Shown one piece after another: positions 1 to 64,000 of a stretch of 64,000 bases of DNA. Below the pieces are notes generated by a model that saw only the letters and a list, made by a program, of their open reading frames with translations, ran no database searches and had not been told where the DNA came from. Numbering within the stretch: position 1 is the first letter of the stretch; each line of letters starts with the position of its first letter. The stretch comes from Microbispora hainanensis. Lineage in GTDB: Bacteria; Actinomycetota; Actinomycetes; Streptosporangiales; Streptosporangiaceae. Location of the stretch: positions 1 through 64,000 of the forward strand of contig NZ_VIRM01000024.1 in the NCBI RefSeq assembly GCF_006874475.1. The letters run 5' to 3'. The position numbers and the translations under genes are program-made.

Positions 1-903
1 TCCCCCCGGCCGGGCGGAGACCTCGGCGACCACGCGTTCGACGAGCTCCCGCTGCTCGGCGTCGATCCGGGCGAACCGCTCGGGATCGGCCTCGGCGTAC
101 CGGTCGTACCAGTCGGACTCGCGGGCCCGGCGGATCTCCTCCGGCGGGCGGGTGTCGTCGCCCTTGCTGTGCGGTCCGAGGCGGTGGGTGGCGAACTCGA
201 CCACCAGCGGGGACGGCTCGGTCCGCACGGCCTCGACGAGCGGGGCGAGCGCCTGCCTGATCTCGCCGACGTCGGTGCCGGCGATGTGGTGGTGCCGCAC
301 CCCGAAGGCCGCCGCCCGGGCGGCGATCGTGCCCGCCATCTGCGCGGACGTGGGGGTCGACTGGGCGATGCCGTTGTGCTCGACCACGACGAGCAGCGGC
401 ACCCGCCAGAGGGACGCCATGTTCAGCGCCTCGTAGACGGCGCCCTCGCCCCAGGTGCCGTCTCCGATGTACGCGCAGGCGAGCGCTCCCGTGCCGGCCA
501 GTTTGAGTGCCACCCCGGTCGCCACGGGCAGGCTCTCGCCCTGCACGCCGGTCGAAAGGAACCGCTGGTGGTAGATGTGCTGGCTGCCGCCGACGCCCCC
601 GCACAGCGCGCCCTCCCGCCCCATGATCTCGGCGAGCAGGCCGTGCGGGTCGGGATGGCGGGCGAGGAAGTGGCCGTGCCCCCGGTGGTTGCTGAAGACG
701 AAGTCGTCGTCGCGGAGCAGGGACGACACCGTGACCGGGATGTACTCCTGCCCGAGACAGGTGTGGGTGGTGCCGCTCAGCACGCCCTGCTCGAACAGGC
801 GGAGCAGGGCGCGTTCGAAGTGCCGGATGAGCAGGAGTGAGCGGAGGTCCACGTCGTTCAGGGCATGCCCCGGGCTCCGGGACGGTGCAGCGGTGACGAT
901 CAC
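1..903 (-). CDS. TPP-dependent dehydrogenase E1 component, alpha subunit (3' end beyond window)
   Basis: This is the alpha subunit of a pyruvate/acetoin/2-oxoacid dehydrogenase-type E1, which decarboxylates a 2-oxoacid on thiamine diphosphate and passes the acyl group on. The window holds 301 codons and the gene runs off the left edge. The TPP signature is intact: GDGTWGEGAVYEALN followed by VVEHNGIAQ (a GDG-x-N motif), with HRGHGHFLA and LGPHSKGDDT also typical of the family. The start is GTG at 903, with AGGAG 10 nt upstream. No beta subunit is visible, so it is either further left or absent. The gene is divergent from the NRPS operon and shares its regulatory region. It could be housekeeping, or it could supply a short acyl unit to the free carrier protein at 10362; the second idea is inference only. 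Confidence 0.85.
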   Translation of the reverse strand, partial: MIVTAAPSRSPGHALNDVDLRSLLLIRHFERALLRLFEQGVLSGTTHTCLGQEYIPVTVSSLLRDDDFVFSNHRGHGHFLARHPDPHGLLAEIMGREGALCGGVGGSQHIYHQRFLSTGVQGESLPVATGVALKLAGTGALACAYIGDGTWGEGAVYEALNMASLWRVPLLVVVEHNGIAQSTPTSAQMAGTIAARAAAFGVRHHHIAGTDVGEIRQALAPLVEAVRTEPSPLVVEFATHRLGPHSKGDDTRPPEEIRRARESDWYDRYAEADPERFARIDAEQRELVERVVAEVSARPGG

Positions 904-980
904 AGGTGGTCCGCTCCTGGTGCGTCTCTGGTCGAGGTGGTGCGCTCGACGCCGGGCCCCGTCGCCAGGGAAAGGAGCAC

Positions 981-1023
981 CACGGCATCCAGCACAGGAG
1001 CAGCGGCATCCGTTGACAGGAGC
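981..1023. repeat. Two adjacent imperfect ~21-bp repeats in the E1-alpha leader
   Basis: Two near-identical copies of about 21 bp sit back to back (about 981-1001 and 1002-1023), each containing CGGCATCC and then ACAGGAGC. A partial third ACAGGAAC follows and forms ACAGGA-ACA-TCCTGT at 1038-1052. They lie between the predicted E1-alpha promoter and its start, so they would be in the transcript leader. Function unknown. The rest of 904-1485 holds the two promoters and operators listed separately and no gene. Confidence 0.5.
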
Positions 1024-1068
1024 GCCAGCACCCTTCGACAGGAACATCCTGTTGAGGACCGTCCTGTC

Positions 1069-1082
1069 TGGGAGCGCTCCCA
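1069..1082. promoter_or_regulatory. CebR-type operator, perfect palindrome
   Basis: The sequence TGGGAGCGCTCCCA matches, base for base, the operator known for the Streptomyces cellobiose repressor CebR and the two boxes upstream of cebE in this window. It begins 3 bp downstream of the predicted -10 box of the E1-alpha promoter, so a bound repressor would cover the transcription start. Confidence 0.85.
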
Positions 1083-1085
1083 CGG

Positions 1086-1114
1086 AGGGTAGGTGCGGTA
1101 AGAGGCCGTGTCAA
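1086..1114 (-). promoter_or_regulatory. Predicted promoter of the E1-alpha gene
   Basis: On the minus strand there is a consensus -35 TTGACA (1114-1109), a 17-bp spacer and a -10 TACCCT (1091-1086), then 3 bp and the CebR-type operator. The cebE promoter has the same arrangement (TTGACG, 18 bp, GACCCT, 3 bp, operator). Confidence 0.6.
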
Positions 1115-1227
1115 TCCCTGGCCGAACAGCAAATTTGGGAGATTACGACCGCATTGTCCGTGATCTGCGGCAATATCCTCACATTCACCGTCTTGGGGCT
1201 AATAACGGACAGAAACTTCCATGACAC

Positions 1228-1257
1228 TTGACGAACGAAAGCCGTGATCCCTAGCCT
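1228..1257 (+). promoter_or_regulatory. Predicted promoter of the NRPS operon
   Basis: On the plus strand there is a -35 TTGACG (1228-1233), an 18-bp spacer and a -10 TAGCCT (1252-1257). The second CebR-type box starts 9 bp further on, at the expected transcription start. The leader to the GTG at 1486 would be about 220 nt. Confidence 0.55.
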
Positions 1258-1266
1258 CCACTGCCG

Positions 1267-1280
1267 TGGGAGCGTTCCCA
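1267..1280. promoter_or_regulatory. CebR-type operator with one mismatch
   Basis: TGGGAGCGTTCCCA differs from the perfect box by one base (C to T at position 9). It lies just downstream of the predicted NRPS promoter, about 206 bp before the first NRPS gene and 184 bp from the perfect box on the other side of the divergent region. Confidence 0.7.
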
Positions 1281-1485
1281 CTACCGCGTCCGAAAATGGG
1301 GGTTAAGGCGCGAGCGGCAGTGGATTCCGCGCCGCGCCAGGCACCAGTATGGAAGCTTCCGGCGGTGATTCCGCCGTCGGGTCGTTGGTCCGCGTCTTCG
1401 CAACGAATCGCCGGCGTGCCGAAGCGCAGAGCGCACAGAGGAATGCCATGTTCTTAATAAAAAATTCAACAGAGGTGCCGGCGTC

Positions 1486-4400
1486 GTGACCCGGACCGGC
1501 CTCTCACCGGCGAAGCAGGCGCTGCTGGCGCAGCGGCTCAGGGCCGGGAAAGCCGCGAGGGTCACCGTGCCGCCACGCCCGGCCGCCACCCACCCGCCGC
1601 TTTCGCACGCCCAGGAGCGCCTGTGGTTCCTGGAGCAGTACGCCCCGGGCACCACCGCCTACACCGTCGCCTTCGCCGTCCGGCTGGACGGCCATGAGAT
1701 CGACGGCGAGGCTCTGGAGCGCGCGCTCGCCGAGGTGGCCCGGCGCCACGAGAGCCTGCGCACCCGGTTCGTCACCACCGACGACGGGACGCCCGAGATC
1801 GTGCTGGACGACGAGCCCCTGGTGGAGCTGCGGCTGGTGGAGCTGCGGCTGACGGAATCGGACGACCCCGCCGCCGCGCGGGAGGAGGTCCAGGCGGAGC
1901 TGGCCCGGCCGTTCGACCTGGCGACCGGCCCGCTGCTGCGGTTGCTCCTGGTCCGGCTCGGCGCCCGCGAGCACGTGCTGCTCCTGACCATGCACCACGC
2001 CGTCACCGACGGCTGGTCGTGCGACATCGTGCTGGAGGAGCTGCTCGCCCTCCACGAGGCGTACCGCACCGGCACCGACGCCGGTCTCGCCGACCCGCCC
2101 GTGCAGTACGGCGACTACGCGCTCTGGGAACGCGGACGGACCCACGAGGACGACATCCGCTACTGGCGGGAGCGGCTGGCCGGGCTGCCGCCGCTCGAAC
2201 TTCCCACCGACCTGCCGCGCCCGCCCGAGCAGGGTTCCGCGGGAGCGGCCCACGGCGTCACGCTCGACCGCGAGCTGGCTGACGCGCTCACGGCGCTGGG
2301 CGCGGCGAACGGCGCGACTCTCTACATGACGCTGCTCGCCGCCTTCCAGGTGCTCCTCGCGCGCTACTCCGGCCAGGACGACTTCGCGGTGGGATCGCCC
2401 GTGTCGGGACGCGACCTGCCGGAGCTGGAGCGGGTCGTCGGGCTCTTCATCAACTCGCTGCCGATGCGGGCCGACCTGTCCGGCGACCCGACCTTCACCG
2501 AGCTGCTCGGCCGGGTGCGCGAGACGGCGCTGGACGCGTACACGCACCAGGAGCTGCCCTTCGACCGGCTGGTCGGCGAGCTCGGCGTCGAGCGCGACGT
2601 GAGCAGGTCGCCGGTGTTCCAGGTGATGTTCGCGCTGCAGAACTACCGGTCGGCCCCACTGCGCACCCAGGGCCTGACCATGTCGGCGTACCCGTTCGAG
2701 GTGACCGCCAGCCGGTTCGACCTCGCGCTCTACCTCATGGACCAGGGCGACGGCCTCTACGGCAACATCACCTACCGCACCGAGCTGTTCCGCCCGGCCA
2801 CGATCGCGCGGATGGCGGAGTGCTTCGAGCATCTGCTCAGGTCGATCGTCGCCGATCCCGGCGCCCGGGTGTCCGACCTGGAGCTGCTCCCGGCGGCCGA
2901 GCGCGACCGCGTGCTCGCGTTCGCGGGAGCGGGCCCCGAGGCCCAGACGCCCCCGGCGGACGCGTTCGGCGGGGCGTCGTCGCTGCACGAGGCGATCGCC
3001 GCGCAGGCGGCCCGCACCCCGTCCGCGACCGCCGTCGCCTGCGGCGGCGACGCCCTCACGTACGCCGAGCTGGACGCGGCGGCCGACCGGCTCGCCCGGC
3101 GGCTGCGCGGGCTCGGCGTGGGGCGCGACGACCGTGTGGCGATCTGCCTGGAGCAGTCGGCCGGGCTCGCGGTCGCGGTGCTCGGCGTGCTCAAGGCGGG
3201 CGCGGCCTACCTGCCGCTCGACCCGGAGCACCCGCGTGGCCGGCTCGAGTTCGTCCTGGACGACGCCGCGGCGTCGATCGTCGTGACCAGCCCGGACCTG
3301 CGCGACCGGCTGCCGGACGACGTCACCGCCGTGTACCTCGGCGAGGAGGCGCCGGAGCCGGTCGATCCCTGGGAGCCCGCGACGCCGGGCGACCTCGCGT
3401 ACGTGATCTACACCTCCGGCACCACCGGGCGGCCCAAGGGCGTCGCGGTGCAGCACCACGAGGTCATGGTCTATCTCGCCGGAGTGCGCGAGCGCCTGGG
3501 CGTGGAGCCCGGCTCGTCCTTCGCCCTGCTGCAGTCGCTCGCCTTCGACTTCGGCGTCACGGTCTTCTACCTGTGCCTGATGACCGGCGGCACGCTGCAC
3601 CTGGTGCCCTCGCGCACCGCCGGTCCCGAGCTGGCGGAGATCTTCCGGCGGACCGGGATCGACTACCTCAAGATCACGCCGTCGCATCTGGCGGCGCTGC
3701 TCGCCGACGCCGGGCCCGGCGACCTGCTGCCCAGGAAGCTGCTGCTCCTGGGCGGCGAGGCGGCCCCGCGCGGCTGGGCGGCCGAGCTCGCGGCGCTGGG
3801 CCGCTGCCGGGTCGTCAACCACTACGGGCCGACCGAGGCCACCGTGGGCGTGACCACCTACGACGTCGCCCGGCTGCCCGCTCCCGACGGCCCGGCCGAG
3901 GCGAGCGTGAGCCTGCCGATCGGCTCGCCGCTGCCCGGGGCGCGGGCGTACGTGCTGGACGAGCGGCTGCGGCCGGTGCCCGCCGGAGTGCCGGGGGAGA
4001 TCTACCTCGGCGGCGAGCGGCTGGCCCGCGGCTACCTGAACCGGCCGGCCCTGACCGCCGACCGGTTCCTGCCCGACCCGTACGGCCCGCCCGGGGCGCG
4101 CATGTACCGCACCGGCGACCTCGGCCGCTGGTCCGGCACGGGCGACCTGGAGTTCCTCGGCCGCCGCGACCTCCAGGTGAAGATCCGCGGCTATCGGGTC
4201 GAGCTCGGCGAGGTCGAGTCGGTGCTGGCCGACCATCCGGACGTCGCCCAGGCCGTGGCCGAGCCGCGCGGCGAGCAGCTCGTCGCCTACCTCGTCCCCG
4301 CCGTGGACGGCGCGCGGCCGGATACCGCGGACGTGCGCGCGTGGCTGGCCGACCGGCTGCCCGCGTACATGGTCCCCTCGCGGTACGCCTGGCTCGACGA

Positions 4401-7194
4401 GCTGCCGCTCAAGTCGCACGGCAAGGTGGACCGCTCGCGGCTGCCCGAGCCGGAGGCGGACGTCGCGGCGGCCGAATACGTCGCTCCGGCGCCCGGCCCC
4501 GAGGAGGACGTGGCCCGCGTCTGGGCGGAGGTGCTGGACGTCGAGCGCGTGGGGGCGCTCGACGACTTCTTCGCCCTGGGCGGCCACTCGCTGCTCGCGA
4601 TGCGGGTCATCGCCCGGCTGCGCAAGGCGCATCCGGACCGGCGGATCACGGTGCTCGACGTGTTCAAGCACCGCACCGTCCGCGAGCTGGCCCGGCTGCT
4701 CACGGCCGAGGGGGACGTGCCGCGGTCGCTGCTGCACCGGCTCACCCCCGCCAGGGCCGCCACCACCACCCTGGTGTGCGTGCCGTACGGCGGGGGCAGC
4801 GCCGTGGTCTACCAGCCGCTCGCGGACGCGCTGCCGGACGACTGGGCGCTCTACTCGGTCGCCGTGCCCGGCCACGAGCTGGGGGAGGAGGCCCGGCCGT
4901 TCGACGAGGTCGTCGTCGACTGCGTGGCCGAGATCTCCGAGATCCTGGACAGGAACGGCGGCTCGCTCGTGCTGTACGGCCACTGCGGCCTCGGCGTCAT
5001 GCTGTCCTCCGGGATCGCCCGGAGGCTGGAGGCGGACGGCCGCACCGTGGACGCGTTGTATCTCGGCGGGGTGTTCCCCTTCGCCCGGCCGGGCCGCGGC
5101 CTGAACTGGCTCGGGTCCTTCTTCGACCGCCTCACCAGCGACCAGCAGCGGGTCAACGCCCTGACCGCGGCCGGGCTCGACGTGGAGGAGCTGGGCCGGG
5201 AACAGGTCAAACTCATCGTGCGCAACCGCCGCGAAGGCACCCGCGCCGCCGAGCGCTACTTCACCCAGATCTTCGAGGAGGGCGGCGGCCCGGCGCTGCG
5301 CGCGCCGGTGATCGCCGTTGTCGGCGAACGCGACCCGGCGGCCGAGTTCTACCAGGAACGTTACAAGGAGTGGCACTGCCTGTCAGAGGAGACGGCGTGC
5401 GTCGTCCTCGACGAGGCCGGCCACTTCTTCCTGCGCTACCGCAACGAGGAGCTCGCCGAGATCGTCACCGGCATCCACCACGCGCTCGCCTCGGGGCGTA
5501 CGGAGGGGATGGAGCGGGACGACAGCCGCACCTGGTGGCTGCAAGGTGTCTCGCGCCGCTCCGCCGAGGCGGGGGCCGGGACGGGCACGGCCGAGGGGGC
5601 CGCGGCGCAGGAGGCTGCCGGCGGTGTGGACGGTGCCGACAATGTGGATGGTGCCGGCGGTGTGGACGGTGCGGTGGAGACGCGGGTGCGGGTCGGCCCG
5701 CCGCCCAGCATGCGGCGCTTCCTCGTCGTCGCGGCCGGGCAGCTCGTCTCGATGACCGGGTCCGCGCTGACCGAGTTCGCCATCCCGCTGTGGATCTATC
5801 TCACCACCGGGTCGCTCGCCAGGTTCGCGCTGTTCTCCGTGCTCGGCCTGCTGCCCGGCATGCTCGTGGCCCCGCTGGCCGGCGCCATCGTCGACCGGTT
5901 CGACCGGCGCAAGGTCATGGTCGCCGGGGACGCCGCCGCCGGCGGCACCCAGCTCATGCTTGGACTGCTGCTGTGGACCGGCAACCTCCAGATCTGGCAC
6001 ATCTATCCGCTGCTGGTCTGCCTGTCCGTCGCGCTCACCTTCCAACGGCTCGCGTACGGCTCGGCGATCCCGCAGCTCGTGCCGAAACGGTTCCTCGGGC
6101 ACGCCAACGGCGTCGTCCAGATGGCCACCGGCACCGCGCAGCTCATCGTGCCGCTGATCGCGGTCGGGCTGATGGCGGCGATCGGGCTGGAGGGCATCCT
6201 CGTCATCGACGTGGCCAGCTACGTCGTCGCCACGCTGACCGTCGCGCTGATCCGTTTCCCGGCGACGATGGCCTGGAAGCGGCGCGAGAGCGTGCTCGCC
6301 GAGATGCTGGGCGGGATCCGCCACTCCTGGGGCAACCGGGGCTTCCGCGCGATGCTGTTCTACTTCGCGGTGCTGAACATCTTCCTGTCCCCGCTGTTCA
6401 TGATGATCTCGCCGCTGGTGCTGTCGTTCGGCACGCTGGCCGAGGTCGGCCGGGTGTCGTTCGCGGGCGGGCTCGGCGCCTTCCTCGGCGGCCTGGCCAT
6501 GGCCGCGTGGGGCGGGCCGCGCCGCAGGCGCCTGCTCGGCGTGCTGCTGTCGACGCTCGCCCTGTCGGTGTTCTGCCTGCTGACCGGGCTGCGCCCCGAC
6601 CTGTTCCTCATCGCGGTCGGCGCGTTCGGCATGTCGCTGTGCCTCACCCTGCTGAACGGCGTCTACGCCACGATCATCCAGGTCAAGGTGCCGCAGCGGT
6701 TCCACGGCCGGGTCATCGCGCTGAACACGCTGATCGCCTGGTCCACCCTGCCGATCGGATTCGGCCTGGTCGCCCCGTACGGCGCGCAGGTGTTCGAGCC
6801 GCTGCTCGCGCCGGACGGGCCGCTCGCGAACACGGCGGGCGTTCTGCTCGGCACCGGCGCCGGCCGCGGCATCGGCTTCATGTACGCCTGCTTCGGGGTG
6901 GCGATCGCGGTCATCGCGCTGGTCGCGCTGCGGATCCGGGTGCTGCGCCGGTTCGACGTCGAGGTGCCCGACGCCCTGCCGGACGACATCGTCGGCTACC
7001 AGGCGCTGACCGAACGCATCGCGGCGGCCCGTACGGACGTCAAGACGGACGCCCGGACAGGTGACACACGGACAGGTGACGCCCGGACAGGTGACACACG
7101 GACAGGTGACACACGGACAGGTGACACACGGACAGGTGGCACACGGACAGGCGACACGCGGGCGGCACGCGAGCCGGAGAAGGAGCACGCATGA
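1486..7194 (+). CDS. NRPS C-A-PCP-TE module fused to a C-terminal MFS exporter
   Basis: A 1902-residue protein with five parts. (1) A short N-terminal helix and a condensation domain to about residue 480, active site HHAVTDG at 170-176. (2) An adenylation domain at about 500-1005, with YTSGTTGRPKG, NHYGPTEATVG and the A10 lysine in SHGKVDR; the pocket reads D-F-T-K-L-G-H-V-G-K, closest to Asp/Asn codes, and His322 favours Asp. (3) A carrier domain with its phosphopantetheine Ser at 1035 (LGGHSLL). (4) A thioesterase at about 1085-1320 whose nucleophile elbow is GHCGLG, so Cys1167 replaces the usual Ser. (5) After a Gly/Asp-rich linker, a complete MFS_3/EntS-like transporter from about 1409 to 1850. 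The frame is unbroken. It looks like the terminating module although it is encoded first. Start is GTG with AGAGG upstream; its stop overlaps the next start (ATGA). Confidence 0.9.
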   Translation: MTRTGLSPAKQALLAQRLRAGKAARVTVPPRPAATHPPLSHAQERLWFLEQYAPGTTAYTVAFAVRLDGHEIDGEALERALAEVARRHESLRTRFVTTDDGTPEIVLDDEPLVELRLVELRLTESDDPAAAREEVQAELARPFDLATGPLLRLLLVRLGAREHVLLLTMHHAVTDGWSCDIVLEELLALHEAYRTGTDAGLADPPVQYGDYALWERGRTHEDDIRYWRERLAGLPPLELPTDLPRPPEQGSAGAAHGVTLDRELADALTALGAANGATLYMTLLAAFQVLLARYSGQDDFAVGSPVSGRDLPELERVVGLFINSLPMRADLSGDPTFTELLGRVRETALDAYTHQELPFDRLVGELGVERDVSRSPVFQVMFALQNYRSAPLRTQGLTMSAYPFEVTASRFDLALYLMDQGDGLYGNITYRTELFRPATIARMAECFEHLLRSIVADPGARVSDLELLPAAERDRVLAFAGAGPEAQTPPADAFGGASSLHEAIAAQAARTPSATAVACGGDALTYAELDAAADRLARRLRGLGVGRDDRVAICLEQSAGLAVAVLGVLKAGAAYLPLDPEHPRGRLEFVLDDAAASIVVTSPDLRDRLPDDVTAVYLGEEAPEPVDPWEPATPGDLAYVIYTSGTTGRPKGVAVQHHEVMVYLAGVRERLGVEPGSSFALLQSLAFDFGVTVFYLCLMTGGTLHLVPSRTAGPELAEIFRRTGIDYLKITPSHLAALLADAGPGDLLPRKLLLLGGEAAPRGWAAELAALGRCRVVNHYGPTEATVGVTTYDVARLPAPDGPAEASVSLPIGSPLPGARAYVLDERLRPVPAGVPGEIYLGGERLARGYLNRPALTADRFLPDPYGPPGARMYRTGDLGRWSGTGDLEFLGRRDLQVKIRGYRVELGEVESVLADHPDVAQAVAEPRGEQLVAYLVPAVDGARPDTADVRAWLADRLPAYMVPSRYAWLDELPLKSHGKVDRSRLPEPEADVAAAEYVAPAPGPEEDVARVWAEVLDVERVGALDDFFALGGHSLLAMRVIARLRKAHPDRRITVLDVFKHRTVRELARLLTAEGDVPRSLLHRLTPARAATTTLVCVPYGGGSAVVYQPLADALPDDWALYSVAVPGHELGEEARPFDEVVVDCVAEISEILDRNGGSLVLYGHCGLGVMLSSGIARRLEADGRTVDALYLGGVFPFARPGRGLNWLGSFFDRLTSDQQRVNALTAAGLDVEELGREQVKLIVRNRREGTRAAERYFTQIFEEGGGPALRAPVIAVVGERDPAAEFYQERYKEWHCLSEETACVVLDEAGHFFLRYRNEELAEIVTGIHHALASGRTEGMERDDSRTWWLQGVSRRSAEAGAGTGTAEGAAAQEAAGGVDGADNVDGAGGVDGAVETRVRVGPPPSMRRFLVVAAGQLVSMTGSALTEFAIPLWIYLTTGSLARFALFSVLGLLPGMLVAPLAGAIVDRFDRRKVMVAGDAAAGGTQLMLGLLLWTGNLQIWHIYPLLVCLSVALTFQRLAYGSAIPQLVPKRFLGHANGVVQMATGTAQLIVPLIAVGLMAAIGLEGILVIDVASYVVATLTVALIRFPATMAWKRRESVLAEMLGGIRHSWGNRGFRAMLFYFAVLNIFLSPLFMMISPLVLSFGTLAEVGRVSFAGGLGAFLGGLAMAAWGGPRRRRLLGVLLSTLALSVFCLLTGLRPDLFLIAVGAFGMSLCLTLLNGVYATIIQVKVPQRFHGRVIALNTLIAWSTLPIGFGLVAPYGAQVFEPLLAPDGPLANTAGVLLGTGAGRGIGFMYACFGVAIAVIALVALRIRVLRRFDVEVPDALPDDIVGYQALTERIAAARTDVKTDARTGDTRTGDARTGDTRTGDTRTGDTRTGGTRTGDTRAAREPEKEHA
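7051..7155 (+). repeat. Seven tandem copies of a 15-bp repeat encoding TRTGD-type pentapeptides
   Basis: The unit ACACGGACAGGTGAC is repeated seven times with few changes, encoding (T/A)RTG(D/G) repeats at residues 1856-1890 of the NRPS-MFS protein, after the last membrane segment. The 15-bp period keeps the frame, so copy-number changes would only alter tail length. The array ends 35 bp before the coupled start of the next gene. Confidence 0.95.
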
Positions 7195-8777
7195 CGGGGA
7201 CGCCGAGGACGACGCGTACGCCGAGGACGCCGAGGACGCGGGGCGTGCCCGCGCTCACCGTGCCGGAGCTGCTGCGGCTGCGCGCGGAGCAGGAGCCCGA
7301 GGGCGTCGCGATGATCGTCGAGGGGCACGGGACGCTCACCTTCGCCGAGTGGGACCGCAGGTCGGCGGCGCTCGCCGCCGGGCTGGCAGGCCGGGGCGTC
7401 GCCCCCGGCGACCGGGTGGCGCTGCACTTCGGCAGCCGCGACTGGATCGACTTCGCGGTGGCGTTCTTCGGGGTGCTCAAGGCGGGCGCGGTGGCCGTGC
7501 CCATGTCGGACCGGCTGGCTCCGGCCGAGCTACGCTACATGGCCGGCCACTGCGCGGCGTCGGCGGTGCTGCTCGGCCGCGATCTGACGGCGCCCGAGGG
7601 AGAGCACTGGACCGCGACCCCGGCGGAGCTGGAGGCCGGTTCCGACCCGGAGACGGCGCCGGAGACAGGGCCGGAAACGCCGCGGGTGCGGCCCGGCGAC
7701 CTGGCGCAGATCCTCTACACCTCCGGCACGACCGGGCGGCCCAAGGGGGTCGGCGCCAGCCACGCCAACCTCGCCTACGGGTGCGTCACGCAGCCCAAGC
7801 ACCGCAGGTTCGCCCACTCACGCCACCTGCTGCACGCCTTCCCGATCGGCACGAACGCCGGGCAGACCATGCTGATGAACGCGCTGGACGCGCGGCCGGC
7901 CGTGCTGACCCCGGCGAGGTTCACGCCCGGCCGGTTCGCCCGGCTGATCGAGACCTACCGCCCGGGCACCGTGTTCCTGGTGCCGTCCATGGCGATCGAG
8001 CTGCTCGACGCCGGGCTGCACGAGCGGCACGACATGTCCAGCGTGGTGCTGCTCGGGTCGGCGGCGGCCGCGCTTCCCCCCGCCCTGTCGGAGCGGCTGT
8101 CGGCGGCCTTCCCGAACGCGACCGTGACGAACTACTACACGTCCACCGAGGCCGCCCCCGCCCAGACGATCATGATTTACGACCGTACGCGGCCCGCCGC
8201 CCTGGGGCGGCCGGCGTTCGGGGGCTCGCTGCGCATCACGGACGAGGAGGGCAACCCGCTCCCGCCCGGGGAGACCGGCGAGGTGTGGATGCGGTCGCCC
8301 ACCGCCACCCGGTCCTACTACGGCGACGCCGAGGCCAGCGCCCGGTCGTTCCGGGACGGCTGGGTGCGCATGGGCGACGTCGGATACGTGGACGCCGACG
8401 GCTACCTCTACCTCGTCGACCGGGAGAGCGACGTGGTGAAGAGCGGCGCGTTCAAGGTGTCCACGCTCCAGGTGGAGGCCGCGCTTCACGAGCACCCGGG
8501 GATCGCCGAGGCGGCCGTGTTCGGGCTCCCGCATCCGGTGCTGGGCTCCGTGCTCGGCGCCGCGATCGTGCCCAGGACGGCGGCACAGCCGGAGAGCCCC
8601 GGGCTGTCCGAGAGTGAGGTGCGCGCCTTCCTGATGGACCGGCTGGCCTGGCACGAGCTGCCCGAACGGGTCCTCGTGGTCGACAGCCTGCCCAGGAACC
8701 AGTCAGGCAAGGTCATCAAGAAGGAGCTGCCCGCGCTGCTGGGCGGCTCCGTGAGCAGCACGACGGAAGGCGAGTGA
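7191..8777 (+). CDS. Free-standing AMP-dependent acyl-CoA/acyl-carrier ligase
   Basis: A 528-residue ANL-superfamily enzyme. It shows the P-loop-like YTSGTTGRPKG, the adenylate-binding YYTSTEAAP, the hinge region (GDVGYVDADGYLYLVDRESD) and the catalytic C-terminal lysine in NQSGKVIKKE. Its closest resemblance is to fatty/aryl acyl-CoA ligases rather than to NRPS A domains, and it has no carrier domain of its own. It probably activates a carboxylic acid and loads it on CoA or on a carrier protein encoded downstream (10362 or the C-PCP at 8779). The start codon overlaps the NRPS-MFS stop (ATGA), implying translational coupling. The N-terminal 15 residues are rich in TPRT repeats, so a later start is possible. 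The substrate cannot be read from sequence. Confidence 0.85.
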   Translation: MTGTPRTTRTPRTPRTRGVPALTVPELLRLRAEQEPEGVAMIVEGHGTLTFAEWDRRSAALAAGLAGRGVAPGDRVALHFGSRDWIDFAVAFFGVLKAGAVAVPMSDRLAPAELRYMAGHCAASAVLLGRDLTAPEGEHWTATPAELEAGSDPETAPETGPETPRVRPGDLAQILYTSGTTGRPKGVGASHANLAYGCVTQPKHRRFAHSRHLLHAFPIGTNAGQTMLMNALDARPAVLTPARFTPGRFARLIETYRPGTVFLVPSMAIELLDAGLHERHDMSSVVLLGSAAAALPPALSERLSAAFPNATVTNYYTSTEAAPAQTIMIYDRTRPAALGRPAFGGSLRITDEEGNPLPPGETGEVWMRSPTATRSYYGDAEASARSFRDGWVRMGDVGYVDADGYLYLVDRESDVVKSGAFKVSTLQVEAALHEHPGIAEAAVFGLPHPVLGSVLGAAIVPRTAAQPESPGLSESEVRAFLMDRLAWHELPERVLVVDSLPRNQSGKVIKKELPALLGGSVSSTTEGE

Positions 8778-8778
8778 G

Positions 8779-10362
8779 ATGTCACCGACACTCATCGGCG
8801 AGGGGGAGCAGGCCTCCCTCGCACAGCACGGCATGTGGATAACGGAACGGATGGGCTGCGGGGGCCGGGTGTACCACATGCCGCTGGCCATCCGCCTCGA
8901 CGGCCCCCTCGACGTCGACCGGCTGCTGGCCGCGTGCCACGACGTCGTCCGCGCGCATCCCCAGCTGACCGCGGCCCTGGCGGAGCGGGACGGCGAGGTG
9001 CGCCTCGTGCCCGCCGCCGTGCCGCCGCCGATCGGCTTCGAGGACGCCTCCGGGTTCGAGGACGCGGGATATGAGGCCGGTGAGCTGGTCGACCGCGAGA
9101 CGTCGCTCGCCCTGGACCTGGGCACCGGGCCGGCCGCCCGGTTCACGGTGTTCCGGCTCGCGCCGGAGCGGCACCTGCTCGTCTTCGTCGCCCACCACGC
9201 CGTCTTCGACGGCATGTCGAAGGACATCCTGGTGCGCGACCTGGCCGCCGCGTACGCCGGGCGGCCGGTGTCCGCCCTCCCCCTGACGCACGGCGAGATC
9301 GCCGAGCGGGAGAACGCCCGGGTGGCCGAGCTGCTCGGCGAGGCCGCCGAGTTCTGGCGCGGCCGCTGGAACGACCGGCAGGACCTGCGGCTGCCGGGGC
9401 TGTCCGGGGTCTCGGTCCGCGCCGCGGCCGGCGAGGCCGTCGACTTCGCGCTGCCTTCCGATCTCGCCGTCGCCGCCGACAAGCTGGGCGTCACCCGGTT
9501 CGAGCTGGTGCTCGCCGCCGTGCACACCCTGCTCACGGCGTACGGCAACGAGGACGCGGCCGTGGCCGTCGACCTGTCCACCAGGACCGAGGAGACGCGG
9601 GGACACATCGGCCTGTTCGTGAACGAGCTGCCGGTGCCCGCCCCCACGCCCTCCGGGAGGTTCGCCGACTTCGCCCGCACCGTACGCGACGAGCTGCGGG
9701 CCACCTACCGGTTCCGGCAGGTGCCGCTCGCGCGTGCCGTCGGCGGCGTGAGCCCGCGCACCGCGCTGACGCCGGTGTCGGTCAGCTACCGCAGGCGTGA
9801 CGCCTCGACGCCGGAGTTCCCCGGCGTCGAGGCGTCGGTGGACTGGATGGCGTTCAACCAGGCGGTGCGCGGCACGCTGCACCTGCAGGTGGTGGACGCG
9901 CCGGACGGCGTCGCGGCCCGGCTGCAGTTCAACCCGCTCATGTTGAGCCGCTCCGGCTGCGAGAGCGTCGCCGGGCACCTGCTCGCGCTGCTGCGCGCGG
10001 TGGCCGCCGCCCCGGACGCCGACGTGGCCGACCTGCCGCTGCCGTCCCCGGTGGTCGCCAGTGCGGTCGAGTCGTCCTCCGGCCGGGCCGGGGAGCCGTC
10101 CGCCTCGGCGCGGGGCGGTGCGGCGGACGCCGTGCCGTACGTCGCGGAGGTGGGCGAGATCTGGCGCGAGGTGCTCGGCATGCCGGAGATCGGCCCGGAC
10201 GAAGACCTGTTCGACCTCGGCGGGCACTCGCTGTCGATAACCCAGATCATCGCGAAGGTGCGCGAGCGCATGGACGTGGAGCTGTCCTTCGACGTGTTCT
10301 TCGACGACCCGACGATCAACGGGATCGCGGCGGAGGTCGCCCGGCTGCGGGAGGAGGCGTGA
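8779..10362 (+). CDS. NRPS condensation-carrier didomain protein (C-PCP)
   Basis: A 527-residue protein. The condensation domain spans about residues 10-420 with active site HHAVFDG (from residue 139), followed by a carrier domain whose Ser484 (LGGHSLS) takes phosphopantetheine. There is no adenylation domain, so the carrier must be charged in trans, perhaps by the ligase at 7191 or another A domain. The N-terminus begins directly with the C-domain core. The start lies one base after the preceding TGA, and the TGA of this gene overlaps the ATG of the next by one base. Dissociated C-PCP units of this kind are known from pyrrolamide (congocidine-type) assembly lines; that similarity is architectural only. 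Confidence 0.88.
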   Translation: MSPTLIGEGEQASLAQHGMWITERMGCGGRVYHMPLAIRLDGPLDVDRLLAACHDVVRAHPQLTAALAERDGEVRLVPAAVPPPIGFEDASGFEDAGYEAGELVDRETSLALDLGTGPAARFTVFRLAPERHLLVFVAHHAVFDGMSKDILVRDLAAAYAGRPVSALPLTHGEIAERENARVAELLGEAAEFWRGRWNDRQDLRLPGLSGVSVRAAAGEAVDFALPSDLAVAADKLGVTRFELVLAAVHTLLTAYGNEDAAVAVDLSTRTEETRGHIGLFVNELPVPAPTPSGRFADFARTVRDELRATYRFRQVPLARAVGGVSPRTALTPVSVSYRRRDASTPEFPGVEASVDWMAFNQAVRGTLHLQVVDAPDGVAARLQFNPLMLSRSGCESVAGHLLALLRAVAAAPDADVADLPLPSPVVASAVESSSGRAGEPSASARGGAADAVPYVAEVGEIWREVLGMPEIGPDEDLFDLGGHSLSITQIIAKVRERMDVELSFDVFFDDPTINGIAAEVARLREEA

Positions 10363-10592
10363 TGCGGGAGCGCGTGGCCGAACTGGTGGCGAAGGCGAGC
10401 GGCGGCGACCTGGCCGTCGCCGACATCCTGGCGGCGGAGTGCAGCCTGCCCGCGCTCGGCCTCACCTCGATCGCCTACCTCCGGCTGATCGACCTGCTGG
10501 AGACCGAGTTCGACTGTGACGTCGACCTGGACGGCGGCCACCTCGACACGCTCGACGGCCTGGTCGAGCACATCGCGGGGCAGCGGAAGTGA
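10362..10592 (+). CDS. Free-standing acyl/peptidyl carrier protein
   Basis: A 76-residue PP-binding protein. The attachment serine is Ser36 in LGLTSIAYLRL, followed by helix II/III (LLETEFDCDVDL). The acidic composition fits an acyl carrier. ATG at 10362 is preferred over the GTG at 10359 because GGAGG lies 6 nt upstream. It overlaps its neighbours on both sides (TGATG before, GTGA after). It is probably the carrier for the acid activated by the ligase at 7191, or for a unit made by the E1-type enzyme; the partner cannot be decided from sequence. Confidence 0.88.
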   Translation: MRERVAELVAKASGGDLAVADILAAECSLPALGLTSIAYLRLIDLLETEFDCDVDLDGGHLDTLDGLVEHIAGQRK

Positions 10593-12454
10593 CCGCGGGC
10601 CCGCCGGCGCAGGTCACCGGTCTCACGCCACTGCCGCCGCGCACCGTGGAGTTCCGCGGCGCGCGGGGCGGGCAGGCCGCGCTGACCTGGGGCCAGCAGG
10701 GGATCTGGCGCTCCACGCAGTGGCTGGACGACGGCGACCCCTACTTCAACCTGGCCTGGACCCTGCCGGTGACCGGCGCGGCCGGTCTGGACGCCGTGCT
10801 GCGCGCCGTCGGCCGTCTCGTCGAGCGGCACGAGACGCTGCGCACGGCGTTCGTCCGCGTCCGGGACGACGCCGGGAACGACGCCGGGGAAGACCGCGAG
10901 GACACGATCCAGAGGGTGAGCCGCGAGGGCCGGCTCACCGTGGGCGTGTACGAGGCGGCGGCCAAGCCGATGAGCGCGGCCAAGGAGCTGGCCGCCGAGC
11001 TGGCCGCGACCGGGTTCGACTACGCGGCCGAGCTGCCGATCCGGTGCGCGGTCGTCTGCCGGCGGGGCCGGCCGCGTGCGCTGGCGCTCGCGTTGTCCCA
11101 TCTCGCGCTCGACGGCTGGTCGCTGAACATGGTGGCCGCGGAGTGGCCGCGGCTCGTGGCCGGGGAGGACCTGCCCGGCCCGAGCCGGCAGCCGCTCGAC
11201 CAGGCGGCCTTCGAACGGTCGGACCCGCCGCCCGGCGGCCAGGCGCTGCGGCGCTGGCGGACCGGTCTGGCGTCCGCCCCGCGTTCGATGTTCGACTTCC
11301 CGGTGCGGGAGCCCGAGGAGCCGCGCTTCGTCCGGCACGGGATGGACTCCCCGGCGGCGGCCGTCGCCGCCGAGGCGCTCGCCGCCCGGCACGACGTGAC
11401 GACCTCCAGCGTGCTCACGGTCGCGAGCGCCGCGCTGCTGGCCGCCGTCACCGGGCACCGTACGGCGGCGCTGCAGCTCATCGTGTCGAACCGGCACCAC
11501 CCGGGCATGGAGGCGATGGCCGGGCCCGCCGCCCAGGACGGGCTGTGCGTCATCGAGCTGGGCGCCGGCACGTTCGCCGACGCGCTGCGGCACGGGCACC
11601 GCAGGACCATGGCGACCTACCGGAACGGGCACTACGACCCCGCGCTCGTGCACGCCGCGTGGGACGCGGAGGCGTGGAGCCGCGGCGCCGACATCGACCT
11701 GGACGCGTTCTTCAACGACGTCAGGCAGGGGGGCCGCTGGCAGGGCCTGCCGCCGGTCGATCCCGGGGACGCCGGGGCGCTCGCCGCGCTGCGGGAGCGG
11801 ACCCGCACGTTCTTCGTCGGCGCCTACTCGAAGGTCAAGGCGAGGATCTTCTTCGCCACCGGCCTGTCCCCGTCCACCTGCGAGTTCTACGTGCTGGTGG
11901 ACACGGCCTTCCTGCCCGGCGACGTCGCCCCGCGGATGCTCACCGGCCTGGAGGAGCTGCTGGTCCGGGCGGTCTCCGAGGACGTGCCGCTGGACCAGGT
12001 CGCGAAGGTCGCGGGCCTGGACCCGGTGGCGCGCCCCTCCGGATGGACGGTGATCGGCCACGACTGGGTGGACGTGCCGGCGACCGAGGCGCTGCTGCGC
12101 CGCGCCTGCGGGACCGACCTGGCCGTGGTCGTGGTCGAGCACAAGGCGCAGGACGCCGGAGATGCGACCAGAGACAGCACCGGAGATGGGGCCGGCGACA
12201 AGGGCGGCGACAGGGACGCGCCCCGGCTGACGGGGTATCTCGTGGCCCGTCCCGGGCTGGACACGCCCGAGGCCGTCCACGCCGCCGTGATGCGCGCCGC
12301 GGCCGGCCGGACCGACGTGCTCGCCCCCCACCACTACGTCCTGTGCGCCGAGCCGCCGGCCGGCCCCGCGGGCTGGCCCGCCTGTCCCCGCCTGATCGAG
12401 GGCGGCGGCCGGGGCCCCGACATCAGCAATGACCGTCTTGGGAAGGTGACATGA
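10589..12454 (+). CDS. Free-standing condensation-domain protein with a C-terminal A-subdomain-like tail
   Basis: A 621-residue protein. An N-terminal condensation-type fold (about residues 25-470) carries SHLALDG at 170-176 in place of HHxxxDG: the first His is Ser, but the second, catalytic His171 and the DG are kept. Residues about 490-621 resemble the small C-terminal subdomain of an adenylation domain (LTGYLVARPGLDTPEAVH, HHYVLCAEPP) but lack the A10 lysine, and they are interrupted by a Gly/Asp linker. The GTG start overlaps the carrier-protein stop. It may join the acyl-carrier to the first amino acid; the tail looks like a relic or a docking surface. The C-domain call is firm, the tail less so. 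Confidence 0.8.
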   Translation: MTAGPPAQVTGLTPLPPRTVEFRGARGGQAALTWGQQGIWRSTQWLDDGDPYFNLAWTLPVTGAAGLDAVLRAVGRLVERHETLRTAFVRVRDDAGNDAGEDREDTIQRVSREGRLTVGVYEAAAKPMSAAKELAAELAATGFDYAAELPIRCAVVCRRGRPRALALALSHLALDGWSLNMVAAEWPRLVAGEDLPGPSRQPLDQAAFERSDPPPGGQALRRWRTGLASAPRSMFDFPVREPEEPRFVRHGMDSPAAAVAAEALAARHDVTTSSVLTVASAALLAAVTGHRTAALQLIVSNRHHPGMEAMAGPAAQDGLCVIELGAGTFADALRHGHRRTMATYRNGHYDPALVHAAWDAEAWSRGADIDLDAFFNDVRQGGRWQGLPPVDPGDAGALAALRERTRTFFVGAYSKVKARIFFATGLSPSTCEFYVLVDTAFLPGDVAPRMLTGLEELLVRAVSEDVPLDQVAKVAGLDPVARPSGWTVIGHDWVDVPATEALLRRACGTDLAVVVVEHKAQDAGDATRDSTGDGAGDKGGDRDAPRLTGYLVARPGLDTPEAVHAAVMRAAAGRTDVLAPHHYVLCAEPPAGPAGWPACPRLIEGGGRGPDISNDRLGKVT

Positions 12455-12705
12455 CCGACTCCCCGATGCTCGTGGTCGTCAACGACGAGGAGCAGTACTC
12501 CGTATGGTGGAGCGACCGCGAACCGCCCGCCGGGTGGCGGGCCACCGGTTTCGCGGGCACCCGGCAGGAATGCCTCGACCACATCGAGACCGTGTGGACC
12601 GACATGCGGCCGCGGAGCGTACGCGACCCGGAGACGCGGAGCGTACGCGACCCGGACACGCTGACCGTGCGCGACCCGGCGACGTCGAGCTCCCGGGACA
12701 GATGA
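12451..12705 (+). CDS. MbtH-like NRPS accessory protein
   Basis: An 84-residue MbtH-family protein. It has the family signature NDEEQYSVWW, then PAGWRATG, CLDHIETVWTDMRPRS, including the conserved tryptophans. MbtH proteins bind and activate A domains, here probably those of the A-PCP and C-A-PCP proteins. Normal members end near residue 65-70; this one carries an extra tail of three 8-residue repeats. Start and stop overlap both neighbours (ATGA). Confidence 0.95.
   Translation: MTDSPMLVVVNDEEQYSVWWSDREPPAGWRATGFAGTRQECLDHIETVWTDMRPRSVRDPETRSVRDPDTLTVRDPATSSSRDR
12616..12687 (+). repeat. Three tandem 24-bp repeats in the MbtH tail
   Basis: Three copies of a 24-bp unit encode SVRDPETR, SVRDPDTL and TVRDPATS just after the MbtH core. 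This looks like a recent expansion of the C-terminus rather than part of the fold. Confidence 0.85.
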
Positions 12706-14117
12706 CCAGCGCGGAGCGCCGCGCCGCGCTGATCGAGAAGCTGGCCGGGCTGCCCCCCGAGCGGCGGGCGGCGCTGCTGCGCTCCCTCGGGGGCGCCCAG
12801 CGGGACCCCGGCGGACAGGAGTGGCCGCTGTCGCCGGGACAGGAGCGCCTGTGGTTCCTCAGCCGCTTCGACCCCGGCGACACCAGTTACAACACGCCCT
12901 GGTGCATGCGGCTGCGCGGGCCGCTCGACGTGGCCGCGCTGACCGCGGCGTTCACCCGGATCGTGGCGCGGCACGAGGTGCTGCGCACCCGCTTCCGGCT
13001 GCGCGGGGACGCACCCGTGCAGGTCGTGCTGCCGCCGGGGCCGGTGCCGGTGGAGCGGCTCGCGGTGTCCGGCGAGACGGACCTCGACCGGGTGCTGAAG
13101 GAGTTCGTCGAGCGCCCGTTCGACCTGGAGAACGCGCCTCCCCTGCGGGTCGGCCTGGCCGAGGCGGGCGAGGACGACGCGGTCGTGTGCATCGTCCTGC
13201 ACCACATCGTGATGGACGGCTGGTCGCTCGACGTGCTCCTGCGCGAGCTCACGGAGTGCTACGCCGCCGGACGCGAGGGACGTGAGCCCGAGCTGCCGGA
13301 CCTGCCCACGCAGTATCCCCGCTTCGCGGTGCAGGAGAGGCGGCGCGACCACACGGAGGGCCTGGCGCACTGGACGAGCCGCCTGGCCGGCGCCCCCGCG
13401 CTGGACCTTCCGGCCGACCGTCCCCGCCCCGCCCGCTGGTCGGGGCGCGGCGGACGCGAGGAGCTGCTCCTGCCGCCGGACGAGATCACGCCGCTGGAGA
13501 AGGTGGCCAGGAAGCGGCGCTGCACGTCCTTCATGGCCCTGGTCGCCGCCTACCAGGCCACCCTCGCCCTGGCGTCGGGGCAGACCGACTTCTGCGTCGG
13601 CGTGCCGGTGGCCGGCCGGTCGCGCAGCGAGCTGACGCCGCTGATCGGCTACTTCGGCAACACGATGGTGCTGCGTGCCGACCTGTCCGGCGACCCGTCG
13701 TTCCACGAGCTGCTCGACCGGGTGCGGGAGGCGACCCTGGCCGGGATGCGGCACGCGGAGGTGCCGTTCGAGCACGTGCTGGCCGCGCTGCGCGTCCCCC
13801 GCGACATCAGCAGGCCGCCGCTGTGCCAGGCCATGTTCAACCTGCACAACCTGCCCAAGGACGATCTGCTGGGGACCCGCATGGCCGACCTCGACCGGGA
13901 GGTCTACGTGGTCCCGCCCAGCCACACCAAGTCGGAGGTCTCGATGGACCTGTGGCGGGGCCCGGAAGGGCTGGGCGGCGTCTTCGACTACAGCAGCGAT
14001 CTGTTCACGCCCGCGGCCGCGCGCCGCCTCCTCGGCGGCTTCGCCGAGGTCGTACGGCGTGCCGGGGCCGACCCTGACCTCCCGCTGTCCGCGCTGGGCG
14101 GCCCGTTCCCGAAGTGA
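12702..14117 (+). CDS. Free-standing NRPS condensation protein
   Basis: A 471-residue protein with a single condensation domain. A helical N-terminal segment (TSAERRAALIEKLAGLPPERR) is followed by the LSPGQERLWFL motif and the active site HHIVMDG at 167-173. The sequence ends without a carrier or A domain. ATG at 12702 overlaps the mbtH stop; an upstream in-frame extension exists but would overlap mbtH and encodes low-complexity residues. It lies directly before the A-PCP gene, so it probably supplies the missing C domain of that module. Confidence 0.9.
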   Translation: MTSAERRAALIEKLAGLPPERRAALLRSLGGAQRDPGGQEWPLSPGQERLWFLSRFDPGDTSYNTPWCMRLRGPLDVAALTAAFTRIVARHEVLRTRFRLRGDAPVQVVLPPGPVPVERLAVSGETDLDRVLKEFVERPFDLENAPPLRVGLAEAGEDDAVVCIVLHHIVMDGWSLDVLLRELTECYAAGREGREPELPDLPTQYPRFAVQERRRDHTEGLAHWTSRLAGAPALDLPADRPRPARWSGRGGREELLLPPDEITPLEKVARKRRCTSFMALVAAYQATLALASGQTDFCVGVPVAGRSRSELTPLIGYFGNTMVLRADLSGDPSFHELLDRVREATLAGMRHAEVPFEHVLAALRVPRDISRPPLCQAMFNLHNLPKDDLLGTRMADLDREVYVVPPSHTKSEVSMDLWRGPEGLGGVFDYSSDLFTPAAARRLLGGFAEVVRRAGADPDLPLSALGGPFPK

Positions 14118-14129
14118 AAGGTGTGGAAA

Positions 14130-16055
14130 GTGAGTGACGCGGTGAGCGGCGTGACCTTCCCTGATACGGCGCTCGCGCTGATCCGCCGGTGGCGTGACGC
14201 GAGCCCCGACGCGGTCGCGGTGAGCGGCGCCGACGGCGTGCTGACCTATCGGGAGCTGCACGACAGGGTCGACCGGCTGGCCGCGCTGCTGCGCGCCCGC
14301 GGCGTCGGCCCCGAGGTTCCGGTGGGCCTGTGCCTGGAGCGCTGCCCCGGCATGGTCGTCGCCCTGCTCGCCGTGTGGCGGGCCGGCGGCGCCTACGTGC
14401 CGCTCGACCCGGGCTTCCCCGAGGACCGGCTCCGGTTCATGCGGGAGGACGCGGGCATCCGGCTCGTGCTGGCCGGCCGGGGCGTCGAGTCGCGGCTGCT
14501 CGACGGCGTCCCCGACGTCGTCGAGCTCTCGCAGGACGGCGTTCCCGTCGCGGGCGGCGCGTCCGGCGGCGGTCAGGTGCCGGCCGACGGCCCGGTCGGT
14601 GACGCGATGGGCGACCTGGCCTACCTCATGTACACCTCCGGTTCCACCGGCAGGCCCAAGGGGGTCGCCGTCCCGCACGGCGCGGTGGTCAACCTGCTGG
14701 AGTCCTTCGCCTCCCTGCTGGAGCTCACCCCGCGGGACGCCTGGCTGGCGGTCACCACGCTGTCGTTCGACATCTCGGTGCTGGAGCTCCTGCTGCCGCT
14801 GACCTGCGGCGCACGGGTCGTGGTCGCGTCCGGGCACGAGACGGCGGACGGCCGCGCCCTGCGGGCGCGTGCCGTGACCGAGGCCGTCACGATCATGCAG
14901 GCGACCCCGGCGAGCTGGCGCATCCTGCTCGAATCCGGCGGAGTCCCCGAGAACATCGCGACCCGGCTGTGCGGGGGAGAGGCGCTGCCCCGCGACCTCG
15001 CCGACGCCCTCCTCGACGGCGGCGCCCGGCTCTGGAACGTGTACGGCCCGACCGAGACGACGGTCTGGTCGACGGCCGGGCGCGTCAGCCCGTCGCCCGC
15101 CCCCGTCGACCTGGGCGGGCCCATCGGCAACACGACCGTGCACATCCTCGGCCCCGACGGCCGTCCCGTGCCGCCCGGCGAGGCCGGCGAGCTGCACATC
15201 GGCGGCGCCGGCCTGGCCAGGGGATACCGCGGCATGCCGGGCCAGACGGCCGCCAGGTTCCTGCCCGACCCGTTCTCCGGCGTGCCGGGGGCCCGCCTGT
15301 ACGCCACGGGCGACCTCGCCAGGATCGAGAACGGCAGGCTCTGCTACCTCGGCCGGGCCGACCAGCAGGTGAAGGTGCGCGGGTTCCGGATCGAGCTCGG
15401 CGAGATCGAGAGCGTGCTGCGGGCCGCGCCCGAGGTGGCCGACGCCGCCGTCGGCGTCTGCGACGGCCCCGACGGACTGCCGCGCCTGGTCGCCTACGTC
15501 GTGCGCGCGGCCGGAGAGGCCGGAGAGCCGGGGGAGCCCGGGGATGCAGGCCTGTGGCCGTCGCTGCGTGACCGGCTGCGCCGCGACGTGCCCGAATACA
15601 TGGTGCCCGCGCACCTCGTGGTGCTGGACGCCCTGCCGCTCACTCCCAACGGCAAGCTCGACCGCAAATCCCTGCCCGTGCCCGAGTGGACCCGGGCGCG
15701 GAGCCGGCCCTACCGGCAACCGTCCACCGCTCTGGAGGAGGACCTCGCGGCGATGTGGGGGGAGGTGCTCGGCATCGCCGAGCCGGTCGGCGTCGACGAC
15801 GACTTCTTCGAGCTGGGCGGGCACTCGCTGACGGCCACCCAGATCATCGCCAGGATCCAGGCGCGCTTCGCGACCAACGTGCCGATCGTGGTGTTGTTCG
15901 AGAACCCCACGGTGGCCGAGCTGGCGTCGGCGATGGACCGGCTCGACGACGACGACCTGGACCTCGCCGACATCGCCGCGCTTCGCGACGAGCTCGACGG
16001 CCTCAGCGCCGAGGACCTGGCGGCCGTGCTCGACGAGATGGCGTCGGACAAATGA
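14130..16055 (+). CDS. NRPS adenylation-carrier protein (A-PCP), predicted Gly
   Basis: A 641-residue protein. The A domain covers about residues 15-530 (YTSGSTGRPKG, NVYGPTETTVW, catalytic Lys in PNGKLDR) and the carrier domain has Ser566 (LGGHSLT). My alignment of the pocket gives D-I-L-Q-L-G-V-V-W-K, which matches the glycine code D-I-L-Q-L-G-L-I-W-K except at two conservative positions. GTG at 14130 is preferred because AAAGG lies 8 nt upstream; GTG at 14121 is also in frame. It is flanked by a free C protein upstream and overlaps the next gene (ATGA). An acidic tail follows the carrier. Confidence 0.88.
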   Translation: MSDAVSGVTFPDTALALIRRWRDASPDAVAVSGADGVLTYRELHDRVDRLAALLRARGVGPEVPVGLCLERCPGMVVALLAVWRAGGAYVPLDPGFPEDRLRFMREDAGIRLVLAGRGVESRLLDGVPDVVELSQDGVPVAGGASGGGQVPADGPVGDAMGDLAYLMYTSGSTGRPKGVAVPHGAVVNLLESFASLLELTPRDAWLAVTTLSFDISVLELLLPLTCGARVVVASGHETADGRALRARAVTEAVTIMQATPASWRILLESGGVPENIATRLCGGEALPRDLADALLDGGARLWNVYGPTETTVWSTAGRVSPSPAPVDLGGPIGNTTVHILGPDGRPVPPGEAGELHIGGAGLARGYRGMPGQTAARFLPDPFSGVPGARLYATGDLARIENGRLCYLGRADQQVKVRGFRIELGEIESVLRAAPEVADAAVGVCDGPDGLPRLVAYVVRAAGEAGEPGEPGDAGLWPSLRDRLRRDVPEYMVPAHLVVLDALPLTPNGKLDRKSLPVPEWTRARSRPYRQPSTALEEDLAAMWGEVLGIAEPVGVDDDFFELGGHSLTATQIIARIQARFATNVPIVVLFENPTVAELASAMDRLDDDDLDLADIAALRDELDGLSAEDLAAVLDEMASDK

Positions 16056-19000
16056 GGGCGCCCCTGTCCCCGGGCCAGGAACGGCTCTGGCTGCTGCAGA
16101 GGCTCGACCCCGCCGACGCCTCCTACACGATGTACACCGTCCGCCGGCTGCGCGGACCTCTCGACGAGGCCGCCCTCGAAGGGGCGCTCGCCGACGTCGT
16201 GGCCCGCCACGAGGGCCTGCGCACCCGGTTCGAGGAGGAGGAAGGCGTTCCCTGGGCGGTCGCCGAGCCGCCGGGGTCGGCGGGGTCCGTCCCGCCGGTC
16301 GAACGGCTTCGGTCCGACGGCGAGGAGCACGCCCGGCGGCTCGTCGCCGAGCGGGTGAACGCGCCGTTCGACCTCGCCGAGGGCGTGCCGCTGCGCGTCG
16401 CGCTCATCACGATCGGCGCGCTCGACCACGTGCTGTGCGTCACGATGCACCACATCATCGGTGACGGCTGGTCGCTGGGGATCCTCTTCGACGACCTGGC
16501 GGAGTGCTACACCGCGCGCCTGCACGGGCGTGCGCCGAGCCTGGCGCCGCTGCCCGTCCAGCCGTCCGACTACGCCCGCTGGCAGCGCCGCCGCGCCGAG
16601 CGCGCGGTGCCCTACTGGCAGGAGCGGCTGGCCGATCCGCCGCCGCCCGACCTGCCCTGCGGCATGGGCAACGGGGGCGAGGGCCAGGGGGACTTCCAGG
16701 TCGTCCGGCTGGGCCGGGAGATCGCGGGCGAGCTGGACCGGCTCGCCCGCGAGAACAGGACCACGCTGTTCACCGTGCTCATGGCGGCCTACCAGGTGCT
16801 GCTCCACCGCCACACCGGCCACACCGACGTCCTCGTCGGCACGGCCGTGGCCGGGCGCGACCGGGTCGAGCTGGAGCCGATGATCGGTTATCTCTCGCAG
16901 ACCGTCGTGCTGCGCGGCGACCTCGGCGGCGATCCGTCGTTCGCCGAGCTGCTGGGGCGCACCCGGCAGGAGGCGCTGACGGCCCTGAGCCGGCCCTCGG
17001 TGCCGTTCGAGCGGATCGGGCATCCCGCCGAGGCGCTGATGCCGACCATGTTCATCCTGCACACCCAGGACCTGGGACTCAGCCGGGCGTTCGGCGACCT
17101 GTCCGTCGGCTACTTCCCGGACGGATATCGGCAGGTCAAGCTCGGCCTGTACGCCGAGGCGTGGTTCGAGGACGGCGAGATCGTCGTGTCGTTCGGCCAC
17201 GACGGGTCCAGCGGATCCCCGCACGAGGCGGAGGCCGTCCGCCGGCTCGCCGACCGTTTCCTGCTCCTGGTCGAATCGGCGGTGGCCGAGCCGCGTCGCC
17301 GGATCTCCGAGCTGCGCGTCTGGACCGGGGACGACGAGGCCGACATCCGCGCCATGGCCGGCGACGGCGCCGACGCCGCCGGGGCGTTGGTTCCCGAGAC
17401 GGTTCCCGAGATGATCGCGGAGGTCGTCCGGCGCACGCCGGACGCCGTCGCCGTGGTCTGCGGGGAGACCGAGGTCACCTACGGCGAGCTGGACCGGCGG
17501 GCGGCGCGGCTCGCCGCCGCGCTGCGGGCCCGGGGCGTGCGCCCCGGCGACGTGGTCGGCGTCTGCCTGCCTCGCTCGGTCGAGGCGATCACCGCGTTGC
17601 TCGCCGTCTGGCGGGCCGGCGCGGCCTACCTGCCGTTCGAGCCGGAGGAGCCGGAGGAGCGGCTGGCCTTCTCGCTCGCGGACGCCGGGGCGACACATGT
17701 AATCACGACCCGGGCGCTGCCCGCCGGGCTCACCGCCGTCGGCCCGTCGGCCGGCGAGGACGAGGCGGCCACCGGCGACCCGGGCGAACCGGAGGAGACG
17801 AGCCCGGGCGACCTGGCCTACGTGATCTCCACCTCAGGCTCCACCGGCAGGCCCAAGGGCGTCGCCGTCGAGCACCGCGCCATCGCGGCCCGGATCCGAT
17901 GGATGCGGGAGGAGTACGGCCTGGCGCCCGGAGACCGCGTCGTCCAGTTCGCGTCGCTGAGCTTCGACACCCACCTCGAAGAGGTCTTCCCCACCCTCGC
18001 CGCGGGCGCCGCCCTGGTGCTGCTGCCCGGCGGGGCGGCGACGCTGCCCGACCTGCTGGCCGCCCCGGGCGGCGAGCGGGTCACGATGCTCGACCTGCCC
18101 ACCGCCTACTGGCACCACCTGGTCGAGGAGATCGACCAGATCGCCTGGCCGCCCGCGCTCCGCCTGGTCGTCATCGGCGGCGAGCAGGCGTCCGGCGGCG
18201 CGGTGACGCGGTGGCACGACCGGTTCGGCGACCGCGTCCGCCTGGTGAACACCTACGGCCCGACCGAGGCGGCGGTCATCGCGACCGCGACCGACCTCGG
18301 CGCGACGCCGTACGGCAGGCCCCCGATCGGCCGGCCGGTCGGCGCGACGACCGTCCACCTGCTCGACGCCGCCGGGGCGCCGGTGCCGAAGGGGGTGATC
18401 GGCGAGCTGGTCATCGGCGGCGCCGGGGTGGCGCGCGGTTATCTGCGCCGCCCGGCGCTCACGGCCGCCGCCTTCGTCCCCGACCCGCTCGGGCCGCCGG
18501 GATCGCGGAGATACCGCACCGGCGACCGGGCGCGCTGGAACCAGGACGGCACGCTGGAGTTCCTCGGACGGCTCGACGGGCAGCTCAAGGTCCGCGGCTT
18601 CCGCATCGAGCCGGGCGAGGTCGAGGCGCGGCTGCTCGACCATCCGGGCGTCGGCCAGGCGTTCGTCACGGTCCACGCCGAGGAACTGGTGGCGTACGTC
18701 ACGGGGACCGCGACCGGGGAGGAGCTGGCCGGGCACCTCGCGCGGACCCTGCCCCGCCACCTCGTCCCGACCGCCTGGGTCGTCCTCGACGCGCTGCCGC
18801 TCACCAGCCGCGGCAAGGTGGACCGCGCGGCGCTGCCCGCGCCGGTGCGGGCCTCGTCGGCCGGGCACGTCGCGCCGAGCACGGACGCGGAGCTGCTGGT
18901 GGCCGAGATCTGGTCGGAGCTGCTCGGCGTGGACGCCATCGGCGTGAACGACGACTTCTTCACGCTGGGCGGGCACTCGCTGCTCGCGACGAGGATCGCG

Positions 19001-19165
19001 GCGCGGCTGCGCCGGGCGACCGGGGTGGAGGTCCCGGTGCGGACCATCTTCGAGCGGCGCACCGTGGCCGAGCTGGCGGTCGCGGTGGAGGACCTGCTGA
19101 TGGCCGAGCTGGAGGAGATCTCGGACGAGGAGGCCGAGCGGCTGCTCTCGTCCGCCGACCTCTGA
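16052..19165 (+). CDS. NRPS C-A-PCP module, predicted cationic (Lys-like) residue
   Basis: A 1037-residue protein. The C domain (HHIIGDG at 133-139) is followed by an A domain from about 450 (STSGSTGRPKG, NTYGPTEAAVI, GKVDR lysine) and a carrier with Ser976. The pocket reads D-T-E-D-V-G-T-V-I-K; the acidic Glu239/Asp278 pair is typical of A domains that take Lys, beta-Lys or another basic residue. One core motif has ISTSG instead of IYTSG. ATG at 16052 overlaps the previous stop. It is the last gene of the operon. It has no release domain, so its product must pass to the C-A-PCP-TE-MFS protein encoded first. Confidence 0.9.
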   Translation: MRAPLSPGQERLWLLQRLDPADASYTMYTVRRLRGPLDEAALEGALADVVARHEGLRTRFEEEEGVPWAVAEPPGSAGSVPPVERLRSDGEEHARRLVAERVNAPFDLAEGVPLRVALITIGALDHVLCVTMHHIIGDGWSLGILFDDLAECYTARLHGRAPSLAPLPVQPSDYARWQRRRAERAVPYWQERLADPPPPDLPCGMGNGGEGQGDFQVVRLGREIAGELDRLARENRTTLFTVLMAAYQVLLHRHTGHTDVLVGTAVAGRDRVELEPMIGYLSQTVVLRGDLGGDPSFAELLGRTRQEALTALSRPSVPFERIGHPAEALMPTMFILHTQDLGLSRAFGDLSVGYFPDGYRQVKLGLYAEAWFEDGEIVVSFGHDGSSGSPHEAEAVRRLADRFLLLVESAVAEPRRRISELRVWTGDDEADIRAMAGDGADAAGALVPETVPEMIAEVVRRTPDAVAVVCGETEVTYGELDRRAARLAAALRARGVRPGDVVGVCLPRSVEAITALLAVWRAGAAYLPFEPEEPEERLAFSLADAGATHVITTRALPAGLTAVGPSAGEDEAATGDPGEPEETSPGDLAYVISTSGSTGRPKGVAVEHRAIAARIRWMREEYGLAPGDRVVQFASLSFDTHLEEVFPTLAAGAALVLLPGGAATLPDLLAAPGGERVTMLDLPTAYWHHLVEEIDQIAWPPALRLVVIGGEQASGGAVTRWHDRFGDRVRLVNTYGPTEAAVIATATDLGATPYGRPPIGRPVGATTVHLLDAAGAPVPKGVIGELVIGGAGVARGYLRRPALTAAAFVPDPLGPPGSRRYRTGDRARWNQDGTLEFLGRLDGQLKVRGFRIEPGEVEARLLDHPGVGQAFVTVHAEELVAYVTGTATGEELAGHLARTLPRHLVPTAWVVLDALPLTSRGKVDRAALPAPVRASSAGHVAPSTDAELLVAEIWSELLGVDAIGVNDDFFTLGGHSLLATRIAARLRRATGVEVPVRTIFERRTVAELAVAVEDLLMAELEEISDEEAERLLSSADL

Positions 19166-19183
19166 CCGCGAGGCGGGCGCCCG

Positions 19184-19237
19184 TGTCGTCCGGGCGTCCG
19201 CCTCGTGTCGTCCGGGCGTCCGCCTCGTGTCGTCCGG
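19184..19237. repeat. 22-bp tandem repeat, 2.5 copies
   Basis: Units at 19184-19205 and 19206-19227 are identical, and a 10-bp partial copy follows to 19237. They lie between the last NRPS stop and the SDR remnant. Non-coding. Confidence 0.9.
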
Positions 19238-19741
19238 TCAGGAGGCCGGCGCGTCCAGGTAGTCGGCGTGCTCCAGGTCGTCGAGCAGCGCCGGGTGGGT
19301 GGGCGACCAGCCCCGCTTTCGGCCACGCCGTGCGGCACGCTGCCCGCGGGCGCCTTCTCCAGCGCGAGACGGAACAGGACGGCCGCGTCGAGCCGGTGCA
19401 CCGCGGGCCACCGGTTGGCGCCGTCTCCGACGTACGCCGAGACGCCGGTCTTCCGCGCGGTGGCGATGAGCATGGGGACGAAACCGTGGGCGCGGGGACC
19501 GTGGACGGTGGGGGCGAGGCGGACCACGCTCGCGCGCGCTCCCCGGGCGGCGAAGTTCAGGCAGGCCCGTTCACCCGCGATGCGGAAGGCCGCGATCCCG
19601 GCCGTGTCGGGCTCGTCCTTCTCGGTGGTCTCCCGTCCCGCGGGCATGACCAGGGTGCCGGAGGTGACGACGAACGGCTTGCCCGAATGTTCCAGCGGCC
19701 GGCCGAGCGTCTCGATCGCGGTCCGGTCGCGTCTCATCATG
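19238..19741 (-). pseudogene. Remnant of an SDR/NAD-dependent epimerase-like oxidoreductase
   Basis: The minus-strand frame reads like the middle of an extended SDR protein (VVTSGTLVMPAG, GERACLNFAARG, VVRLAPTVHG, YVGDGANRWPAVHRLDAA). It lacks the whole N-terminal Rossmann GxxGxxG half. After HGVAES the frame jumps to the normal C-terminal end (GWSPTHPALLDDLEHADY) in another frame, consistent with loss of roughly 50-80 residues. So there are two deletions. It abuts the truncated TetR gene on the opposite strand. Confidence 0.75.
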
Positions 19742-20191
19742 TCGCCGAGGTCGGAGAAGCGCCTGCGCGCCGCGCTGACACAGTCGGTGGCCGACGCGCC
19801 TGCTGATCTGCAGCCGCTCGAAACGCTGCTCCGCGCCTTCCGGAAGGCCGAAGGGATTCTCGAGGGCAACCGCCCGTTCGCCGAACCACGCCTGCGGGTC
19901 ATCGCGGAGACGCCGGCACTGCGGGAACGCGACCTGGCCAAGGCCGCGTCGATCAGCGAGGCCCTGGCGGAGGCGCTGCGGCGGCGCGTCCCCGAGCGGC
20001 TGGCCGGCCTGGCCTCGCAGACCGGCTGGGCCGCCTTCCACCACGCGATGCAGGCCTGGATCGACGACCCCTCGCGGAGCCTGTACGCGCATCTTCTCCA
20101 GGCATTCGACGATCTGCGCGCCCTCTCCGCGACCGCCCCACCGGCACAGGCACCGGCACAGGCACAGGCACAGGCGCGGCCCCAGGCCTGA
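19742..20191 (+). pseudogene. Truncated TetR-family regulator lacking its DNA-binding domain
   Basis: The plus-strand frame encodes about 148 residues resembling the ligand-binding C-terminal half of TetR regulators (LETLLRAFRKAEG, RLRVIAETPALRERD, GWAAFHHAMQAWIDDP). The helix-turn-helix N-terminus is missing, replaced by the SDR remnant. It ends in a Q/A/P-rich tail encoded by short CACAGG repeats. SDR and TetR genes are commonly divergent neighbours, so one deletion removing both 5' ends and the shared promoter explains the structure. Confidence 0.7.
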
Positions 20192-20265
20192 CGCCGCTCC
20201 TTCTCCGGCCGTCGATCGCCCGGAGCTGACGCTCGCGGATGCCGGCGGACGCCGGCGGAAACGGA

Positions 20266-20298
20266 ACCGCCGCGCACCCGGGGAGGGTGCGCGGCGGT
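20266..20298 (-). terminator. Strong hairpin terminator after cebR
   Basis: A perfect 14-bp stem (ACCGCCGCGCACCC and its complement) with a 5-nt loop lies 20 bp beyond the cebR stop on the minus strand, followed by TTCCGTTTCC. Being symmetrical, it may also stop transcription arriving from the NRPS side. Confidence 0.75.
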
Positions 20299-20318
20299 CT
20301 CGTGGTCGCCGTTGCGCG

Positions 20319-21338
20319 TCAGGCGGAGGCGCGGATCACCAGGTGCGTGTCGAGGATGACGACCGGCTGCTCCAGCGGCTCGCCGTTGATCCGGGCGATC
20401 AGGAGCTGGACCATCTGCCGGCCCATCGCCTCGGTGGGCTGGTGCACGCTCGTGAGCTGCGGATCGGTGTGCAGCGCCACCTTGGAGTCCTCGAAGCCGA
20501 TCAGCGCGACGTCGTCGGGCACGACCAGCCCCTGCTCCTTCAGCACCCGCAGGGCGCCGACCGCCATCGGGTCGGAGGCCGTGAACACGGCGTCCAGGTC
20601 GGGGTGACGGGCGAGCAGGTCGCGCATGCCCGCCTCCCCGCTCTCCTCGGAGAAGTCGCCGTACGCGACGCGCTCGGTCATCCCGGTGGCCAGCAGCGCG
20701 TCGCGGTATCCGGCCAGACGGTCGACACCCACGCCCATGTCCTGCGGACCGGCGATGGTGGCGATCTTGGTACGGCCCTTGGAGAGCAGATACTTGACCG
20801 CCTGCCGGGCGCCGGCCCGGTTGTCCATGTCGACGAAGCTGTACGGGTTGAGCCCGACCGGGCGGCCACCGAGCACGGTCGGCACGCCCAGCTCCTCCAG
20901 CCGTCCCGGCAGCGGGTCGGCGCCGTGCACCGAGGTGAGCAGCACGCCGTCGACGTGCTGGCCGGTCAGGTAGTGCTCCAGCCGGTCGTGCTCGGCACGG
21001 TTCTGCGCCATGGTGAGGATGAGCTGGAGGCCGGTCTCCGCCAGGGCGGAGCCGATGCCGCGGATCAGCCCGGCGAAGTACGGCTCGTCGAAGACGCGCT
21101 GCTCCGACTCCGACACCACCAGCGCGATGGTGTCGGTCCGGTTGGTCACGAGGGTGCGCGCCGCCCGGTTGGGCACGTAGCCGAGCTCCTGAATCGCCAG
21201 TAACACCGCGTCGCGGGCACGGTCGCTCACCTTGGGCGAGCCGTTGATGACCCGCGACACGGTGCCGCGGCCGACCCCGGCGCGCGCGGCGACCGCTTCC
21301 AGAGTCGGCCGGCCTCCGGAACGGCGGTCCCCGTTCAT
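20319..21338 (-). CDS. cebR: LacI-family cellobiose repressor CebR
   Basis: A 339-residue LacI/GalR regulator. The N-terminal helix-turn-helix and hinge (LEAVAARAGVGRGTVSRVINGS, then ARTLVTNRTDTIALVV) is followed by a periplasmic-binding-type effector domain. The identification rests on its place at the end of cebE-cebF-cebG-bglC and on perfect CebR boxes upstream of cebE. CebR binds TGGGAGCGCTCCCA and releases it when cellobiose is present. Being at the end of the operon it controls, it would be autoregulated. ATG start with AGGGGG 9 nt upstream; 28 bp after bglC. The same box in the NRPS/E1-alpha region implies a second target. Confidence 0.92.
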   Translation of the reverse strand: MNGDRRSGGRPTLEAVAARAGVGRGTVSRVINGSPKVSDRARDAVLLAIQELGYVPNRAARTLVTNRTDTIALVVSESEQRVFDEPYFAGLIRGIGSALAETGLQLILTMAQNRAEHDRLEHYLTGQHVDGVLLTSVHGADPLPGRLEELGVPTVLGGRPVGLNPYSFVDMDNRAGARQAVKYLLSKGRTKIATIAGPQDMGVGVDRLAGYRDALLATGMTERVAYGDFSEESGEAGMRDLLARHPDLDAVFTASDPMAVGALRVLKEQGLVVPDDVALIGFEDSKVALHTDPQLTSVHQPTEAMGRQMVQLLIARINGEPLEQPVVILDTHLVIRASA

Positions 21339-21366
21339 CTATACTGCCCCCTTATCGCGTCTGCGC

Positions 21367-22803
21367 TTATTGTGCCCGACCCAGCAGGCCGCCGTGTCTG
21401 ATGGTGTCGGCATACCACAAGGCGCTTGATTTCATGGTCCTCGCCTGGGTCTCGTAGTCGACGTACACGAGACCGAAGCGCTTGCCGTAGCCCCAGGCCC
21501 ACTCGAAGTTGTCCATCAGGGACCAGGCGAAGTAGCCCTGGAGCGGGATGCCCGACTCGATGGCCGCGTGGCAGGTCCTCAGGTGGGCCTCGATGTAGGC
21601 CACCCGCTCGGGGTCGTGCACGGCGCCGTCTTCGCCGATCACGTCGTCGTAGGCCGCGCCGTTCTCGGAGATGTAGAGCGGGATCCGCGGGTACTCGTCG
21701 GCGATTCGCCGCAGCATCTCCAGCAGGCCGCTGTCGTCGATCTCCCAGCCCATCGAGGTGACCGGGCGGCCGCCGTTGACGAAGCCCACGTGCTCGCTGC
21801 CGATCCACGGCGAGCCGGAGTCCGTCGGCGCGGCGGCCGCGGACGCCGCGCCGCCGGGCGTGCCCGAGACGGTGAAGCGGCTGTAGTAGTTGATCAGCAG
21901 CATGTCGATCGGGGCCGCGATCGTGGCCAGGTCGCCGTCGTGGATGAACTCCATGTCGGACAGGCTGCTCAGGTCGGCCAGCACGTCTTCCGGATAGGAG
22001 CCCTTGAGCAGCGCGTCCAGGAAGAAGCGGTTCTGCAGCCCGTCGATGCGGCGGGCGGCGTCCTGGTCGGCCTCGCTGTTGCTGGCGGGCGTGACCGGAT
22101 AGACGTTGACGCAGCCGCCGATCAGCGAGTCGGGGTTCTGCGCCCGCATCGCCTGGACGGCCAGACCGTGCGCGAGGTTGAGGTGGTGCGCGGCGCGCAG
22201 CGCGGCGGCCGGCTCGCGCCGCCCGGGGGCGTGCTCGCCCGAGGCGTAGCCGAGGAACGCGGCGCACCAGGGCTCGTTGACCGTGCTCCAGTTCCTGACC
22301 CGGTCGCCGAGCTCGGCGTGCACGGTCGCGGCGAAGTCGGCGAAGCGCTTCGACGTGTCGCGCGACGGCCATCCGCCCGCGTCTTCGAGTGCCTGGGGGA
22401 GGTCCCAGTGATAAAGCGTCAGCCACGGGTCGATGCCATAGCTCAGCAGCTCGTCGACCAGCCTCTTGTAGAAGTCGAGGCCCTTGCTGTTGTACGTGCC
22501 GGAGCCGTCGGGCTGGATCCGCGGCCAGGAGACGGAGAACCGGTAGGCCGTGAGGCCGAGGTCCGCCATCATCTTGACGTCCTCGCGATACCGGTTGAAG
22601 TGGTCGATGGCGATCTCGGCGGTGTCGCCGCCCACGATCCGCCCGTCCTGACTACAGAAGGTGTCCCAGATGGAGCGCCCCCGCCCGTCGGCGGTGAGGG
22701 CGCCTTCGATCTGGTAAGCGGAGGTGGCGGCGCCCCAGACGAACCCGGTGGGGAACATCACGCTGGGGGCCTCTGCCTCGGGACGTGTGCCTTGCGTTGT
22801 CAC
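21367..22803 (-). CDS. bglC: GH1 beta-glucosidase (cellobiose hydrolase)
   Basis: A 478-residue glycoside hydrolase family 1 enzyme of normal length. It cleaves imported cellobiose and cello-oligosaccharides in the cytoplasm; no signal peptide is seen. Visible features are FVWGAATSAYQIEGA at the start, the acid/base Glu in TVNEPWC and the nucleophile Glu in YISENGAAY. The GTG start overlaps the cebG stop (GTGA), so it is translationally coupled to the transporter, as in the Streptomyces ceb locus. Confidence 0.95.
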   Translation of the reverse strand: MTTQGTRPEAEAPSVMFPTGFVWGAATSAYQIEGALTADGRGRSIWDTFCSQDGRIVGGDTAEIAIDHFNRYREDVKMMADLGLTAYRFSVSWPRIQPDGSGTYNSKGLDFYKRLVDELLSYGIDPWLTLYHWDLPQALEDAGGWPSRDTSKRFADFAATVHAELGDRVRNWSTVNEPWCAAFLGYASGEHAPGRREPAAALRAAHHLNLAHGLAVQAMRAQNPDSLIGGCVNVYPVTPASNSEADQDAARRIDGLQNRFFLDALLKGSYPEDVLADLSSLSDMEFIHDGDLATIAAPIDMLLINYYSRFTVSGTPGGAASAAAAPTDSGSPWIGSEHVGFVNGGRPVTSMGWEIDDSGLLEMLRRIADEYPRIPLYISENGAAYDDVIGEDGAVHDPERVAYIEAHLRTCHAAIESGIPLQGYFAWSLMDNFEWAWGYGKRFGLVYVDYETQARTMKSSALWYADTIRHGGLLGRAQ

Positions 22804-23690
22804 GCCTTGACCGCACCTTCCATGAGTCCGCCGATGATCTGTCGGCCGAACGCGATGAAAACGACGATGAGCGGGAGGATCGACATGAGCGTGCCGCTGA
22901 AGATCAGCACGTAGTCCGTCCCGTACTTCGCATTGAGCGAGTTGATGGCGACCTGGACCGTCGGGTTGTCCGGCGTCAGCACGATCAACGGCCACATGAA
23001 GTCGTTCCAGATCAGCATGAACGTGTTGATGCCCAGCACCGCCATGCCCGGCCGTACGGCGGGCAGGACGACGTTCCACCAGATCCGCAGGGTGGAGGCG
23101 CCGTCGACGCGGGCGGCCTCGACCAGCTCGTTGGGCACGGCCTGCTGCGTGTACTGCGTCATGAGGAAGACGCCGAAACCGTTGAGCAGGTAGGGCAGGA
23201 TCACCGCCTTGATCGAGCCGACCCATTCGAGGCTGACCATGAGCCGGTAGAGGGGGACGATGCCCATCTGCTGCAGCGGGACCATCATGGTCAGCAGCAC
23301 CAGCAGCAGCAGGATCTTGCCGCCCTTGAAGTTCAGCCGGGCGAACGCGAAGCCGGCGAACGTCGAGATCACCACCACCGAGACCGTCACCGTGCAGGCG
23401 ATGATCAGAGAGTTGGTGAGACCGGTCAGGTAGTGCGCGTCGGGGTTGGACAGCACGCGCTGGATGTTCTCCCCGAGCTTGCCGCCGGGCAGGAACGGCG
23501 GCGGCATGTCGGTCGCCTCGGTGTTGGTGCGCGAGGCAATGACGATCATGTAGTACAGCGGGAACGCCGAGATGATGATCGTGACCGCGAGGATGAGCCT
23601 CGTCATCGGCGTGGCGGCCCAGAGGCCGCCGGTGCCTCCCGGCGCCTTGCGGCGCCGCCGCGTGGTGGCGGGCGCGGAGAGCGTGGTCAC
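22800..23690 (-). CDS. cebG: Cellobiose ABC transporter permease CebG
   Basis: A 296-residue inner-membrane permease of the MalG class with about six membrane segments and the EAA loop (ELVEAARVDGASTLRIWWNVVLPAVRPG) that docks the ATPase. It works with CebF and the lipoprotein CebE. No ATPase is encoded in the operon; the MsiK-type protein at 49461 is the likely partner. The GTG start overlaps the cebF stop. Confidence 0.92.
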   Translation of the reverse strand: MTTLSAPATTRRRRKAPGGTGGLWAATPMTRLILAVTIIISAFPLYYMIVIASRTNTEATDMPPPFLPGGKLGENIQRVLSNPDAHYLTGLTNSLIIACTVTVSVVVISTFAGFAFARLNFKGGKILLLLVLLTMMVPLQQMGIVPLYRLMVSLEWVGSIKAVILPYLLNGFGVFLMTQYTQQAVPNELVEAARVDGASTLRIWWNVVLPAVRPGMAVLGINTFMLIWNDFMWPLIVLTPDNPTVQVAINSLNAKYGTDYVLIFSGTLMSILPLIVVFIAFGRQIIGGLMEGAVKA

Positions 23691-24661
23691 TTGTTGCCCC
23701 CGATCCGGCGGATGAGCAGGAAGTTGATGCCCGATCCGATGAGGATGAGCAGGAACAGCAGCCAGGCGGCCGCGGAGGCGTAGCCGTAGTCGAACTCGCG
23801 GAAGCCCTGCTCGTAGATGAACATCGAAACGGTCTGGAACTGGCTGTTGGTGCCGCCGTGAACGTTGCCGTTGTAGAACGTCGTCGGCTCGGCGAACAGC
23901 GTGAGGCCGCCGATGGTGGAGTTCAGGACCACGAAGATCATCGTGGGCCGGAGCATCGGAACGGTGATCTGCCAGAACTGGCGCCGCCGCGATGCGCCGT
24001 CGATCGAGGCCGCCTCGTAGAGGTCCTTCGGGATCGTCTGCATGCCGGCGAGGAAGATGATCGCGTTGTAGCCGGTCCAGCGCCAGTCGATCATGGTCGC
24101 GATGGCGAGCCAGGAGGGGAGACGCTCGGCCTTCCAGTCGATGGGGTCGGCCCCGAACCAGCCGAGAACCCAGTTGACCACGCCCCAGTCGCGCCCGTAC
24201 AGCTGAGTGAAGACGACCGCCACCGCGACGACCGAGGTCACGAGGGGGAGCAGGACGCCCAGCCGGACGAACAGCTGGAACTTGAACCGCTTGTTCAGCG
24301 CGTTGGCCAGCATCAGCGCCAGCAGAATCTGCGGGACCGTCGCGATGACGAACATCCCGAGGGTGTTGACGACCGCCTTCCAGAAGGCGGCGTCGCCGAG
24401 CATGGCGGTGTAGTTGCCGAGGCCCGTCCACTCGACCGTGCCCGTGAGGTCGTAGTCGAACAGCGAGAAGTAGAGGGTGAAGCCGAGCGGGAAGAGCCCG
24501 AAGAGCAGGAAGAGCAGGTAGTAGGGCGAGACCAGGAGATACGGCGCGGCCTTGAGGTCCAGCCAGGTCATGAAGGACCGGCCCGGTCTCGGCCGGACGT
24601 GCCTCCGGCTGGGCGGCATCGGTGCCCGGGTGGGGTGCCCGGCGTCGACGTGCAGGCTCAT
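23687..24661 (-). CDS. cebF: Cellobiose ABC transporter permease CebF
   Basis: A 324-residue MalF-class permease. A charged cytoplasmic N-terminus of about 40 residues precedes the first membrane segment (YLLVSPYYLLFLLFGLFPLG). The EAA loop reads DLYEAASIDGASRRRQFWQITVP. ATG start with AAAGG 7 nt upstream. It lies 85 bp downstream of cebE and is coupled to cebG. Confidence 0.92.
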   Translation of the reverse strand: MSLHVDAGHPTRAPMPPSRRHVRPRPGRSFMTWLDLKAAPYLLVSPYYLLFLLFGLFPLGFTLYFSLFDYDLTGTVEWTGLGNYTAMLGDAAFWKAVVNTLGMFVIATVPQILLALMLANALNKRFKFQLFVRLGVLLPLVTSVVAVAVVFTQLYGRDWGVVNWVLGWFGADPIDWKAERLPSWLAIATMIDWRWTGYNAIIFLAGMQTIPKDLYEAASIDGASRRRQFWQITVPMLRPTMIFVVLNSTIGGLTLFAEPTTFYNGNVHGGTNSQFQTVSMFIYEQGFREFDYGYASAAAWLLFLLILIGSGINFLLIRRIGGNK

Positions 24662-24746
24662 AAGTTACCTTTCGGGTGAAAGCAGGCGACCGGCCCGCCG
24701 GCGGGGGTACCGCTGCGGCGGACCGGTGCTCATCTGGCGGGCGTGA

Positions 24747-26093
24747 TCAGCCCGCGGCCTTCACGGCGTCGTCGACGAGCTGCTTCCAGCCGTTCGCGTA
24801 CGGCACCGAGCCGTCGTCGATGGCGGAGACGACCGACTCGATGGCGTTCTTGACCTGGGCGTGCTTCACGCCGAGGAAGACCGGCTGGAGCGCGGCGGCC
24901 GACTTGGCGAAGATGTCACCGACGGGGGCGTCGTTGAAGTACTCGTTCTTCGCGCCCTGGACGGCCGGGTCCTGCTGCGCCTGGATGTTGGACGGCATGT
25001 TGCCGGCGTAGTTGAAGACGCTGACCTCGGCCTCCTTACCGGTCAGGTAGTCGAGGACCTGCGCCGCCTCCTTGGGGTGCTTCGACTGCTTCGGCACGGC
25101 GAGCCAGGAGCCGCCCCAGTTGCCGCCGCCGCCGGGCACCGCCGCGACGTCCCACTTGCCCTTGAAGTCCGGTCCGGCGCCGCCGTCGCCGCTGACCGCG
25201 CCGAGCATCCACGACGGGCAGCCGAGGGTGGCGAACTGCGACTTCTTCATGCCGGTGTTCCACTCCGGCGTGAAGTTGCGCAGCTTGGCCGTGAGGCCCT
25301 CCTGGCTGATCCGCTGGGCGAAGTCGTACGCCGTCTTGACCGCCGGGTTCTTGTCGACGATCAGGTTGTTGTCCTTGTCGAAGTAGGAGACGTTGCCGTT
25401 CTTGGCGGCCTCCTGCACCAGGACCACGTTGTAGAGCGTGTTGGTGCCGTCGACGAACTTGGTGTCCTTGATCTTGTCCTGGAACTTGTGGGCGACCTTG
25501 ATGAAGTCGTCCCAGGTCGGCCAGAGCTTGCTGACCTCGTCGCGGTCGCCGGGCAGGCCGGCCTTCTCGAACAGGTCACGGCGGTAGCACAGGCTCATGC
25601 CGCCGACGTCGGTGCCGAGACCGAACAGCTTGCCGTCGGCGGTGACGCCGTTCTCCCACTTCCAGGCGGCGAAGTCGGCCTTGCGGTTCTGCAGGCCGAA
25701 CTCGCCCAGGTCGGCCCACCACTCGGGGTGCGCCTTGGCGAGGCCCATGCCGCCCTCGTCGATGCCGACGACGTCGCCGGCGCCCGCGCCGGACTGCAGC
25801 CACTGGATCATCTGCGGCCAGTAGACCTGCTCGAACTGGTCGGTCAGGTTGTCATACTTGATCTGGATGTCCTTGTGCTCGGCGTTCCACTTGTCGACGG
25901 CCTCCTTGTAGCCGAAGTTCTTGCCGCCGCCGAACGTCTGGAGCGTGACGGTGACGGGACCGGCCGCCGCCGAGGACCCGCCGCCCGACGCCGTGCCGGT
26001 GCTGTCGTCCGACCCGCAGGCGGCGGCGCCGAGAGCCAGCGCCGCCACCGCGGCGACCGCGAGCAGCCTGCCGCGGCGCGAGTGTGCAATCAT
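24747..26093 (-). CDS. cebE: Cellobiose/cello-oligosaccharide-binding lipoprotein CebE
   Basis: A 448-residue extracellular solute-binding protein, family 1. The signal peptide has an arginine-rich start and a lipobox-like LGAAAC, so Cys26 would be lipidated and the protein anchored outside the membrane. It is the first gene of the ceb operon. Its promoter and two CebR boxes lie in the 330-bp region to the sulfatase gene. ATG start preceded by GAGAGGGG. The substrate is inferred from the operon; cello-oligosaccharides are the usual ligands. Confidence 0.92.
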   Translation of the reverse strand: MIAHSRRGRLLAVAAVAALALGAAACGSDDSTGTASGGGSSAAAGPVTVTLQTFGGGKNFGYKEAVDKWNAEHKDIQIKYDNLTDQFEQVYWPQMIQWLQSGAGAGDVVGIDEGGMGLAKAHPEWWADLGEFGLQNRKADFAAWKWENGVTADGKLFGLGTDVGGMSLCYRRDLFEKAGLPGDRDEVSKLWPTWDDFIKVAHKFQDKIKDTKFVDGTNTLYNVVLVQEAAKNGNVSYFDKDNNLIVDKNPAVKTAYDFAQRISQEGLTAKLRNFTPEWNTGMKKSQFATLGCPSWMLGAVSGDGGAGPDFKGKWDVAAVPGGGGNWGGSWLAVPKQSKHPKEAAQVLDYLTGKEAEVSVFNYAGNMPSNIQAQQDPAVQGAKNEYFNDAPVGDIFAKSAAALQPVFLGVKHAQVKNAIESVVSAIDDGSVPYANGWKQLVDDAVKAAG

Positions 26094-26215
26094 TCCGGAC
26101 CCCTCTCAGGTGGTATCCCGAATCGTCTGTGGGAGGTGCATCCCAGGCCGGTCCCCGATCTCACGGCCCGCGATCGATGGTTGTGCTCGGTGCTCCCGCC
26201 CTGTGCCGAGCACGT

Positions 26216-26229
26216 TGGGAGCGCTCCCA
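26216..26229. promoter_or_regulatory. CebR operator 1 of cebE, perfect palindrome
   Basis: TGGGAGCGCTCCCA, 122 bp before the cebE start and 3 bp downstream of the predicted -10 box. It is identical to the box upstream of E1-alpha, including the bases joining it to the -10. Confidence 0.9.
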
Positions 26230-26232
26230 CGA

Positions 26233-26262
26233 AGGGTCCTCTATGAGCAACCGAGGCGTCAA
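26233..26262 (-). promoter_or_regulatory. Predicted cebE promoter
   Basis: Minus-strand -35 TTGACG (26262-26257), 18-bp spacer, -10 GACCCT (26238-26233), then 3 bp to operator 1. The -10 is weak, which fits a sugar-inducible promoter. Confidence 0.5.
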
Positions 26263-26335
26263 TATGCCGAAACCTAACTGTTACTCCCCGGGTGGTTAGG
26301 GCTGGTCAAGGGGACATACTAGGACATACCACGCT

Positions 26336-26349
26336 TGGGAGCGCTCCCA
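26336..26349. promoter_or_regulatory. CebR operator 2 of cebE, perfect palindrome
   Basis: A second TGGGAGCGCTCCCA, 120 bp upstream of operator 1. A smaller inverted repeat CCCATAT-CC-ATATGGG (26346-26361) overlaps its edge. Two spaced sites could allow cooperative binding or looping. Confidence 0.85.
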
Positions 26350-26373
26350 TATCCATATGGGCAGAAATGAATA

Positions 26374-26404
26374 GCGGACGCCCCCAACGTGCCGGGGCGT
26401 CCGC
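26374..26404 (-). terminator. Hairpin terminator after the sulfatase gene
   Basis: An 11-bp perfect stem (GCGGACGCCCC and complement) with a 9-nt loop, 20 bp past the sulfatase stop, followed on the minus strand by TATTCATTTCT. It insulates the ceb control region. Confidence 0.75.
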
Positions 26405-26423
26405 CCTTATCCGTTCCGCCGCC

Positions 26424-27950
26424 TCACCCGCCGGTGGCGCCCGCCGTGCCCACGGACACGCCGCCGCTCACCGAGACACCTGTGCCCGAAATCACAGGGC
26501 CCGCGGCGTCCGCCACCCGGCAGACCGCTCCCGAGCAGGCCCGCAACAGCATGAGCCGGGCCGCGAGCGCCGTGATCAGGCCCGGGTCGGCCGTCGCCGC
26601 GAGGTTGTGCAGCTCCGCCGGGTCGCCGCGCAGGTCGTAGAGCTGCCGCTCCCCGGTCTCGTACTCCACGTACGCGTACCGGTCGGTCCGCAGCATGGCG
26701 TACGTGGGCGGCGAGTGGGGCGAGTAGGAGGGGTGGTAGAACTCGGTGAGCACGGCGTCGCGCCAGGGGACGTTCTGCCCGCGCATGAGCGGGACGAGCG
26801 AGCGGCCCTCGGCCGTGGGCGGGACCACGGCCCCGCCCAGCTCGGCGAACGTGGGCGCGAGGTCGACCGTCGAGGTGAGCTTGTCGATCACGCCCCCGGC
26901 CGGCACGCCCGGACCGCGCACCACCAGCGGCACCCGGATGTCCTCCTCGAAGGGTGTCGTCTTGCCCGGCCGCAACCGGTGCTGGCCCAGATGGAAGCCG
27001 TTGTCGGAGGTGAAGAAGATGTAGGTGTCGTCGAGGCGGCCCGCCCGGCTCAGCGCCTCGACCAGCGCGCCGACCATGTCGTCCACGCCGAGCATGGCGC
27101 GCAGCCGGTCGCGGTGGACGCGGTCGATCCTGCGCGTGTCGGCGGCCGACAGCGGCGTGCGCTCGCGCAGCCAGAGGGGCTCGGCGGACACGTCGGCCTG
27201 GTCGAACGACGCGGTCCGCGGCGCCTGCTCCCCGGCGAAGGCGGCGGCGTGGCGCGGCGCGTGGTGCGCGGGCAGGTGCGGCGCCACCGGGGCGAGGTAG
27301 AGGAAGAACGGGGCGTCCCCCCGCGTGGCGTCGGTCGCGAACGCCGTGGCCTTGGCGCTCAGCACGTCCTCCAGGTAGTCCTCGGGGGCGTGGCCGTAGC
27401 GCCGGATCGCGCCGTTCTCGTTGAGCGCGTAGCCGTACTCCTGGTAGAGGCGGGTGACGGGGACGTGCCACTCGTCCCAGCCGGGCGGGATGTAGGTGCG
27501 CGGCGCGCCCTCGGGATAGTTGTTGAGATATTTGCCCATGAGCGCGGTGCGGTAGCCCGCGTCGTGCATCCACGTGCCGAGGGTGGAGGCCTCCAGGGGC
27601 CGGAACTTCGGGAACCCGCCGGTCGGCGACCGGTTGCTGTCCACGTGGTGGCTGTGCATGTACTGCGAGCGCAGGATGGACGAGCGGGAGGGGCAGCACC
27701 AGGGATTGGTGACGAAGAAGCGGGACAGCGTGGTGCCCTGACGCACCAGGAGGTCGCTGATGTTGGGGAACCTGCTCAGATCCGCCGCGTCCAGGTCGTC
27801 GGTGAGGATCAGCACGATGTTGGGCCGGTGAGCCGCCGGGGCGGGCTCGGCGCGGGAGGCGCCGGTGAGCGCGAGGCACAGCAGGAGCGCCGCGGCGAGC
27901 CCGGCCCACAGCTTTCTCGTTGGTCGTGGTTGGGGCACGGCAGCAATCAT
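26424..27950 (-). CDS. Secreted sulfatase
   Basis: A 508-residue type I sulfatase (arylsulfatase / N-acetylglucosamine-6-sulfatase-like). It hydrolyses sulfate esters outside the cell. After the start at 27950 comes a Sec signal peptide (KLWAGLAAALLLCLALTGASRA), then the metal site PNIVLILTDDLD and the C-x-P-S-R signature CCPSRSS, whose first Cys becomes formylglycine. TSDNGFHLGQH adds further metal ligands. A maturation enzyme is not seen nearby. Longer upstream in-frame starts would run into the aldo/keto-reductase remnant. The substrate cannot be told. Confidence 0.88.
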   Translation of the reverse strand: MIAAVPQPRPTRKLWAGLAAALLLCLALTGASRAEPAPAAHRPNIVLILTDDLDAADLSRFPNISDLLVRQGTTLSRFFVTNPWCCPSRSSILRSQYMHSHHVDSNRSPTGGFPKFRPLEASTLGTWMHDAGYRTALMGKYLNNYPEGAPRTYIPPGWDEWHVPVTRLYQEYGYALNENGAIRRYGHAPEDYLEDVLSAKATAFATDATRGDAPFFLYLAPVAPHLPAHHAPRHAAAFAGEQAPRTASFDQADVSAEPLWLRERTPLSAADTRRIDRVHRDRLRAMLGVDDMVGALVEALSRAGRLDDTYIFFTSDNGFHLGQHRLRPGKTTPFEEDIRVPLVVRGPGVPAGGVIDKLTSTVDLAPTFAELGGAVVPPTAEGRSLVPLMRGQNVPWRDAVLTEFYHPSYSPHSPPTYAMLRTDRYAYVEYETGERQLYDLRGDPAELHNLAATADPGLITALAARLMLLRACSGAVCRVADAAGPVISGTGVSVSGGVSVGTAGATGG

Positions 27951-28045
27951 TGCCACGCGTTCGCCTGCGGAAACGTACGCAACGTGATCACGCGACCGCG
28001 TTGCGTCCCGTTTCATGGAAAGATCTGGCCAATCCTCCCGGCCGG

Positions 28046-28187
28046 TCAGCCGGCCACGGCGGGGTCGGGGCCGAGACGGCGGCCCTCGTCGAGGCCGTCG
28101 ATCGTGGCCATGTCCCCGTCCGTCGGCGTACGGCTTCTCCAGGGCCTTCCACGTCTCGACGTACTTGCCGCGCCGGGCGCTGTTCAC
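28046..28187 (-). pseudogene. Internally deleted aldo/keto reductase remnant
   Basis: Minus-strand residues KYVETWKALEKPYADG match the central region of aldo/keto reductases (usual ETWKALEKLYADGRVRAIGVSN). After a frame change the sequence reads DMATIDGLDEGRRLGPDP and stops at 28046, which is the usual C-terminus of 2,5-diketogluconate-reductase-type enzymes. The N-terminus and about 100 internal residues are gone. Confidence 0.7.
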
Positions 28188-28234
28188 CGCGCGTTCCCGT
28201 CCTCGTCGTGTCGGGCGGCTAGGTTGAGCGCGTC

Positions 28235-29263
28235 GTGAACGTTTCTTTACGGGGCGTGGAGAACGAGAGACGGCGCCACGCCGCCGAGCAGGGGCAGGCC
28301 GTCGCGTGGGTGGAGTCCCCCCTGCAGCTGCTGTGCGTCGTCGAGGCGCACCACGCGGGGCTCCTCGGGCCCGTCACCACCGTGGTGCCGCGGGCCGGGC
28401 TGCCGGCCCTGCGGCCGACCCTCCGCGAACTCGACCGGCTCGGGCCGCCCGAGGGGCTGAGCTTCGCCGAGCCGGCCGCGCGGGCTCCCCGGCCTGGCCG
28501 CGTCTGGGCGGTGGGCGACGCCTTCTCCGGGCGTGTCCAGCTCGCCCTCGTCACCGCCCTCCCCGGCCGCACGGTGCTGGTGGACGACGGGCTGGCCACG
28601 ATCCGCCTGCTCGAACTGCTGGCCGCGCGCGGCCCGCTGCTGCGCGCCCGCGGCACCCCGGGCCTCGGCCGCAAGGTGCTCGCCACGGCCGCCGGGTTGC
28701 GCCTGCGCACCCGCAGGCCCACGGTGTTCACCGCGCTCCCGGTGCCCGCCGGCCTCGCCGGGGCGGTGGAGGACGGGGGCGTGCGGCTCGTGCGGCACGA
28801 CTTCGCCTGGCTGCGCGCCCAGCCCGCCCACCGGCCGCCGCCGGAGCGCACCGTCGTGCTCGGCACCTCGCTCGTACGCAACGGGCTCGTCCACCGCGAC
28901 CGCTACCTGCGCTGGCTGGAGCGGATCGACGAGCCCGTGGCGTACTTCCCCCACCGGCGTGAGGATCCCGGGGACCTCGACCGGGTGCGCGGCATCGCCG
29001 GACTGACCGTGTACGACGCCGGGGCGCCCGCCGAGATGACGCTGCGCGACCTGCGGCCGGATCAGCGGGTGCTGAGCCTGCCGTCCACCGCGGTGACCTC
29101 GCTGCGCGTCCTGCTGTCGGCCCGGGGCGTACGGGTGGAGACCGTGGACGTGCCGGACGACTGGTGGACGGCGTCGGCCGCACCGTCGCTGCGCTCCCAC
29201 CTCCAGCTCTTCGCGCACGAACCTCAGCCCCACCTGCACAATCCCGGAAAGGTCGCTCCTTGA
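28235..29263 (+). CDS. Polysialyltransferase-like glycosyltransferase
   Basis: A 342-residue protein beginning, after a short leader, with VAWVESPLQLLCVVEA, typical of the bacterial alpha-2,8-polysialyltransferase/GT52-like group. It shows HRDRYLRWLERI, YFPHRREDPGDL and SLPSTAVTSLRVLLS, the regions that bind the CMP-sugar in relatives. No signal peptide. It is coupled (TTGA) to the DUF6716-type gene. GTG 28256 is an alternative start, and the ribosome site is weak for both. With the NeuA-HAD-NeuB gene at 39156 it suggests a sialic-acid-type surface glycan; the exact linkage is unknown. Confidence 0.65.
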   Translation: MNVSLRGVENERRRHAAEQGQAVAWVESPLQLLCVVEAHHAGLLGPVTTVVPRAGLPALRPTLRELDRLGPPEGLSFAEPAARAPRPGRVWAVGDAFSGRVQLALVTALPGRTVLVDDGLATIRLLELLAARGPLLRARGTPGLGRKVLATAAGLRLRTRRPTVFTALPVPAGLAGAVEDGGVRLVRHDFAWLRAQPAHRPPPERTVVLGTSLVRNGLVHRDRYLRWLERIDEPVAYFPHRREDPGDLDRVRGIAGLTVYDAGAPAEMTLRDLRPDQRVLSLPSTAVTSLRVLLSARGVRVETVDVPDDWWTASAAPSLRSHLQLFAHEPQPHLHNPGKVAP

Positions 29264-30486
29264 CCCGTCTGCTCGCCGTGGCCGACTCCGACTCGTATCT
29301 CAAGTGGGCCGCGGGCCTGCTCGACGCGACCCCGGAGGACTGGGTCACGGACCTGGCCGTCGTCCGCACGCCCATCACCCCCTCCGCGGCGCAGATAGCC
29401 GCCGCGGTGAGCGGCACCCGCGCGCGGGGCGAGAGGCTTCCCCCGGTGCTGGCGGCGCGGCAGCTGCGCCGGGCCGCCGAACGGTTCCGGCCCGACGCCG
29501 TGCTGCTGGCCTGCACCGGGCCGGTGGTGGACGCGCTGGCGGCGGAGACGCTGGCCGGGCTGCGGCCCCGGCCGGTGCTGGTGTCGGGGCTGCCCGGCAT
29601 CTCGGTGCCCGCGACGGAGAAGGCCTGGCTGTTCCGCAGCGGCTGCGACCTGTTCGTCGTGCACAGCGGCCGGGAGGTCGCCGACTTCTCCGAGATCGGC
29701 GCGCGGCTCGGCGGGGGAGGGGCGGTGGCGCTGGCCCGCCTGCCCTACCTCGACCTCCTGCCCCGCGAACCGGCCGCCCACGGCGCAGGGGGCGTACGCG
29801 ACCGCGTCGTGTTCGCCACCCAGGCCAAGGTGCCCCGGCGGCGCGAGGAGCGGGAGCGGATCCTGCTCGCCCTGGCGGAGCTCGGGCGGGCCCGGCCCGG
29901 CCTCGACGTGGTGGTCAAGCTGCGGGCCCGCGACGACGAGCGGCAGACGCACAACGAGCGGCACCACTACGAGCGGCTGTGGACCGCGATGGAGGCAGAG
30001 GGCCGGGTGCCCGCGGGCGCCGTGCGCTTCGCCGCCGGGCCGATGCACGAGCATCTGAGCCGCGCCGCCGGGTTCGTCACGGTCAGCTCGACGGCCGCGC
30101 TGGAGGCGATCGCCGGTCGCGTGCCGCTGCTCGTGCTGTCGGACTTCGGGGTCAGCGCGGAGATGATCAACCTGGTGTTCGAGGGCAGCGGCTGCCTGGG
30201 CACGCTCGACGACCTGGTCAAGGCGGACTTCCGGGTCCCCGCCGAGGAGTGGTGCCGGGCCAACTACTTCCACGACTCCGCGGCCGGCGACTGGACCGGT
30301 CGCGTCGCCGCGCTGGCCGCCGCGGCCCGCGCGGGGACGCTGGAGCCGGCCCGCTCGCTCCTCGACGGTCCCGAGCACGAGGCCGCCCGCCGCCGCGCCC
30401 GGCTGCGCCTGGAGGTGCCGCCCAAGGTTCTGCGGTACGGCTACCGCGCCAAGCGCCGGATGCGCCGCTATCTCAAGGCGTTCTAG
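29260..30486 (+). CDS. DUF6716-type putative glycosyltransferase
   Basis: A 408-residue protein with a GT-B-like layout: an N-terminal Rossmann-type half (RLLAVADSDSYLKWAAGLL) and a C-terminal half with a sugar-nucleotide-type segment (VSSTAALEAIAGRVPLLVLSDFG). I recognise it as the group found beside polysialyltransferase and NeuB-like genes in actinomycetes. The TTG start overlaps the previous stop (TTGA), with GGAAAGG 8 nt upstream. It ends 4 bp from the convergent ammonia-lyase gene. Function is inferred from context. Confidence 0.65.
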   Translation: MTRLLAVADSDSYLKWAAGLLDATPEDWVTDLAVVRTPITPSAAQIAAAVSGTRARGERLPPVLAARQLRRAAERFRPDAVLLACTGPVVDALAAETLAGLRPRPVLVSGLPGISVPATEKAWLFRSGCDLFVVHSGREVADFSEIGARLGGGGAVALARLPYLDLLPREPAAHGAGGVRDRVVFATQAKVPRRREERERILLALAELGRARPGLDVVVKLRARDDERQTHNERHHYERLWTAMEAEGRVPAGAVRFAAGPMHEHLSRAAGFVTVSSTAALEAIAGRVPLLVLSDFGVSAEMINLVFEGSGCLGTLDDLVKADFRVPAEEWCRANYFHDSAAGDWTGRVAALAAAARAGTLEPARSLLDGPEHEAARRRARLRLEVPPKVLRYGYRAKRRMRRYLKAF

Positions 30487-30490
30487 ACGC

Positions 30491-31981
30491 TCACCGCGAG
30501 GGTGTCGCGGTGAGCAGGTGGGCGGCCCTGCGGACATCGGCGTCCAGCGGCCGGTCGGGATCGACCGCGGGGATCGCCTCGACCAAAGTGTCGAGGAGCC
30601 CGGCACAGCCCGAAGCCGTGGGGCGGCGGGCGCCGACATGCGCCGCCTGCCGCAACCCCACCGCCAGAGACCCGCAGAGGAGCCGCAGCAGTTCGGCCAT
30701 GTCGTAGGCGCGCAGAGCGGCCTGAGTGCCGAACGGCACCACGTCCTGGTTGTGCAGGTTGGTCGGCAGGCTCTGCATACTGGCCGGCACGGCGGCGCGG
30801 CGGAGCTCGGCGACGAACGCGGTCGTGGCGAGCTGCACCCCCTGCATCCCGTGCTGACGGCCGGGCCCGGCGGCGAGCATGGGGGGCAGGCCGCCGTTGC
30901 GGGCCGGGTCGACGAGGAGGTCGAGCTGCCGCTCGGCGAGGTTGCCGAGCTGAGCGGTGACCATCGCCAGGACGTCGGCGGCGAACGCGGCCGGCTGCCC
31001 GAAGAAGTTGCCGCCGTGCACGACCAGGTCGTCGTCGGGGAAGAACAGCGGGTTGTCGCTGACGCCGGCCAGGTCGGCCGCGACGACACCGTCGACGTAG
31101 CGCAGGGCGTCCTCGGCGGCGCCCAGCAGTTGCGGGGAACAGCGGATGCTGTACGGCTCCTGCAGCGGACGCGTGCCGGCGGGGAGGATCCCGGCAAGGG
31201 TCTTGCGCATGCCGTCGGCGACGTCGATCGCGCCGGGATGGCCGTAGGCGCCGAGCAGGCGCGGGTGGAGGAAGCCGGGGTCGCAGCCGAGCAGATCGGC
31301 GAGCAGGCAGGTGAGCGCCTGCAGCGCGCGGTGGGAGGACCGGACGCTGTCCAGGGCCAGGGCGGTCGCGGCTGTGGTGAGGGAGGTGCCGTTGACGAGC
31401 GCGAGGGCGTCCCGGCCGTCGAGCGTGAGCGGGGTCAGCCCGGCATGGCGCAGCGCCTCGGCCGCGGACATCCGCGAACCGCCGAGATACGCCTGTCCCC
31501 GGCCACGCAGGGCCTGGGCGGCATAGGCGAGCGGGATCAGGTCCCCGCTCGCGCCGACCGACCCGTAGCGGGGGATCGCCGGGACGAACGTCGTCGTGAA
31601 CATCGCGGCGAGCCCGTCGACCACGTGTGCGGACACGCCGGACGCCCCTTGGGCGAGCGACCACGTACGCACGAGGATCGCGGCCCGGCTCACGTCATGG
31701 GCCAGATCCGGCCCCTGCCCGGCGCCGAGGTGGGCCAGGGTGTTGTCACACTGGTCCGCCTCCTCCTCCCGGCCGGCGAACCCCACGAGGGCGCCGAATC
31801 CGGTGGTCGCGCCGTAGACCGGACGTTCCTCCTCCCGCACGTCGCGGAGGAAGCCGCGGCCGCGCTCGACGCGGTCACGGACGGACGCGTCGACCACGAC
31901 GGACACGGGCGCCGCGGCGCGGCGCAGGTCGGCTGAGCGCAGCGGAGCGCTGAGGTCGATGGTGCCTTCGACGGCGGGCAT
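30491..31981 (-). CDS. Aromatic amino acid ammonia-lyase, tyrosine-type
   Basis: A 496-residue HAL/PAL/TAL-family enzyme that removes ammonia from an aromatic amino acid. The MIO cofactor triad is Ala144-Ser145-Gly146 (SVGASGDLIPLAY) and the catalytic Tyr56 lies in VYGATTGFG. The substrate-selecting pair is His84-Leu85 (NTLAHLGAG), the HL signature of tyrosine ammonia-lyases, where histidine lyases have SH and phenylalanine lyases FL. The likely product is p-coumarate. It is divergent (62 bp) from an oxidoreductase and a CoA-ligase gene that could use that acid. A beta-tyrosine-forming aminomutase is a less likely alternative. Confidence 0.85.
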   Translation of the reverse strand: MPAVEGTIDLSAPLRSADLRRAAAPVSVVVDASVRDRVERGRGFLRDVREEERPVYGATTGFGALVGFAGREEEADQCDNTLAHLGAGQGPDLAHDVSRAAILVRTWSLAQGASGVSAHVVDGLAAMFTTTFVPAIPRYGSVGASGDLIPLAYAAQALRGRGQAYLGGSRMSAAEALRHAGLTPLTLDGRDALALVNGTSLTTAATALALDSVRSSHRALQALTCLLADLLGCDPGFLHPRLLGAYGHPGAIDVADGMRKTLAGILPAGTRPLQEPYSIRCSPQLLGAAEDALRYVDGVVAADLAGVSDNPLFFPDDDLVVHGGNFFGQPAAFAADVLAMVTAQLGNLAERQLDLLVDPARNGGLPPMLAAGPGRQHGMQGVQLATTAFVAELRRAAVPASMQSLPTNLHNQDVVPFGTQAALRAYDMAELLRLLCGSLAVGLRQAAHVGARRPTASGCAGLLDTLVEAIPAVDPDRPLDADVRRAAHLLTATPSR

Positions 31982-32001
31982 GTCCGGACTGTAGGCAGCC
32001 G

Positions 32002-32023
32002 ATTCTCAGAATCCTATGAGAAT
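32002..32023. promoter_or_regulatory. 22-bp inverted repeat in the lyase/oxidoreductase divergent promoter
   Basis: ATTCTCA, 8 bp, TGAGAAT, centred in the 62-bp gap between the two divergent genes. Position and symmetry suggest an operator controlling both. The binding protein is unknown. Confidence 0.5.
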
Positions 32024-32043
32024 TCGTCCGTAGCTTCCGGCTC

Positions 32044-33597
32044 ATGGCGCATGACTACTTGATCATCGGGGCCGGACCGGCCGGGCTGCAGCTCGCCGCG
32101 GAGCTCGAACACGGCGGTCACGACTATGTCGTCCTGGAGCGCGGGGCCGGCCCGGGCACCTTCTTCACCCGGTTCCCGCGGCACCGCCGGCTGATCTCCA
32201 TCAACAAGGTGCACACGGGGTACGACGACCCGGAGCTGCGGCTGCGGATGGACTGGAACTCGTTGCTGAGCGACGATCCCGGCCTGCTGTTCACCCGCTA
32301 CAGCGAGGAGTACTTCCCGCAGGCCGACGATTTCGTGCGTTACCTGTCCGACTACGCGGCGGCGACCGGCGTCCGGGCGCACTACGGCGTCGACGTCTTC
32401 CGTATCGGCCGGGACGACAACGGGTTCACCGTCACCGACCGCGGCGGGCGCTCGTGGCGGGGGCGGCGGCTGGTCGTCGCCACCGGAGTCTCCCAGCTCC
32501 ACGTCCCGCCGATCCCGGGCGTCGAACTCGCCGAACGCTACGACGCGTTCGAGACCGACCCGCGGTCCTTCGCCGACCAGCGGGTCCTGGTGATCGGCAA
32601 GGGCAACTCCGGGTTCGAGACCGCCGACGCGCTCATGGCCCAGGCCGCGGTCATCCACGTCGCCGGGCCGCACTCCGTCAGGATGGCCTGGCAGTCGCAT
32701 TACGTCGGGCACCTGCGGGCGGTGAACAACAACTTCCTCGACAGCTACCAGCTGAAGTCCCAGAACTCGGTGCTGGACGGCACGGTGGAGAGCATCGAGC
32801 GCCGTGCCTGCGGCGGCTACCGGGTGATGTTCCGCTATGCCCGCACCGTGGAGGCGCTGCGCGAGCTGTTCTACGACCGGGTGATCGTGTGCACCGGCTT
32901 CCGGTTCGACGCCTCCATCTTCGACGACGGCTGCCGGCCCGCGCTGGTCATCGACGATCGCTTCCCCGAGCAGACGCCGGCGTACGAGTCGGTCAACGTG
33001 CCCGATCTCTACTTCACCGGCACGCTCACCCAGCAACGCGACTTCAAGAAGGCCACCAGCGGGTTCATCCACGGTTTCCGCTACGGGGTGCGCGCGCTCT
33101 ACCGGATCCTGACCACCCGGTACCACGGCGGGACCTGGCCGGCCGAGCGGGTCGAGCCCACCGCCGACGCCATCACCGACGCGATCATCGCCCGGGTCAA
33201 CCGCTCGTCGGCGCTGTGGCAGCAGTTCGGCGTGCTCGGCGACGTCGTCAGCGTGGCCGGAGCCACCGCGCTCTACCAGGAGGAGGTCCCGGTGGCGTAC
33301 GTGGCGGACGGCGGCCTCGGCCACTCCCCGCACACGTTCGTCGTCACCCTGGAGTACGGCCCGCACCACGACGCCGCCGACCCCTTCGACATCTCGATCC
33401 CGAGGGTCGCCGAGAACGACGCGGCCCACGCCCATGACGCGAGCTACCTGCACCCGGTGGTGCGGCACTACCGGGACGGCGCGCCGGCCGGCGTCCACCA
33501 CCTCGCGGAGAACCTGGAGAACGAGTGGAACCTGTCGGAGGTGCACCAGCAGCCGCTGGCCGTCTTCGTCAAGGAGTGCCTCGCCGATGCCGGCTGA
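32044..33597 (+). CDS. FAD/NAD(P)-dependent oxidoreductase (flavin monooxygenase-like)
   Basis: A 517-residue flavoprotein. The FAD site GAGPAGLQLAAEL is at the N-terminus and a second dinucleotide site (VLVIGKGNSGFETADAL) begins near residue 180. VVCTGF-type and FTGTLTQQRDFKKATSGFIHGFRYG segments recall FOXRED2-like and flavin monooxygenase proteins. It has no signal peptide. It overlaps the CoA-ligase gene by 11 bp, so both are in one operon divergent from the tyrosine lyase. A role in oxidising the coumarate-derived compound is inference. Confidence 0.75.
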   Translation: MAHDYLIIGAGPAGLQLAAELEHGGHDYVVLERGAGPGTFFTRFPRHRRLISINKVHTGYDDPELRLRMDWNSLLSDDPGLLFTRYSEEYFPQADDFVRYLSDYAAATGVRAHYGVDVFRIGRDDNGFTVTDRGGRSWRGRRLVVATGVSQLHVPPIPGVELAERYDAFETDPRSFADQRVLVIGKGNSGFETADALMAQAAVIHVAGPHSVRMAWQSHYVGHLRAVNNNFLDSYQLKSQNSVLDGTVESIERRACGGYRVMFRYARTVEALRELFYDRVIVCTGFRFDASIFDDGCRPALVIDDRFPEQTPAYESVNVPDLYFTGTLTQQRDFKKATSGFIHGFRYGVRALYRILTTRYHGGTWPAERVEPTADAITDAIIARVNRSSALWQQFGVLGDVVSVAGATALYQEEVPVAYVADGGLGHSPHTFVVTLEYGPHHDAADPFDISIPRVAENDAAHAHDASYLHPVVRHYRDGAPAGVHHLAENLENEWNLSEVHQQPLAVFVKECLADAG

Positions 33598-35077
33598 GCC
33601 CTACCCGCGCGCCGTTCTGGACCTCCTGGCCGCGGCCGGTGACCGGCCCGTCTTCGAGCACGGCGCCCGTGTCGTCACCGGCGCGCGGATGCTCGGCCTC
33701 GTCCGGCGGATCGCGGCCGGGCTGCGCGCCGCGGCCGTCGGGCCCGGGGACGGCCTCGCCCTGGTGCTCGGCGTCACCCCGGAGGCGTTCGCCGCGACGA
33801 TCGCCGCCTACGTCGTGGGAGCCAGGGCCGTCGGCGTGCGGCCCGGGCTGCCCCACGGCCAGATGCGCCACATGCTCCACCAGGACATCGCCGCGGTCGT
33901 GACCGACGCGGCCACCGGCCCGGCCACCGGCCCGGACCACGCGCGGCGCACGCTGACCGTCTCCGAGCTGCTGGCCGCGCCCGGCGAGGACGGCCCGCTG
34001 CGCCTGTCCGGCCGGCCGGAGGACGTCGCCCGGCTCGTCTACACCAGCGGCAGCACCGGCGTCCCCAAGGCCTGCGCGCAGACCTACGCCGCCATGAACG
34101 CCGCGTGGACGGCCCGCCCGGCGGCGTGGCCGCCCGCCATCCGCGAACTGGCCTCCCGGCTGCGGCGCTACCTGGTGTTCGGGTCGCTGAGCAGCCAGGT
34201 GATGATGGAGTACGGCGTGCTCACGCTCGCCGCGGGCGGGACCATGGTCGTCGCCGACCCGCCCGCGTTCCCCGAAGCGATCACCAGATATCGGGCGACC
34301 GCCGGCGTCATCACCGTGCCCCGCCTGTACAAACTCGTCGCCGCCCAGCGCACCTCCCCGGCCGACCTGAGCAGCCTCAGAGCGCTCATGGTGTCCGGGT
34401 CGCCGCTGGAGGCGTCCCGGCTGCGCGAGGCGTCCGACGTGCTCGGCCCGGTCGTGTTCCACGGCTATGGGCAGACCGAGACCGGCACGATCTCCATGGC
34501 CACGCCGCAGGACGTCCCTCCATCCGTCGGATTCCCGCCCGACGTCGTCGACGTCGAGATCCGGGACGCGGACGGCCGGCCCGTCCCGCCCGGCGTCGAC
34601 GGCGAGCTGTACGTCCGTACGCCCGCTCAGGCCGCCGGATACTGGGCCGACCCGGCGGAGACCGCCGAGGTGTTCGTCGACGGGTGGGTGCGCACCCGCG
34701 ACCTGGGCCACTTCGACGAAGACGGACGACTGTACCTGGCGGGGCGGGCACGGGACGTCGTCATCGTCAACGCCAACCTCTACTACACCGGCCCGATCGA
34801 GCGGGTCCTGGCCGCTTCCCCCGACATCGCGGAGGCGTACGTGGTCGCGGCCCCGGACGAGGACACCGGCGAGGCGGTGCACGCGTTCGTGGTGCCGGCG
34901 GCCGGCCGGACCCCCGACCTTCACTCGCTGCGCACGCTGGTCGGCGAGCGGCTCGGCGCCGAGTGCGTTCCCGCGGCCGTCACCGTCCTCGACGAGGTGC
35001 CGCTGACGCCGAACGGCAAACCGGACAAGCGCCTTCTGGCGGCCGCGATACCCCGGGCCGGGGACAGCGCTCCTTGA
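33587..35077 (+). CDS. Acyl-CoA ligase, probably for an aromatic acid
   Basis: A 496-residue ANL-superfamily ligase. It shows YTSGSTGVPKA, GYGQTETGT, the GWVRTRDLGHFDEDGRLYLAGRARD hinge and the catalytic lysine in PNGKPDKRLL. Next to a tyrosine ammonia-lyase it may act like a 4-coumarate:CoA ligase. No carrier domain or condensation enzyme adjoins it, so it is not an NRPS A domain. Its last 157 bp overlap, antisense, the 3' end of benE. Confidence 0.8.
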   Translation: MPAEPYPRAVLDLLAAAGDRPVFEHGARVVTGARMLGLVRRIAAGLRAAAVGPGDGLALVLGVTPEAFAATIAAYVVGARAVGVRPGLPHGQMRHMLHQDIAAVVTDAATGPATGPDHARRTLTVSELLAAPGEDGPLRLSGRPEDVARLVYTSGSTGVPKACAQTYAAMNAAWTARPAAWPPAIRELASRLRRYLVFGSLSSQVMMEYGVLTLAAGGTMVVADPPAFPEAITRYRATAGVITVPRLYKLVAAQRTSPADLSSLRALMVSGSPLEASRLREASDVLGPVVFHGYGQTETGTISMATPQDVPPSVGFPPDVVDVEIRDADGRPVPPGVDGELYVRTPAQAAGYWADPAETAEVFVDGWVRTRDLGHFDEDGRLYLAGRARDVVIVNANLYYTGPIERVLAASPDIAEAYVVAAPDEDTGEAVHAFVVPAAGRTPDLHSLRTLVGERLGAECVPAAVTVLDEVPLTPNGKPDKRLLAAAIPRAGDSAP

Positions 35078-36258
35078 CGGCCGTCCGGCGGCTCGGGCGG
35101 CCGCGATGCCGTACGGCGCCGGGTGAGCAGGAGCGCGAGCGACCCGGCGGCCAGCCCCCAGAAGGCCGATCCGATGCCCGCGATGGACGTCGCCGAGGCG
35201 GTGACGACGAAGGTCACCGCCGCCGCCTCCCGCAGGTCCGGCCCGGTGAAGGCGGCGGCCAGCGAGGAGGCGAGGGCCGGGAGCAGCGCGAGCCCGGCCA
35301 CGGCGGTGACCAGCACCGGCGGTGAGGCCACGACGAGCGCGGTGGCGAAGGCGGCGCCCAGCCCCAGCGCGAGCTGCCCGGCGCCGAGGGCCAGGGTGGC
35401 GATCCAGCGGCGGGCCGGGTCGGGGTGGGCGTCGGGCCCGGCGGTCAGGGCGGCCGTGATGGCGGCGAGGTTGACGGCGTGCCCGCCGAACGGCGCGGCG
35501 GCCGTGCTGACGAGCCCGGTCGTCACCAGTGCGCCGCGCAGCGGCACGGAGTAGCCGTAGGTCGAGAGAACGGCCGCCCCGGGCACGTTCTGTCCCGCCA
35601 TGGTCACCAGGAACAGCGGCAGCGCGATGCCGACGAGGGCCGGCAGGGTCACGGCGGGCATCGTGAACACCGGGTCGGGGCGCAGGGACGCGGCCGGGAA
35701 CGCGGTGCCGCTGAGCGCGAGGGCGGCCACGGCCGCGACCAGCGCGCCGGGGATCGCCCACTGCCGGGCGTACCGCATCAGCACGGCCCAGGTCAGCGTG
35801 ACCGGCCCGGCCAGCAGCGGGACCTCGGCCATCGCGCGGAGCGGGGCGGTGCACAGCGGGACGAGGACGCCGGCGAGCATGGCCGCCGCGACGGGGCCGG
35901 GGATCGCGGCGACGCCGCGGGCCAGCCAGGGGACGATCCCGGCGAGCACGGTCAGCATCCCGCACACGGCGAAGGCCCCGACCGCCGCCGGGTAGCCGCC
36001 CTCCACGTGGCCGGTCGCGACGAGCAGCGCCGCGCCCGGCGTGGACCACGCGATCGCGACGGGCATCCGATAGCGGACGGACAGGACGGCGGCGGCGATC
36101 GCGATGCCTACGCACAGCGCGAGCAGGCCGGAGGCCGCCTGCCGGGAGTCGGCCCCGGCCGCCCGCAGGCCCGCGAGGACGATCGAGAACGCGCTGGCGT
36201 ATCCGACGACCGCGCTGACCAGGCCGGTGAGCACCGGCTGCAGTGTCCGCACCCGCAT
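34921..36258 (-). CDS. benE: Benzoate/H+ symporter family protein (BenE)
   Basis: A 445-residue membrane protein of the BenE family, with about 11-12 hydrophobic segments and the family motifs TPGAALL and LFLVTMAGQNVPG. It would move benzoate or a related aromatic acid across the membrane, which fits the aromatic-acid genes beside it. ATG start with GGGAGGGG 8 nt upstream. The last ~65 residues, after LALLLTRRR, are hydrophilic and are encoded opposite the CoA-ligase 3' end; they are not part of the normal family fold. The divergent regulator gene shares an 18-bp palindrome with it. Confidence 0.88.
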   Translation of the reverse strand: MRVRTLQPVLTGLVSAVVGYASAFSIVLAGLRAAGADSRQAASGLLALCVGIAIAAAVLSVRYRMPVAIAWSTPGAALLVATGHVEGGYPAAVGAFAVCGMLTVLAGIVPWLARGVAAIPGPVAAAMLAGVLVPLCTAPLRAMAEVPLLAGPVTLTWAVLMRYARQWAIPGALVAAVAALALSGTAFPAASLRPDPVFTMPAVTLPALVGIALPLFLVTMAGQNVPGAAVLSTYGYSVPLRGALVTTGLVSTAAAPFGGHAVNLAAITAALTAGPDAHPDPARRWIATLALGAGQLALGLGAAFATALVVASPPVLVTAVAGLALLPALASSLAAAFTGPDLREAAAVTFVVTASATSIAGIGSAFWGLAAGSLALLLTRRRTASRPPEPPDGRQGALSPARGIAAARRRLSGLPFGVSGTSSRTVTAAGTHSAPSRSPTSVRSE

Positions 36259-36285
36259 CGGCACCGCCCCTCCCAGGAACACGAC

Positions 36286-36303
36286 CGTTCCGTATACGGA
36301 ACG
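36286..36303. promoter_or_regulatory. 18-bp perfect palindrome between benE and the XRE regulator gene
   Basis: CGTTCCGTATACGGAACG, a perfect palindrome 27 bp before the benE start and 23 bp before the regulator start. It is the probable operator of the XRE-cupin protein, controlling both genes. Confidence 0.65.
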
Positions 36304-36326
36304 ATTTCCGGTGACACCATAGCCAG

Positions 36327-36944
36327 GTGGGTACAGATGGGACAAGCCGGATAGACCCGGCCATCGGGCGGCGGCTGCGCGGGCTCCGGGAGGCGCGCGG
36401 GCTGTCGCTGTCGGAGCTCGCCCGCAGGGCGGGGGTCGGCAAGGCCACCGTGTCAGGGCTCGAGCACGGAACACGCAACCCCACGCTGGAGACGATGTAC
36501 GCGATCGCGGCGGCGCTGTCGGTGCCGATGAGCGCGCTGACACTGGACCCCGGCGCCCCGGCCGGCGCCGCCTCGGCGGTGCGGGGCACGGCCGTCGTCT
36601 CCACCCTGCTGGAGGTGTTCAGGGAGCCGGGCGCGACCTACGAGCTGTTCCGCCTGCGGATCGTCGCCGGGGTCGAGCAGACCTCGCCCGCGCATCCGCC
36701 CGGGGTCACCGAGCACCTGTCGGTCGTCGCGGGGACGATCAGGACGGGCCCCGCCGCCGCGCCGCTGACCGCGGGCCCGGGGGAGCACGTCTCGTGGGCC
36801 GCGGACGTCCCCCACGTCTACGCGGCCCTCGGCGGCGAGGACGCGCACGCGATCCTCCTCATCCGCACCCCCCACGACACCCCGCACGACCCTCCGGCGG
36901 GGCCGCCGGGCCGGTCAGCGGGTGAGCAGGCGGCGCAGGCGTGA
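36327..36944 (+). CDS. XRE-family regulator with C-terminal cupin domain
   Basis: A 205-residue protein with an XRE helix-turn-helix at about residues 12-66 (LREARGLSLSELARRAGVGK, SGLEHGTRNPTLETMYAIAAAL) and a cupin sensor domain at about 110-185. Such proteins often repress a neighbouring transporter and respond to a small molecule. No ribosome site is visible before the GTG start, so it may be leaderless. Its last 30 bp overlap the convergent glycosyltransferase gene. Confidence 0.85.
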   Translation: MGTDGTSRIDPAIGRRLRGLREARGLSLSELARRAGVGKATVSGLEHGTRNPTLETMYAIAAALSVPMSALTLDPGAPAGAASAVRGTAVVSTLLEVFREPGATYELFRLRIVAGVEQTSPAHPPGVTEHLSVVAGTIRTGPAAAPLTAGPGEHVSWAADVPHVYAALGGEDAHAILLIRTPHDTPHDPPAGPPGRSAGEQAAQA

Positions 36945-38201
36945 GGTCGGCGGCGCGGGCGACTGCGCAAGTGGCTGAGCGGGCGGGGGAGGCGGAGGCT
37001 CGATCAGGCCGAGCGACTCCAGCCTGCGCTTCTTGAAATAGCGGGCCGGTCCGTGGGCGTCCACATAGGCCGCCGCGGTCTCGCGCAGGCCGGGGTGGGC
37101 CGTGCTCTGCATGCAGTAGCCCACGGCTCCCACCAGGGCGGTGAGGTCGGCGACGGGCGGCTCGGTGACCGTGCCGTCGGCCTCCAGCCGGGGCAGCGTG
37201 GCGTCCACGATCGTCGCAGGGATCCGGTTGCCGTTCTCGTACGGCGTGAGCCGTTCGAGCACGAGATCGGTGCCGGTGGCCGCGACCGGCAGGCCGAACA
37301 GCCGCCGCGCGGTCACCAGCGCGGTGGAGAAGCATCCGGCGACCAGCTCGGGGCGGTGCGCGGCGAAGCACGCCTCGGCGGGCGTCGCCTCGGGGGCCAC
37401 GAGCAGGTCGACGCCGAGCTCCGCGGCGAGCGGCCGCAGCTCGCGGGCGTGCCGCCGCCCGGCGGCGGGGTGCGGCTTGAACAGCACGGTCCGGTGGCCG
37501 CGGGCCGCGACGCCGCGCAGCACGCGCTCGTGCAGCGCGGCCTCCTCGGCGGCCGTGACCAGGCCGAGCGCGGACAGATACTGGCCGAGAACGACCGCCT
37601 CGGCGCGGGGCGCCGGCTGGGCCGCCGCCGCGACCCGGCGTGCCACGCTCGTGAACGACGCGTCCGCCAGGGCCTCGGCCGGCACCCCGTGCTCGGCCAG
37701 GAGCAGGGGCGCCAGGCCCGGGACGAGGTCGAGGTGGAGCAGGCGGGCGATCCGCCCGGCGATCTCCCGGGGCAGCGGGTCGCGGGTCGGCCCGTAGCTC
37801 ATGAGGCCGTCGGAGTAGACGGTGATCGGGCAGTCCTTGACCAGGCCCGCGAGCGTGCGCGCCGGGGGCACCGCGATCGACTCCAGGACCAGCTCGCCCG
37901 GCTCGCCGATCAGGTCGCGCAGCAGGCGGCCGAGCATGGGCGTCTCGATCGAGCGGGGTTTCCAGTCCGACGGGTGCAGCGGCGCGATGATCGCGTTCCA
38001 GGACAGGACGCGGTCGAACCGGTCGCGCAGCGCGGCGAACCCCGGAGCCTCGTCGAGCGCCGGGGTGACCTCCGGGATCGCCGCGTTGTCCGACACGAGG
38101 AGGACCCGGACGCCGTCGCCGAACCGCCCCTCGTCGATCGCCGCCGCGAGCGTCATCGCGCCGAACAGGGTGGAGGCGTAGAACAGCGTGGAGTCAGGCA
38201 C
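36915..38201 (-). CDS. Polysialyltransferase-family glycosyltransferase
   Basis: A 428-residue protein of the bacterial alpha-2,8-polysialyltransferase family. It has an N-terminal STLFGAMTLAAAID segment, VYSDGLMSYGPTRDP, the nucleotide-sugar motif FKPHPAAGRRHA and a GCFSTALVTARRLFG segment matching the HP and SS motifs of these enzymes. A Pro-rich tail of about 30 residues follows. The GTG start overlaps the GT2 stop by 8 bp, so it is the last gene of the operon neuAB-GT2-PST. It probably extends or caps a nonulosonate-containing surface glycan. Confidence 0.75.
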   Translation of the reverse strand: MPDSTLFYASTLFGAMTLAAAIDEGRFGDGVRVLLVSDNAAIPEVTPALDEAPGFAALRDRFDRVLSWNAIIAPLHPSDWKPRSIETPMLGRLLRDLIGEPGELVLESIAVPPARTLAGLVKDCPITVYSDGLMSYGPTRDPLPREIAGRIARLLHLDLVPGLAPLLLAEHGVPAEALADASFTSVARRVAAAAQPAPRAEAVVLGQYLSALGLVTAAEEAALHERVLRGVAARGHRTVLFKPHPAAGRRHARELRPLAAELGVDLLVAPEATPAEACFAAHRPELVAGCFSTALVTARRLFGLPVAATGTDLVLERLTPYENGNRIPATIVDATLPRLEADGTVTEPPVADLTALVGAVGYCMQSTAHPGLRETAAAYVDAHGPARYFKKRRLESLGLIEPPPPPPAQPLAQSPAPPTSRLRRLLTR

Positions 38202-39159
38202 CCGGACCTCCTGCCGGCTGGGGGTCCGGCAGGTAGGAGCCGAGCAGCGTGGCCCGCTCGGGCTCCAGCCCGCCGATCGCGGCGGTCAGCGTCTCGTGGG
38301 GCAGCCGGGCGAGCACCGCCCGCGCCCGCTCGTCGAACCGGGCGCGTACGGCCGGGGTGAACCGGCCGGCCAGCTCCACGTGGTGGGCGAGCAGCGCGCA
38401 CAGGTTGCGGGCGGCCTTCGGCAGGTAGCGCGGCCCGGCCTCGTCGAGCACCATCTCGTAGGCGTCGAAGAAGTGGAGCTGCCGCTCGTCGCCGATCCGA
38501 GTGAGCGAGGCCGCGAGCCCCCGCCGGTAGAACACCCCGGCGAGGGAGACCACGGCGTACGACCGGGCCAGGCGGTGCAGCCGCCAGATCCACGGGCGGT
38601 CCTCGGCGGTGTGCAGCCCGGGGGGGAAGGTCAGCAGGTCGTCCAGCTCCCGCCGGTAGATCCCCGCCCAGGCGTAGGGGTAGTCGACCATCGTCTTGTG
38701 GTCGACCGGCAGGATGCCGTCGCGCGGGTCCAGCACGACGCCGCGGCGGGGCTGCGGCGCCCGGTGCGTCTCCCGCCTGCGGCCCTCGACCTGGACGTGG
38801 TCCACGCGCACGAAGTCGCACCCGAGCCGGTCGATGGCGGCGACGAGGCGGGGCAGGTAGCCGGGCGCGAGCCAGTCGTCGGCGTCGAGGAAGGTGACGT
38901 AGCGGCCCGCGGCGAGCTTCAGCCCGGTGTTGCGGGCGCCGGCCAGCCCCAGCGGCACCGGGTTGCGGACGACCGTGAGCCCCGGCAGATCGCGCCGGAA
39001 GTCCTCTATGACCTCCGGCGTCGCGTCCGCCGAGCCGTCGTCCACGACGACGACCTCGGTCTCGAACTCGGGCGTCCGGTTGCGCACCAGCGACGTGAGG
39101 GCGTCGCCGAGGTACGCCTCGCCGTCCCGGACCGGCAGCACCACCGAGAGAGTGATCAT
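38194..39159 (-). CDS. Family 2 glycosyltransferase
   Basis: A 321-residue GT-A enzyme. The N-terminal sugar-nucleotide fold shows LSVVLPVRDGEAYLGDAL, VVVDDGSADAT, the DxD-type metal site FLDADDWLAPGY, and the acceptor-side AEDRPWIWRL. No membrane segment. ATG overlaps the stop of the trifunctional sialate gene (ATGA). It probably adds a sugar to the same glycan as the polysialyltransferase. Confidence 0.85.
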   Translation of the reverse strand: MITLSVVLPVRDGEAYLGDALTSLVRNRTPEFETEVVVVDDGSADATPEVIEDFRRDLPGLTVVRNPVPLGLAGARNTGLKLAAGRYVTFLDADDWLAPGYLPRLVAAIDRLGCDFVRVDHVQVEGRRRETHRAPQPRRGVVLDPRDGILPVDHKTMVDYPYAWAGIYRRELDDLLTFPPGLHTAEDRPWIWRLHRLARSYAVVSLAGVFYRRGLAASLTRIGDERQLHFFDAYEMVLDEAGPRYLPKAARNLCALLAHHVELAGRFTPAVRARFDERARAVLARLPHETLTAAIGGLEPERATLLGSYLPDPQPAGGPGA

Positions 39160-41222
39160 GCGGTGACGCGGCGCAGCCGGGCCCGCGGGGCCTCCTCGCC
39201 CGGGTAGACGCGCTTCACGCCGTCGCCGAGCGCGGTCTCGATGATGCGGATGTCGCGGACCAGGTGCTCCAGGCCGGTGGGCTCCAGCGAGGCGGCGTGG
39301 TCGGAGCCCCACATCGCCCGGTCGAGCGTGATGTGCCGCTCGACGGTCACCGCGCCCAGCGTCACGGCGGCGAGCGAGATCTGCAGCCCGCGCTCGTGCC
39401 CCGAGTAGCCGACCGGCACGCCGTACCGCTGCCCGAGCGTGGTGATCATGCGGAGGTTGGCCTCCTCCGGCGGGAGCGGGTAGGTGGAGGTGGCGTGCAT
39501 CATCACCAGGCGCTCGGTGCCGAGGATCTCCACCGCCGCGTCGATCTCCTCGATAGTGGACATGCCGGTGGACAGGATGACCGGCTTGCGGGTGGCGGCC
39601 AGCGCGCGCAGCAGTTCGTGGTCGGTCACCGAGGCCGAGGCCACCTTGTGCGCGACGACGTCCATCTCCTCCAGGAAGTCCACCGACGGCACGTCCCAGG
39701 GCGAGGCGAACCAGTCGATGCCGCGCTCCTCGCAATATTTGGCGATGTGGCGGTATTCGTCGGCGCCGAACTCGGTCCGGATCTTGTACTCCATGTAGGT
39801 CATCTGGCCCCACGGCGTCTGCCGGATCTGGTCGCGCTGTTCGAGCGGCACGCAGATCTCCGGGGTCCGCTTCTGGAACTTGACGGCCTGGCAGCCGGCG
39901 TCGGCGGCCACGTCGATCAGCTTGCGGGCGATGTCGACGTCGCCGTTGTGGTTGATGCCGATCTCGCCGATCACGTACACGGGCTGCCCGGGGCCGACCA
40001 GCGACCGGCCGATCCGCACGGGCCGCGGCTGCCCGAGGTAACCGGGTGCGGTGACGGGCGCGGGGGCGGTGACGGTCTCCAGCGCGGCGGCCGGGCGGGC
40101 CGCGAGCACCCGGTCGGACAGCTCGCGTACGGCTCCGGCGCCCCCGGGGGCCGACAGCACGACGCGGGCGGCGGCGCGCACCCGGGGGTGGGCGTCGGGC
40201 ACCGCGACCGGCCAGCCGGCGATCGCCATGCAGGACAGGTCGTTGACGTCGTTGCCGACGTACGCCACCCGCTCGGGGGCCAGGCCCTCGGCGGCCAGCC
40301 ACTCGCGCAGCGCGACGTCCTTGGCGCCGAGGCCCTGCACCACCGGCACGCCGAGCTTGGCGGCGCGGGCGGCGACGACCGGGTTGCGCTCGGTCGACAG
40401 CACGAGCACCTTCACGCCGGCCCGGCGCAGCAGCGCGATCCCCATCCCGTCGGAACGGCTGACCGCGACCATCTCCCGGCCGTCGGAGTCGACGAACGCG
40501 CGGTCGTCGGTGTGCACGCCGTCGAAGTCGGTGACGACGGCGTCCACGTCGATCGGCAGCGGCTCGTCCACGAACGGCGCGAGCGCCCGGGCGATCTCCA
40601 GGTCCTCCGGGGTGTCGATCTCGACCGCGTGCCCGGCGGGCACCGGCTGGACCGCGACCCTGCCGAAGAAACGGTGGCCCTGCTCGCGCAGGCCCTCCGT
40701 ACGCATGACGTAGAACGCGCCGGTCTCGCGGAAGTGGGGCTCGCGGTCCTGGCGGCGCGGGCGCACGGCCGGGTCGTGGTTCACGCCGTGGCCGGCGCCG
40801 GTCCAGACGAACTCGTAGGTCTCGGTGCCGGAGAAGACCGCGTCGGCCTCGCCGTCCAGCACCTTCGCGACGGCGGCGTCGAGGTCGCGGGGGTCGAGGA
40901 ACGCGCTGGTGCACTGGACGAGCACGACGATCTCGGGCGCCTCGCCGGCGAGCTCCGACAGGGCGTGCAGCACGGCGGACTCGCTGGAGGCGGCCGGGCC
41001 GCTGAGCTCGGCCGGCCGGCGCACGATCCGGGCGCCCGCGCTCCGCGCCACTTCGGCGATGCGGTCGTGGTCGGTGCTGACGACCACGTCGTCGACCAGT
41101 CCGGCGCGCAGACAGGCGTCCACCGCCCGGGCGACGAGCGGGACGCCGCCCACCTTCTCGAGGTTCTTCAGCGGGACGCCCACCGACCCTCCACGGGCGG
41201 GGACGACGGCCAGCACTCGCAC
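39156..41222 (-). CDS. Trifunctional NeuA-HAD-NeuB: CMP-sialate synthetase, phosphatase, sialate synthase
   Basis: A 688-residue fusion. Residues 1-220 are an acylneuraminate cytidylyltransferase (LAVVPARGGSVGVPLKNLE, LVQCTSAFLDP, GHAVEIDTPEDL). Residues about 225-390 are a KDO8P-phosphatase-like HAD domain (TDFDGVHTDD, VLSTERN, GAKDVALREW, YVGNDVNDLSCM). Residues about 405-688 are a NeuB-type synthase (VIGEIGINHNGDVD, VKFQKRTPE, STGMSTIEEID, GYSGHERG) that condenses PEP with a 2-acetamido sugar. The usual C-terminal SAF (antifreeze-like) domain of NeuB is missing: the protein stops after the TIM barrel. The start is GTG 41222, with GAGGAG 6 nt upstream. The HAD domain may dephosphorylate a 9-phosphate intermediate, as in animals. 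The sugar may be Neu5Ac or another nonulosonate. Confidence 0.88.
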   Translation of the reverse strand: MRVLAVVPARGGSVGVPLKNLEKVGGVPLVARAVDACLRAGLVDDVVVSTDHDRIAEVARSAGARIVRRPAELSGPAASSESAVLHALSELAGEAPEIVVLVQCTSAFLDPRDLDAAVAKVLDGEADAVFSGTETYEFVWTGAGHGVNHDPAVRPRRQDREPHFRETGAFYVMRTEGLREQGHRFFGRVAVQPVPAGHAVEIDTPEDLEIARALAPFVDEPLPIDVDAVVTDFDGVHTDDRAFVDSDGREMVAVSRSDGMGIALLRRAGVKVLVLSTERNPVVAARAAKLGVPVVQGLGAKDVALREWLAAEGLAPERVAYVGNDVNDLSCMAIAGWPVAVPDAHPRVRAAARVVLSAPGGAGAVRELSDRVLAARPAAALETVTAPAPVTAPGYLGQPRPVRIGRSLVGPGQPVYVIGEIGINHNGDVDIARKLIDVAADAGCQAVKFQKRTPEICVPLEQRDQIRQTPWGQMTYMEYKIRTEFGADEYRHIAKYCEERGIDWFASPWDVPSVDFLEEMDVVAHKVASASVTDHELLRALAATRKPVILSTGMSTIEEIDAAVEILGTERLVMMHATSTYPLPPEEANLRMITTLGQRYGVPVGYSGHERGLQISLAAVTLGAVTVERHITLDRAMWGSDHAASLEPTGLEHLVRDIRIIETALGDGVKRVYPGEEAPRARLRRVTA

Positions 41223-41337
41223 GAGTGACTCCTCTACCTGCGACAACGGGGACCCCAGGGGGCCGGGGTGTCCCGAAAACTAGCCAGCAGGTTCTCCCGC
41301 ACGGGGTTACTGGGCTGAACGACCAGGGGCGCGGTCC

Positions 41338-42831
41338 TTAACTTTGGGTGTCACCGGCCGGGTCGCCGCAGTCGCGGGTGCGATGGTCGGCGGCACGATA
41401 GTCGGCGGCGAGATCGCCGGCGTCCGGATCGTCCGCATCGAGATCGTCGGCGGGGAGGTTCGCGGCGCCGGCGCCGGGATCGTCCGGGGCGAGCGGCAGC
41501 GTGATCACGAAACGCACGCCGGGATCGCCGTCCGTGACGTCCTCCACGCGGATGGAGCCGCCGTGGGCCTCCACCACCTCACGGGCGATGGCCAGGCCGA
41601 GGCCCGTGCCGCCCCGGTCGCGGCTGCGTGCCGCGTCGGTGCGGTAGAACCGCTCGAAGATCCGCTCCCGGTCCGCCTCGGGGATCGGCAGGCCGTCGTT
41701 GCGCACGTACAGGACGGCCGCGTCCTCGGTGCACGCGACCCGCACGCAGACCACCGTCAGCGCGTGCCGCTCGGCGTTGTCGAGCAGGTTCGCCACCACC
41801 CGGGCGAGGTGGCGGCGCACACCCTTGACCGTCACCCCCGGGGTGTTGTGGAGGTGGATCGGCAGCCGTTCCGGCCGCCGTTCGATCTCGGTGACGACCA
41901 GATGGGACAGGTCCACCTCCTCCCGGGCGGTCTCGGGGACCGTCGGAATCCGCGCGAGCAGGAGCAGGTCGGCGACGATCGCCTCAAGGCGGTCGGTGTC
42001 GCGCAGCGCGGCGCACAGCGCCTCGGCGGTGTCCTCCGGGTGCAGCCGCGCGCCCTCCAGCTGGGCGCGTATGCCGGCGATGGGGGTGAGCAGTTCGTGC
42101 GAGGCGTCGGCGGCGAACTGCCGCTGCCGCTGGATCGTGGTGTCCAGCCGCGACAGCGCGTCGTTCGCGGCCTGGGCCAGCCGGGAGAACTCGTCGTCGC
42201 CGGGCGGCTCCGGCACCCGGCCGCCGGGATTTCGGTCGGTGATCTCGGCGAGCTCCGACCGGATCGCCTCCACCGGCCGCAGCGCGCGGCCCGTGACGTT
42301 GTAGGCCGTCCAGCCCGCGAGCGCGGTGAGCAGCAGGGCCGCCAGCAGCAGCGCCGGCAGCGTGACGGAGGTGTCGAGGATCCCCGGAGCCGCCCGGCCG
42401 GCGTAGACGAGGTCGGAGCCGGCCTCGGGGGAGACCCGCAGCACCGTGACGTAGAGGCAGTCGCGCCCCGCGGGGGAGCAGGCCGTCGTCTGGGTGACCT
42501 CGCGGTCGGGGGCCGGGCGTAACGGGCTGAGGCGAGGCAGGTGCCCGGCCGCCGAGCTCTCGGCGACGACCCGGCCGTCCGGCGCCGCCACCTCGATCAG
42601 GTCGATGTCGTTCCCGCCGGTGGGTATGGGATTGGGCAGGTGACCGTCGCGGATCTGCGCGGCGACGGACGTGGCGGTGTCCAGGCTCCGGTCCCAGATG
42701 CGGTCCGCGACCATGTCGCGGACGAGCACGTGCACCACGATCGCGAGCGGGATCAGCAGAATCGCCGCAGTCCCGGTGGCGAGGAGGGCCAGCCGGGCTC
42801 GCAGCGAAGGGGAGCGCCTGGGGAGGAGCAT
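41338..42831 (-). CDS. Sensor histidine kinase without adjacent response regulator
   Basis: A 497-residue kinase. Two membrane segments (about 13-38 and 155-178) flank an extracytoplasmic sensor with two cysteines (TACSPAGRDC). Then come a HAMP linker, the phosphoacceptor His245 (ADASHELLTPIAG) and the ATPase N, G1 and G2 boxes (NLLDNAERHA, YVRNDGLPIP, GGTGLGLAIA). The last 60 residues are an Asp-rich, repetitive tail. No response regulator lies next to it; both neighbours are enzymes. Signal unknown. Confidence 0.88.
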   Translation of the reverse strand: MLLPRRSPSLRARLALLATGTAAILLIPLAIVVHVLVRDMVADRIWDRSLDTATSVAAQIRDGHLPNPIPTGGNDIDLIEVAAPDGRVVAESSAAGHLPRLSPLRPAPDREVTQTTACSPAGRDCLYVTVLRVSPEAGSDLVYAGRAAPGILDTSVTLPALLLAALLLTALAGWTAYNVTGRALRPVEAIRSELAEITDRNPGGRVPEPPGDDEFSRLAQAANDALSRLDTTIQRQRQFAADASHELLTPIAGIRAQLEGARLHPEDTAEALCAALRDTDRLEAIVADLLLLARIPTVPETAREEVDLSHLVVTEIERRPERLPIHLHNTPGVTVKGVRRHLARVVANLLDNAERHALTVVCVRVACTEDAAVLYVRNDGLPIPEADRERIFERFYRTDAARSRDRGGTGLGLAIAREVVEAHGGSIRVEDVTDGDPGVRFVITLPLAPDDPGAGAANLPADDLDADDPDAGDLAADYRAADHRTRDCGDPAGDTQS

Positions 42832-42921
42832 TACCCGAGGCTACTCATGGTCATCCTTAGGGAAACTCGCGACAGCGGAAAGCTCGCCCCAAACTTGCCC
42901 AAAGTCTGACATTTGGTGCAA

Positions 42922-42945
42922 CCAGGCGCGGGTGTCCGCGCCTGG
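42922..42945 (-). terminator. Hairpin terminator after the amylopullulanase gene
   Basis: A perfect 10-bp stem (CCAGGCGCGG and complement) with a 4-nt loop, 20 bp beyond the stop. Confidence 0.75.
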
Positions 42946-42964
42946 CCGTACCCCCTGCGAGCCC

Positions 42965-45900
42965 CTACGACGACTCGAGAAACACCCCGACCGTGCGGGC
43001 GGGCACGGTCAGCGTGCCGCTCGCCGGATCCGCCGACGCCTGCCGCACCACCGGGTCGGCCGACGCCGCCTGCACGGGGTGCGGCGCGACCCGGGCGCCC
43101 TTCACGGCGGGCACGACGGAGGCGGCGGCCTTCCCGGTGGCGTTGAACACCACGTAGATCGCCGTGTTCGCGGGATCGACCCCGGCGGCGTCGACGCGCA
43201 TGACGATCACACCGGGGGTGCCCGACGGCGGGAAGGAGACCCGCCTGCCGATCTCGGCGGCGGAGCCGAGCGAGAAGGCGGGGGAGGAGTAGCGGATCCG
43301 CAGCAGCTCGCCGAACCGCGCCCGGGCCGCGCCGATCGCCGCGCAGTCCGGCTTCAGCGCGGGGTCGGCCAGCAGGGGCCGCGCGTACGGCCAGCGCGCC
43401 TCGTTGTCCTGCGCGGGCGGCAGGCCGCCGCCGAAGCCGTTGCCCTGGCTGCAGTCCCAGAGCAGCCGGTTGAACCAGTCGCCCGAGTCGTAGGAGTTGC
43501 GGTCGAGCGACTTCGACCGCAGCCGCTCGCTGCCGGCGTGGACGAACGCCGTGCCCTGGCCGAGCAGGACCGTCGCCAGCGAAAGCGACTGCATCCTGAC
43601 CCGGTCGGCCATCGGGGTGTCCTTCGGCAGCTTGTAGGCGAGCGCGTCGAACAGCGTCTCGTTGTCGTGCGCGTCGACGTAGGTCACCGTGTCGCCGGGC
43701 TCGGCGGCATACCCCGCGGGGCTGCCGTTGTAGTCGACCTCAGAGCCCTTGACGGGCGTGCCGGACGACCCGGTGAACGTGAAGTCGCGCAGGTTGCCCG
43801 CGAGCCCGAGCTTCACCAGGTCTTCGTAGTGCGCGAGCCGGCCGTCCGGCGCGGAGCCGGCCAGGCCGGAGCCGAGGCCCTGGACGCCGGGGTCGGCGTC
43901 GAACGGCGTGCCGCCGCGCACGGCGTCGCGCAGCCGGTCGCTGAACGTGCCGATCCCGGTGCCCGCCATGGTGGCCTGGGTGGCCTGCTCGAACCTGGCG
44001 TTGTCGGCCACCTCGCCGAAGTTCCAGCCCTCGCCGTACAGGATGATCGACCTGCCGTCCACGCCGTCCTTGTCGGGGGTGAGCGCGTCGAGGGCCTTGC
44101 GCACGGCCAGGATGTTCGCCTTCGGGTGGTGGCCCATCAGGTCGAACCGGAAGCCGTCGACCTTGTACTCCTTCGCCCAGGTGACGATCGAGTCGACGAC
44201 GAGCCGGCCCATCATCGCGTGCTCCGGGGCAGTATTGGCGCAGCAGGTGGAGGTGGCCACCGTGCCGTCGTCCATGAGCCGGTGGTAGTAGCCGGGGACG
44301 ACGCGGTCGAGGACGCTCGCCGGGTCCTGCCCGGCGGCGTGGGTGTGGTTGTAGACGACGTCCATGACCACCCGCAGGCCCGCGCGGTTGAGCCCCGCGA
44401 CCATCTCGCGGAACTCCTTGATCCGTTTGTCCGGGTCGGTCGCGTACGACCCCTCGGGCACGGTGTAGTGCAGCGGGTCGTAGCCCCAGTTGAACGAGTC
44501 CTTCGCGGCCGTCTCCGCCACGCACGCCTGCTGCCGGTCGGAGTCCGGCGGCAGCGCGGCCAGGTCGCAGGCGGGCTCGGTGCGGTCGGCCTTCCGGTCG
44601 GGCACGGTGGCGAAGTCGAAGGCCGGCAGCAGATGGACGTGGGTGAGGCCGTCCTTCGCCAGGCTCCGCAGCTCGGTCATCCCGGCGCTGCCGGTCTCGG
44701 TGAACGCCTTGTAGGTGCCGCGCTCGGCGGCCGGGACGGTGGTGTCGGAGGCCGAGAAGTCGCGGACGTGCAGCTCGTAGATCGACGCCCGGTCCTGGCG
44801 CACCGCCGGGGGCTTCTTCAGGCCCGTCCACCCCTCGGGCCGCAGCGACCGGTCGTCGAGGCCGACCATCTGGCTGCGCCCGGAACCCGCCGAGACGGAC
44901 AGGCTGTAGGGGTCGGTCACCTCGTTGGTCACGATCTTCCCGGCGGCGGGGGCGTAGACGGTGACGAGGTAGGTGTAGTACCTGCCCCTCCACGACGCCG
45001 GGCCGTCGATCGACCACACGCCGGTCGCGTCGTCCCTGCGCATCTTGTGCACCGTCCTGCGGTCGCCCTCGGGGCCGTCGTAGAGGGCCAGTTCGACCTT
45101 CCGGGCGGTCGGCGCCCACACCGCGAGCCCGCCGCGGCCCGTGGGGCCCAGCGGGACCTTCGCGGCCCCGGCGTACAGGTCGTCGAGCACGCCGGGGATC
45201 TGCACGCCGGTGGCGGTCAGCAGCGCGCCCGAGGGCCCGCGCTCGATCGCCACGACCTGCCCGCGCAGCGCGTCGCGCACGAGGCCGGCGTCGCGCGGGT
45301 CCACCTTCAGCGCGCCGTACGCCGCCAGATGCGGCCAGGCGGCCTTCTGGGCGTCGCCGAGCGTGCCCGGTGTCAGCCGGATCAGGTGGACGTCCCCGGT
45401 CAGGTCGCCCCTCTCGTACGCGATGTCGCCCCCGGGGGAGTAGGCCAGCGCGTAGTGGTTCGCCTCGGCGACCGTGCCCTTCCACGCGACCGTGTCCCTG
45501 TCGATCCACTGGGCCGTGGCCTTGGACAGGTCGGCGTCCGCACCGGTGGCCGCGGGCTGCGGCAGCAGATATCCGTCCACACCTGACAGTTTCCACACCT
45601 CGTGGCCGGTCACGCCGAGGTCGAGCGACTGGTCGGCCTGCTGGTCCTTCTCGTCGCCCTTGTGGATGATCCACGCCAGCGTCTTCGCGTCGTCCTTGAG
45701 CGGCACCTCGAACCACACGCCGAAGGCGTCGGCGCCGGCCGGCTTCAGCGGGTCGCCCCACTCGGCCGATCCGGACGCGTCGCCCCAGAAGTGCAGGCCC
45801 CAGCCGTCGTAGCCGCCGTCCTCGCGGTGGTAGTGCAGCACCGCGACGTTCCGCGCCGCCGCCGCACTGGCGTGGATCTCCGTCCCGCCCGAGTTCACGT

Positions 45901-48673
45901 ACGCCTCCGGCTGCCGGGCCGGGACGAACGACTGGTCGGGCCCGGGGTCCTTGGCGTCGCCCTTGTGGACGATGTAGTTCAGCGGCGCGTCGGCGTTCTT
46001 CAGCGGCACCCGCCAGAAGGCCCCGGACGCGTCGGTGCCGTCCGGGCGCCTCGGGGAGCCCCAGTCGGTGCCGGCGCCGTCGGCGATGGCGTCGCCCCAC
46101 AGGTGCAGGCCCCAGCCGTCGTACGCGCCGTCGGGGCGGTGGTAGTGGATCGTGGCGTATCCCTCGGCGGCGGCCCGGGAGGCGTACACGTCGGCCCTGC
46201 CCTCGACGAGCCACACCTCGCCGGTGCGCACCGGATCGACCATGCGGTCGCCCTGGTCCTTGGTGTCGCCCCTGTGGGTGATCAGGCCGACCTCGGTGGC
46301 GCCGGGCTTCAGCTTCAGCCAGGCGAAGCGGCCGAAGGCGTCCTCGCCCTCGAACGCGACCGGCGAGCCCCACTCGACCGTCTGGTCGATGTCGCCCCAG
46401 GCGTGCAGCCCCCAGCCGTCGTAGTCTCCGCCGTCGCGCTTGTAGTGGACCACCAGGTGGTCGCGGGTGACCGCGCCCGGCTCCTCCTCCGCCGGCTCCG
46501 GCCCCGCCGTCGCGGTCGCCGTGGCGGAGGCGTACCGGCCCGCCGAGTCCTTCACGACCGCCTTGTACGTGAGCGGGGCGCCCTCGGGCACGCCGGTGAG
46601 GTCGTGGAAGACGCGGTAGGTGCGCCCGTTGGGCGCGTCGTCGGTGCCGAGCACCCGCCACGGCGCGTCCCCCGCCTTGACGGCGAACGTGACCTGGCCG
46701 AACCCGTCGCCGGGCACCTCGGCGGAGATCGCCACCCGGCCGTCGGCCGCCGTGCCGCGCAGCGTCTCGCCGGGCAGCGTGAGGGTGATCTGCGGAGCTG
46801 CCCCGGGGGCGGCCAGGGCCTCGCCGGCCCGGTAGACGACGGCCGACAGCGGCGGCACGGTCACCGCCAGCTTCCCGTCGGATCCGCTGGTGAGCCCGGC
46901 CGTCCCGCCGTACACCTGGGTGAAGGAGGCGCCGGGGGAGTAGGTCGGGATCCGCACGGAAGTGGCAGCCGTGCCGTTGTTGAGCGCCACGACGAACTCG
47001 ACCCGCTCCCCGGCGGCGATCCGGGAGAACGCGAACACGTTCCCGCTCGCCAGCCGCGTGATCTGCGCGCCGTCCGCCAGCGCCGGATAGCGGTCGCGCA
47101 GCCGGGCCAGCTCCGCGATCGAGGTGTAGAGGGGATGGGTGGTGACGTAATTGGCGGTCGCGTGGGTGGCGGTGGTGCCGATGAGGTCGTCGTCGAGATA
47201 GTCGGCCGTCTTGGAGGCGAACATCGGCTGCCGGGCGTCCTTGTCGCCTCCGCCGCCGGTGAAGCCCTGCTCGTCGCCGTAGTAGACGACCGGCTGGCCG
47301 CGGGTCAGATACATGAGCTGGTGGGCCAGGCGGTCGCGGGCGAGCAGCGTCGCGTCGTCCGCCGAGGGGGCGTCCTGCTTGAGGAAGTAGCCGATCCGGC
47401 CCATGTCGTGGTTGCCGAGGAACGTCGGCAGCGACGAGGCGTTGGAGTCGGCGTCGGTGAAGTGGTCGTCGGCGGCGTACAGCCTGCCGAGGCTCGCGGC
47501 GTCGCCGCCGCTCGCGTACGAGCGGGCCGCCTCCTGGAAGCCGAAGTCCAGCGTGGCGTCGAGCGTGCCGGTGCTGGTGTAGCGGCTCTCGAACGCCGGG
47601 TCGGAGCTGTAGACCTCGCCGAACATGAAGAACCTGTCGTTGCCGAGCTTGGCGGCGTAGCCGTGCAGGGCGGGCGCGAAGCGCTGCCAGAACCCCATGT
47701 TGACGTGCTTGGCGGTGTCGATGCGGAAGCCGTCGACGCCGGTCTCCTTGACCCACGTCTTGTAGATGTCGGTCATGCCCTTCACGACCTCGGGCCGCTC
47801 GGTCCACAGGTCGTCGAGGCCGGAGAAGTCGCCATACTCGGAGCTCTCGCCCGAGAAGGTCGAGTCGCCCCGGTTGTGATACATCGTCGGGTCGTTCAGC
47901 CACGACGGCACCTTCGACTTCGCCGTCACCACCGGCGTGTACGGGAACGACTCGGCGGTGACCTTCGGGAAGTCGTCGCGCAGGGCGTAGTCGCGGTCGT
48001 CGAAGGCCCGGCCGGAGGCGTCCACGTAGGGGTAGGCCGCCGTGCCGCGATAGCCGTACGTCTTCTCCTTGTAGTCGACGAGGTCGGCGGTGTGGTTGGT
48101 GATGATGTCGAAGAACACCTTCATGCCGCGCTTGTGCGCCTCCTTGACGAGGCTCTTCATCTGCGCGTTGGTGCCGAGGTGCGGGTCGATCCTGGTGAAG
48201 TCGGTGATCCAGTAGCCGTGGTAGCCGGCGCCGGCGTCCGCGCCCGTGCCCTGCACGGGCCGGTTCCTGAACGACGGGGTGAGCCAGATGGCCGTGCTGC
48301 CCAGGCCCTTGATGTAGTCGAGCCGGCCGATCAGGCCCGCGAGGTCGCCGCCGTGGTAGAAGCCCTTGTCCGCGGGGTCGAAACCGGTCGTCAGCCGGTC
48401 GCCGGACAGCCCGCCCCGGTCGTTGGAGGGGTCGCCGTTCGCGAACCGGTCGGTCATCGCGAAGTAGAGCCGCTCGCGGGACAGGTCCGCGCGGAGGGCG
48501 TCGCGGGCGAGTTCGGCGTCGGACGGCGCGCCGGCCGCACCCGTGGCTGCGGAAATCGGGGCGGATGCCGCCGGGGGAGCTGTCAGGGGGACGGCGATGA
48601 GCGCGGCGGTGAGTGCCGTCGCCGTGGCAAGCGCAACGGGCACGCGCGTACGCCGGTGCTGGGGGGTCACCAT
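42965..48673 (-). CDS. Secreted two-catalytic-domain amylopullulanase
   Basis: A 1902-residue enzyme that degrades starch, pullulan and glycogen outside the cell. A signal peptide (to about residue 35, ending near ASA) is followed by a GH13 alpha-amylase domain at about 50-600 (nucleophile Asp319 in DGFRIDTAKH, acid/base in MFGEVY, third Asp in FLGNHDMGR). Next are a beta-sandwich and three pullulanase-associated PUD modules at about 735-1040, each with YDGWGLH(A/L/F)WGD. A second, pullulanase-type GH13 domain follows, with an N-terminal CBM48-like part (Asp1511 in DGFRFDLMGHH, Glu in ILYGEGWNFG, VDAHDNE), and a C-terminal beta domain. Upstream TTGCAG-type motifs suggest maltose-regulator control. 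Confidence 0.93.
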   Translation of the reverse strand: MVTPQHRRTRVPVALATATALTAALIAVPLTAPPAASAPISAATGAAGAPSDAELARDALRADLSRERLYFAMTDRFANGDPSNDRGGLSGDRLTTGFDPADKGFYHGGDLAGLIGRLDYIKGLGSTAIWLTPSFRNRPVQGTGADAGAGYHGYWITDFTRIDPHLGTNAQMKSLVKEAHKRGMKVFFDIITNHTADLVDYKEKTYGYRGTAAYPYVDASGRAFDDRDYALRDDFPKVTAESFPYTPVVTAKSKVPSWLNDPTMYHNRGDSTFSGESSEYGDFSGLDDLWTERPEVVKGMTDIYKTWVKETGVDGFRIDTAKHVNMGFWQRFAPALHGYAAKLGNDRFFMFGEVYSSDPAFESRYTSTGTLDATLDFGFQEAARSYASGGDAASLGRLYAADDHFTDADSNASSLPTFLGNHDMGRIGYFLKQDAPSADDATLLARDRLAHQLMYLTRGQPVVYYGDEQGFTGGGGDKDARQPMFASKTADYLDDDLIGTTATHATANYVTTHPLYTSIAELARLRDRYPALADGAQITRLASGNVFAFSRIAAGERVEFVVALNNGTAATSVRIPTYSPGASFTQVYGGTAGLTSGSDGKLAVTVPPLSAVVYRAGEALAAPGAAPQITLTLPGETLRGTAADGRVAISAEVPGDGFGQVTFAVKAGDAPWRVLGTDDAPNGRTYRVFHDLTGVPEGAPLTYKAVVKDSAGRYASATATATAGPEPAEEEPGAVTRDHLVVHYKRDGGDYDGWGLHAWGDIDQTVEWGSPVAFEGEDAFGRFAWLKLKPGATEVGLITHRGDTKDQGDRMVDPVRTGEVWLVEGRADVYASRAAAEGYATIHYHRPDGAYDGWGLHLWGDAIADGAGTDWGSPRRPDGTDASGAFWRVPLKNADAPLNYIVHKGDAKDPGPDQSFVPARQPEAYVNSGGTEIHASAAAARNVAVLHYHREDGGYDGWGLHFWGDASGSAEWGDPLKPAGADAFGVWFEVPLKDDAKTLAWIIHKGDEKDQQADQSLDLGVTGHEVWKLSGVDGYLLPQPAATGADADLSKATAQWIDRDTVAWKGTVAEANHYALAYSPGGDIAYERGDLTGDVHLIRLTPGTLGDAQKAAWPHLAAYGALKVDPRDAGLVRDALRGQVVAIERGPSGALLTATGVQIPGVLDDLYAGAAKVPLGPTGRGGLAVWAPTARKVELALYDGPEGDRRTVHKMRRDDATGVWSIDGPASWRGRYYTYLVTVYAPAAGKIVTNEVTDPYSLSVSAGSGRSQMVGLDDRSLRPEGWTGLKKPPAVRQDRASIYELHVRDFSASDTTVPAAERGTYKAFTETGSAGMTELRSLAKDGLTHVHLLPAFDFATVPDRKADRTEPACDLAALPPDSDRQQACVAETAAKDSFNWGYDPLHYTVPEGSYATDPDKRIKEFREMVAGLNRAGLRVVMDVVYNHTHAAGQDPASVLDRVVPGYYHRLMDDGTVATSTCCANTAPEHAMMGRLVVDSIVTWAKEYKVDGFRFDLMGHHPKANILAVRKALDALTPDKDGVDGRSIILYGEGWNFGEVADNARFEQATQATMAGTGIGTFSDRLRDAVRGGTPFDADPGVQGLGSGLAGSAPDGRLAHYEDLVKLGLAGNLRDFTFTGSSGTPVKGSEVDYNGSPAGYAAEPGDTVTYVDAHDNETLFDALAYKLPKDTPMADRVRMQSLSLATVLLGQGTAFVHAGSERLRSKSLDRNSYDSGDWFNRLLWDCSQGNGFGGGLPPAQDNEARWPYARPLLADPALKPDCAAIGAARARFGELLRIRYSSPAFSLGSAAEIGRRVSFPPSGTPGVIVMRVDAAGVDPANTAIYVVFNATGKAAASVVPAVKGARVAPHPVQAASADPVVRQASADPASGTLTVPARTVGVFLESS

Positions 48674-48704
48674 GGCCCGGAAGCTACTGGCGGCCCCCGG
48701 GCTG

Positions 48705-48740
48705 TGCAAGACTTTGCTGCAACTTCCAGAAACATTGCAG
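48705..48740. promoter_or_regulatory. TTGCAR motifs upstream of the amylopullulanase gene
   Basis: TGCAAG (48705-48710), TTGCTGCAA (48714-48722) and TTGCAG (48735-48740) lie 32-67 bp before the start. They resemble the TTGCAR repeats bound by MalR/Reg1 regulators at Streptomyces amylase genes. Confidence 0.4.
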
Positions 48741-48821
48741 CCATTCCGTGACCCACCGCCGTAACCGGCGCGAAACGTGTGTCCGACACTGTTGGTGTCG
48801 CATGAGAAGGAGGTGGTGGCG

Positions 48822-49439
48822 ATGCTGCTGCGGCTGCGGGTCTCGCTCCCCGACCGGCCCGGGGTGCTCGGCCAGGTGGCGCGCGCCTTCGGGGTGATGG
48901 GTGCGGACATCCTGCAGGTGACCGTGCTGGAGCGGCAGGCGGGTCGCGCGGTCGACGACTTCACCGTCTCGTGGTCGGGCGTCTTCGAGCCCGGTGAGCT
49001 GCGCGAACGCATCGGCGTGGTGCCCGGCACGCGGGTGGAGGCCGTGTGGCCGACCCGGGAGGCGCCCGGAGCGACCCCCGACTACGACCTGCTCGGCCAC
49101 GTCGCCGCCGACCCCGACCGTGCGTACGTCACCCTCGTCGACGCGGTGCCCGACCTCGTCAGCGCCGAGTGGGCGGTGGCGGTCGACTCGGCCGACGGCA
49201 CGATCGTCCACGGAAGCTGGCAGGCGCCGGAGGCCGTCCCCGCGGCCGACCTCACCCCGCTGCGCGCCTCGGCCTTCGAGGAGGGCGGGCTGCACCTGGC
49301 GAGCGTGCCGATGGACGGGGTCCACCTGGTGGTGGCGCGGTCTCAGGGGCCCGCGTTCCACCGGGCGGAGCTGGACAAGATCGTGCGCCTGGTGGGGATC
49401 GTCTCCGTGCTGGCCGGCGGCGTCAGCCGCACCGTCTGA
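48822..49439 (+). CDS. ACT-domain protein
   Basis: A 205-residue protein with an N-terminal ACT domain (LLRLRVSLPDRPGVLGQVARAFGVMGADILQVTVLERQAG), a small-molecule-binding fold usually tuned to amino acids, and a second, less clear alpha/beta half. No catalytic domain is present. ATG at 48822 has AAGGAGG about 8 nt upstream. It is single, divergent from the amylopullulanase and convergent with the msiK gene. Specific role unknown. Confidence 0.7.
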   Translation: MLLRLRVSLPDRPGVLGQVARAFGVMGADILQVTVLERQAGRAVDDFTVSWSGVFEPGELRERIGVVPGTRVEAVWPTREAPGATPDYDLLGHVAADPDRAYVTLVDAVPDLVSAEWAVAVDSADGTIVHGSWQAPEAVPAADLTPLRASAFEEGGLHLASVPMDGVHLVVARSQGPAFHRAELDKIVRLVGIVSVLAGGVSRTV

Positions 49440-49460
49440 GGGGGTTCTGTCGGCGGGGTT

Positions 49461-50732
<1,272 letters not shown>

Positions 50733-50933
50733 GCGCGCTCGTTCCTCCCGGGCAGGCACGCCCGGATCCCCAGCCTTCGGTGTGAATGATGAGGTAGTAC
50801 ATCGCGTCACGGGCACTCGTGTCCATACGTGTCGTGAAAGATCCGGCATCTGCCCGCAACTTGTCGTTACTCGCGACTTTCCCCTTGCTAAAGATGGCTG
50901 TCAGGGTCGCGTCATGACCTCCTTGCGCCCCTC

Positions 50934-50947
50934 TTTGACGCGTCAAA
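50934..50947. promoter_or_regulatory. 14-bp palindrome with central CG, likely LacI-family operator
   Basis: TTTGACGCGTCAAA, a perfect palindrome with the central CG typical of LacI-family sites, 98 bp before the solute-binding-protein gene. It also contains a TTGACG that could serve as a -35 box. The rest of the 313-bp region 50733-51045 holds no gene. Confidence 0.5.
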
Positions 50948-50957
50948 TGTAACGAAT

Positions 50958-50976
50958 TTGCTGAAAGTTTCAGTAA
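50958..50976. promoter_or_regulatory. 19-bp near-palindrome upstream of the alpha-glucoside importer operon
   Basis: TTGCTGAAAGTTTCAGTAA, one mismatch from a perfect odd-centred palindrome, 69 bp before the gene. A candidate second site for the LacI regulator encoded at the end of this operon. Confidence 0.45.
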
Positions 50977-51045
50977 GGTCTTTCATCCCCTTCGCACCCC
51001 TGTTACGTTCCGCTCAAATCCCCCTGAGCAAGGAGTGCGACTCAC

Positions 51046-52341
51046 ATGAGGCGAGTCCTCACGTCCGCGGCGGTGGCCGCGGCGCTCGCTTTGGCGGTCA
51101 CCGCCTGTGGCGACGGTTCCGGCGACACCGGAACGGCCCCGGCCAAGAGCGCCGCCCCCGCCGAGGTGTCCGGAACGGTCACCTGGTGGGACACCTCGGA
51201 CGCCACGACCGAGGGCCCGGTCTTCCAGGAGATCATCAAGGACTTCGAGGCCAGATACCCGAAGATCAAGGTCAACTACGTCAACGTGCCGTTCGCGAAC
51301 GCGCGGGACAAGTTCAAGACCGCCGCGCAGTCCGGGGCGGGCGCGCCCGACGTGCTGCGCACCGACGTGGGCTGGGTCGCGGAGTTCGCGTCGCTCGGCT
51401 ACCTCGCGCCGCTCGACGGCACCCCGGCCGTCGACAAGCCCGAGGAGTTCCTGCCGGTCCCGGCGGCGAGCGGCAAGTTCAACGGCAAGACGTACGGCGT
51501 GCCGCAGGTGACGGACACCCTCGGCCTCCTGTACAACAAGGAACTACTGAAGAAGGCGGGCTACGACCAGCCTCCGGCGACGATGGCCGACCTCAAGAAG
51601 GTGGCGCTCGACGTCAAGTCGAAGACCGGAGCGGGCGGCCTCGCCCTCAACGTGGACGCCTACTTCCTGCTTCCGTTCATCTATGGCGAGGGCGGCGACT
51701 TCGTCGACGTCCAGAACAAGAAGATCACGATCTCGTCTCCGCAGAGCGTGGCGGGGGTGAAGATCGTCGAGGACCTGATCACGTCCGGCGCCGCCGTCAA
51801 GCCCGCGCTGCAGGACAGCTACACGAACGCCGAGACCGCGTTCAAGGACGGCAAGGTCGCGATGATCTTCAACGGCCCGTGGTCCAACGCGGACAACCTC
51901 GGTGGCAAGGTGTTCAAGGACAACCCTGACAACTTCGGCGTCGCCCCGGTTCCGGCCGGCTCGGTGAAGGCGGGCTCGCCGCTGGGCGGTCACGACTACA
52001 CCGTGTACGCGGGCTCGAAGAACCTGGACGCGTCCTACCTGTTCGTCCAGTTCATGGCCAGTGCGGAGAGCCAGGCGAAGGTCGCCGGCAAGCTCGGCCT
52101 GCTGCCGACCCGCCAGCCCGCCTACAGCGCGCCCGAGGCGACGGCCAACCCCAAGATCGCCCAGTGGCAGAAGCCGATGGAGACGGCCGTCGAGCGACCC
52201 TGGATCCCGGAGGCCGCCTCGCTGTTCCAGCCGCTGGTCGAGGGCTACCAGAAGCTCGCGGGCGGGCAGACGACGACCGAGCCCATGCTCACGGACGTCG
52301 CCACCGCCTACCAGGGCATCCTCAAGGGCTGGAGCCTGTAG
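51046..52341 (+). CDS. ABC transporter sugar-binding lipoprotein (maltose/alpha-glucoside type)
   Basis: A 431-residue family 1 solute-binding protein. The signal peptide ends in LAVTAC, so Cys21 is the lipid anchor. The mature part has the MalE-like VSGTVTWWDTSD start and a C-terminal region with GGHDYTVYAGSKN. It is the first gene of a five-gene operon with two permeases, a GH13 glucosidase and a LacI regulator, so it probably binds maltose, maltodextrins or another alpha-glucoside. ATG start with AAGGAG about 9 nt upstream. Confidence 0.9.
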   Translation: MRRVLTSAAVAAALALAVTACGDGSGDTGTAPAKSAAPAEVSGTVTWWDTSDATTEGPVFQEIIKDFEARYPKIKVNYVNVPFANARDKFKTAAQSGAGAPDVLRTDVGWVAEFASLGYLAPLDGTPAVDKPEEFLPVPAASGKFNGKTYGVPQVTDTLGLLYNKELLKKAGYDQPPATMADLKKVALDVKSKTGAGGLALNVDAYFLLPFIYGEGGDFVDVQNKKITISSPQSVAGVKIVEDLITSGAAVKPALQDSYTNAETAFKDGKVAMIFNGPWSNADNLGGKVFKDNPDNFGVAPVPAGSVKAGSPLGGHDYTVYAGSKNLDASYLFVQFMASAESQAKVAGKLGLLPTRQPAYSAPEATANPKIAQWQKPMETAVERPWIPEAASLFQPLVEGYQKLAGGQTTTEPMLTDVATAYQGILKGWSL

Positions 52342-52344
52342 GCG

Positions 52345-53307
52345 ATGACGGCTGACGTCGTCGCGACGAGAAGGGCCGCGCCCCGTTCGGGGGCGCGGCG
52401 CCTTCTGTCGCGCCACTGGTACGCCTGGGCGATGACCGCGCCGGTCGTCATCGTGACGCTGGTGCTGGTCGGCTACCCCCTCGTACGAGGCGTGTACCTG
52501 TCGCTCACCGACGCGACCGAGGGCAACATGGGCCGCACGATCGGGATGAACGTCATCCCGTCCACCTATGAGTTCGTGGGCCTGAAGAACTACACCGACA
52601 TCCTCACGTCCGCGGAGTTCCTCGGCCGGCTCACCTGGACGGTCGTGTGGACCGTCGTCTGCGTCGCCCTGCACGTGAGCATCGGCCTGGGCCTGGCGCT
52701 GCTGCTGAACCGGCCCATGCGGCTGCGGTCGCTCTATCGGATCCTGCTCGTGCTGCCCTGGGCCGTGCCGGCCTTCGTGTCCGCGTTCATCTGGCGCTAC
52801 CTGCTGAACGGCGAGTTCGGCGTGGTCAACGCCATGCTGCGGGCCGCGGGGTTCGCCGGCGTCAGCTGGCTCGACGACCCGTTCTGGGCCAAGGTCTCGG
52901 TGATCGCCTGCAACGTGTGGCTGGGCGTGCCGTTCATGATGCTCGCGCTGCTCGGCGGCCTGCAGGCCATCCCGCGCGAGCTGTACGAGGCCGCCGAGGT
53001 GGACGGCGCCACGCCGTGGCAGCGCTTCCGCCACATCACGCTGCCGGGCCTGCGCCCGGTGTCGAGCACGGTCGTGCTGCTCGGCACGATCTGGACCTTC
53101 AACCAGTTCCCGGTCATCTTCCTGCTGACCCGGGGAGGACCGGGCGGAGCCACGGAGATCCTCGTGACGTACGCCTACCGCCAGGCGTTCGAGGGCATCA
53201 GGAACTACTCGGGCTCCGCGGCCTGGGGCATGGTGATCCTCGCGCTGCTCGTCGTCATGGCCACGGTCTATCGGCGCGCGCTCAGGCAGCAGGGGGAGGC
53301 ATGGTGA
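52345..53307 (+). CDS. ABC sugar transporter permease, MalF type
   Basis: A 320-residue permease with about six membrane segments and the EAA loop ELYEAAEVDGATPWQRFRHITLPGLRP. It starts 3 bp after the binding-protein gene and overlaps the MalG-type gene. Unlike Escherichia coli MalF it lacks the large periplasmic loop, as is usual in actinomycetes. Confidence 0.9.
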   Translation: MTADVVATRRAAPRSGARRLLSRHWYAWAMTAPVVIVTLVLVGYPLVRGVYLSLTDATEGNMGRTIGMNVIPSTYEFVGLKNYTDILTSAEFLGRLTWTVVWTVVCVALHVSIGLGLALLLNRPMRLRSLYRILLVLPWAVPAFVSAFIWRYLLNGEFGVVNAMLRAAGFAGVSWLDDPFWAKVSVIACNVWLGVPFMMLALLGGLQAIPRELYEAAEVDGATPWQRFRHITLPGLRPVSSTVVLLGTIWTFNQFPVIFLLTRGGPGGATEILVTYAYRQAFEGIRNYSGSAAWGMVILALLVVMATVYRRALRQQGEAW

Positions 53308-54167
53308 GCCCGGCCGCTCCCGCCGGAGCGTGGAGCCGCGACAGGCGCAGCCCCGGCAGGTCGATCGCCCTGCACCTCACGCTGATCGCGGCGAGCATCG
53401 TGTCGGTGTTCCCGGTCGCGTGGCTGGTGCTGACCTCGCTCAAGCCGCGGACGGTCATCGAGACCGCCTCGGTCGCGCCGATCGACCACCCCACGCTCGC
53501 CAACTACACGCAGGTCCTCGGGGAGACCCGGTTCCTCACCTGGGCCGCCAACGCGGTGATCGTCTCGTTGATCACGGCCGTGCTCGGCGTGCTGCTGTCG
53601 GCCACGACCGGCTACGCGGTCAGCCGCTTCCGCTTCCCCGGCTTCCGCTCGGTGATGTGGATGCTGCTGATCACGCAGATGTTCCCCGTGGCCATCCTGA
53701 TCGTGCCGATCTACAACCTGATGGCCGGGCTCGGGCTGATCAACCAGTTCCCGTCCCTCGTCATCGCCTACCTCACCTCCACCGTGCCGTTCTGCGCGTG
53801 GATGATGAAGGGCTACTTCGACACCGTCCCCGTGACGATCGACGAGGCCGGCCGGGTCGACGGCCTGACCCCCTTCGGCACGTTCTGGCGGCTCATCCTG
53901 CCGCTGGCCAAGCCCGGCCTCGCCGTGGCCGCGTTCTACTCGTTCATCACCGCCTGGGCGGAGGTCGCGTACGCGACCGCGTTCATGACGGGCGACGACA
54001 AGTACACGCTCGCGGTCGGCCTGAGCCAGTTCGTCGGCCAGCACAAGGCGGAGTGGGGCCTGCTGACGGCCTCGTCGGTGCTGATCGCGATTCCGGCGGC
54101 CGTCGTCTTCCTGCTCGTCCAGCGCCACCTCGTGACCGGCCTGACGGCCGGCGCGACGAAGGCGTGA
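53301..54167 (+). CDS. ABC sugar transporter permease, MalG type
   Basis: A 288-residue permease with six membrane segments. The EAA loop reads TIDEAGRVDGLTPFGTFWRLILPLAKPG, where GxxDG is kept but the usual EAA has become DEA. ATG 53301 overlaps the MalF-type stop; GTG 53304 is an equally possible start. Together with 51046 and 52345 it forms the importer that needs the MsiK ATPase. Confidence 0.88.
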   Translation: MVSPAAPAGAWSRDRRSPGRSIALHLTLIAASIVSVFPVAWLVLTSLKPRTVIETASVAPIDHPTLANYTQVLGETRFLTWAANAVIVSLITAVLGVLLSATTGYAVSRFRFPGFRSVMWMLLITQMFPVAILIVPIYNLMAGLGLINQFPSLVIAYLTSTVPFCAWMMKGYFDTVPVTIDEAGRVDGLTPFGTFWRLILPLAKPGLAVAAFYSFITAWAEVAYATAFMTGDDKYTLAVGLSQFVGQHKAEWGLLTASSVLIAIPAAVVFLLVQRHLVTGLTAGATKA

Positions 54168-54193
54168 CCCTATATGAGAATCGGGGGATCCCA

Positions 54194-55807
54194 ATGACCG
54201 AACTCGCCGTCCAGCCGTCCGCGGTCACGACGCGGTGGTGGCGCGACGCGGTGATCTACCAGGTGTACGTCCGCAGCTTCGCGGACGGCAACGGTGACGG
54301 GATCGGTGACCTGCTCGGCGTGCGCAGCCGCCTGCGCTACCTGTCCGACCTCGGTGTCGACGCGATCTGGCTGACGCCGTTCTACCCCTCGCCGATGGCC
54401 GACTTCGGATACGACGTGGCCGACTATCGCGACGTCGATCCGCTCTTCGGCTCGCTGTCGGACGCCCAGGCGCTGATCGCCGACGCCCACCGGCTCGGCC
54501 TGCGGATCATCGTGGACGTGGTGCCCAACCACACCTCCGACCGCCACCCCTGGTTCGAGGCGGCGCTGAAGGCGGGGCCGGGCAGCCCGGAGCGGGAGCG
54601 CTACATCTTCCGCGAGGGCAAGGGCGTGACGGGCGAGCTGCCGCCCAACGACTGGGAGTCGATCTTCGGCGGGCCCGCCTGGACCCGGGTCGAGGACGGC
54701 CAGTGGTACCTGCACCTGTTCGCGCCCGAGCAGCCGGACCTCAACTGGGAGCACCCGGAGGTGCACGAGGAGTTCGCCGACGTCCTGCGGTTCTGGCTCG
54801 ACCTCGGCGTGGACGGCTTCCGGATCGACGTGGCGCACGGCATGGTCAAGGCGCCGGGCCTGCCCGACGTGGGCGCCCGGGGCCAGGCCGAGATGATCGG
54901 CGCGCAGGTCGTGCCGTTCTTCGACCAGGACGGCGTGCACGAGATCCACCGGGCCTGGCGCCGCATCCTCGACTCCTACGACGGCGAGCGGATCGGGGTG
55001 GCCGAGGCGTGGGCGCCGTCGCCCGAGCGGCTGGCCAACTACGTCCGCCCCGACGAGCTGCACCAGGCGTTCAACTTCCACTTCCTCAAGACGCCCTGGG
55101 ACGCGGCGCTCTTCCGCGAGGTCATCGACGAGTCCGTGCGCACGTCGGCGCTGGTGGGCGCGCCCTCGACCTGGGTGCTGTCGAACCACGACGTCAAGCG
55201 GCACGTCACCCGCTACGGCGGCGGCGAGCGCGGCCTGCGCAGGGCGCGCGCGGCGGCGCTGCTCATGCTGGCGCTGCCCGGCTCGGCCTACATCTACCAG
55301 GGCGAGGAACTGGGGCTGCCCGAGGTGCTCGACCTGCCCGAGCAGTACCTGCAGGATCCGCAGCGGCTGCGCGACCCCGACAGCGGGCGCGACGGGTGCC
55401 GGGTGCCGCTCCCGTGGACCGCCGCGGGCGAACCGCCGTACGGCTTCACCCCGCCGGGCATCTACGAGAGCTGGCTGCCGATGCCGGCCGGCTGGCGCGA
55501 CCTGTCGGTGGAGGCGCAGCTGCGGGACGGCGCGTCGATGCTCAGCCTCTATCGGGCCGCCCTCGCCCTCAGGCGGGAGCACCCGGAGCTGGGCGACGGC
55601 ACGCTGACGTGGATGGACAGCCCGCCCGGCACCCTGGCGTTCCGGCGCGGCGACTCGTTCACCTGCCTGCTGAACATGACGCGGGAGTGGGTGGAGACGG
55701 AGGCGCCGGGCGACCTGCTGCTGGCCAGCGGAGGCCCGGAGACGTCCGGCGGAATCGTGCGGCTCGCTCCCGACTCGGCCACCTGGTGGGCCGCGAGGAA
55801 TGTCTAA
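54194..55807 (+). CDS. GH13 alpha-glucosidase / oligo-alpha-glucosidase
   Basis: A 537-residue cytoplasmic GH13 enzyme of the oligo-1,6-glucosidase/alpha-glucosidase subgroup. Conserved regions are VVPNHTSDRHPWF, nucleophile Asp in DGFRIDVAHG, acid/base Glu in GVAEAW and LSNHDVKRH. No signal peptide. It splits the maltodextrins brought in by the upstream importer to glucose. It ends within a few bases of the LacI regulator gene. Confidence 0.9.
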   Translation: MTELAVQPSAVTTRWWRDAVIYQVYVRSFADGNGDGIGDLLGVRSRLRYLSDLGVDAIWLTPFYPSPMADFGYDVADYRDVDPLFGSLSDAQALIADAHRLGLRIIVDVVPNHTSDRHPWFEAALKAGPGSPERERYIFREGKGVTGELPPNDWESIFGGPAWTRVEDGQWYLHLFAPEQPDLNWEHPEVHEEFADVLRFWLDLGVDGFRIDVAHGMVKAPGLPDVGARGQAEMIGAQVVPFFDQDGVHEIHRAWRRILDSYDGERIGVAEAWAPSPERLANYVRPDELHQAFNFHFLKTPWDAALFREVIDESVRTSALVGAPSTWVLSNHDVKRHVTRYGGGERGLRRARAAALLMLALPGSAYIYQGEELGLPEVLDLPEQYLQDPQRLRDPDSGRDGCRVPLPWTAAGEPPYGFTPPGIYESWLPMPAGWRDLSVEAQLRDGASMLSLYRAALALRREHPELGDGTLTWMDSPPGTLAFRRGDSFTCLLNMTREWVETEAPGDLLLASGGPETSGGIVRLAPDSATWWAARNV

Positions 55808-55811
55808 AGTA

Positions 55812-56840
55812 ATGCTCATGAACAACACACGGCTCGCCGACATCGCCGCCCAGGCCGGAGTCAGCGAGGCGACGGTGAGCCGTGTGCTCAACGGCAAGGC
55901 GGGGGTCTCCCCGGCCACCCGCCAGGCCGTGCTCACCGCCCTCGACCTGATGGGCTACGAGCGGCCCCAGCGGTTGCGCCAGCGCAGCAACGGCCTGATC
56001 GGCCTGGTGATCCCGGAGCTCGGCAACCCGATCTTCCCGGCGTTCGCCCAGGCGATGGAGAAGTCGCTGATCCAGCACGGCTACACGCCGATCCTGTGCA
56101 CCCAGGAGCCCGGCGGAGCCCCCGAGGACGAGTTCACCGAGATGCTCCTCGACCGGGGCGTGTCGGGCATCGTCTTCGTCTCCGGCCTGCACGCCGACAC
56201 CACCGCCAGGATGGACCGCTACAAGCGGCTCACCGACCGCGGGCTGCCGATCGTGCTCGTGGACGGCTACAACGAGGCCATCCCCGCGCCGTTCATCTCG
56301 CCCGACGACCGGCTCGCCGCGCGCCTGGCCGTACAGCACCTCGTGGACCGCGGGCACGAGCGCATCGGCCTCGCGCTGGGGCAGCGGCGCTTCGTCCCGG
56401 TCATCCGCAAGATCGAGGGCTTCCGCCAGGCGATGGCCCAGCTGCTCGGCCCGGCCGACGTCGACGACCTCATCCAGCACTCGCTGTTCTCCGTGGAGGG
56501 CGGGCAGGCCGCCGCCTCGGCGCTGCTCGACCGCGGCTGCACCGGCATCTTCTGCGCGAGCGACCTCATGGCGCTCGGCGCGATCCGCGCCGCCCGCGAG
56601 CGCGGGCTGTCGGTGCCCGGGGACGTGTCGGTCGTCGGGTTCGACGACTCGCCGCTGATGGCGTTCACCGACCCGCCGCTCACGACCGTGCGCAAGCCGA
56701 TCGGCGCGATGGCGGCCGCCGCCGTCGAGACCCTGCTTGAGGAGATCGGCGGCACTCCCGCCAAGCACGTCGAGCTGGTCTACCAGCCCGAGCTCGTGGT
56801 GCGCGGCTCCACCAGCTCGGGCCCGCTGGTCAACCGCTGA
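55812..56840 (+). CDS. LacI-family regulator of the alpha-glucoside operon
   Basis: A LacI/GalR repressor of about 342 residues, with the N-terminal helix-turn-helix LADIAAQAGVSEATVSRVLNGK and a sugar-binding effector domain. Three in-frame ATGs (55800, 55812, 55818) are possible: GAGGA touches the first, so 55812, 12 nt downstream of it, is favoured. It is the last gene of the importer/glucosidase operon and probably acts on the palindromes at 50934-50976. It is a paralogue of CebR with a different recognition helix. Confidence 0.88.
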   Translation: MLMNNTRLADIAAQAGVSEATVSRVLNGKAGVSPATRQAVLTALDLMGYERPQRLRQRSNGLIGLVIPELGNPIFPAFAQAMEKSLIQHGYTPILCTQEPGGAPEDEFTEMLLDRGVSGIVFVSGLHADTTARMDRYKRLTDRGLPIVLVDGYNEAIPAPFISPDDRLAARLAVQHLVDRGHERIGLALGQRRFVPVIRKIEGFRQAMAQLLGPADVDDLIQHSLFSVEGGQAAASALLDRGCTGIFCASDLMALGAIRAARERGLSVPGDVSVVGFDDSPLMAFTDPPLTTVRKPIGAMAAAAVETLLEEIGGTPAKHVELVYQPELVVRGSTSSGPLVNR

Positions 56841-56846
56841 GCCCCT

Positions 56847-56869
56847 GCCGGGGTCTTGCCTTCCCCGGC
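56847..56869 (+). terminator. Weak hairpin terminator after the LacI gene
   Basis: A 7-bp GC stem (GCCGGGG / CCCCGGC) with a 9-nt loop, 6 bp past the stop and without a clear U-run. Confidence 0.4.
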
Positions 56870-56928
56870 CCGGCGGCCGCGCACGGTCGCCGCGCCGGAC
56901 TCTCCCGACCTCCCGCGGAGCGTTGCGA

Positions 56929-57822
56929 ATGACCGATCACCCCATCGACGTCCTGGTCGTGGGCGGCGCCGGTGCCGACACGACCGTCTACGTGCCCGAG
57001 CTGCCCCTGCCGTACGCCGACACCTATGCCGTGCCGCCCGTCATTGACCGGATCGGCAACACCGGCTCGGGGGTCGCGCTCGGCTGCCACGCCCTCGGCC
57101 TGCGCGTGAAGTTCGTCGACCTCATCGGCGACGACCCGCAGGGCGCGCTGATCCGCGGCCACCTCGCCGCCCGCGGGGTCGACTTCGCCTACGCCCCGTC
57201 CGAGGCGGGCACCCGGCGCAGCGTCCTGCTCGTGGACCCCGGCGGCAGGCGCCTGTCGCTCTTCGACCCCAGGGCCGTCCCCGGTCAGCGGATGCCCCGC
57301 GACCTCTATCTGCCGGCCCTCCGGTCGGCCCGGCACGTCCACGTCTCGATCGTGGACTTCGCCCGGCACGTCTACGCCGACATCCCCGACGGCGCGACGA
57401 TCTCGACCGACCTGCACGACTGGGACGGCGAGAACCCGCACCACGAGGACTTCGCCTACTCCTCCGACCTGGTCTTCCTGTCCGCGGCCAGGCTCGGCGG
57501 GCGGCGCGAGGAGGTCATGCGGGCGATCGCCGAGCGGGGCCGCGCGTCGGTGGTCGTGTGCACGGACGGGGCCGCGGGCTGCCACGTTTTGGCCGGAGGG
57601 CAGGTGCGCCGCTTCCCGGCCGCGCCGCCGCCCGGCCCCGTGGCCGACAGCAACGGCGCCGGCGACGCGTTCGTGTCCGGCTTCCTGTACGGCCGCCTGA
57701 CTGGCCGGCCTCCGGAGGAGTGCGTACGGCTGGGCGCCGTGGCCGGGGCGCACGCGTGCACCTCGGAGGGCACGCACGAGGACCCGATCGGTCTCGACGC
57801 CCTGCTGGGCGCACAGCCGTAA
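56929..57822 (+). CDS. PfkB-family carbohydrate kinase
   Basis: A 297-residue ribokinase/PfkB sugar kinase. The N-terminal VVGGAGADTTVYVPELP matches the substrate-binding sheet and DSNGAGDAFVSG carries the catalytic Asp. ATG start with GGAG about 9 nt upstream. It follows the LacI gene by 88 bp and may be transcribed with it. The sugar is not predictable; a keto-sugar, nucleoside or 2-keto-3-deoxygluconate are all possible, the last being attractive beside the Entner-Doudoroff genes. Confidence 0.85.
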   Translation: MTDHPIDVLVVGGAGADTTVYVPELPLPYADTYAVPPVIDRIGNTGSGVALGCHALGLRVKFVDLIGDDPQGALIRGHLAARGVDFAYAPSEAGTRRSVLLVDPGGRRLSLFDPRAVPGQRMPRDLYLPALRSARHVHVSIVDFARHVYADIPDGATISTDLHDWDGENPHHEDFAYSSDLVFLSAARLGGRREEVMRAIAERGRASVVVCTDGAAGCHVLAGGQVRRFPAAPPPGPVADSNGAGDAFVSGFLYGRLTGRPPEECVRLGAVAGAHACTSEGTHEDPIGLDALLGAQP

Positions 57823-58085
57823 GGCTGTCCTGAGGGGGTCCGCCGGGTTGTTATGGGGGTGTCATGGGGTGACGCCGGGCTCGCCACCGCAGGTGAGCGG
57901 TCGCGGGCCCGGCACCCATGGACGTGTCCGGGTCGCGGTCACGAGCATGGCCACCGGCTCCGCCGAGGGAGGAAGGACGGACCGGTGAGCTTGAGGAGCC
58001 CCGGAAAGCGCCCAGGGGCCCGGGCGGGAGCACTCCGCACCGGCGCGGCTGAGCGCGCCCAGGGACGCGGCGCAGGCCGGAGCGC

Positions 58086-58703
58086 TCAAGGGCGCAGCGC
58101 GGCGGCCTCGGACGCGAGCTTCTCGATCCTGGCGAAGTCGCCCGCGGCCACGAGGCTGCGCGGGGTGAGCCAGCTCCCGCCGACGCAGCCGACGTTCGGC
58201 AGGGCGAGGTAGGCCGGCGCGTTCGACGGGGTGATCCCGCCCGTGGGGCAGAACCGCACGTCGGGCAGCGGGCCGCTCAGCGACTTGAGGTACGCCACGC
58301 CGCCGGCCGGCTCGGCCGGGAAGAACTTGAGCTCGCGCACGCCGCGCTCGGCCAGCGTCATCGCCTCGGTGGCCGTGGCGACGCCCGGCAGGAACGGCAC
58401 GCCCGAGGCGAGCATGGCCGCGAGCAGGGCGGGCGTGGTGCCGGGGGAGACGAGGAAGCGGGACCCGGCCCCGGTCGCGGCCTCCACGTCCTCGGGCGAG
58501 CGCACGGTGCCCGCGCCGACCACGGCCTCCGGCACCTCGGCGGCGATCCGCCGGATCGCGTCGAGGGCGGCCGGGGTGCGCAGCGTGACCTCGATGACCG
58601 GCAGCCCGCCCGCGACCAGGGCCCGGGCGAGGGGGACGGCGCTGTCCGCGTCGTCCAGGACGACCACCGGGACGACCGGCGCGAGGTCGAGAAGGTTGCT
58701 CAT
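58086..58703 (-). CDS. eda: KDPG aldolase (2-keto-3-deoxy-6-phosphogluconate aldolase)
   Basis: A 205-residue class I aldolase of the Entner-Doudoroff pathway: KDPG to pyruvate and glyceraldehyde 3-phosphate. The Schiff-base Lys126 is in ELKFFPAE and the proton-shuttling Glu38 in EVTLRT. ATG overlaps the glk stop (ATGA). Last gene of edd-glk-eda. Confidence 0.94.
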   Translation of the reverse strand: MSNLLDLAPVVPVVVLDDADSAVPLARALVAGGLPVIEVTLRTPAALDAIRRIAAEVPEAVVGAGTVRSPEDVEAATGAGSRFLVSPGTTPALLAAMLASGVPFLPGVATATEAMTLAERGVRELKFFPAEPAGGVAYLKSLSGPLPDVRFCPTGGITPSNAPAYLALPNVGCVGGSWLTPRSLVAAGDFARIEKLASEAAALRP

Positions 58704-59655
58704 ACCAGCTCCACATCGGGATTTCGTTGGGCGAGCCAGGCGGCCGCACCCGTCAGCGCGGGCTGCTCGGCGGTGATCAGGACGGTGGCGATCGCGGCGG
58801 CATACTCCGTCAGCGCCGGCGCGGTCGTCTCGAACCGGGCCCGGAACGCGCTGCCGGGGATCCGCGAGACCAGGCGGGGCAGCACGCCGCCGCCCAGGTA
58901 GACCCCGCCCCGCGCGGCGAAGGTGAGCGCCACGCCCCCGGCGAAGCCACCGAGCATGGCGAGGAAGACCTCCACGGTCTCGGCGCACAGCGGGTCGTCC
59001 GAGGAGGTGATCTGCGCGGCCGTGCGGTCCTCGGGCGTGACGCCGCGCACGAGCGCGAGCCCGCGGTGCAGGCGCGGCAGCCCGGTGCCCGACAGCAGGT
59101 GCTCGGCGTCCACGTACGGCAGGCCGTCCGCGCGCACCGCCCGGACGATCTCCATCTCCAGGTCGGTGACGGCGGGCGCCGCGATGTGCCCGCCCTCGCC
59201 GGGCACCGGCTGCCACCCCTCCCGTACGGGCACGAGACCGGCCACTCCGAGCCCGGTGCCGGGCCCGAGCACGACCTTCGTCAGGCCGGCTGCCGGCGGC
59301 GGGCCGCCGAGCGGCACGAGGTCGTCCCCCGCCAGGTGCGGCAGTGAGATCGCCAGCGCCTCGAAGTCGTTGAGCAGCACCGCACGCGGGATGCCGAGCT
59401 CCTTGACGGACCCGGTCCATCCCGCGTTCGTCAGCCGGTATCGGTCGTCCTCGACCGGACCGGCGATCGCCAGGCACGCGGCCCCCGGCCGAACTCCGCC
59501 CGCATGGTCTGCGAGATAGGCGGCTACGGCATCGGCAAGGCCGAGATGCTGGGAAACGTCGAGTACGGCTACCGCCTCCGGCTGCCCTCCGGGCCGGGTC
59601 ACCAAACCGAACCTGGCGTTGGTTCCGCCGACGTCCGCGACCAGCCAGGGAAGGC

Positions 59656-59659
<4 letters not shown>
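58700..59659 (-). CDS. glk: Glucokinase
   Basis: A 319-residue glucokinase of the Glk (PF02685) family, more common in proteobacteria than the ROK-type glucokinases usual in actinomycetes. It shows the phosphate loop [12 protein letters not shown], the glucose-site [18 protein letters not shown] and GEGGHIA. It phosphorylates glucose released from cellobiose and maltose and feeds the pathway of its operon neighbours. The GTG start overlaps the edd stop. Confidence 0.92.
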
Positions 59660-61503
<1,844 letters not shown>

Positions 61504-61654
61504 GGAAGGTTCTCCTCCTGCCGGGGCCGCCGCGAGGCGGGGTCCAACTCGCCCCGGAGCCTTCGTCCCGGGACGTGTGCCCGGCGGGACGTCCGGCCCC
61601 CGATCCGTTGATCGGGCACCAGGTGTCGATCGGGCACGGAAGGGACAGTATCGG

Positions 61655-61692
61655 GAAGTTATGCGACTTTTCAAGCCGACTTTTGTAACTTC
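61655..61692. promoter_or_regulatory. Inverted repeat in the edd/ROK divergent region
   Basis: GAAGTTA (61655-61661) and TAACTTC (61686-61692) frame a 24-bp centre with two GACTTTT copies. The segment is A/T-rich for this genome and lies between the divergent starts. It is the probable binding site of the ROK regulator. Confidence 0.5.
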
Positions 61693-61726
61693 GAATGAAT
61701 AAGTCATTGAACTTAGGTGAGCTTCT

Positions 61727-62896
61727 GTGCTTCACTTACGCTCGATGTCACGTCTAGCCACCACCGGCGAGGTCCTCCAGCTCATCCGGAGCGGGGAGGC
61801 GGTGACGCGCGCCGACATCGGCCGTGTTACCGGCCTGTCCCGCCCGGCCGTCGCGCACCGCGTCAGCGATCTGCTGCAGCGCGGACTGATCGTGGAGGAC
61901 GCCGAAGGGCCGTCCACCGGGGGCCGCCCGCCCATGCGGCTGCGCTTCGCCACCTCCGGGGGAGTCGTCCCGGTGGCCTCGCTCGGCGCCCGCCGCACCC
62001 AGATCGCGCTGTGCGACCTCGCGGGCGAGGTGCTGCACCGCACCGACCTGGACATCGACGTCGAGGAGGGGCCGGGCGTCGTCCTGCCCCTGCTCATGGA
62101 CACCTGGGAGAAGCTGCTCGACGGGCGTGACGACGTCGTCGGCATCGGCCTGGGCGTGCCGGCGACCGTGGAGTTCGCCGCCGGACGGGTCGAGAGCGCT
62201 CGCGTGATGGCGAGCTGGACCGGCGTGGTGATCCCACCGATAATCGCCGAGCGGTTCGACGTGCCGGTGCTCGTGGACAACGACGTGAACGTCATCGCGA
62301 TGGGCGAGCACCGGGTCGTCTACGCCTCGGAGCTCGACGACCTGCTGTTCGTGAAGGTCTCCACCCGGATCGGCGCGGGTGTGATCTCCGGCGGCGGCAT
62401 CCTGCGCGGCGCGCTCGGCGCGGCCGGGGAGATCGGGCACATCCCGGTCCGGGACGGCGGGGGAGTGCTGTGCCGCTGCGGCAACCTCGACTGCGTCGAC
62501 TCGGTCGCCAGCGGCACCGCGATCCTGCGCGACCTGCGGGCCAAGGGCCGCGACGTGACGTCGCTCGCCGACGTGACCGCCCTGGTCCGGGCCGGCGACG
62601 CGGAGACCATGGCCGTCGTGCGGCAGGCCGGCCGCTGGCTGGGCGAGGTCATCTCCGGCGCGGTCAACCTGCTCAACCCCGCCGTCGTGGTCCTCGGCGG
62701 CGACGTCGCCGAGATGTTCCAGCCGCTGGTGTCGGGCGTGCGCGAGGTCGTCTACCGGCGCTCGACCCAGCTCGCCACCCGCAGCCTGCGCATCGAGCGC
62801 AGCCGCCTCGGGCCCGGCGCGGGCATCACCGGCTGCGCCCTCATGGTGCTCGACCACGTCCTGTCGGCCCAGGCCGTCGACGCCGCCGCCCGCTGA
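61727..62896 (+). CDS. ROK-family transcriptional regulator
   Basis: A 389-residue NagC/XylR-type ROK protein. The N-terminal winged helix ([24 protein letters not shown]) is followed by a sugar-kinase fold with [21 protein letters not shown] and the zinc motif CRCGNLDC (the usual following Glu is Asp). GTG 61727 has AGGTGAG 5 nt upstream; ATG 61745 is an alternative. Divergent from edd, so it probably controls the Entner-Doudoroff operon in response to a sugar. Confidence 0.88.
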
Positions 62897-63061
62897 AGCC
62901 CGCCGTTCGCATGCCCGGGTAATGCCCGGCGAATGGCCGGTGGACGCCCTGGTCCGCCACGCGGGCAGCCAGGAGAGTGGAGCCATGACCGGTGCGCGCA
63001 CGCCGGCGCGCGGCAGGGAGCGTCGCTGTATCCCCACTCCGGTTCCCCACTCCGGCCGCGG

Positions 63062-63934
63062 TCACGAGCGGAGAGCCGCCAGGTCGACGTGCCGCAGGCG
63101 GCCAGGATCGTCGATCGCCTCGATTCCGGCGATCTTGTCGTGATCGAAGGTGAAGGCCAGCGCCCCGATGAGGCGTCCTCGCGGGACGATCGCGAGGCCC
63201 ACGGCGCCGTCCACCAGCGCGGGCCGTACGAACCGGGCGGCCCGCGAGAAGGTGAGCGCGTGGGCGCCCACGGCTCGCGCGCCCCGCACCGGCTCCGCGT
63301 CGCCTTCGCTAAGCAGGACATCGGGATCGAGCACGGCGAGCAGCCCGTCGAAGTCACCGTGCCGCAGCGCGGCGAGGAAGGCGTCGACGACCCGCCGCTG
63401 GCGGGCGATGTCCACCTGCCGGGGCGGGATCGCGCCCACGACCCGTCTGCGGGCCCGGCTGGCGAGCTGACGGGTGGCGGCCGGAGACCTTCCGAGGATG
63501 TTGGCGATCTCGCCGAAGGGCACGGCGAAGACGTCGTGCAGGACGAACGCGAGCCGTTCGGCGGGGGCGAGACCGTCGAGCACGACCATCAGCGCGGGAC
63601 CTATCGAGTCGGCCAGCAGGGCCTCGGCTTCGGGATCTCCGGCGTCGTGGCCTTCGGCGGAGAGCTCGGCCGTGACCTCGGCGGGGCCCTCGGGGAGGGG
63701 TTCCTCGCGGCGATTACGGCGCGCGCGGAGCATGTTCAGGCACTCCCGGGCGACGACGGTGGTGAGCCAGCCCGCGAGGTTGGCCACTTCGGCGGTGTCG
63801 GCGCCGCTGAGCCGCAGCCACGCGTTCTGCACCGCGTCGTCCGCCTCCGCGTGCGAGCCCAGCATCCGGTAGGCGACCGCCCGCAGGCGGGGCCGCTGCT
63901 CCTCGAAGCGCGCGGCCAGCCCGTTCTCGTCCAT
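63062..63934 (-). CDS. sigJ: ECF RNA polymerase sigma factor, SigJ type
   Basis: A 290-residue ECF sigma factor with region 2 (AYRMLGSHAEADDAVQNAWLRL), region 4 (VPFGEIANILGRSPAATRQLASRARRRV) and a C-terminal SnoaL-like domain of about 110 residues that regulates activity in place of an anti-sigma factor. The DGGGK motif of classical ECF41 members is degenerate here (SEGDAEP). ATG start with GGAAGGA about 8 nt upstream. No partner enzyme gene lies on the side visible in the window. Confidence 0.88.
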   Translation of the reverse strand: MDENGLAARFEEQRPRLRAVAYRMLGSHAEADDAVQNAWLRLSGADTAEVANLAGWLTTVVARECLNMLRARRNRREEPLPEGPAEVTAELSAEGHDAGDPEAEALLADSIGPALMVVLDGLAPAERLAFVLHDVFAVPFGEIANILGRSPAATRQLASRARRRVVGAIPPRQVDIARQRRVVDAFLAALRHGDFDGLLAVLDPDVLLSEGDAEPVRGARAVGAHALTFSRAARFVRPALVDGAVGLAIVPRGRLIGALAFTFDHDKIAGIEAIDDPGRLRHVDLAALRS

Positions 63935-63936
63935 CG

Positions 63937-63997
63937 GTCACATCCTTCCGCCGCCGGGGTTCATGGCGATGAACCCGGACCTCGCTCGGATGTGACA
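63937..63997 (-). promoter_or_regulatory. Candidate autoregulated sigJ promoter with nested inverted repeats
   Basis: On the minus strand TGTCACA (63997-63991) matches the -35 element of ECF41-type sigma factors. The -10 at a 16-bp spacing reads GTTC rather than CGTC. It is part of a 9-bp inverted pair GTCACATCC/GGATGTGAC (63937-63945, 63988-63996) enclosing another, GGGTTCAT-GGCG-ATGAACCC (63957-63976). Confidence 0.4.
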
Positions 63998-64000
63998 AGG

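Follow-up and report, generated by a model that had tools for sequence, protein, structure and literature searches.

CebR very probably represses two divergent promoters in Microbispora, one reading into an NRPS operon and the other into an operon that begins with the E1-alpha gene of a 2-oxo acid dehydrogenase, by way of two operators from which cellobiose would release it. Such control had been proposed in an initial annotation and is strongly supported by comparison between genomes, in which the presence, spacing and perfection of the boxes prove conserved from genus to genus, and clusters without cebR nearby still carry a box. The binding of CebR, its release by cellobiose and the order of induction are each steps that we infer. 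CebR, encoded nearby, would bind a perfect operator just downstream of the E1-alpha -10 element and a weaker operator just downstream of the NRPS -10 element, so that both operons would be blocked without cellobiose. Import of cellobiose by CebEFG would then release CebR, and expression of both the E1/E2/GH1 genes and the NRPS genes, among them the one fused to an exporter, would be switched on together with that of the cellulases. The arrangement suggests that the switch for cellulose digestion is wired to peptide clusters, the peptides being made when the organism feeds on plant cellulose. The window, the stretch of 64,000 nucleotides that was analysed, is the start (base 1) of the 121-kb contig C157 of an 8.7-Mb Microbispora genome (G000), and its features are collected in Table 1.

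Table 1. Genes, CebR boxes and promoter-like elements of the window
Feature	Position	Strand	Evidence and remarks
E1-alpha (2-oxo acid dehydrogenase E1 component)	1-903	-	Pfam E1_dh 1.5e-43; truncated by contig edge
CebR box, perfect	1069-1082	.	TGGGAGCGCTCCCA, 0 mismatches; putative operator of E1-alpha promoter
E1-alpha promoter, predicted	1086-1114	-	TTGACA (1114-1109), 17 nt, TACCCT (1091-1086), 3 nt, then box
Invariant 27-bp block	1199-1225	.	Directly upstream of NRPS -35; 12 Microbispora aligned
NRPS promoter, predicted	1228-1257	+	TTGACG (1228-1233), 18 nt, TAGCCT (1252-1257), 9 nt, then box
CebR box, one mismatch	1267-1280	.	TGGGAGCGTTCCCA; putative operator of NRPS promoter
13-codon mini-ORF	1448-1489	+	MFLIKNSTEVPAS; its TGA overlaps the NRPS start codon; 12/12 Microbispora
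NRPS C-A-T-TE with C-terminal MFS transporter domain (NRPS1)	1486-7194	+	Pfam
Stand-alone adenylation/acyl-ligase enzyme (A2)	7191-8777	+	Pfam; best matches of solved structure: acyl- and aryl-CoA/AMP ligases
C-T protein	8779-10362	+	Pfam
Condensation-like protein	10589-12454	+	Pfam Condensation over residues 30-313 of 621, N-terminal part only
Condensation-domain protein	12504-14117	+	Pfam
A-T protein	14121-16055	+	Pfam
C-A-T protein, last of seven NRPS genes	16052-19165	+	Pfam
cebR (LacI-family repressor)	20319-21338	-	Pfam; HTH segment AGVGRGTVSRVINGS identical to PDB 5ysz
bglC-type GH1 beta-glucosidase	21367-22803	-	Pfam Glyco_hydro_1 2e-163
cebG, putative	about 22800-23690		Between the bglC-type GH1 and cebF-type genes
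cebF-type ABC permease	23687-24661	-	Pfam BPD_transp_1
cebE-type solute-binding protein	24747-26093	-	Pfam SBP_bac_1
CebR box, perfect, cebE promoter	26216-26229	.	Pattern scan of window
Second perfect CebR box upstream of cebE	26336-26349	.	120 bp from the first

The genes of the E1 operon that follow E1-alpha, coding for E1-beta, a lipoyl E2 and a GH1 beta-glucosidase, are found at the end of contig C190 (L066), where they are 94%, 86% and 96% identical, respectively, to their counterparts in the Microbispora genome G006, in which the operon is complete in the order E1-alpha, E1-beta, E2 with lipoyl domain and GH1 beta-glucosidase. A further box lies to the left of this operon, ahead of genes for an aldose 1-epimerase and an APH/fructosamine-kinase-like protein (L014 9695 in G006; L066 4001 in G000). 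On the other side of the locus, the cebR gene had been placed about 1.2 kb past the NRPS operon, and the measured distance is 1.15 kb. The frame at 19205-20191 between them has a TetR C-terminal domain as its sole match and is possibly a decayed gene. An orthologue of CebR is encoded in all 34 genomes searched (77-95% identity; next-best LacI at most 59%). The HTH of the Microbispora protein is of the CelR type, its segment being identical to that of 5ysz, which we take to be the CelR of Thermobifida fusca, the record itself naming the LacI family only.

The perfect and the one-mismatch box that had been read at the divergent promoter were both recovered by the scan of the window, which thus holds the 14-bp palindrome, at up to one mismatch, at a promoter. 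Four boxes of this quality occur in the window against 0.02 expected, a count reached by none of 100 shuffles. At up to three mismatches the 11 boxes found, against 7.6 expected, are not above chance (13 of 100 shuffles reach 11), and the weight of the argument accordingly rests only on the near-perfect boxes. The spacing of the two boxes ahead of cebE recurs in eight other Microbispora cluster stretches that reach cebE and in G002, and is 130 bp in G045. Over the whole genome there are 15 perfect and five one-mismatch box places, while the reversed pattern gives four. The same box stands at the start of the GH6, GH48 and GH9 cellulase genes, and several other copies are found near genes that have no obvious link to cellulose (EAL/GGDEF, histidine-kinase-like, FtsK and protein kinase).

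Each box was also said to lie directly downstream of a -35/-10 pair. Such promoter-like pairs can be read at both boxes, and across 24 sequences (12 from Microbispora, G019 and L116-L126) the E1-alpha elements are TTGACA in 23 and TAC(C/G)CT in all 24, and the NRPS elements TTGACG in 22 and TAGCCT in all 24. A strict sigma-70 scan found 0 promoters and thus lists neither pair; both are supported, despite this, because they are conserved over the 24 sequences. The resemblance noted between the E1-alpha promoter-operator joint and that of cebE (xACCCT followed by 3 bp) is true in the window, but within Microbispora TACCCT occurs in only four of 12 sequences and TACGCT in the other eight.

Fifteen Microbispora genomes (G000-G014) were searched, 12 of which have a readable intergenic region for the window cluster. 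Those left out are G014, in which the contig begins inside the gene, G005, which has no close NRPS1/A2 match, and G002, in which a different NRPS occupies the same place and a box pair is present there too. The initial annotation had named the absence of the boxes from orthologous loci as an observation that would speak against the proposal; when this comparison was run, both boxes were present in all 12 orthologues, 198 bp apart from start to start (199 bp in G012). All 28 box columns are invariant, the E1-alpha box being perfect throughout, against 47% of the 516 other intergenic columns. The distance between the boxes is steady, whereas the flanking distances range over 78-166 and 218-234 bp. 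Looping of the DNA between the operators was considered, but with spacing classes of 176, 184, 198, 207 and 229 bp the case for helical phasing reaches only P about 0.05, and the -10 to -10 distance looks, by hand count, about as constant as the inter-box distance, so that looping is kept as a lead and not as a conclusion.

Orthologous clusters outside the genus were sought among 297 genomes with the A2 ligase, not with the box, and 25 loci in 24 other genomes were found at A2 identities of at least 68%, a line chosen after the data had been seen, at the gap between 68% and 66%. A box with at most one mismatch is present at the cluster promoter in 24 of these 25 loci. In 23 of them no more than about 400 bp separate the box from the first cluster gene matched, and in L128 the box is about 0.8 kb ahead of that gene. 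The exception, L141, is a second copy in G042 with no NRPS1 beside A2; its E1a/A2 promoter has no box, and one occurs only before the GH1 gene. Eight clusters with less similar A2 proteins (61-66%), a selection from many lower-identity places, have no box at up to two mismatches (0/8), and three of them hold E1a/E1b homologues. Likewise, none of five paralogous TE-MFS NRPS loci has a box. When the palindrome was shuffled 40 times, the shuffled patterns were found in 0.55 of 39 loci on average (7 at most) against 39/39 for the real box, a count that in longer loci also includes boxes of ceb promoters. The cluster box persists without an adjacent cebR, as in G019, where cebR is on another contig; in seven genera (g1, g32, g91, g68, g4, g29 and g81) cebR lies within 13 kb of the cluster. 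Box pairs of this spacing are not confined to NRPS loci: 51 of the 297 genomes hold one (none with the reversed control), including one at a ceb operon (L130). Twenty stretches were taken from the matches to the pair pattern, and six of these, without a cluster A2 match, were excluded from the count of clusters (L127, L129, L130, L133, L134 and L135); one of these, L129, encodes a related C protein and has a box pair. A search of named genomes with one protein of the cluster returned two distant records and nine from Microbispora, including M. rosea, M. siamensis and M. bryophytorum. The named-genome matches L057 (39% identity) and L058 (31%) have no box at up to one mismatch in the 21 kb analysed.

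A second NRPS cluster of the same genome also carries the box. A perfect copy (C208:203039; L068 4001, L072) separates a TauD-family gene from another NRPS of the C-A-T-TE-MFS type; the MFS parts of this NRPS and of the one in the window share 50% identity. This box is perfect in 14/14 Microbispora loci and in both loci of another genus, 16 of 16 genomes in all. The next gene codes for a PP-binding (carrier-protein-domain) protein, which a family search found in the same 16 of 297 genomes and whose front part looks, in our estimation, FkbH-like. This cluster is unlinked to cebR, which is on a different contig. For a third NRPS of the TE-MFS type in this genome (C186:168835), the nearest box listed on its contig is about 132 kb away.

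The two operators of the window cluster differ in a consistent manner. Among 37 box pairs, 30 have TGGGAGCGTTCCCA on the NRPS side, five TGGGAACGCTCCCA, one TGGGAGCGATCCCA and one a perfect box, so that this box is imperfect in 36 of 37; on the opposite side, 33 boxes are perfect and four read CGGGAGCGCTCCCA. In L143 the NRPS-side box alone is present, as TGGGAGCGTTCCCA. The two common forms, TGGGAGCGTTCCCA and TGGGAACGCTCCCA, share the altered half-site TGGGAAC and differ in which of the two halves it occupies. Some loci were first met by a pair pattern that requires one box to be perfect and tolerates changes in the other at positions 6 and 9 alone; the A2 search also recovered every one of the 25 outside loci, and both searches allow a perfect NRPS-side box. 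The imperfect box may be a weaker operator, a reading based on the thaxtomin case of Streptomyces scabiei, in which imperfect boxes of the thaxtomin genes have been argued to allow a response to cellotriose before that of the cellulases (PMC5332605). Tentatively, and at somewhat less than even confidence, there may be a cellulose-to-peptide switch common to the whole family, in which the CebR regulon of Microbispora includes two separate NRPS clusters, with the NRPS operator of the window cluster kept weak by the half-site change and its partner kept perfect at a near-fixed distance, and CebR, possibly bridging both, may let peptide synthesis start at a lower level of cello-oligosaccharide than the E1 operon and the cellulases.

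The box pair could also be controlled by a LacI-family repressor other than CebR that prefers the same operator. LacI HTH matches number 38 in the genome, and on contig C217 one LacI-family gene is directly preceded by a perfect box (C217:20554; L069 6513), so that another LacI could share CebR sites. The HTH of this protein (AGVSPATASRVLTG), the one of the 38 that was compared with CebR, is unlike the CebR segment (AGVGRGTVSRVING) that is identical to 5ysz, and the two proteins are 44% identical. A single sequence is common to the boxes of the cellulase, cebE and E1-alpha promoters, and together with the closeness of cebR to the cluster in seven genera this makes control by another repressor quite improbable. 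Control by CebR itself would still leave room for the view that the E1-alpha operon serves sugar catabolism, from cellobiose through glucose to acetyl-CoA, with the NRPS-side box merely reflecting a shared promoter region. The GH1 beta-glucosidase gene in the E1 operon fits this view, as does the aldose epimerase gene preceded by the next box leftward. The NRPS, however, has a box and a promoter of its own, and in eight of the 25 outside loci (L128, L131, L136-L139, L152 and L153) the promoter of the NRPS cluster carries the pair in a stretch that lacks any E1a match; in L132, E1a lies some 2 kb from the pair and has its own box. The second NRPS cluster is boxed opposite a TauD gene, not E1, and E1a/E1b adjoin A2-type ligases in unboxed clusters too (L144, L148 and L150). 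The sugar-catabolism view is hence unlikely, and the company that E1a/E1b keep with such ligases in other clusters points to a biosynthetic role, for example in making an acyl unit.

Least probable, with only a very small chance of being right, is that the boxes are functionless and have been kept by shared ancestry alone. Intergenic DNA is similar overall within Microbispora, as the share of invariant columns outside the boxes indicates, and a boxless block of 27 bp is equally invariant. Against this, the boxes persist in other genera despite much changed surroundings, the identical half-site change is found in either half, and boxes are lacking from the related clusters that were sampled. 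Repression by CebR thus continues to be the preferred explanation.

The comparison drawn in the initial annotation with thaxtomin synthesis in S. scabiei, for a cluster judged not to be thaxtomin-like, has proved an apt working analogy for a different cluster: no Pfam match to nitric-oxide-synthase/P450 nitration genes or to a TxtR-type (AraC) regulator is found among the seven NRPS-operon proteins and the scanned E1-operon proteins. As far as the available portions of the thaxtomin papers describe it (PMC5332605, PMC12527672, PMC8914351), both systems have CebR-type boxes at an NRPS cluster, with imperfect boxes at the biosynthetic genes and mostly perfect ones at the cellulase genes, but the genes and the host family are unlike those of the Microbispora cluster. 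The Microbispora boxes sit right at two divergent promoters, with the mismatch at position 6 or 9, whereas those of thaxtomin lie far upstream (-786/-899) or inside txtB, with the mismatch at position 1. In contrast to thaxtomin, the Microbispora-type cluster is linked to cebR in several genera, its boxes are kept across many genera, and a second NRPS cluster is boxed, perfectly. The CelR/CebR cellulase regulon of T. fusca and other actinobacteria, in the parts of its descriptions at hand (PMC3377646, PMC4697097), has the same 14-bp palindrome at cellulase genes and the ceb operon, which Microbispora extends to NRPS promoters. For secondary metabolism, the accessible text of a 2012 survey gives a single CelR site, located within the coding region of a PKS (Amir_4019; PMC3377646), that of a 2025 survey has thaxtomin as the only entry in its table of clusters with known CebR sites (PMC12527672), and that of a further study reports cryptic clusters of S. 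scabiei that are up in a cebR mutant without predicted boxes (PMC8914351). No prior report of CebR boxes at the Microbispora NRPS locus was found in the open-access literature searched. On these comparisons of sequence, the locus is most likely a separate, deeply conserved case of CebR-NRPS control, with paired asymmetric operators and a second boxed cluster. CebR boxes would then be an old and strictly kept feature of NRPS clusters in a soil- and plant-associated actinobacterial family, and the box would predict which clusters respond. Cellobiose or cellotriose in the medium, or deletion of cebR, would give a direct route to waking silent clusters, and the loci would offer a natural operator set for testing how operator strength orders feeding against chemical output.

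The invariant block upstream of the NRPS -35 element exceeds either box in length and contains no box; it may be an activator site. The mini-ORF that overlaps the NRPS start codon contains a TTA codon in nine of the 12 Microbispora sequences, and a 13-codon frame was seen by eye at the same place in L116-L119. Adenylation signatures read by hand, which do not enter the argument above, tentatively suggest that the first adenylation domain (A1), like that of the second cluster, may be Asp/Asn-like, A6 Gly-like, and A7 specific for a basic residue.
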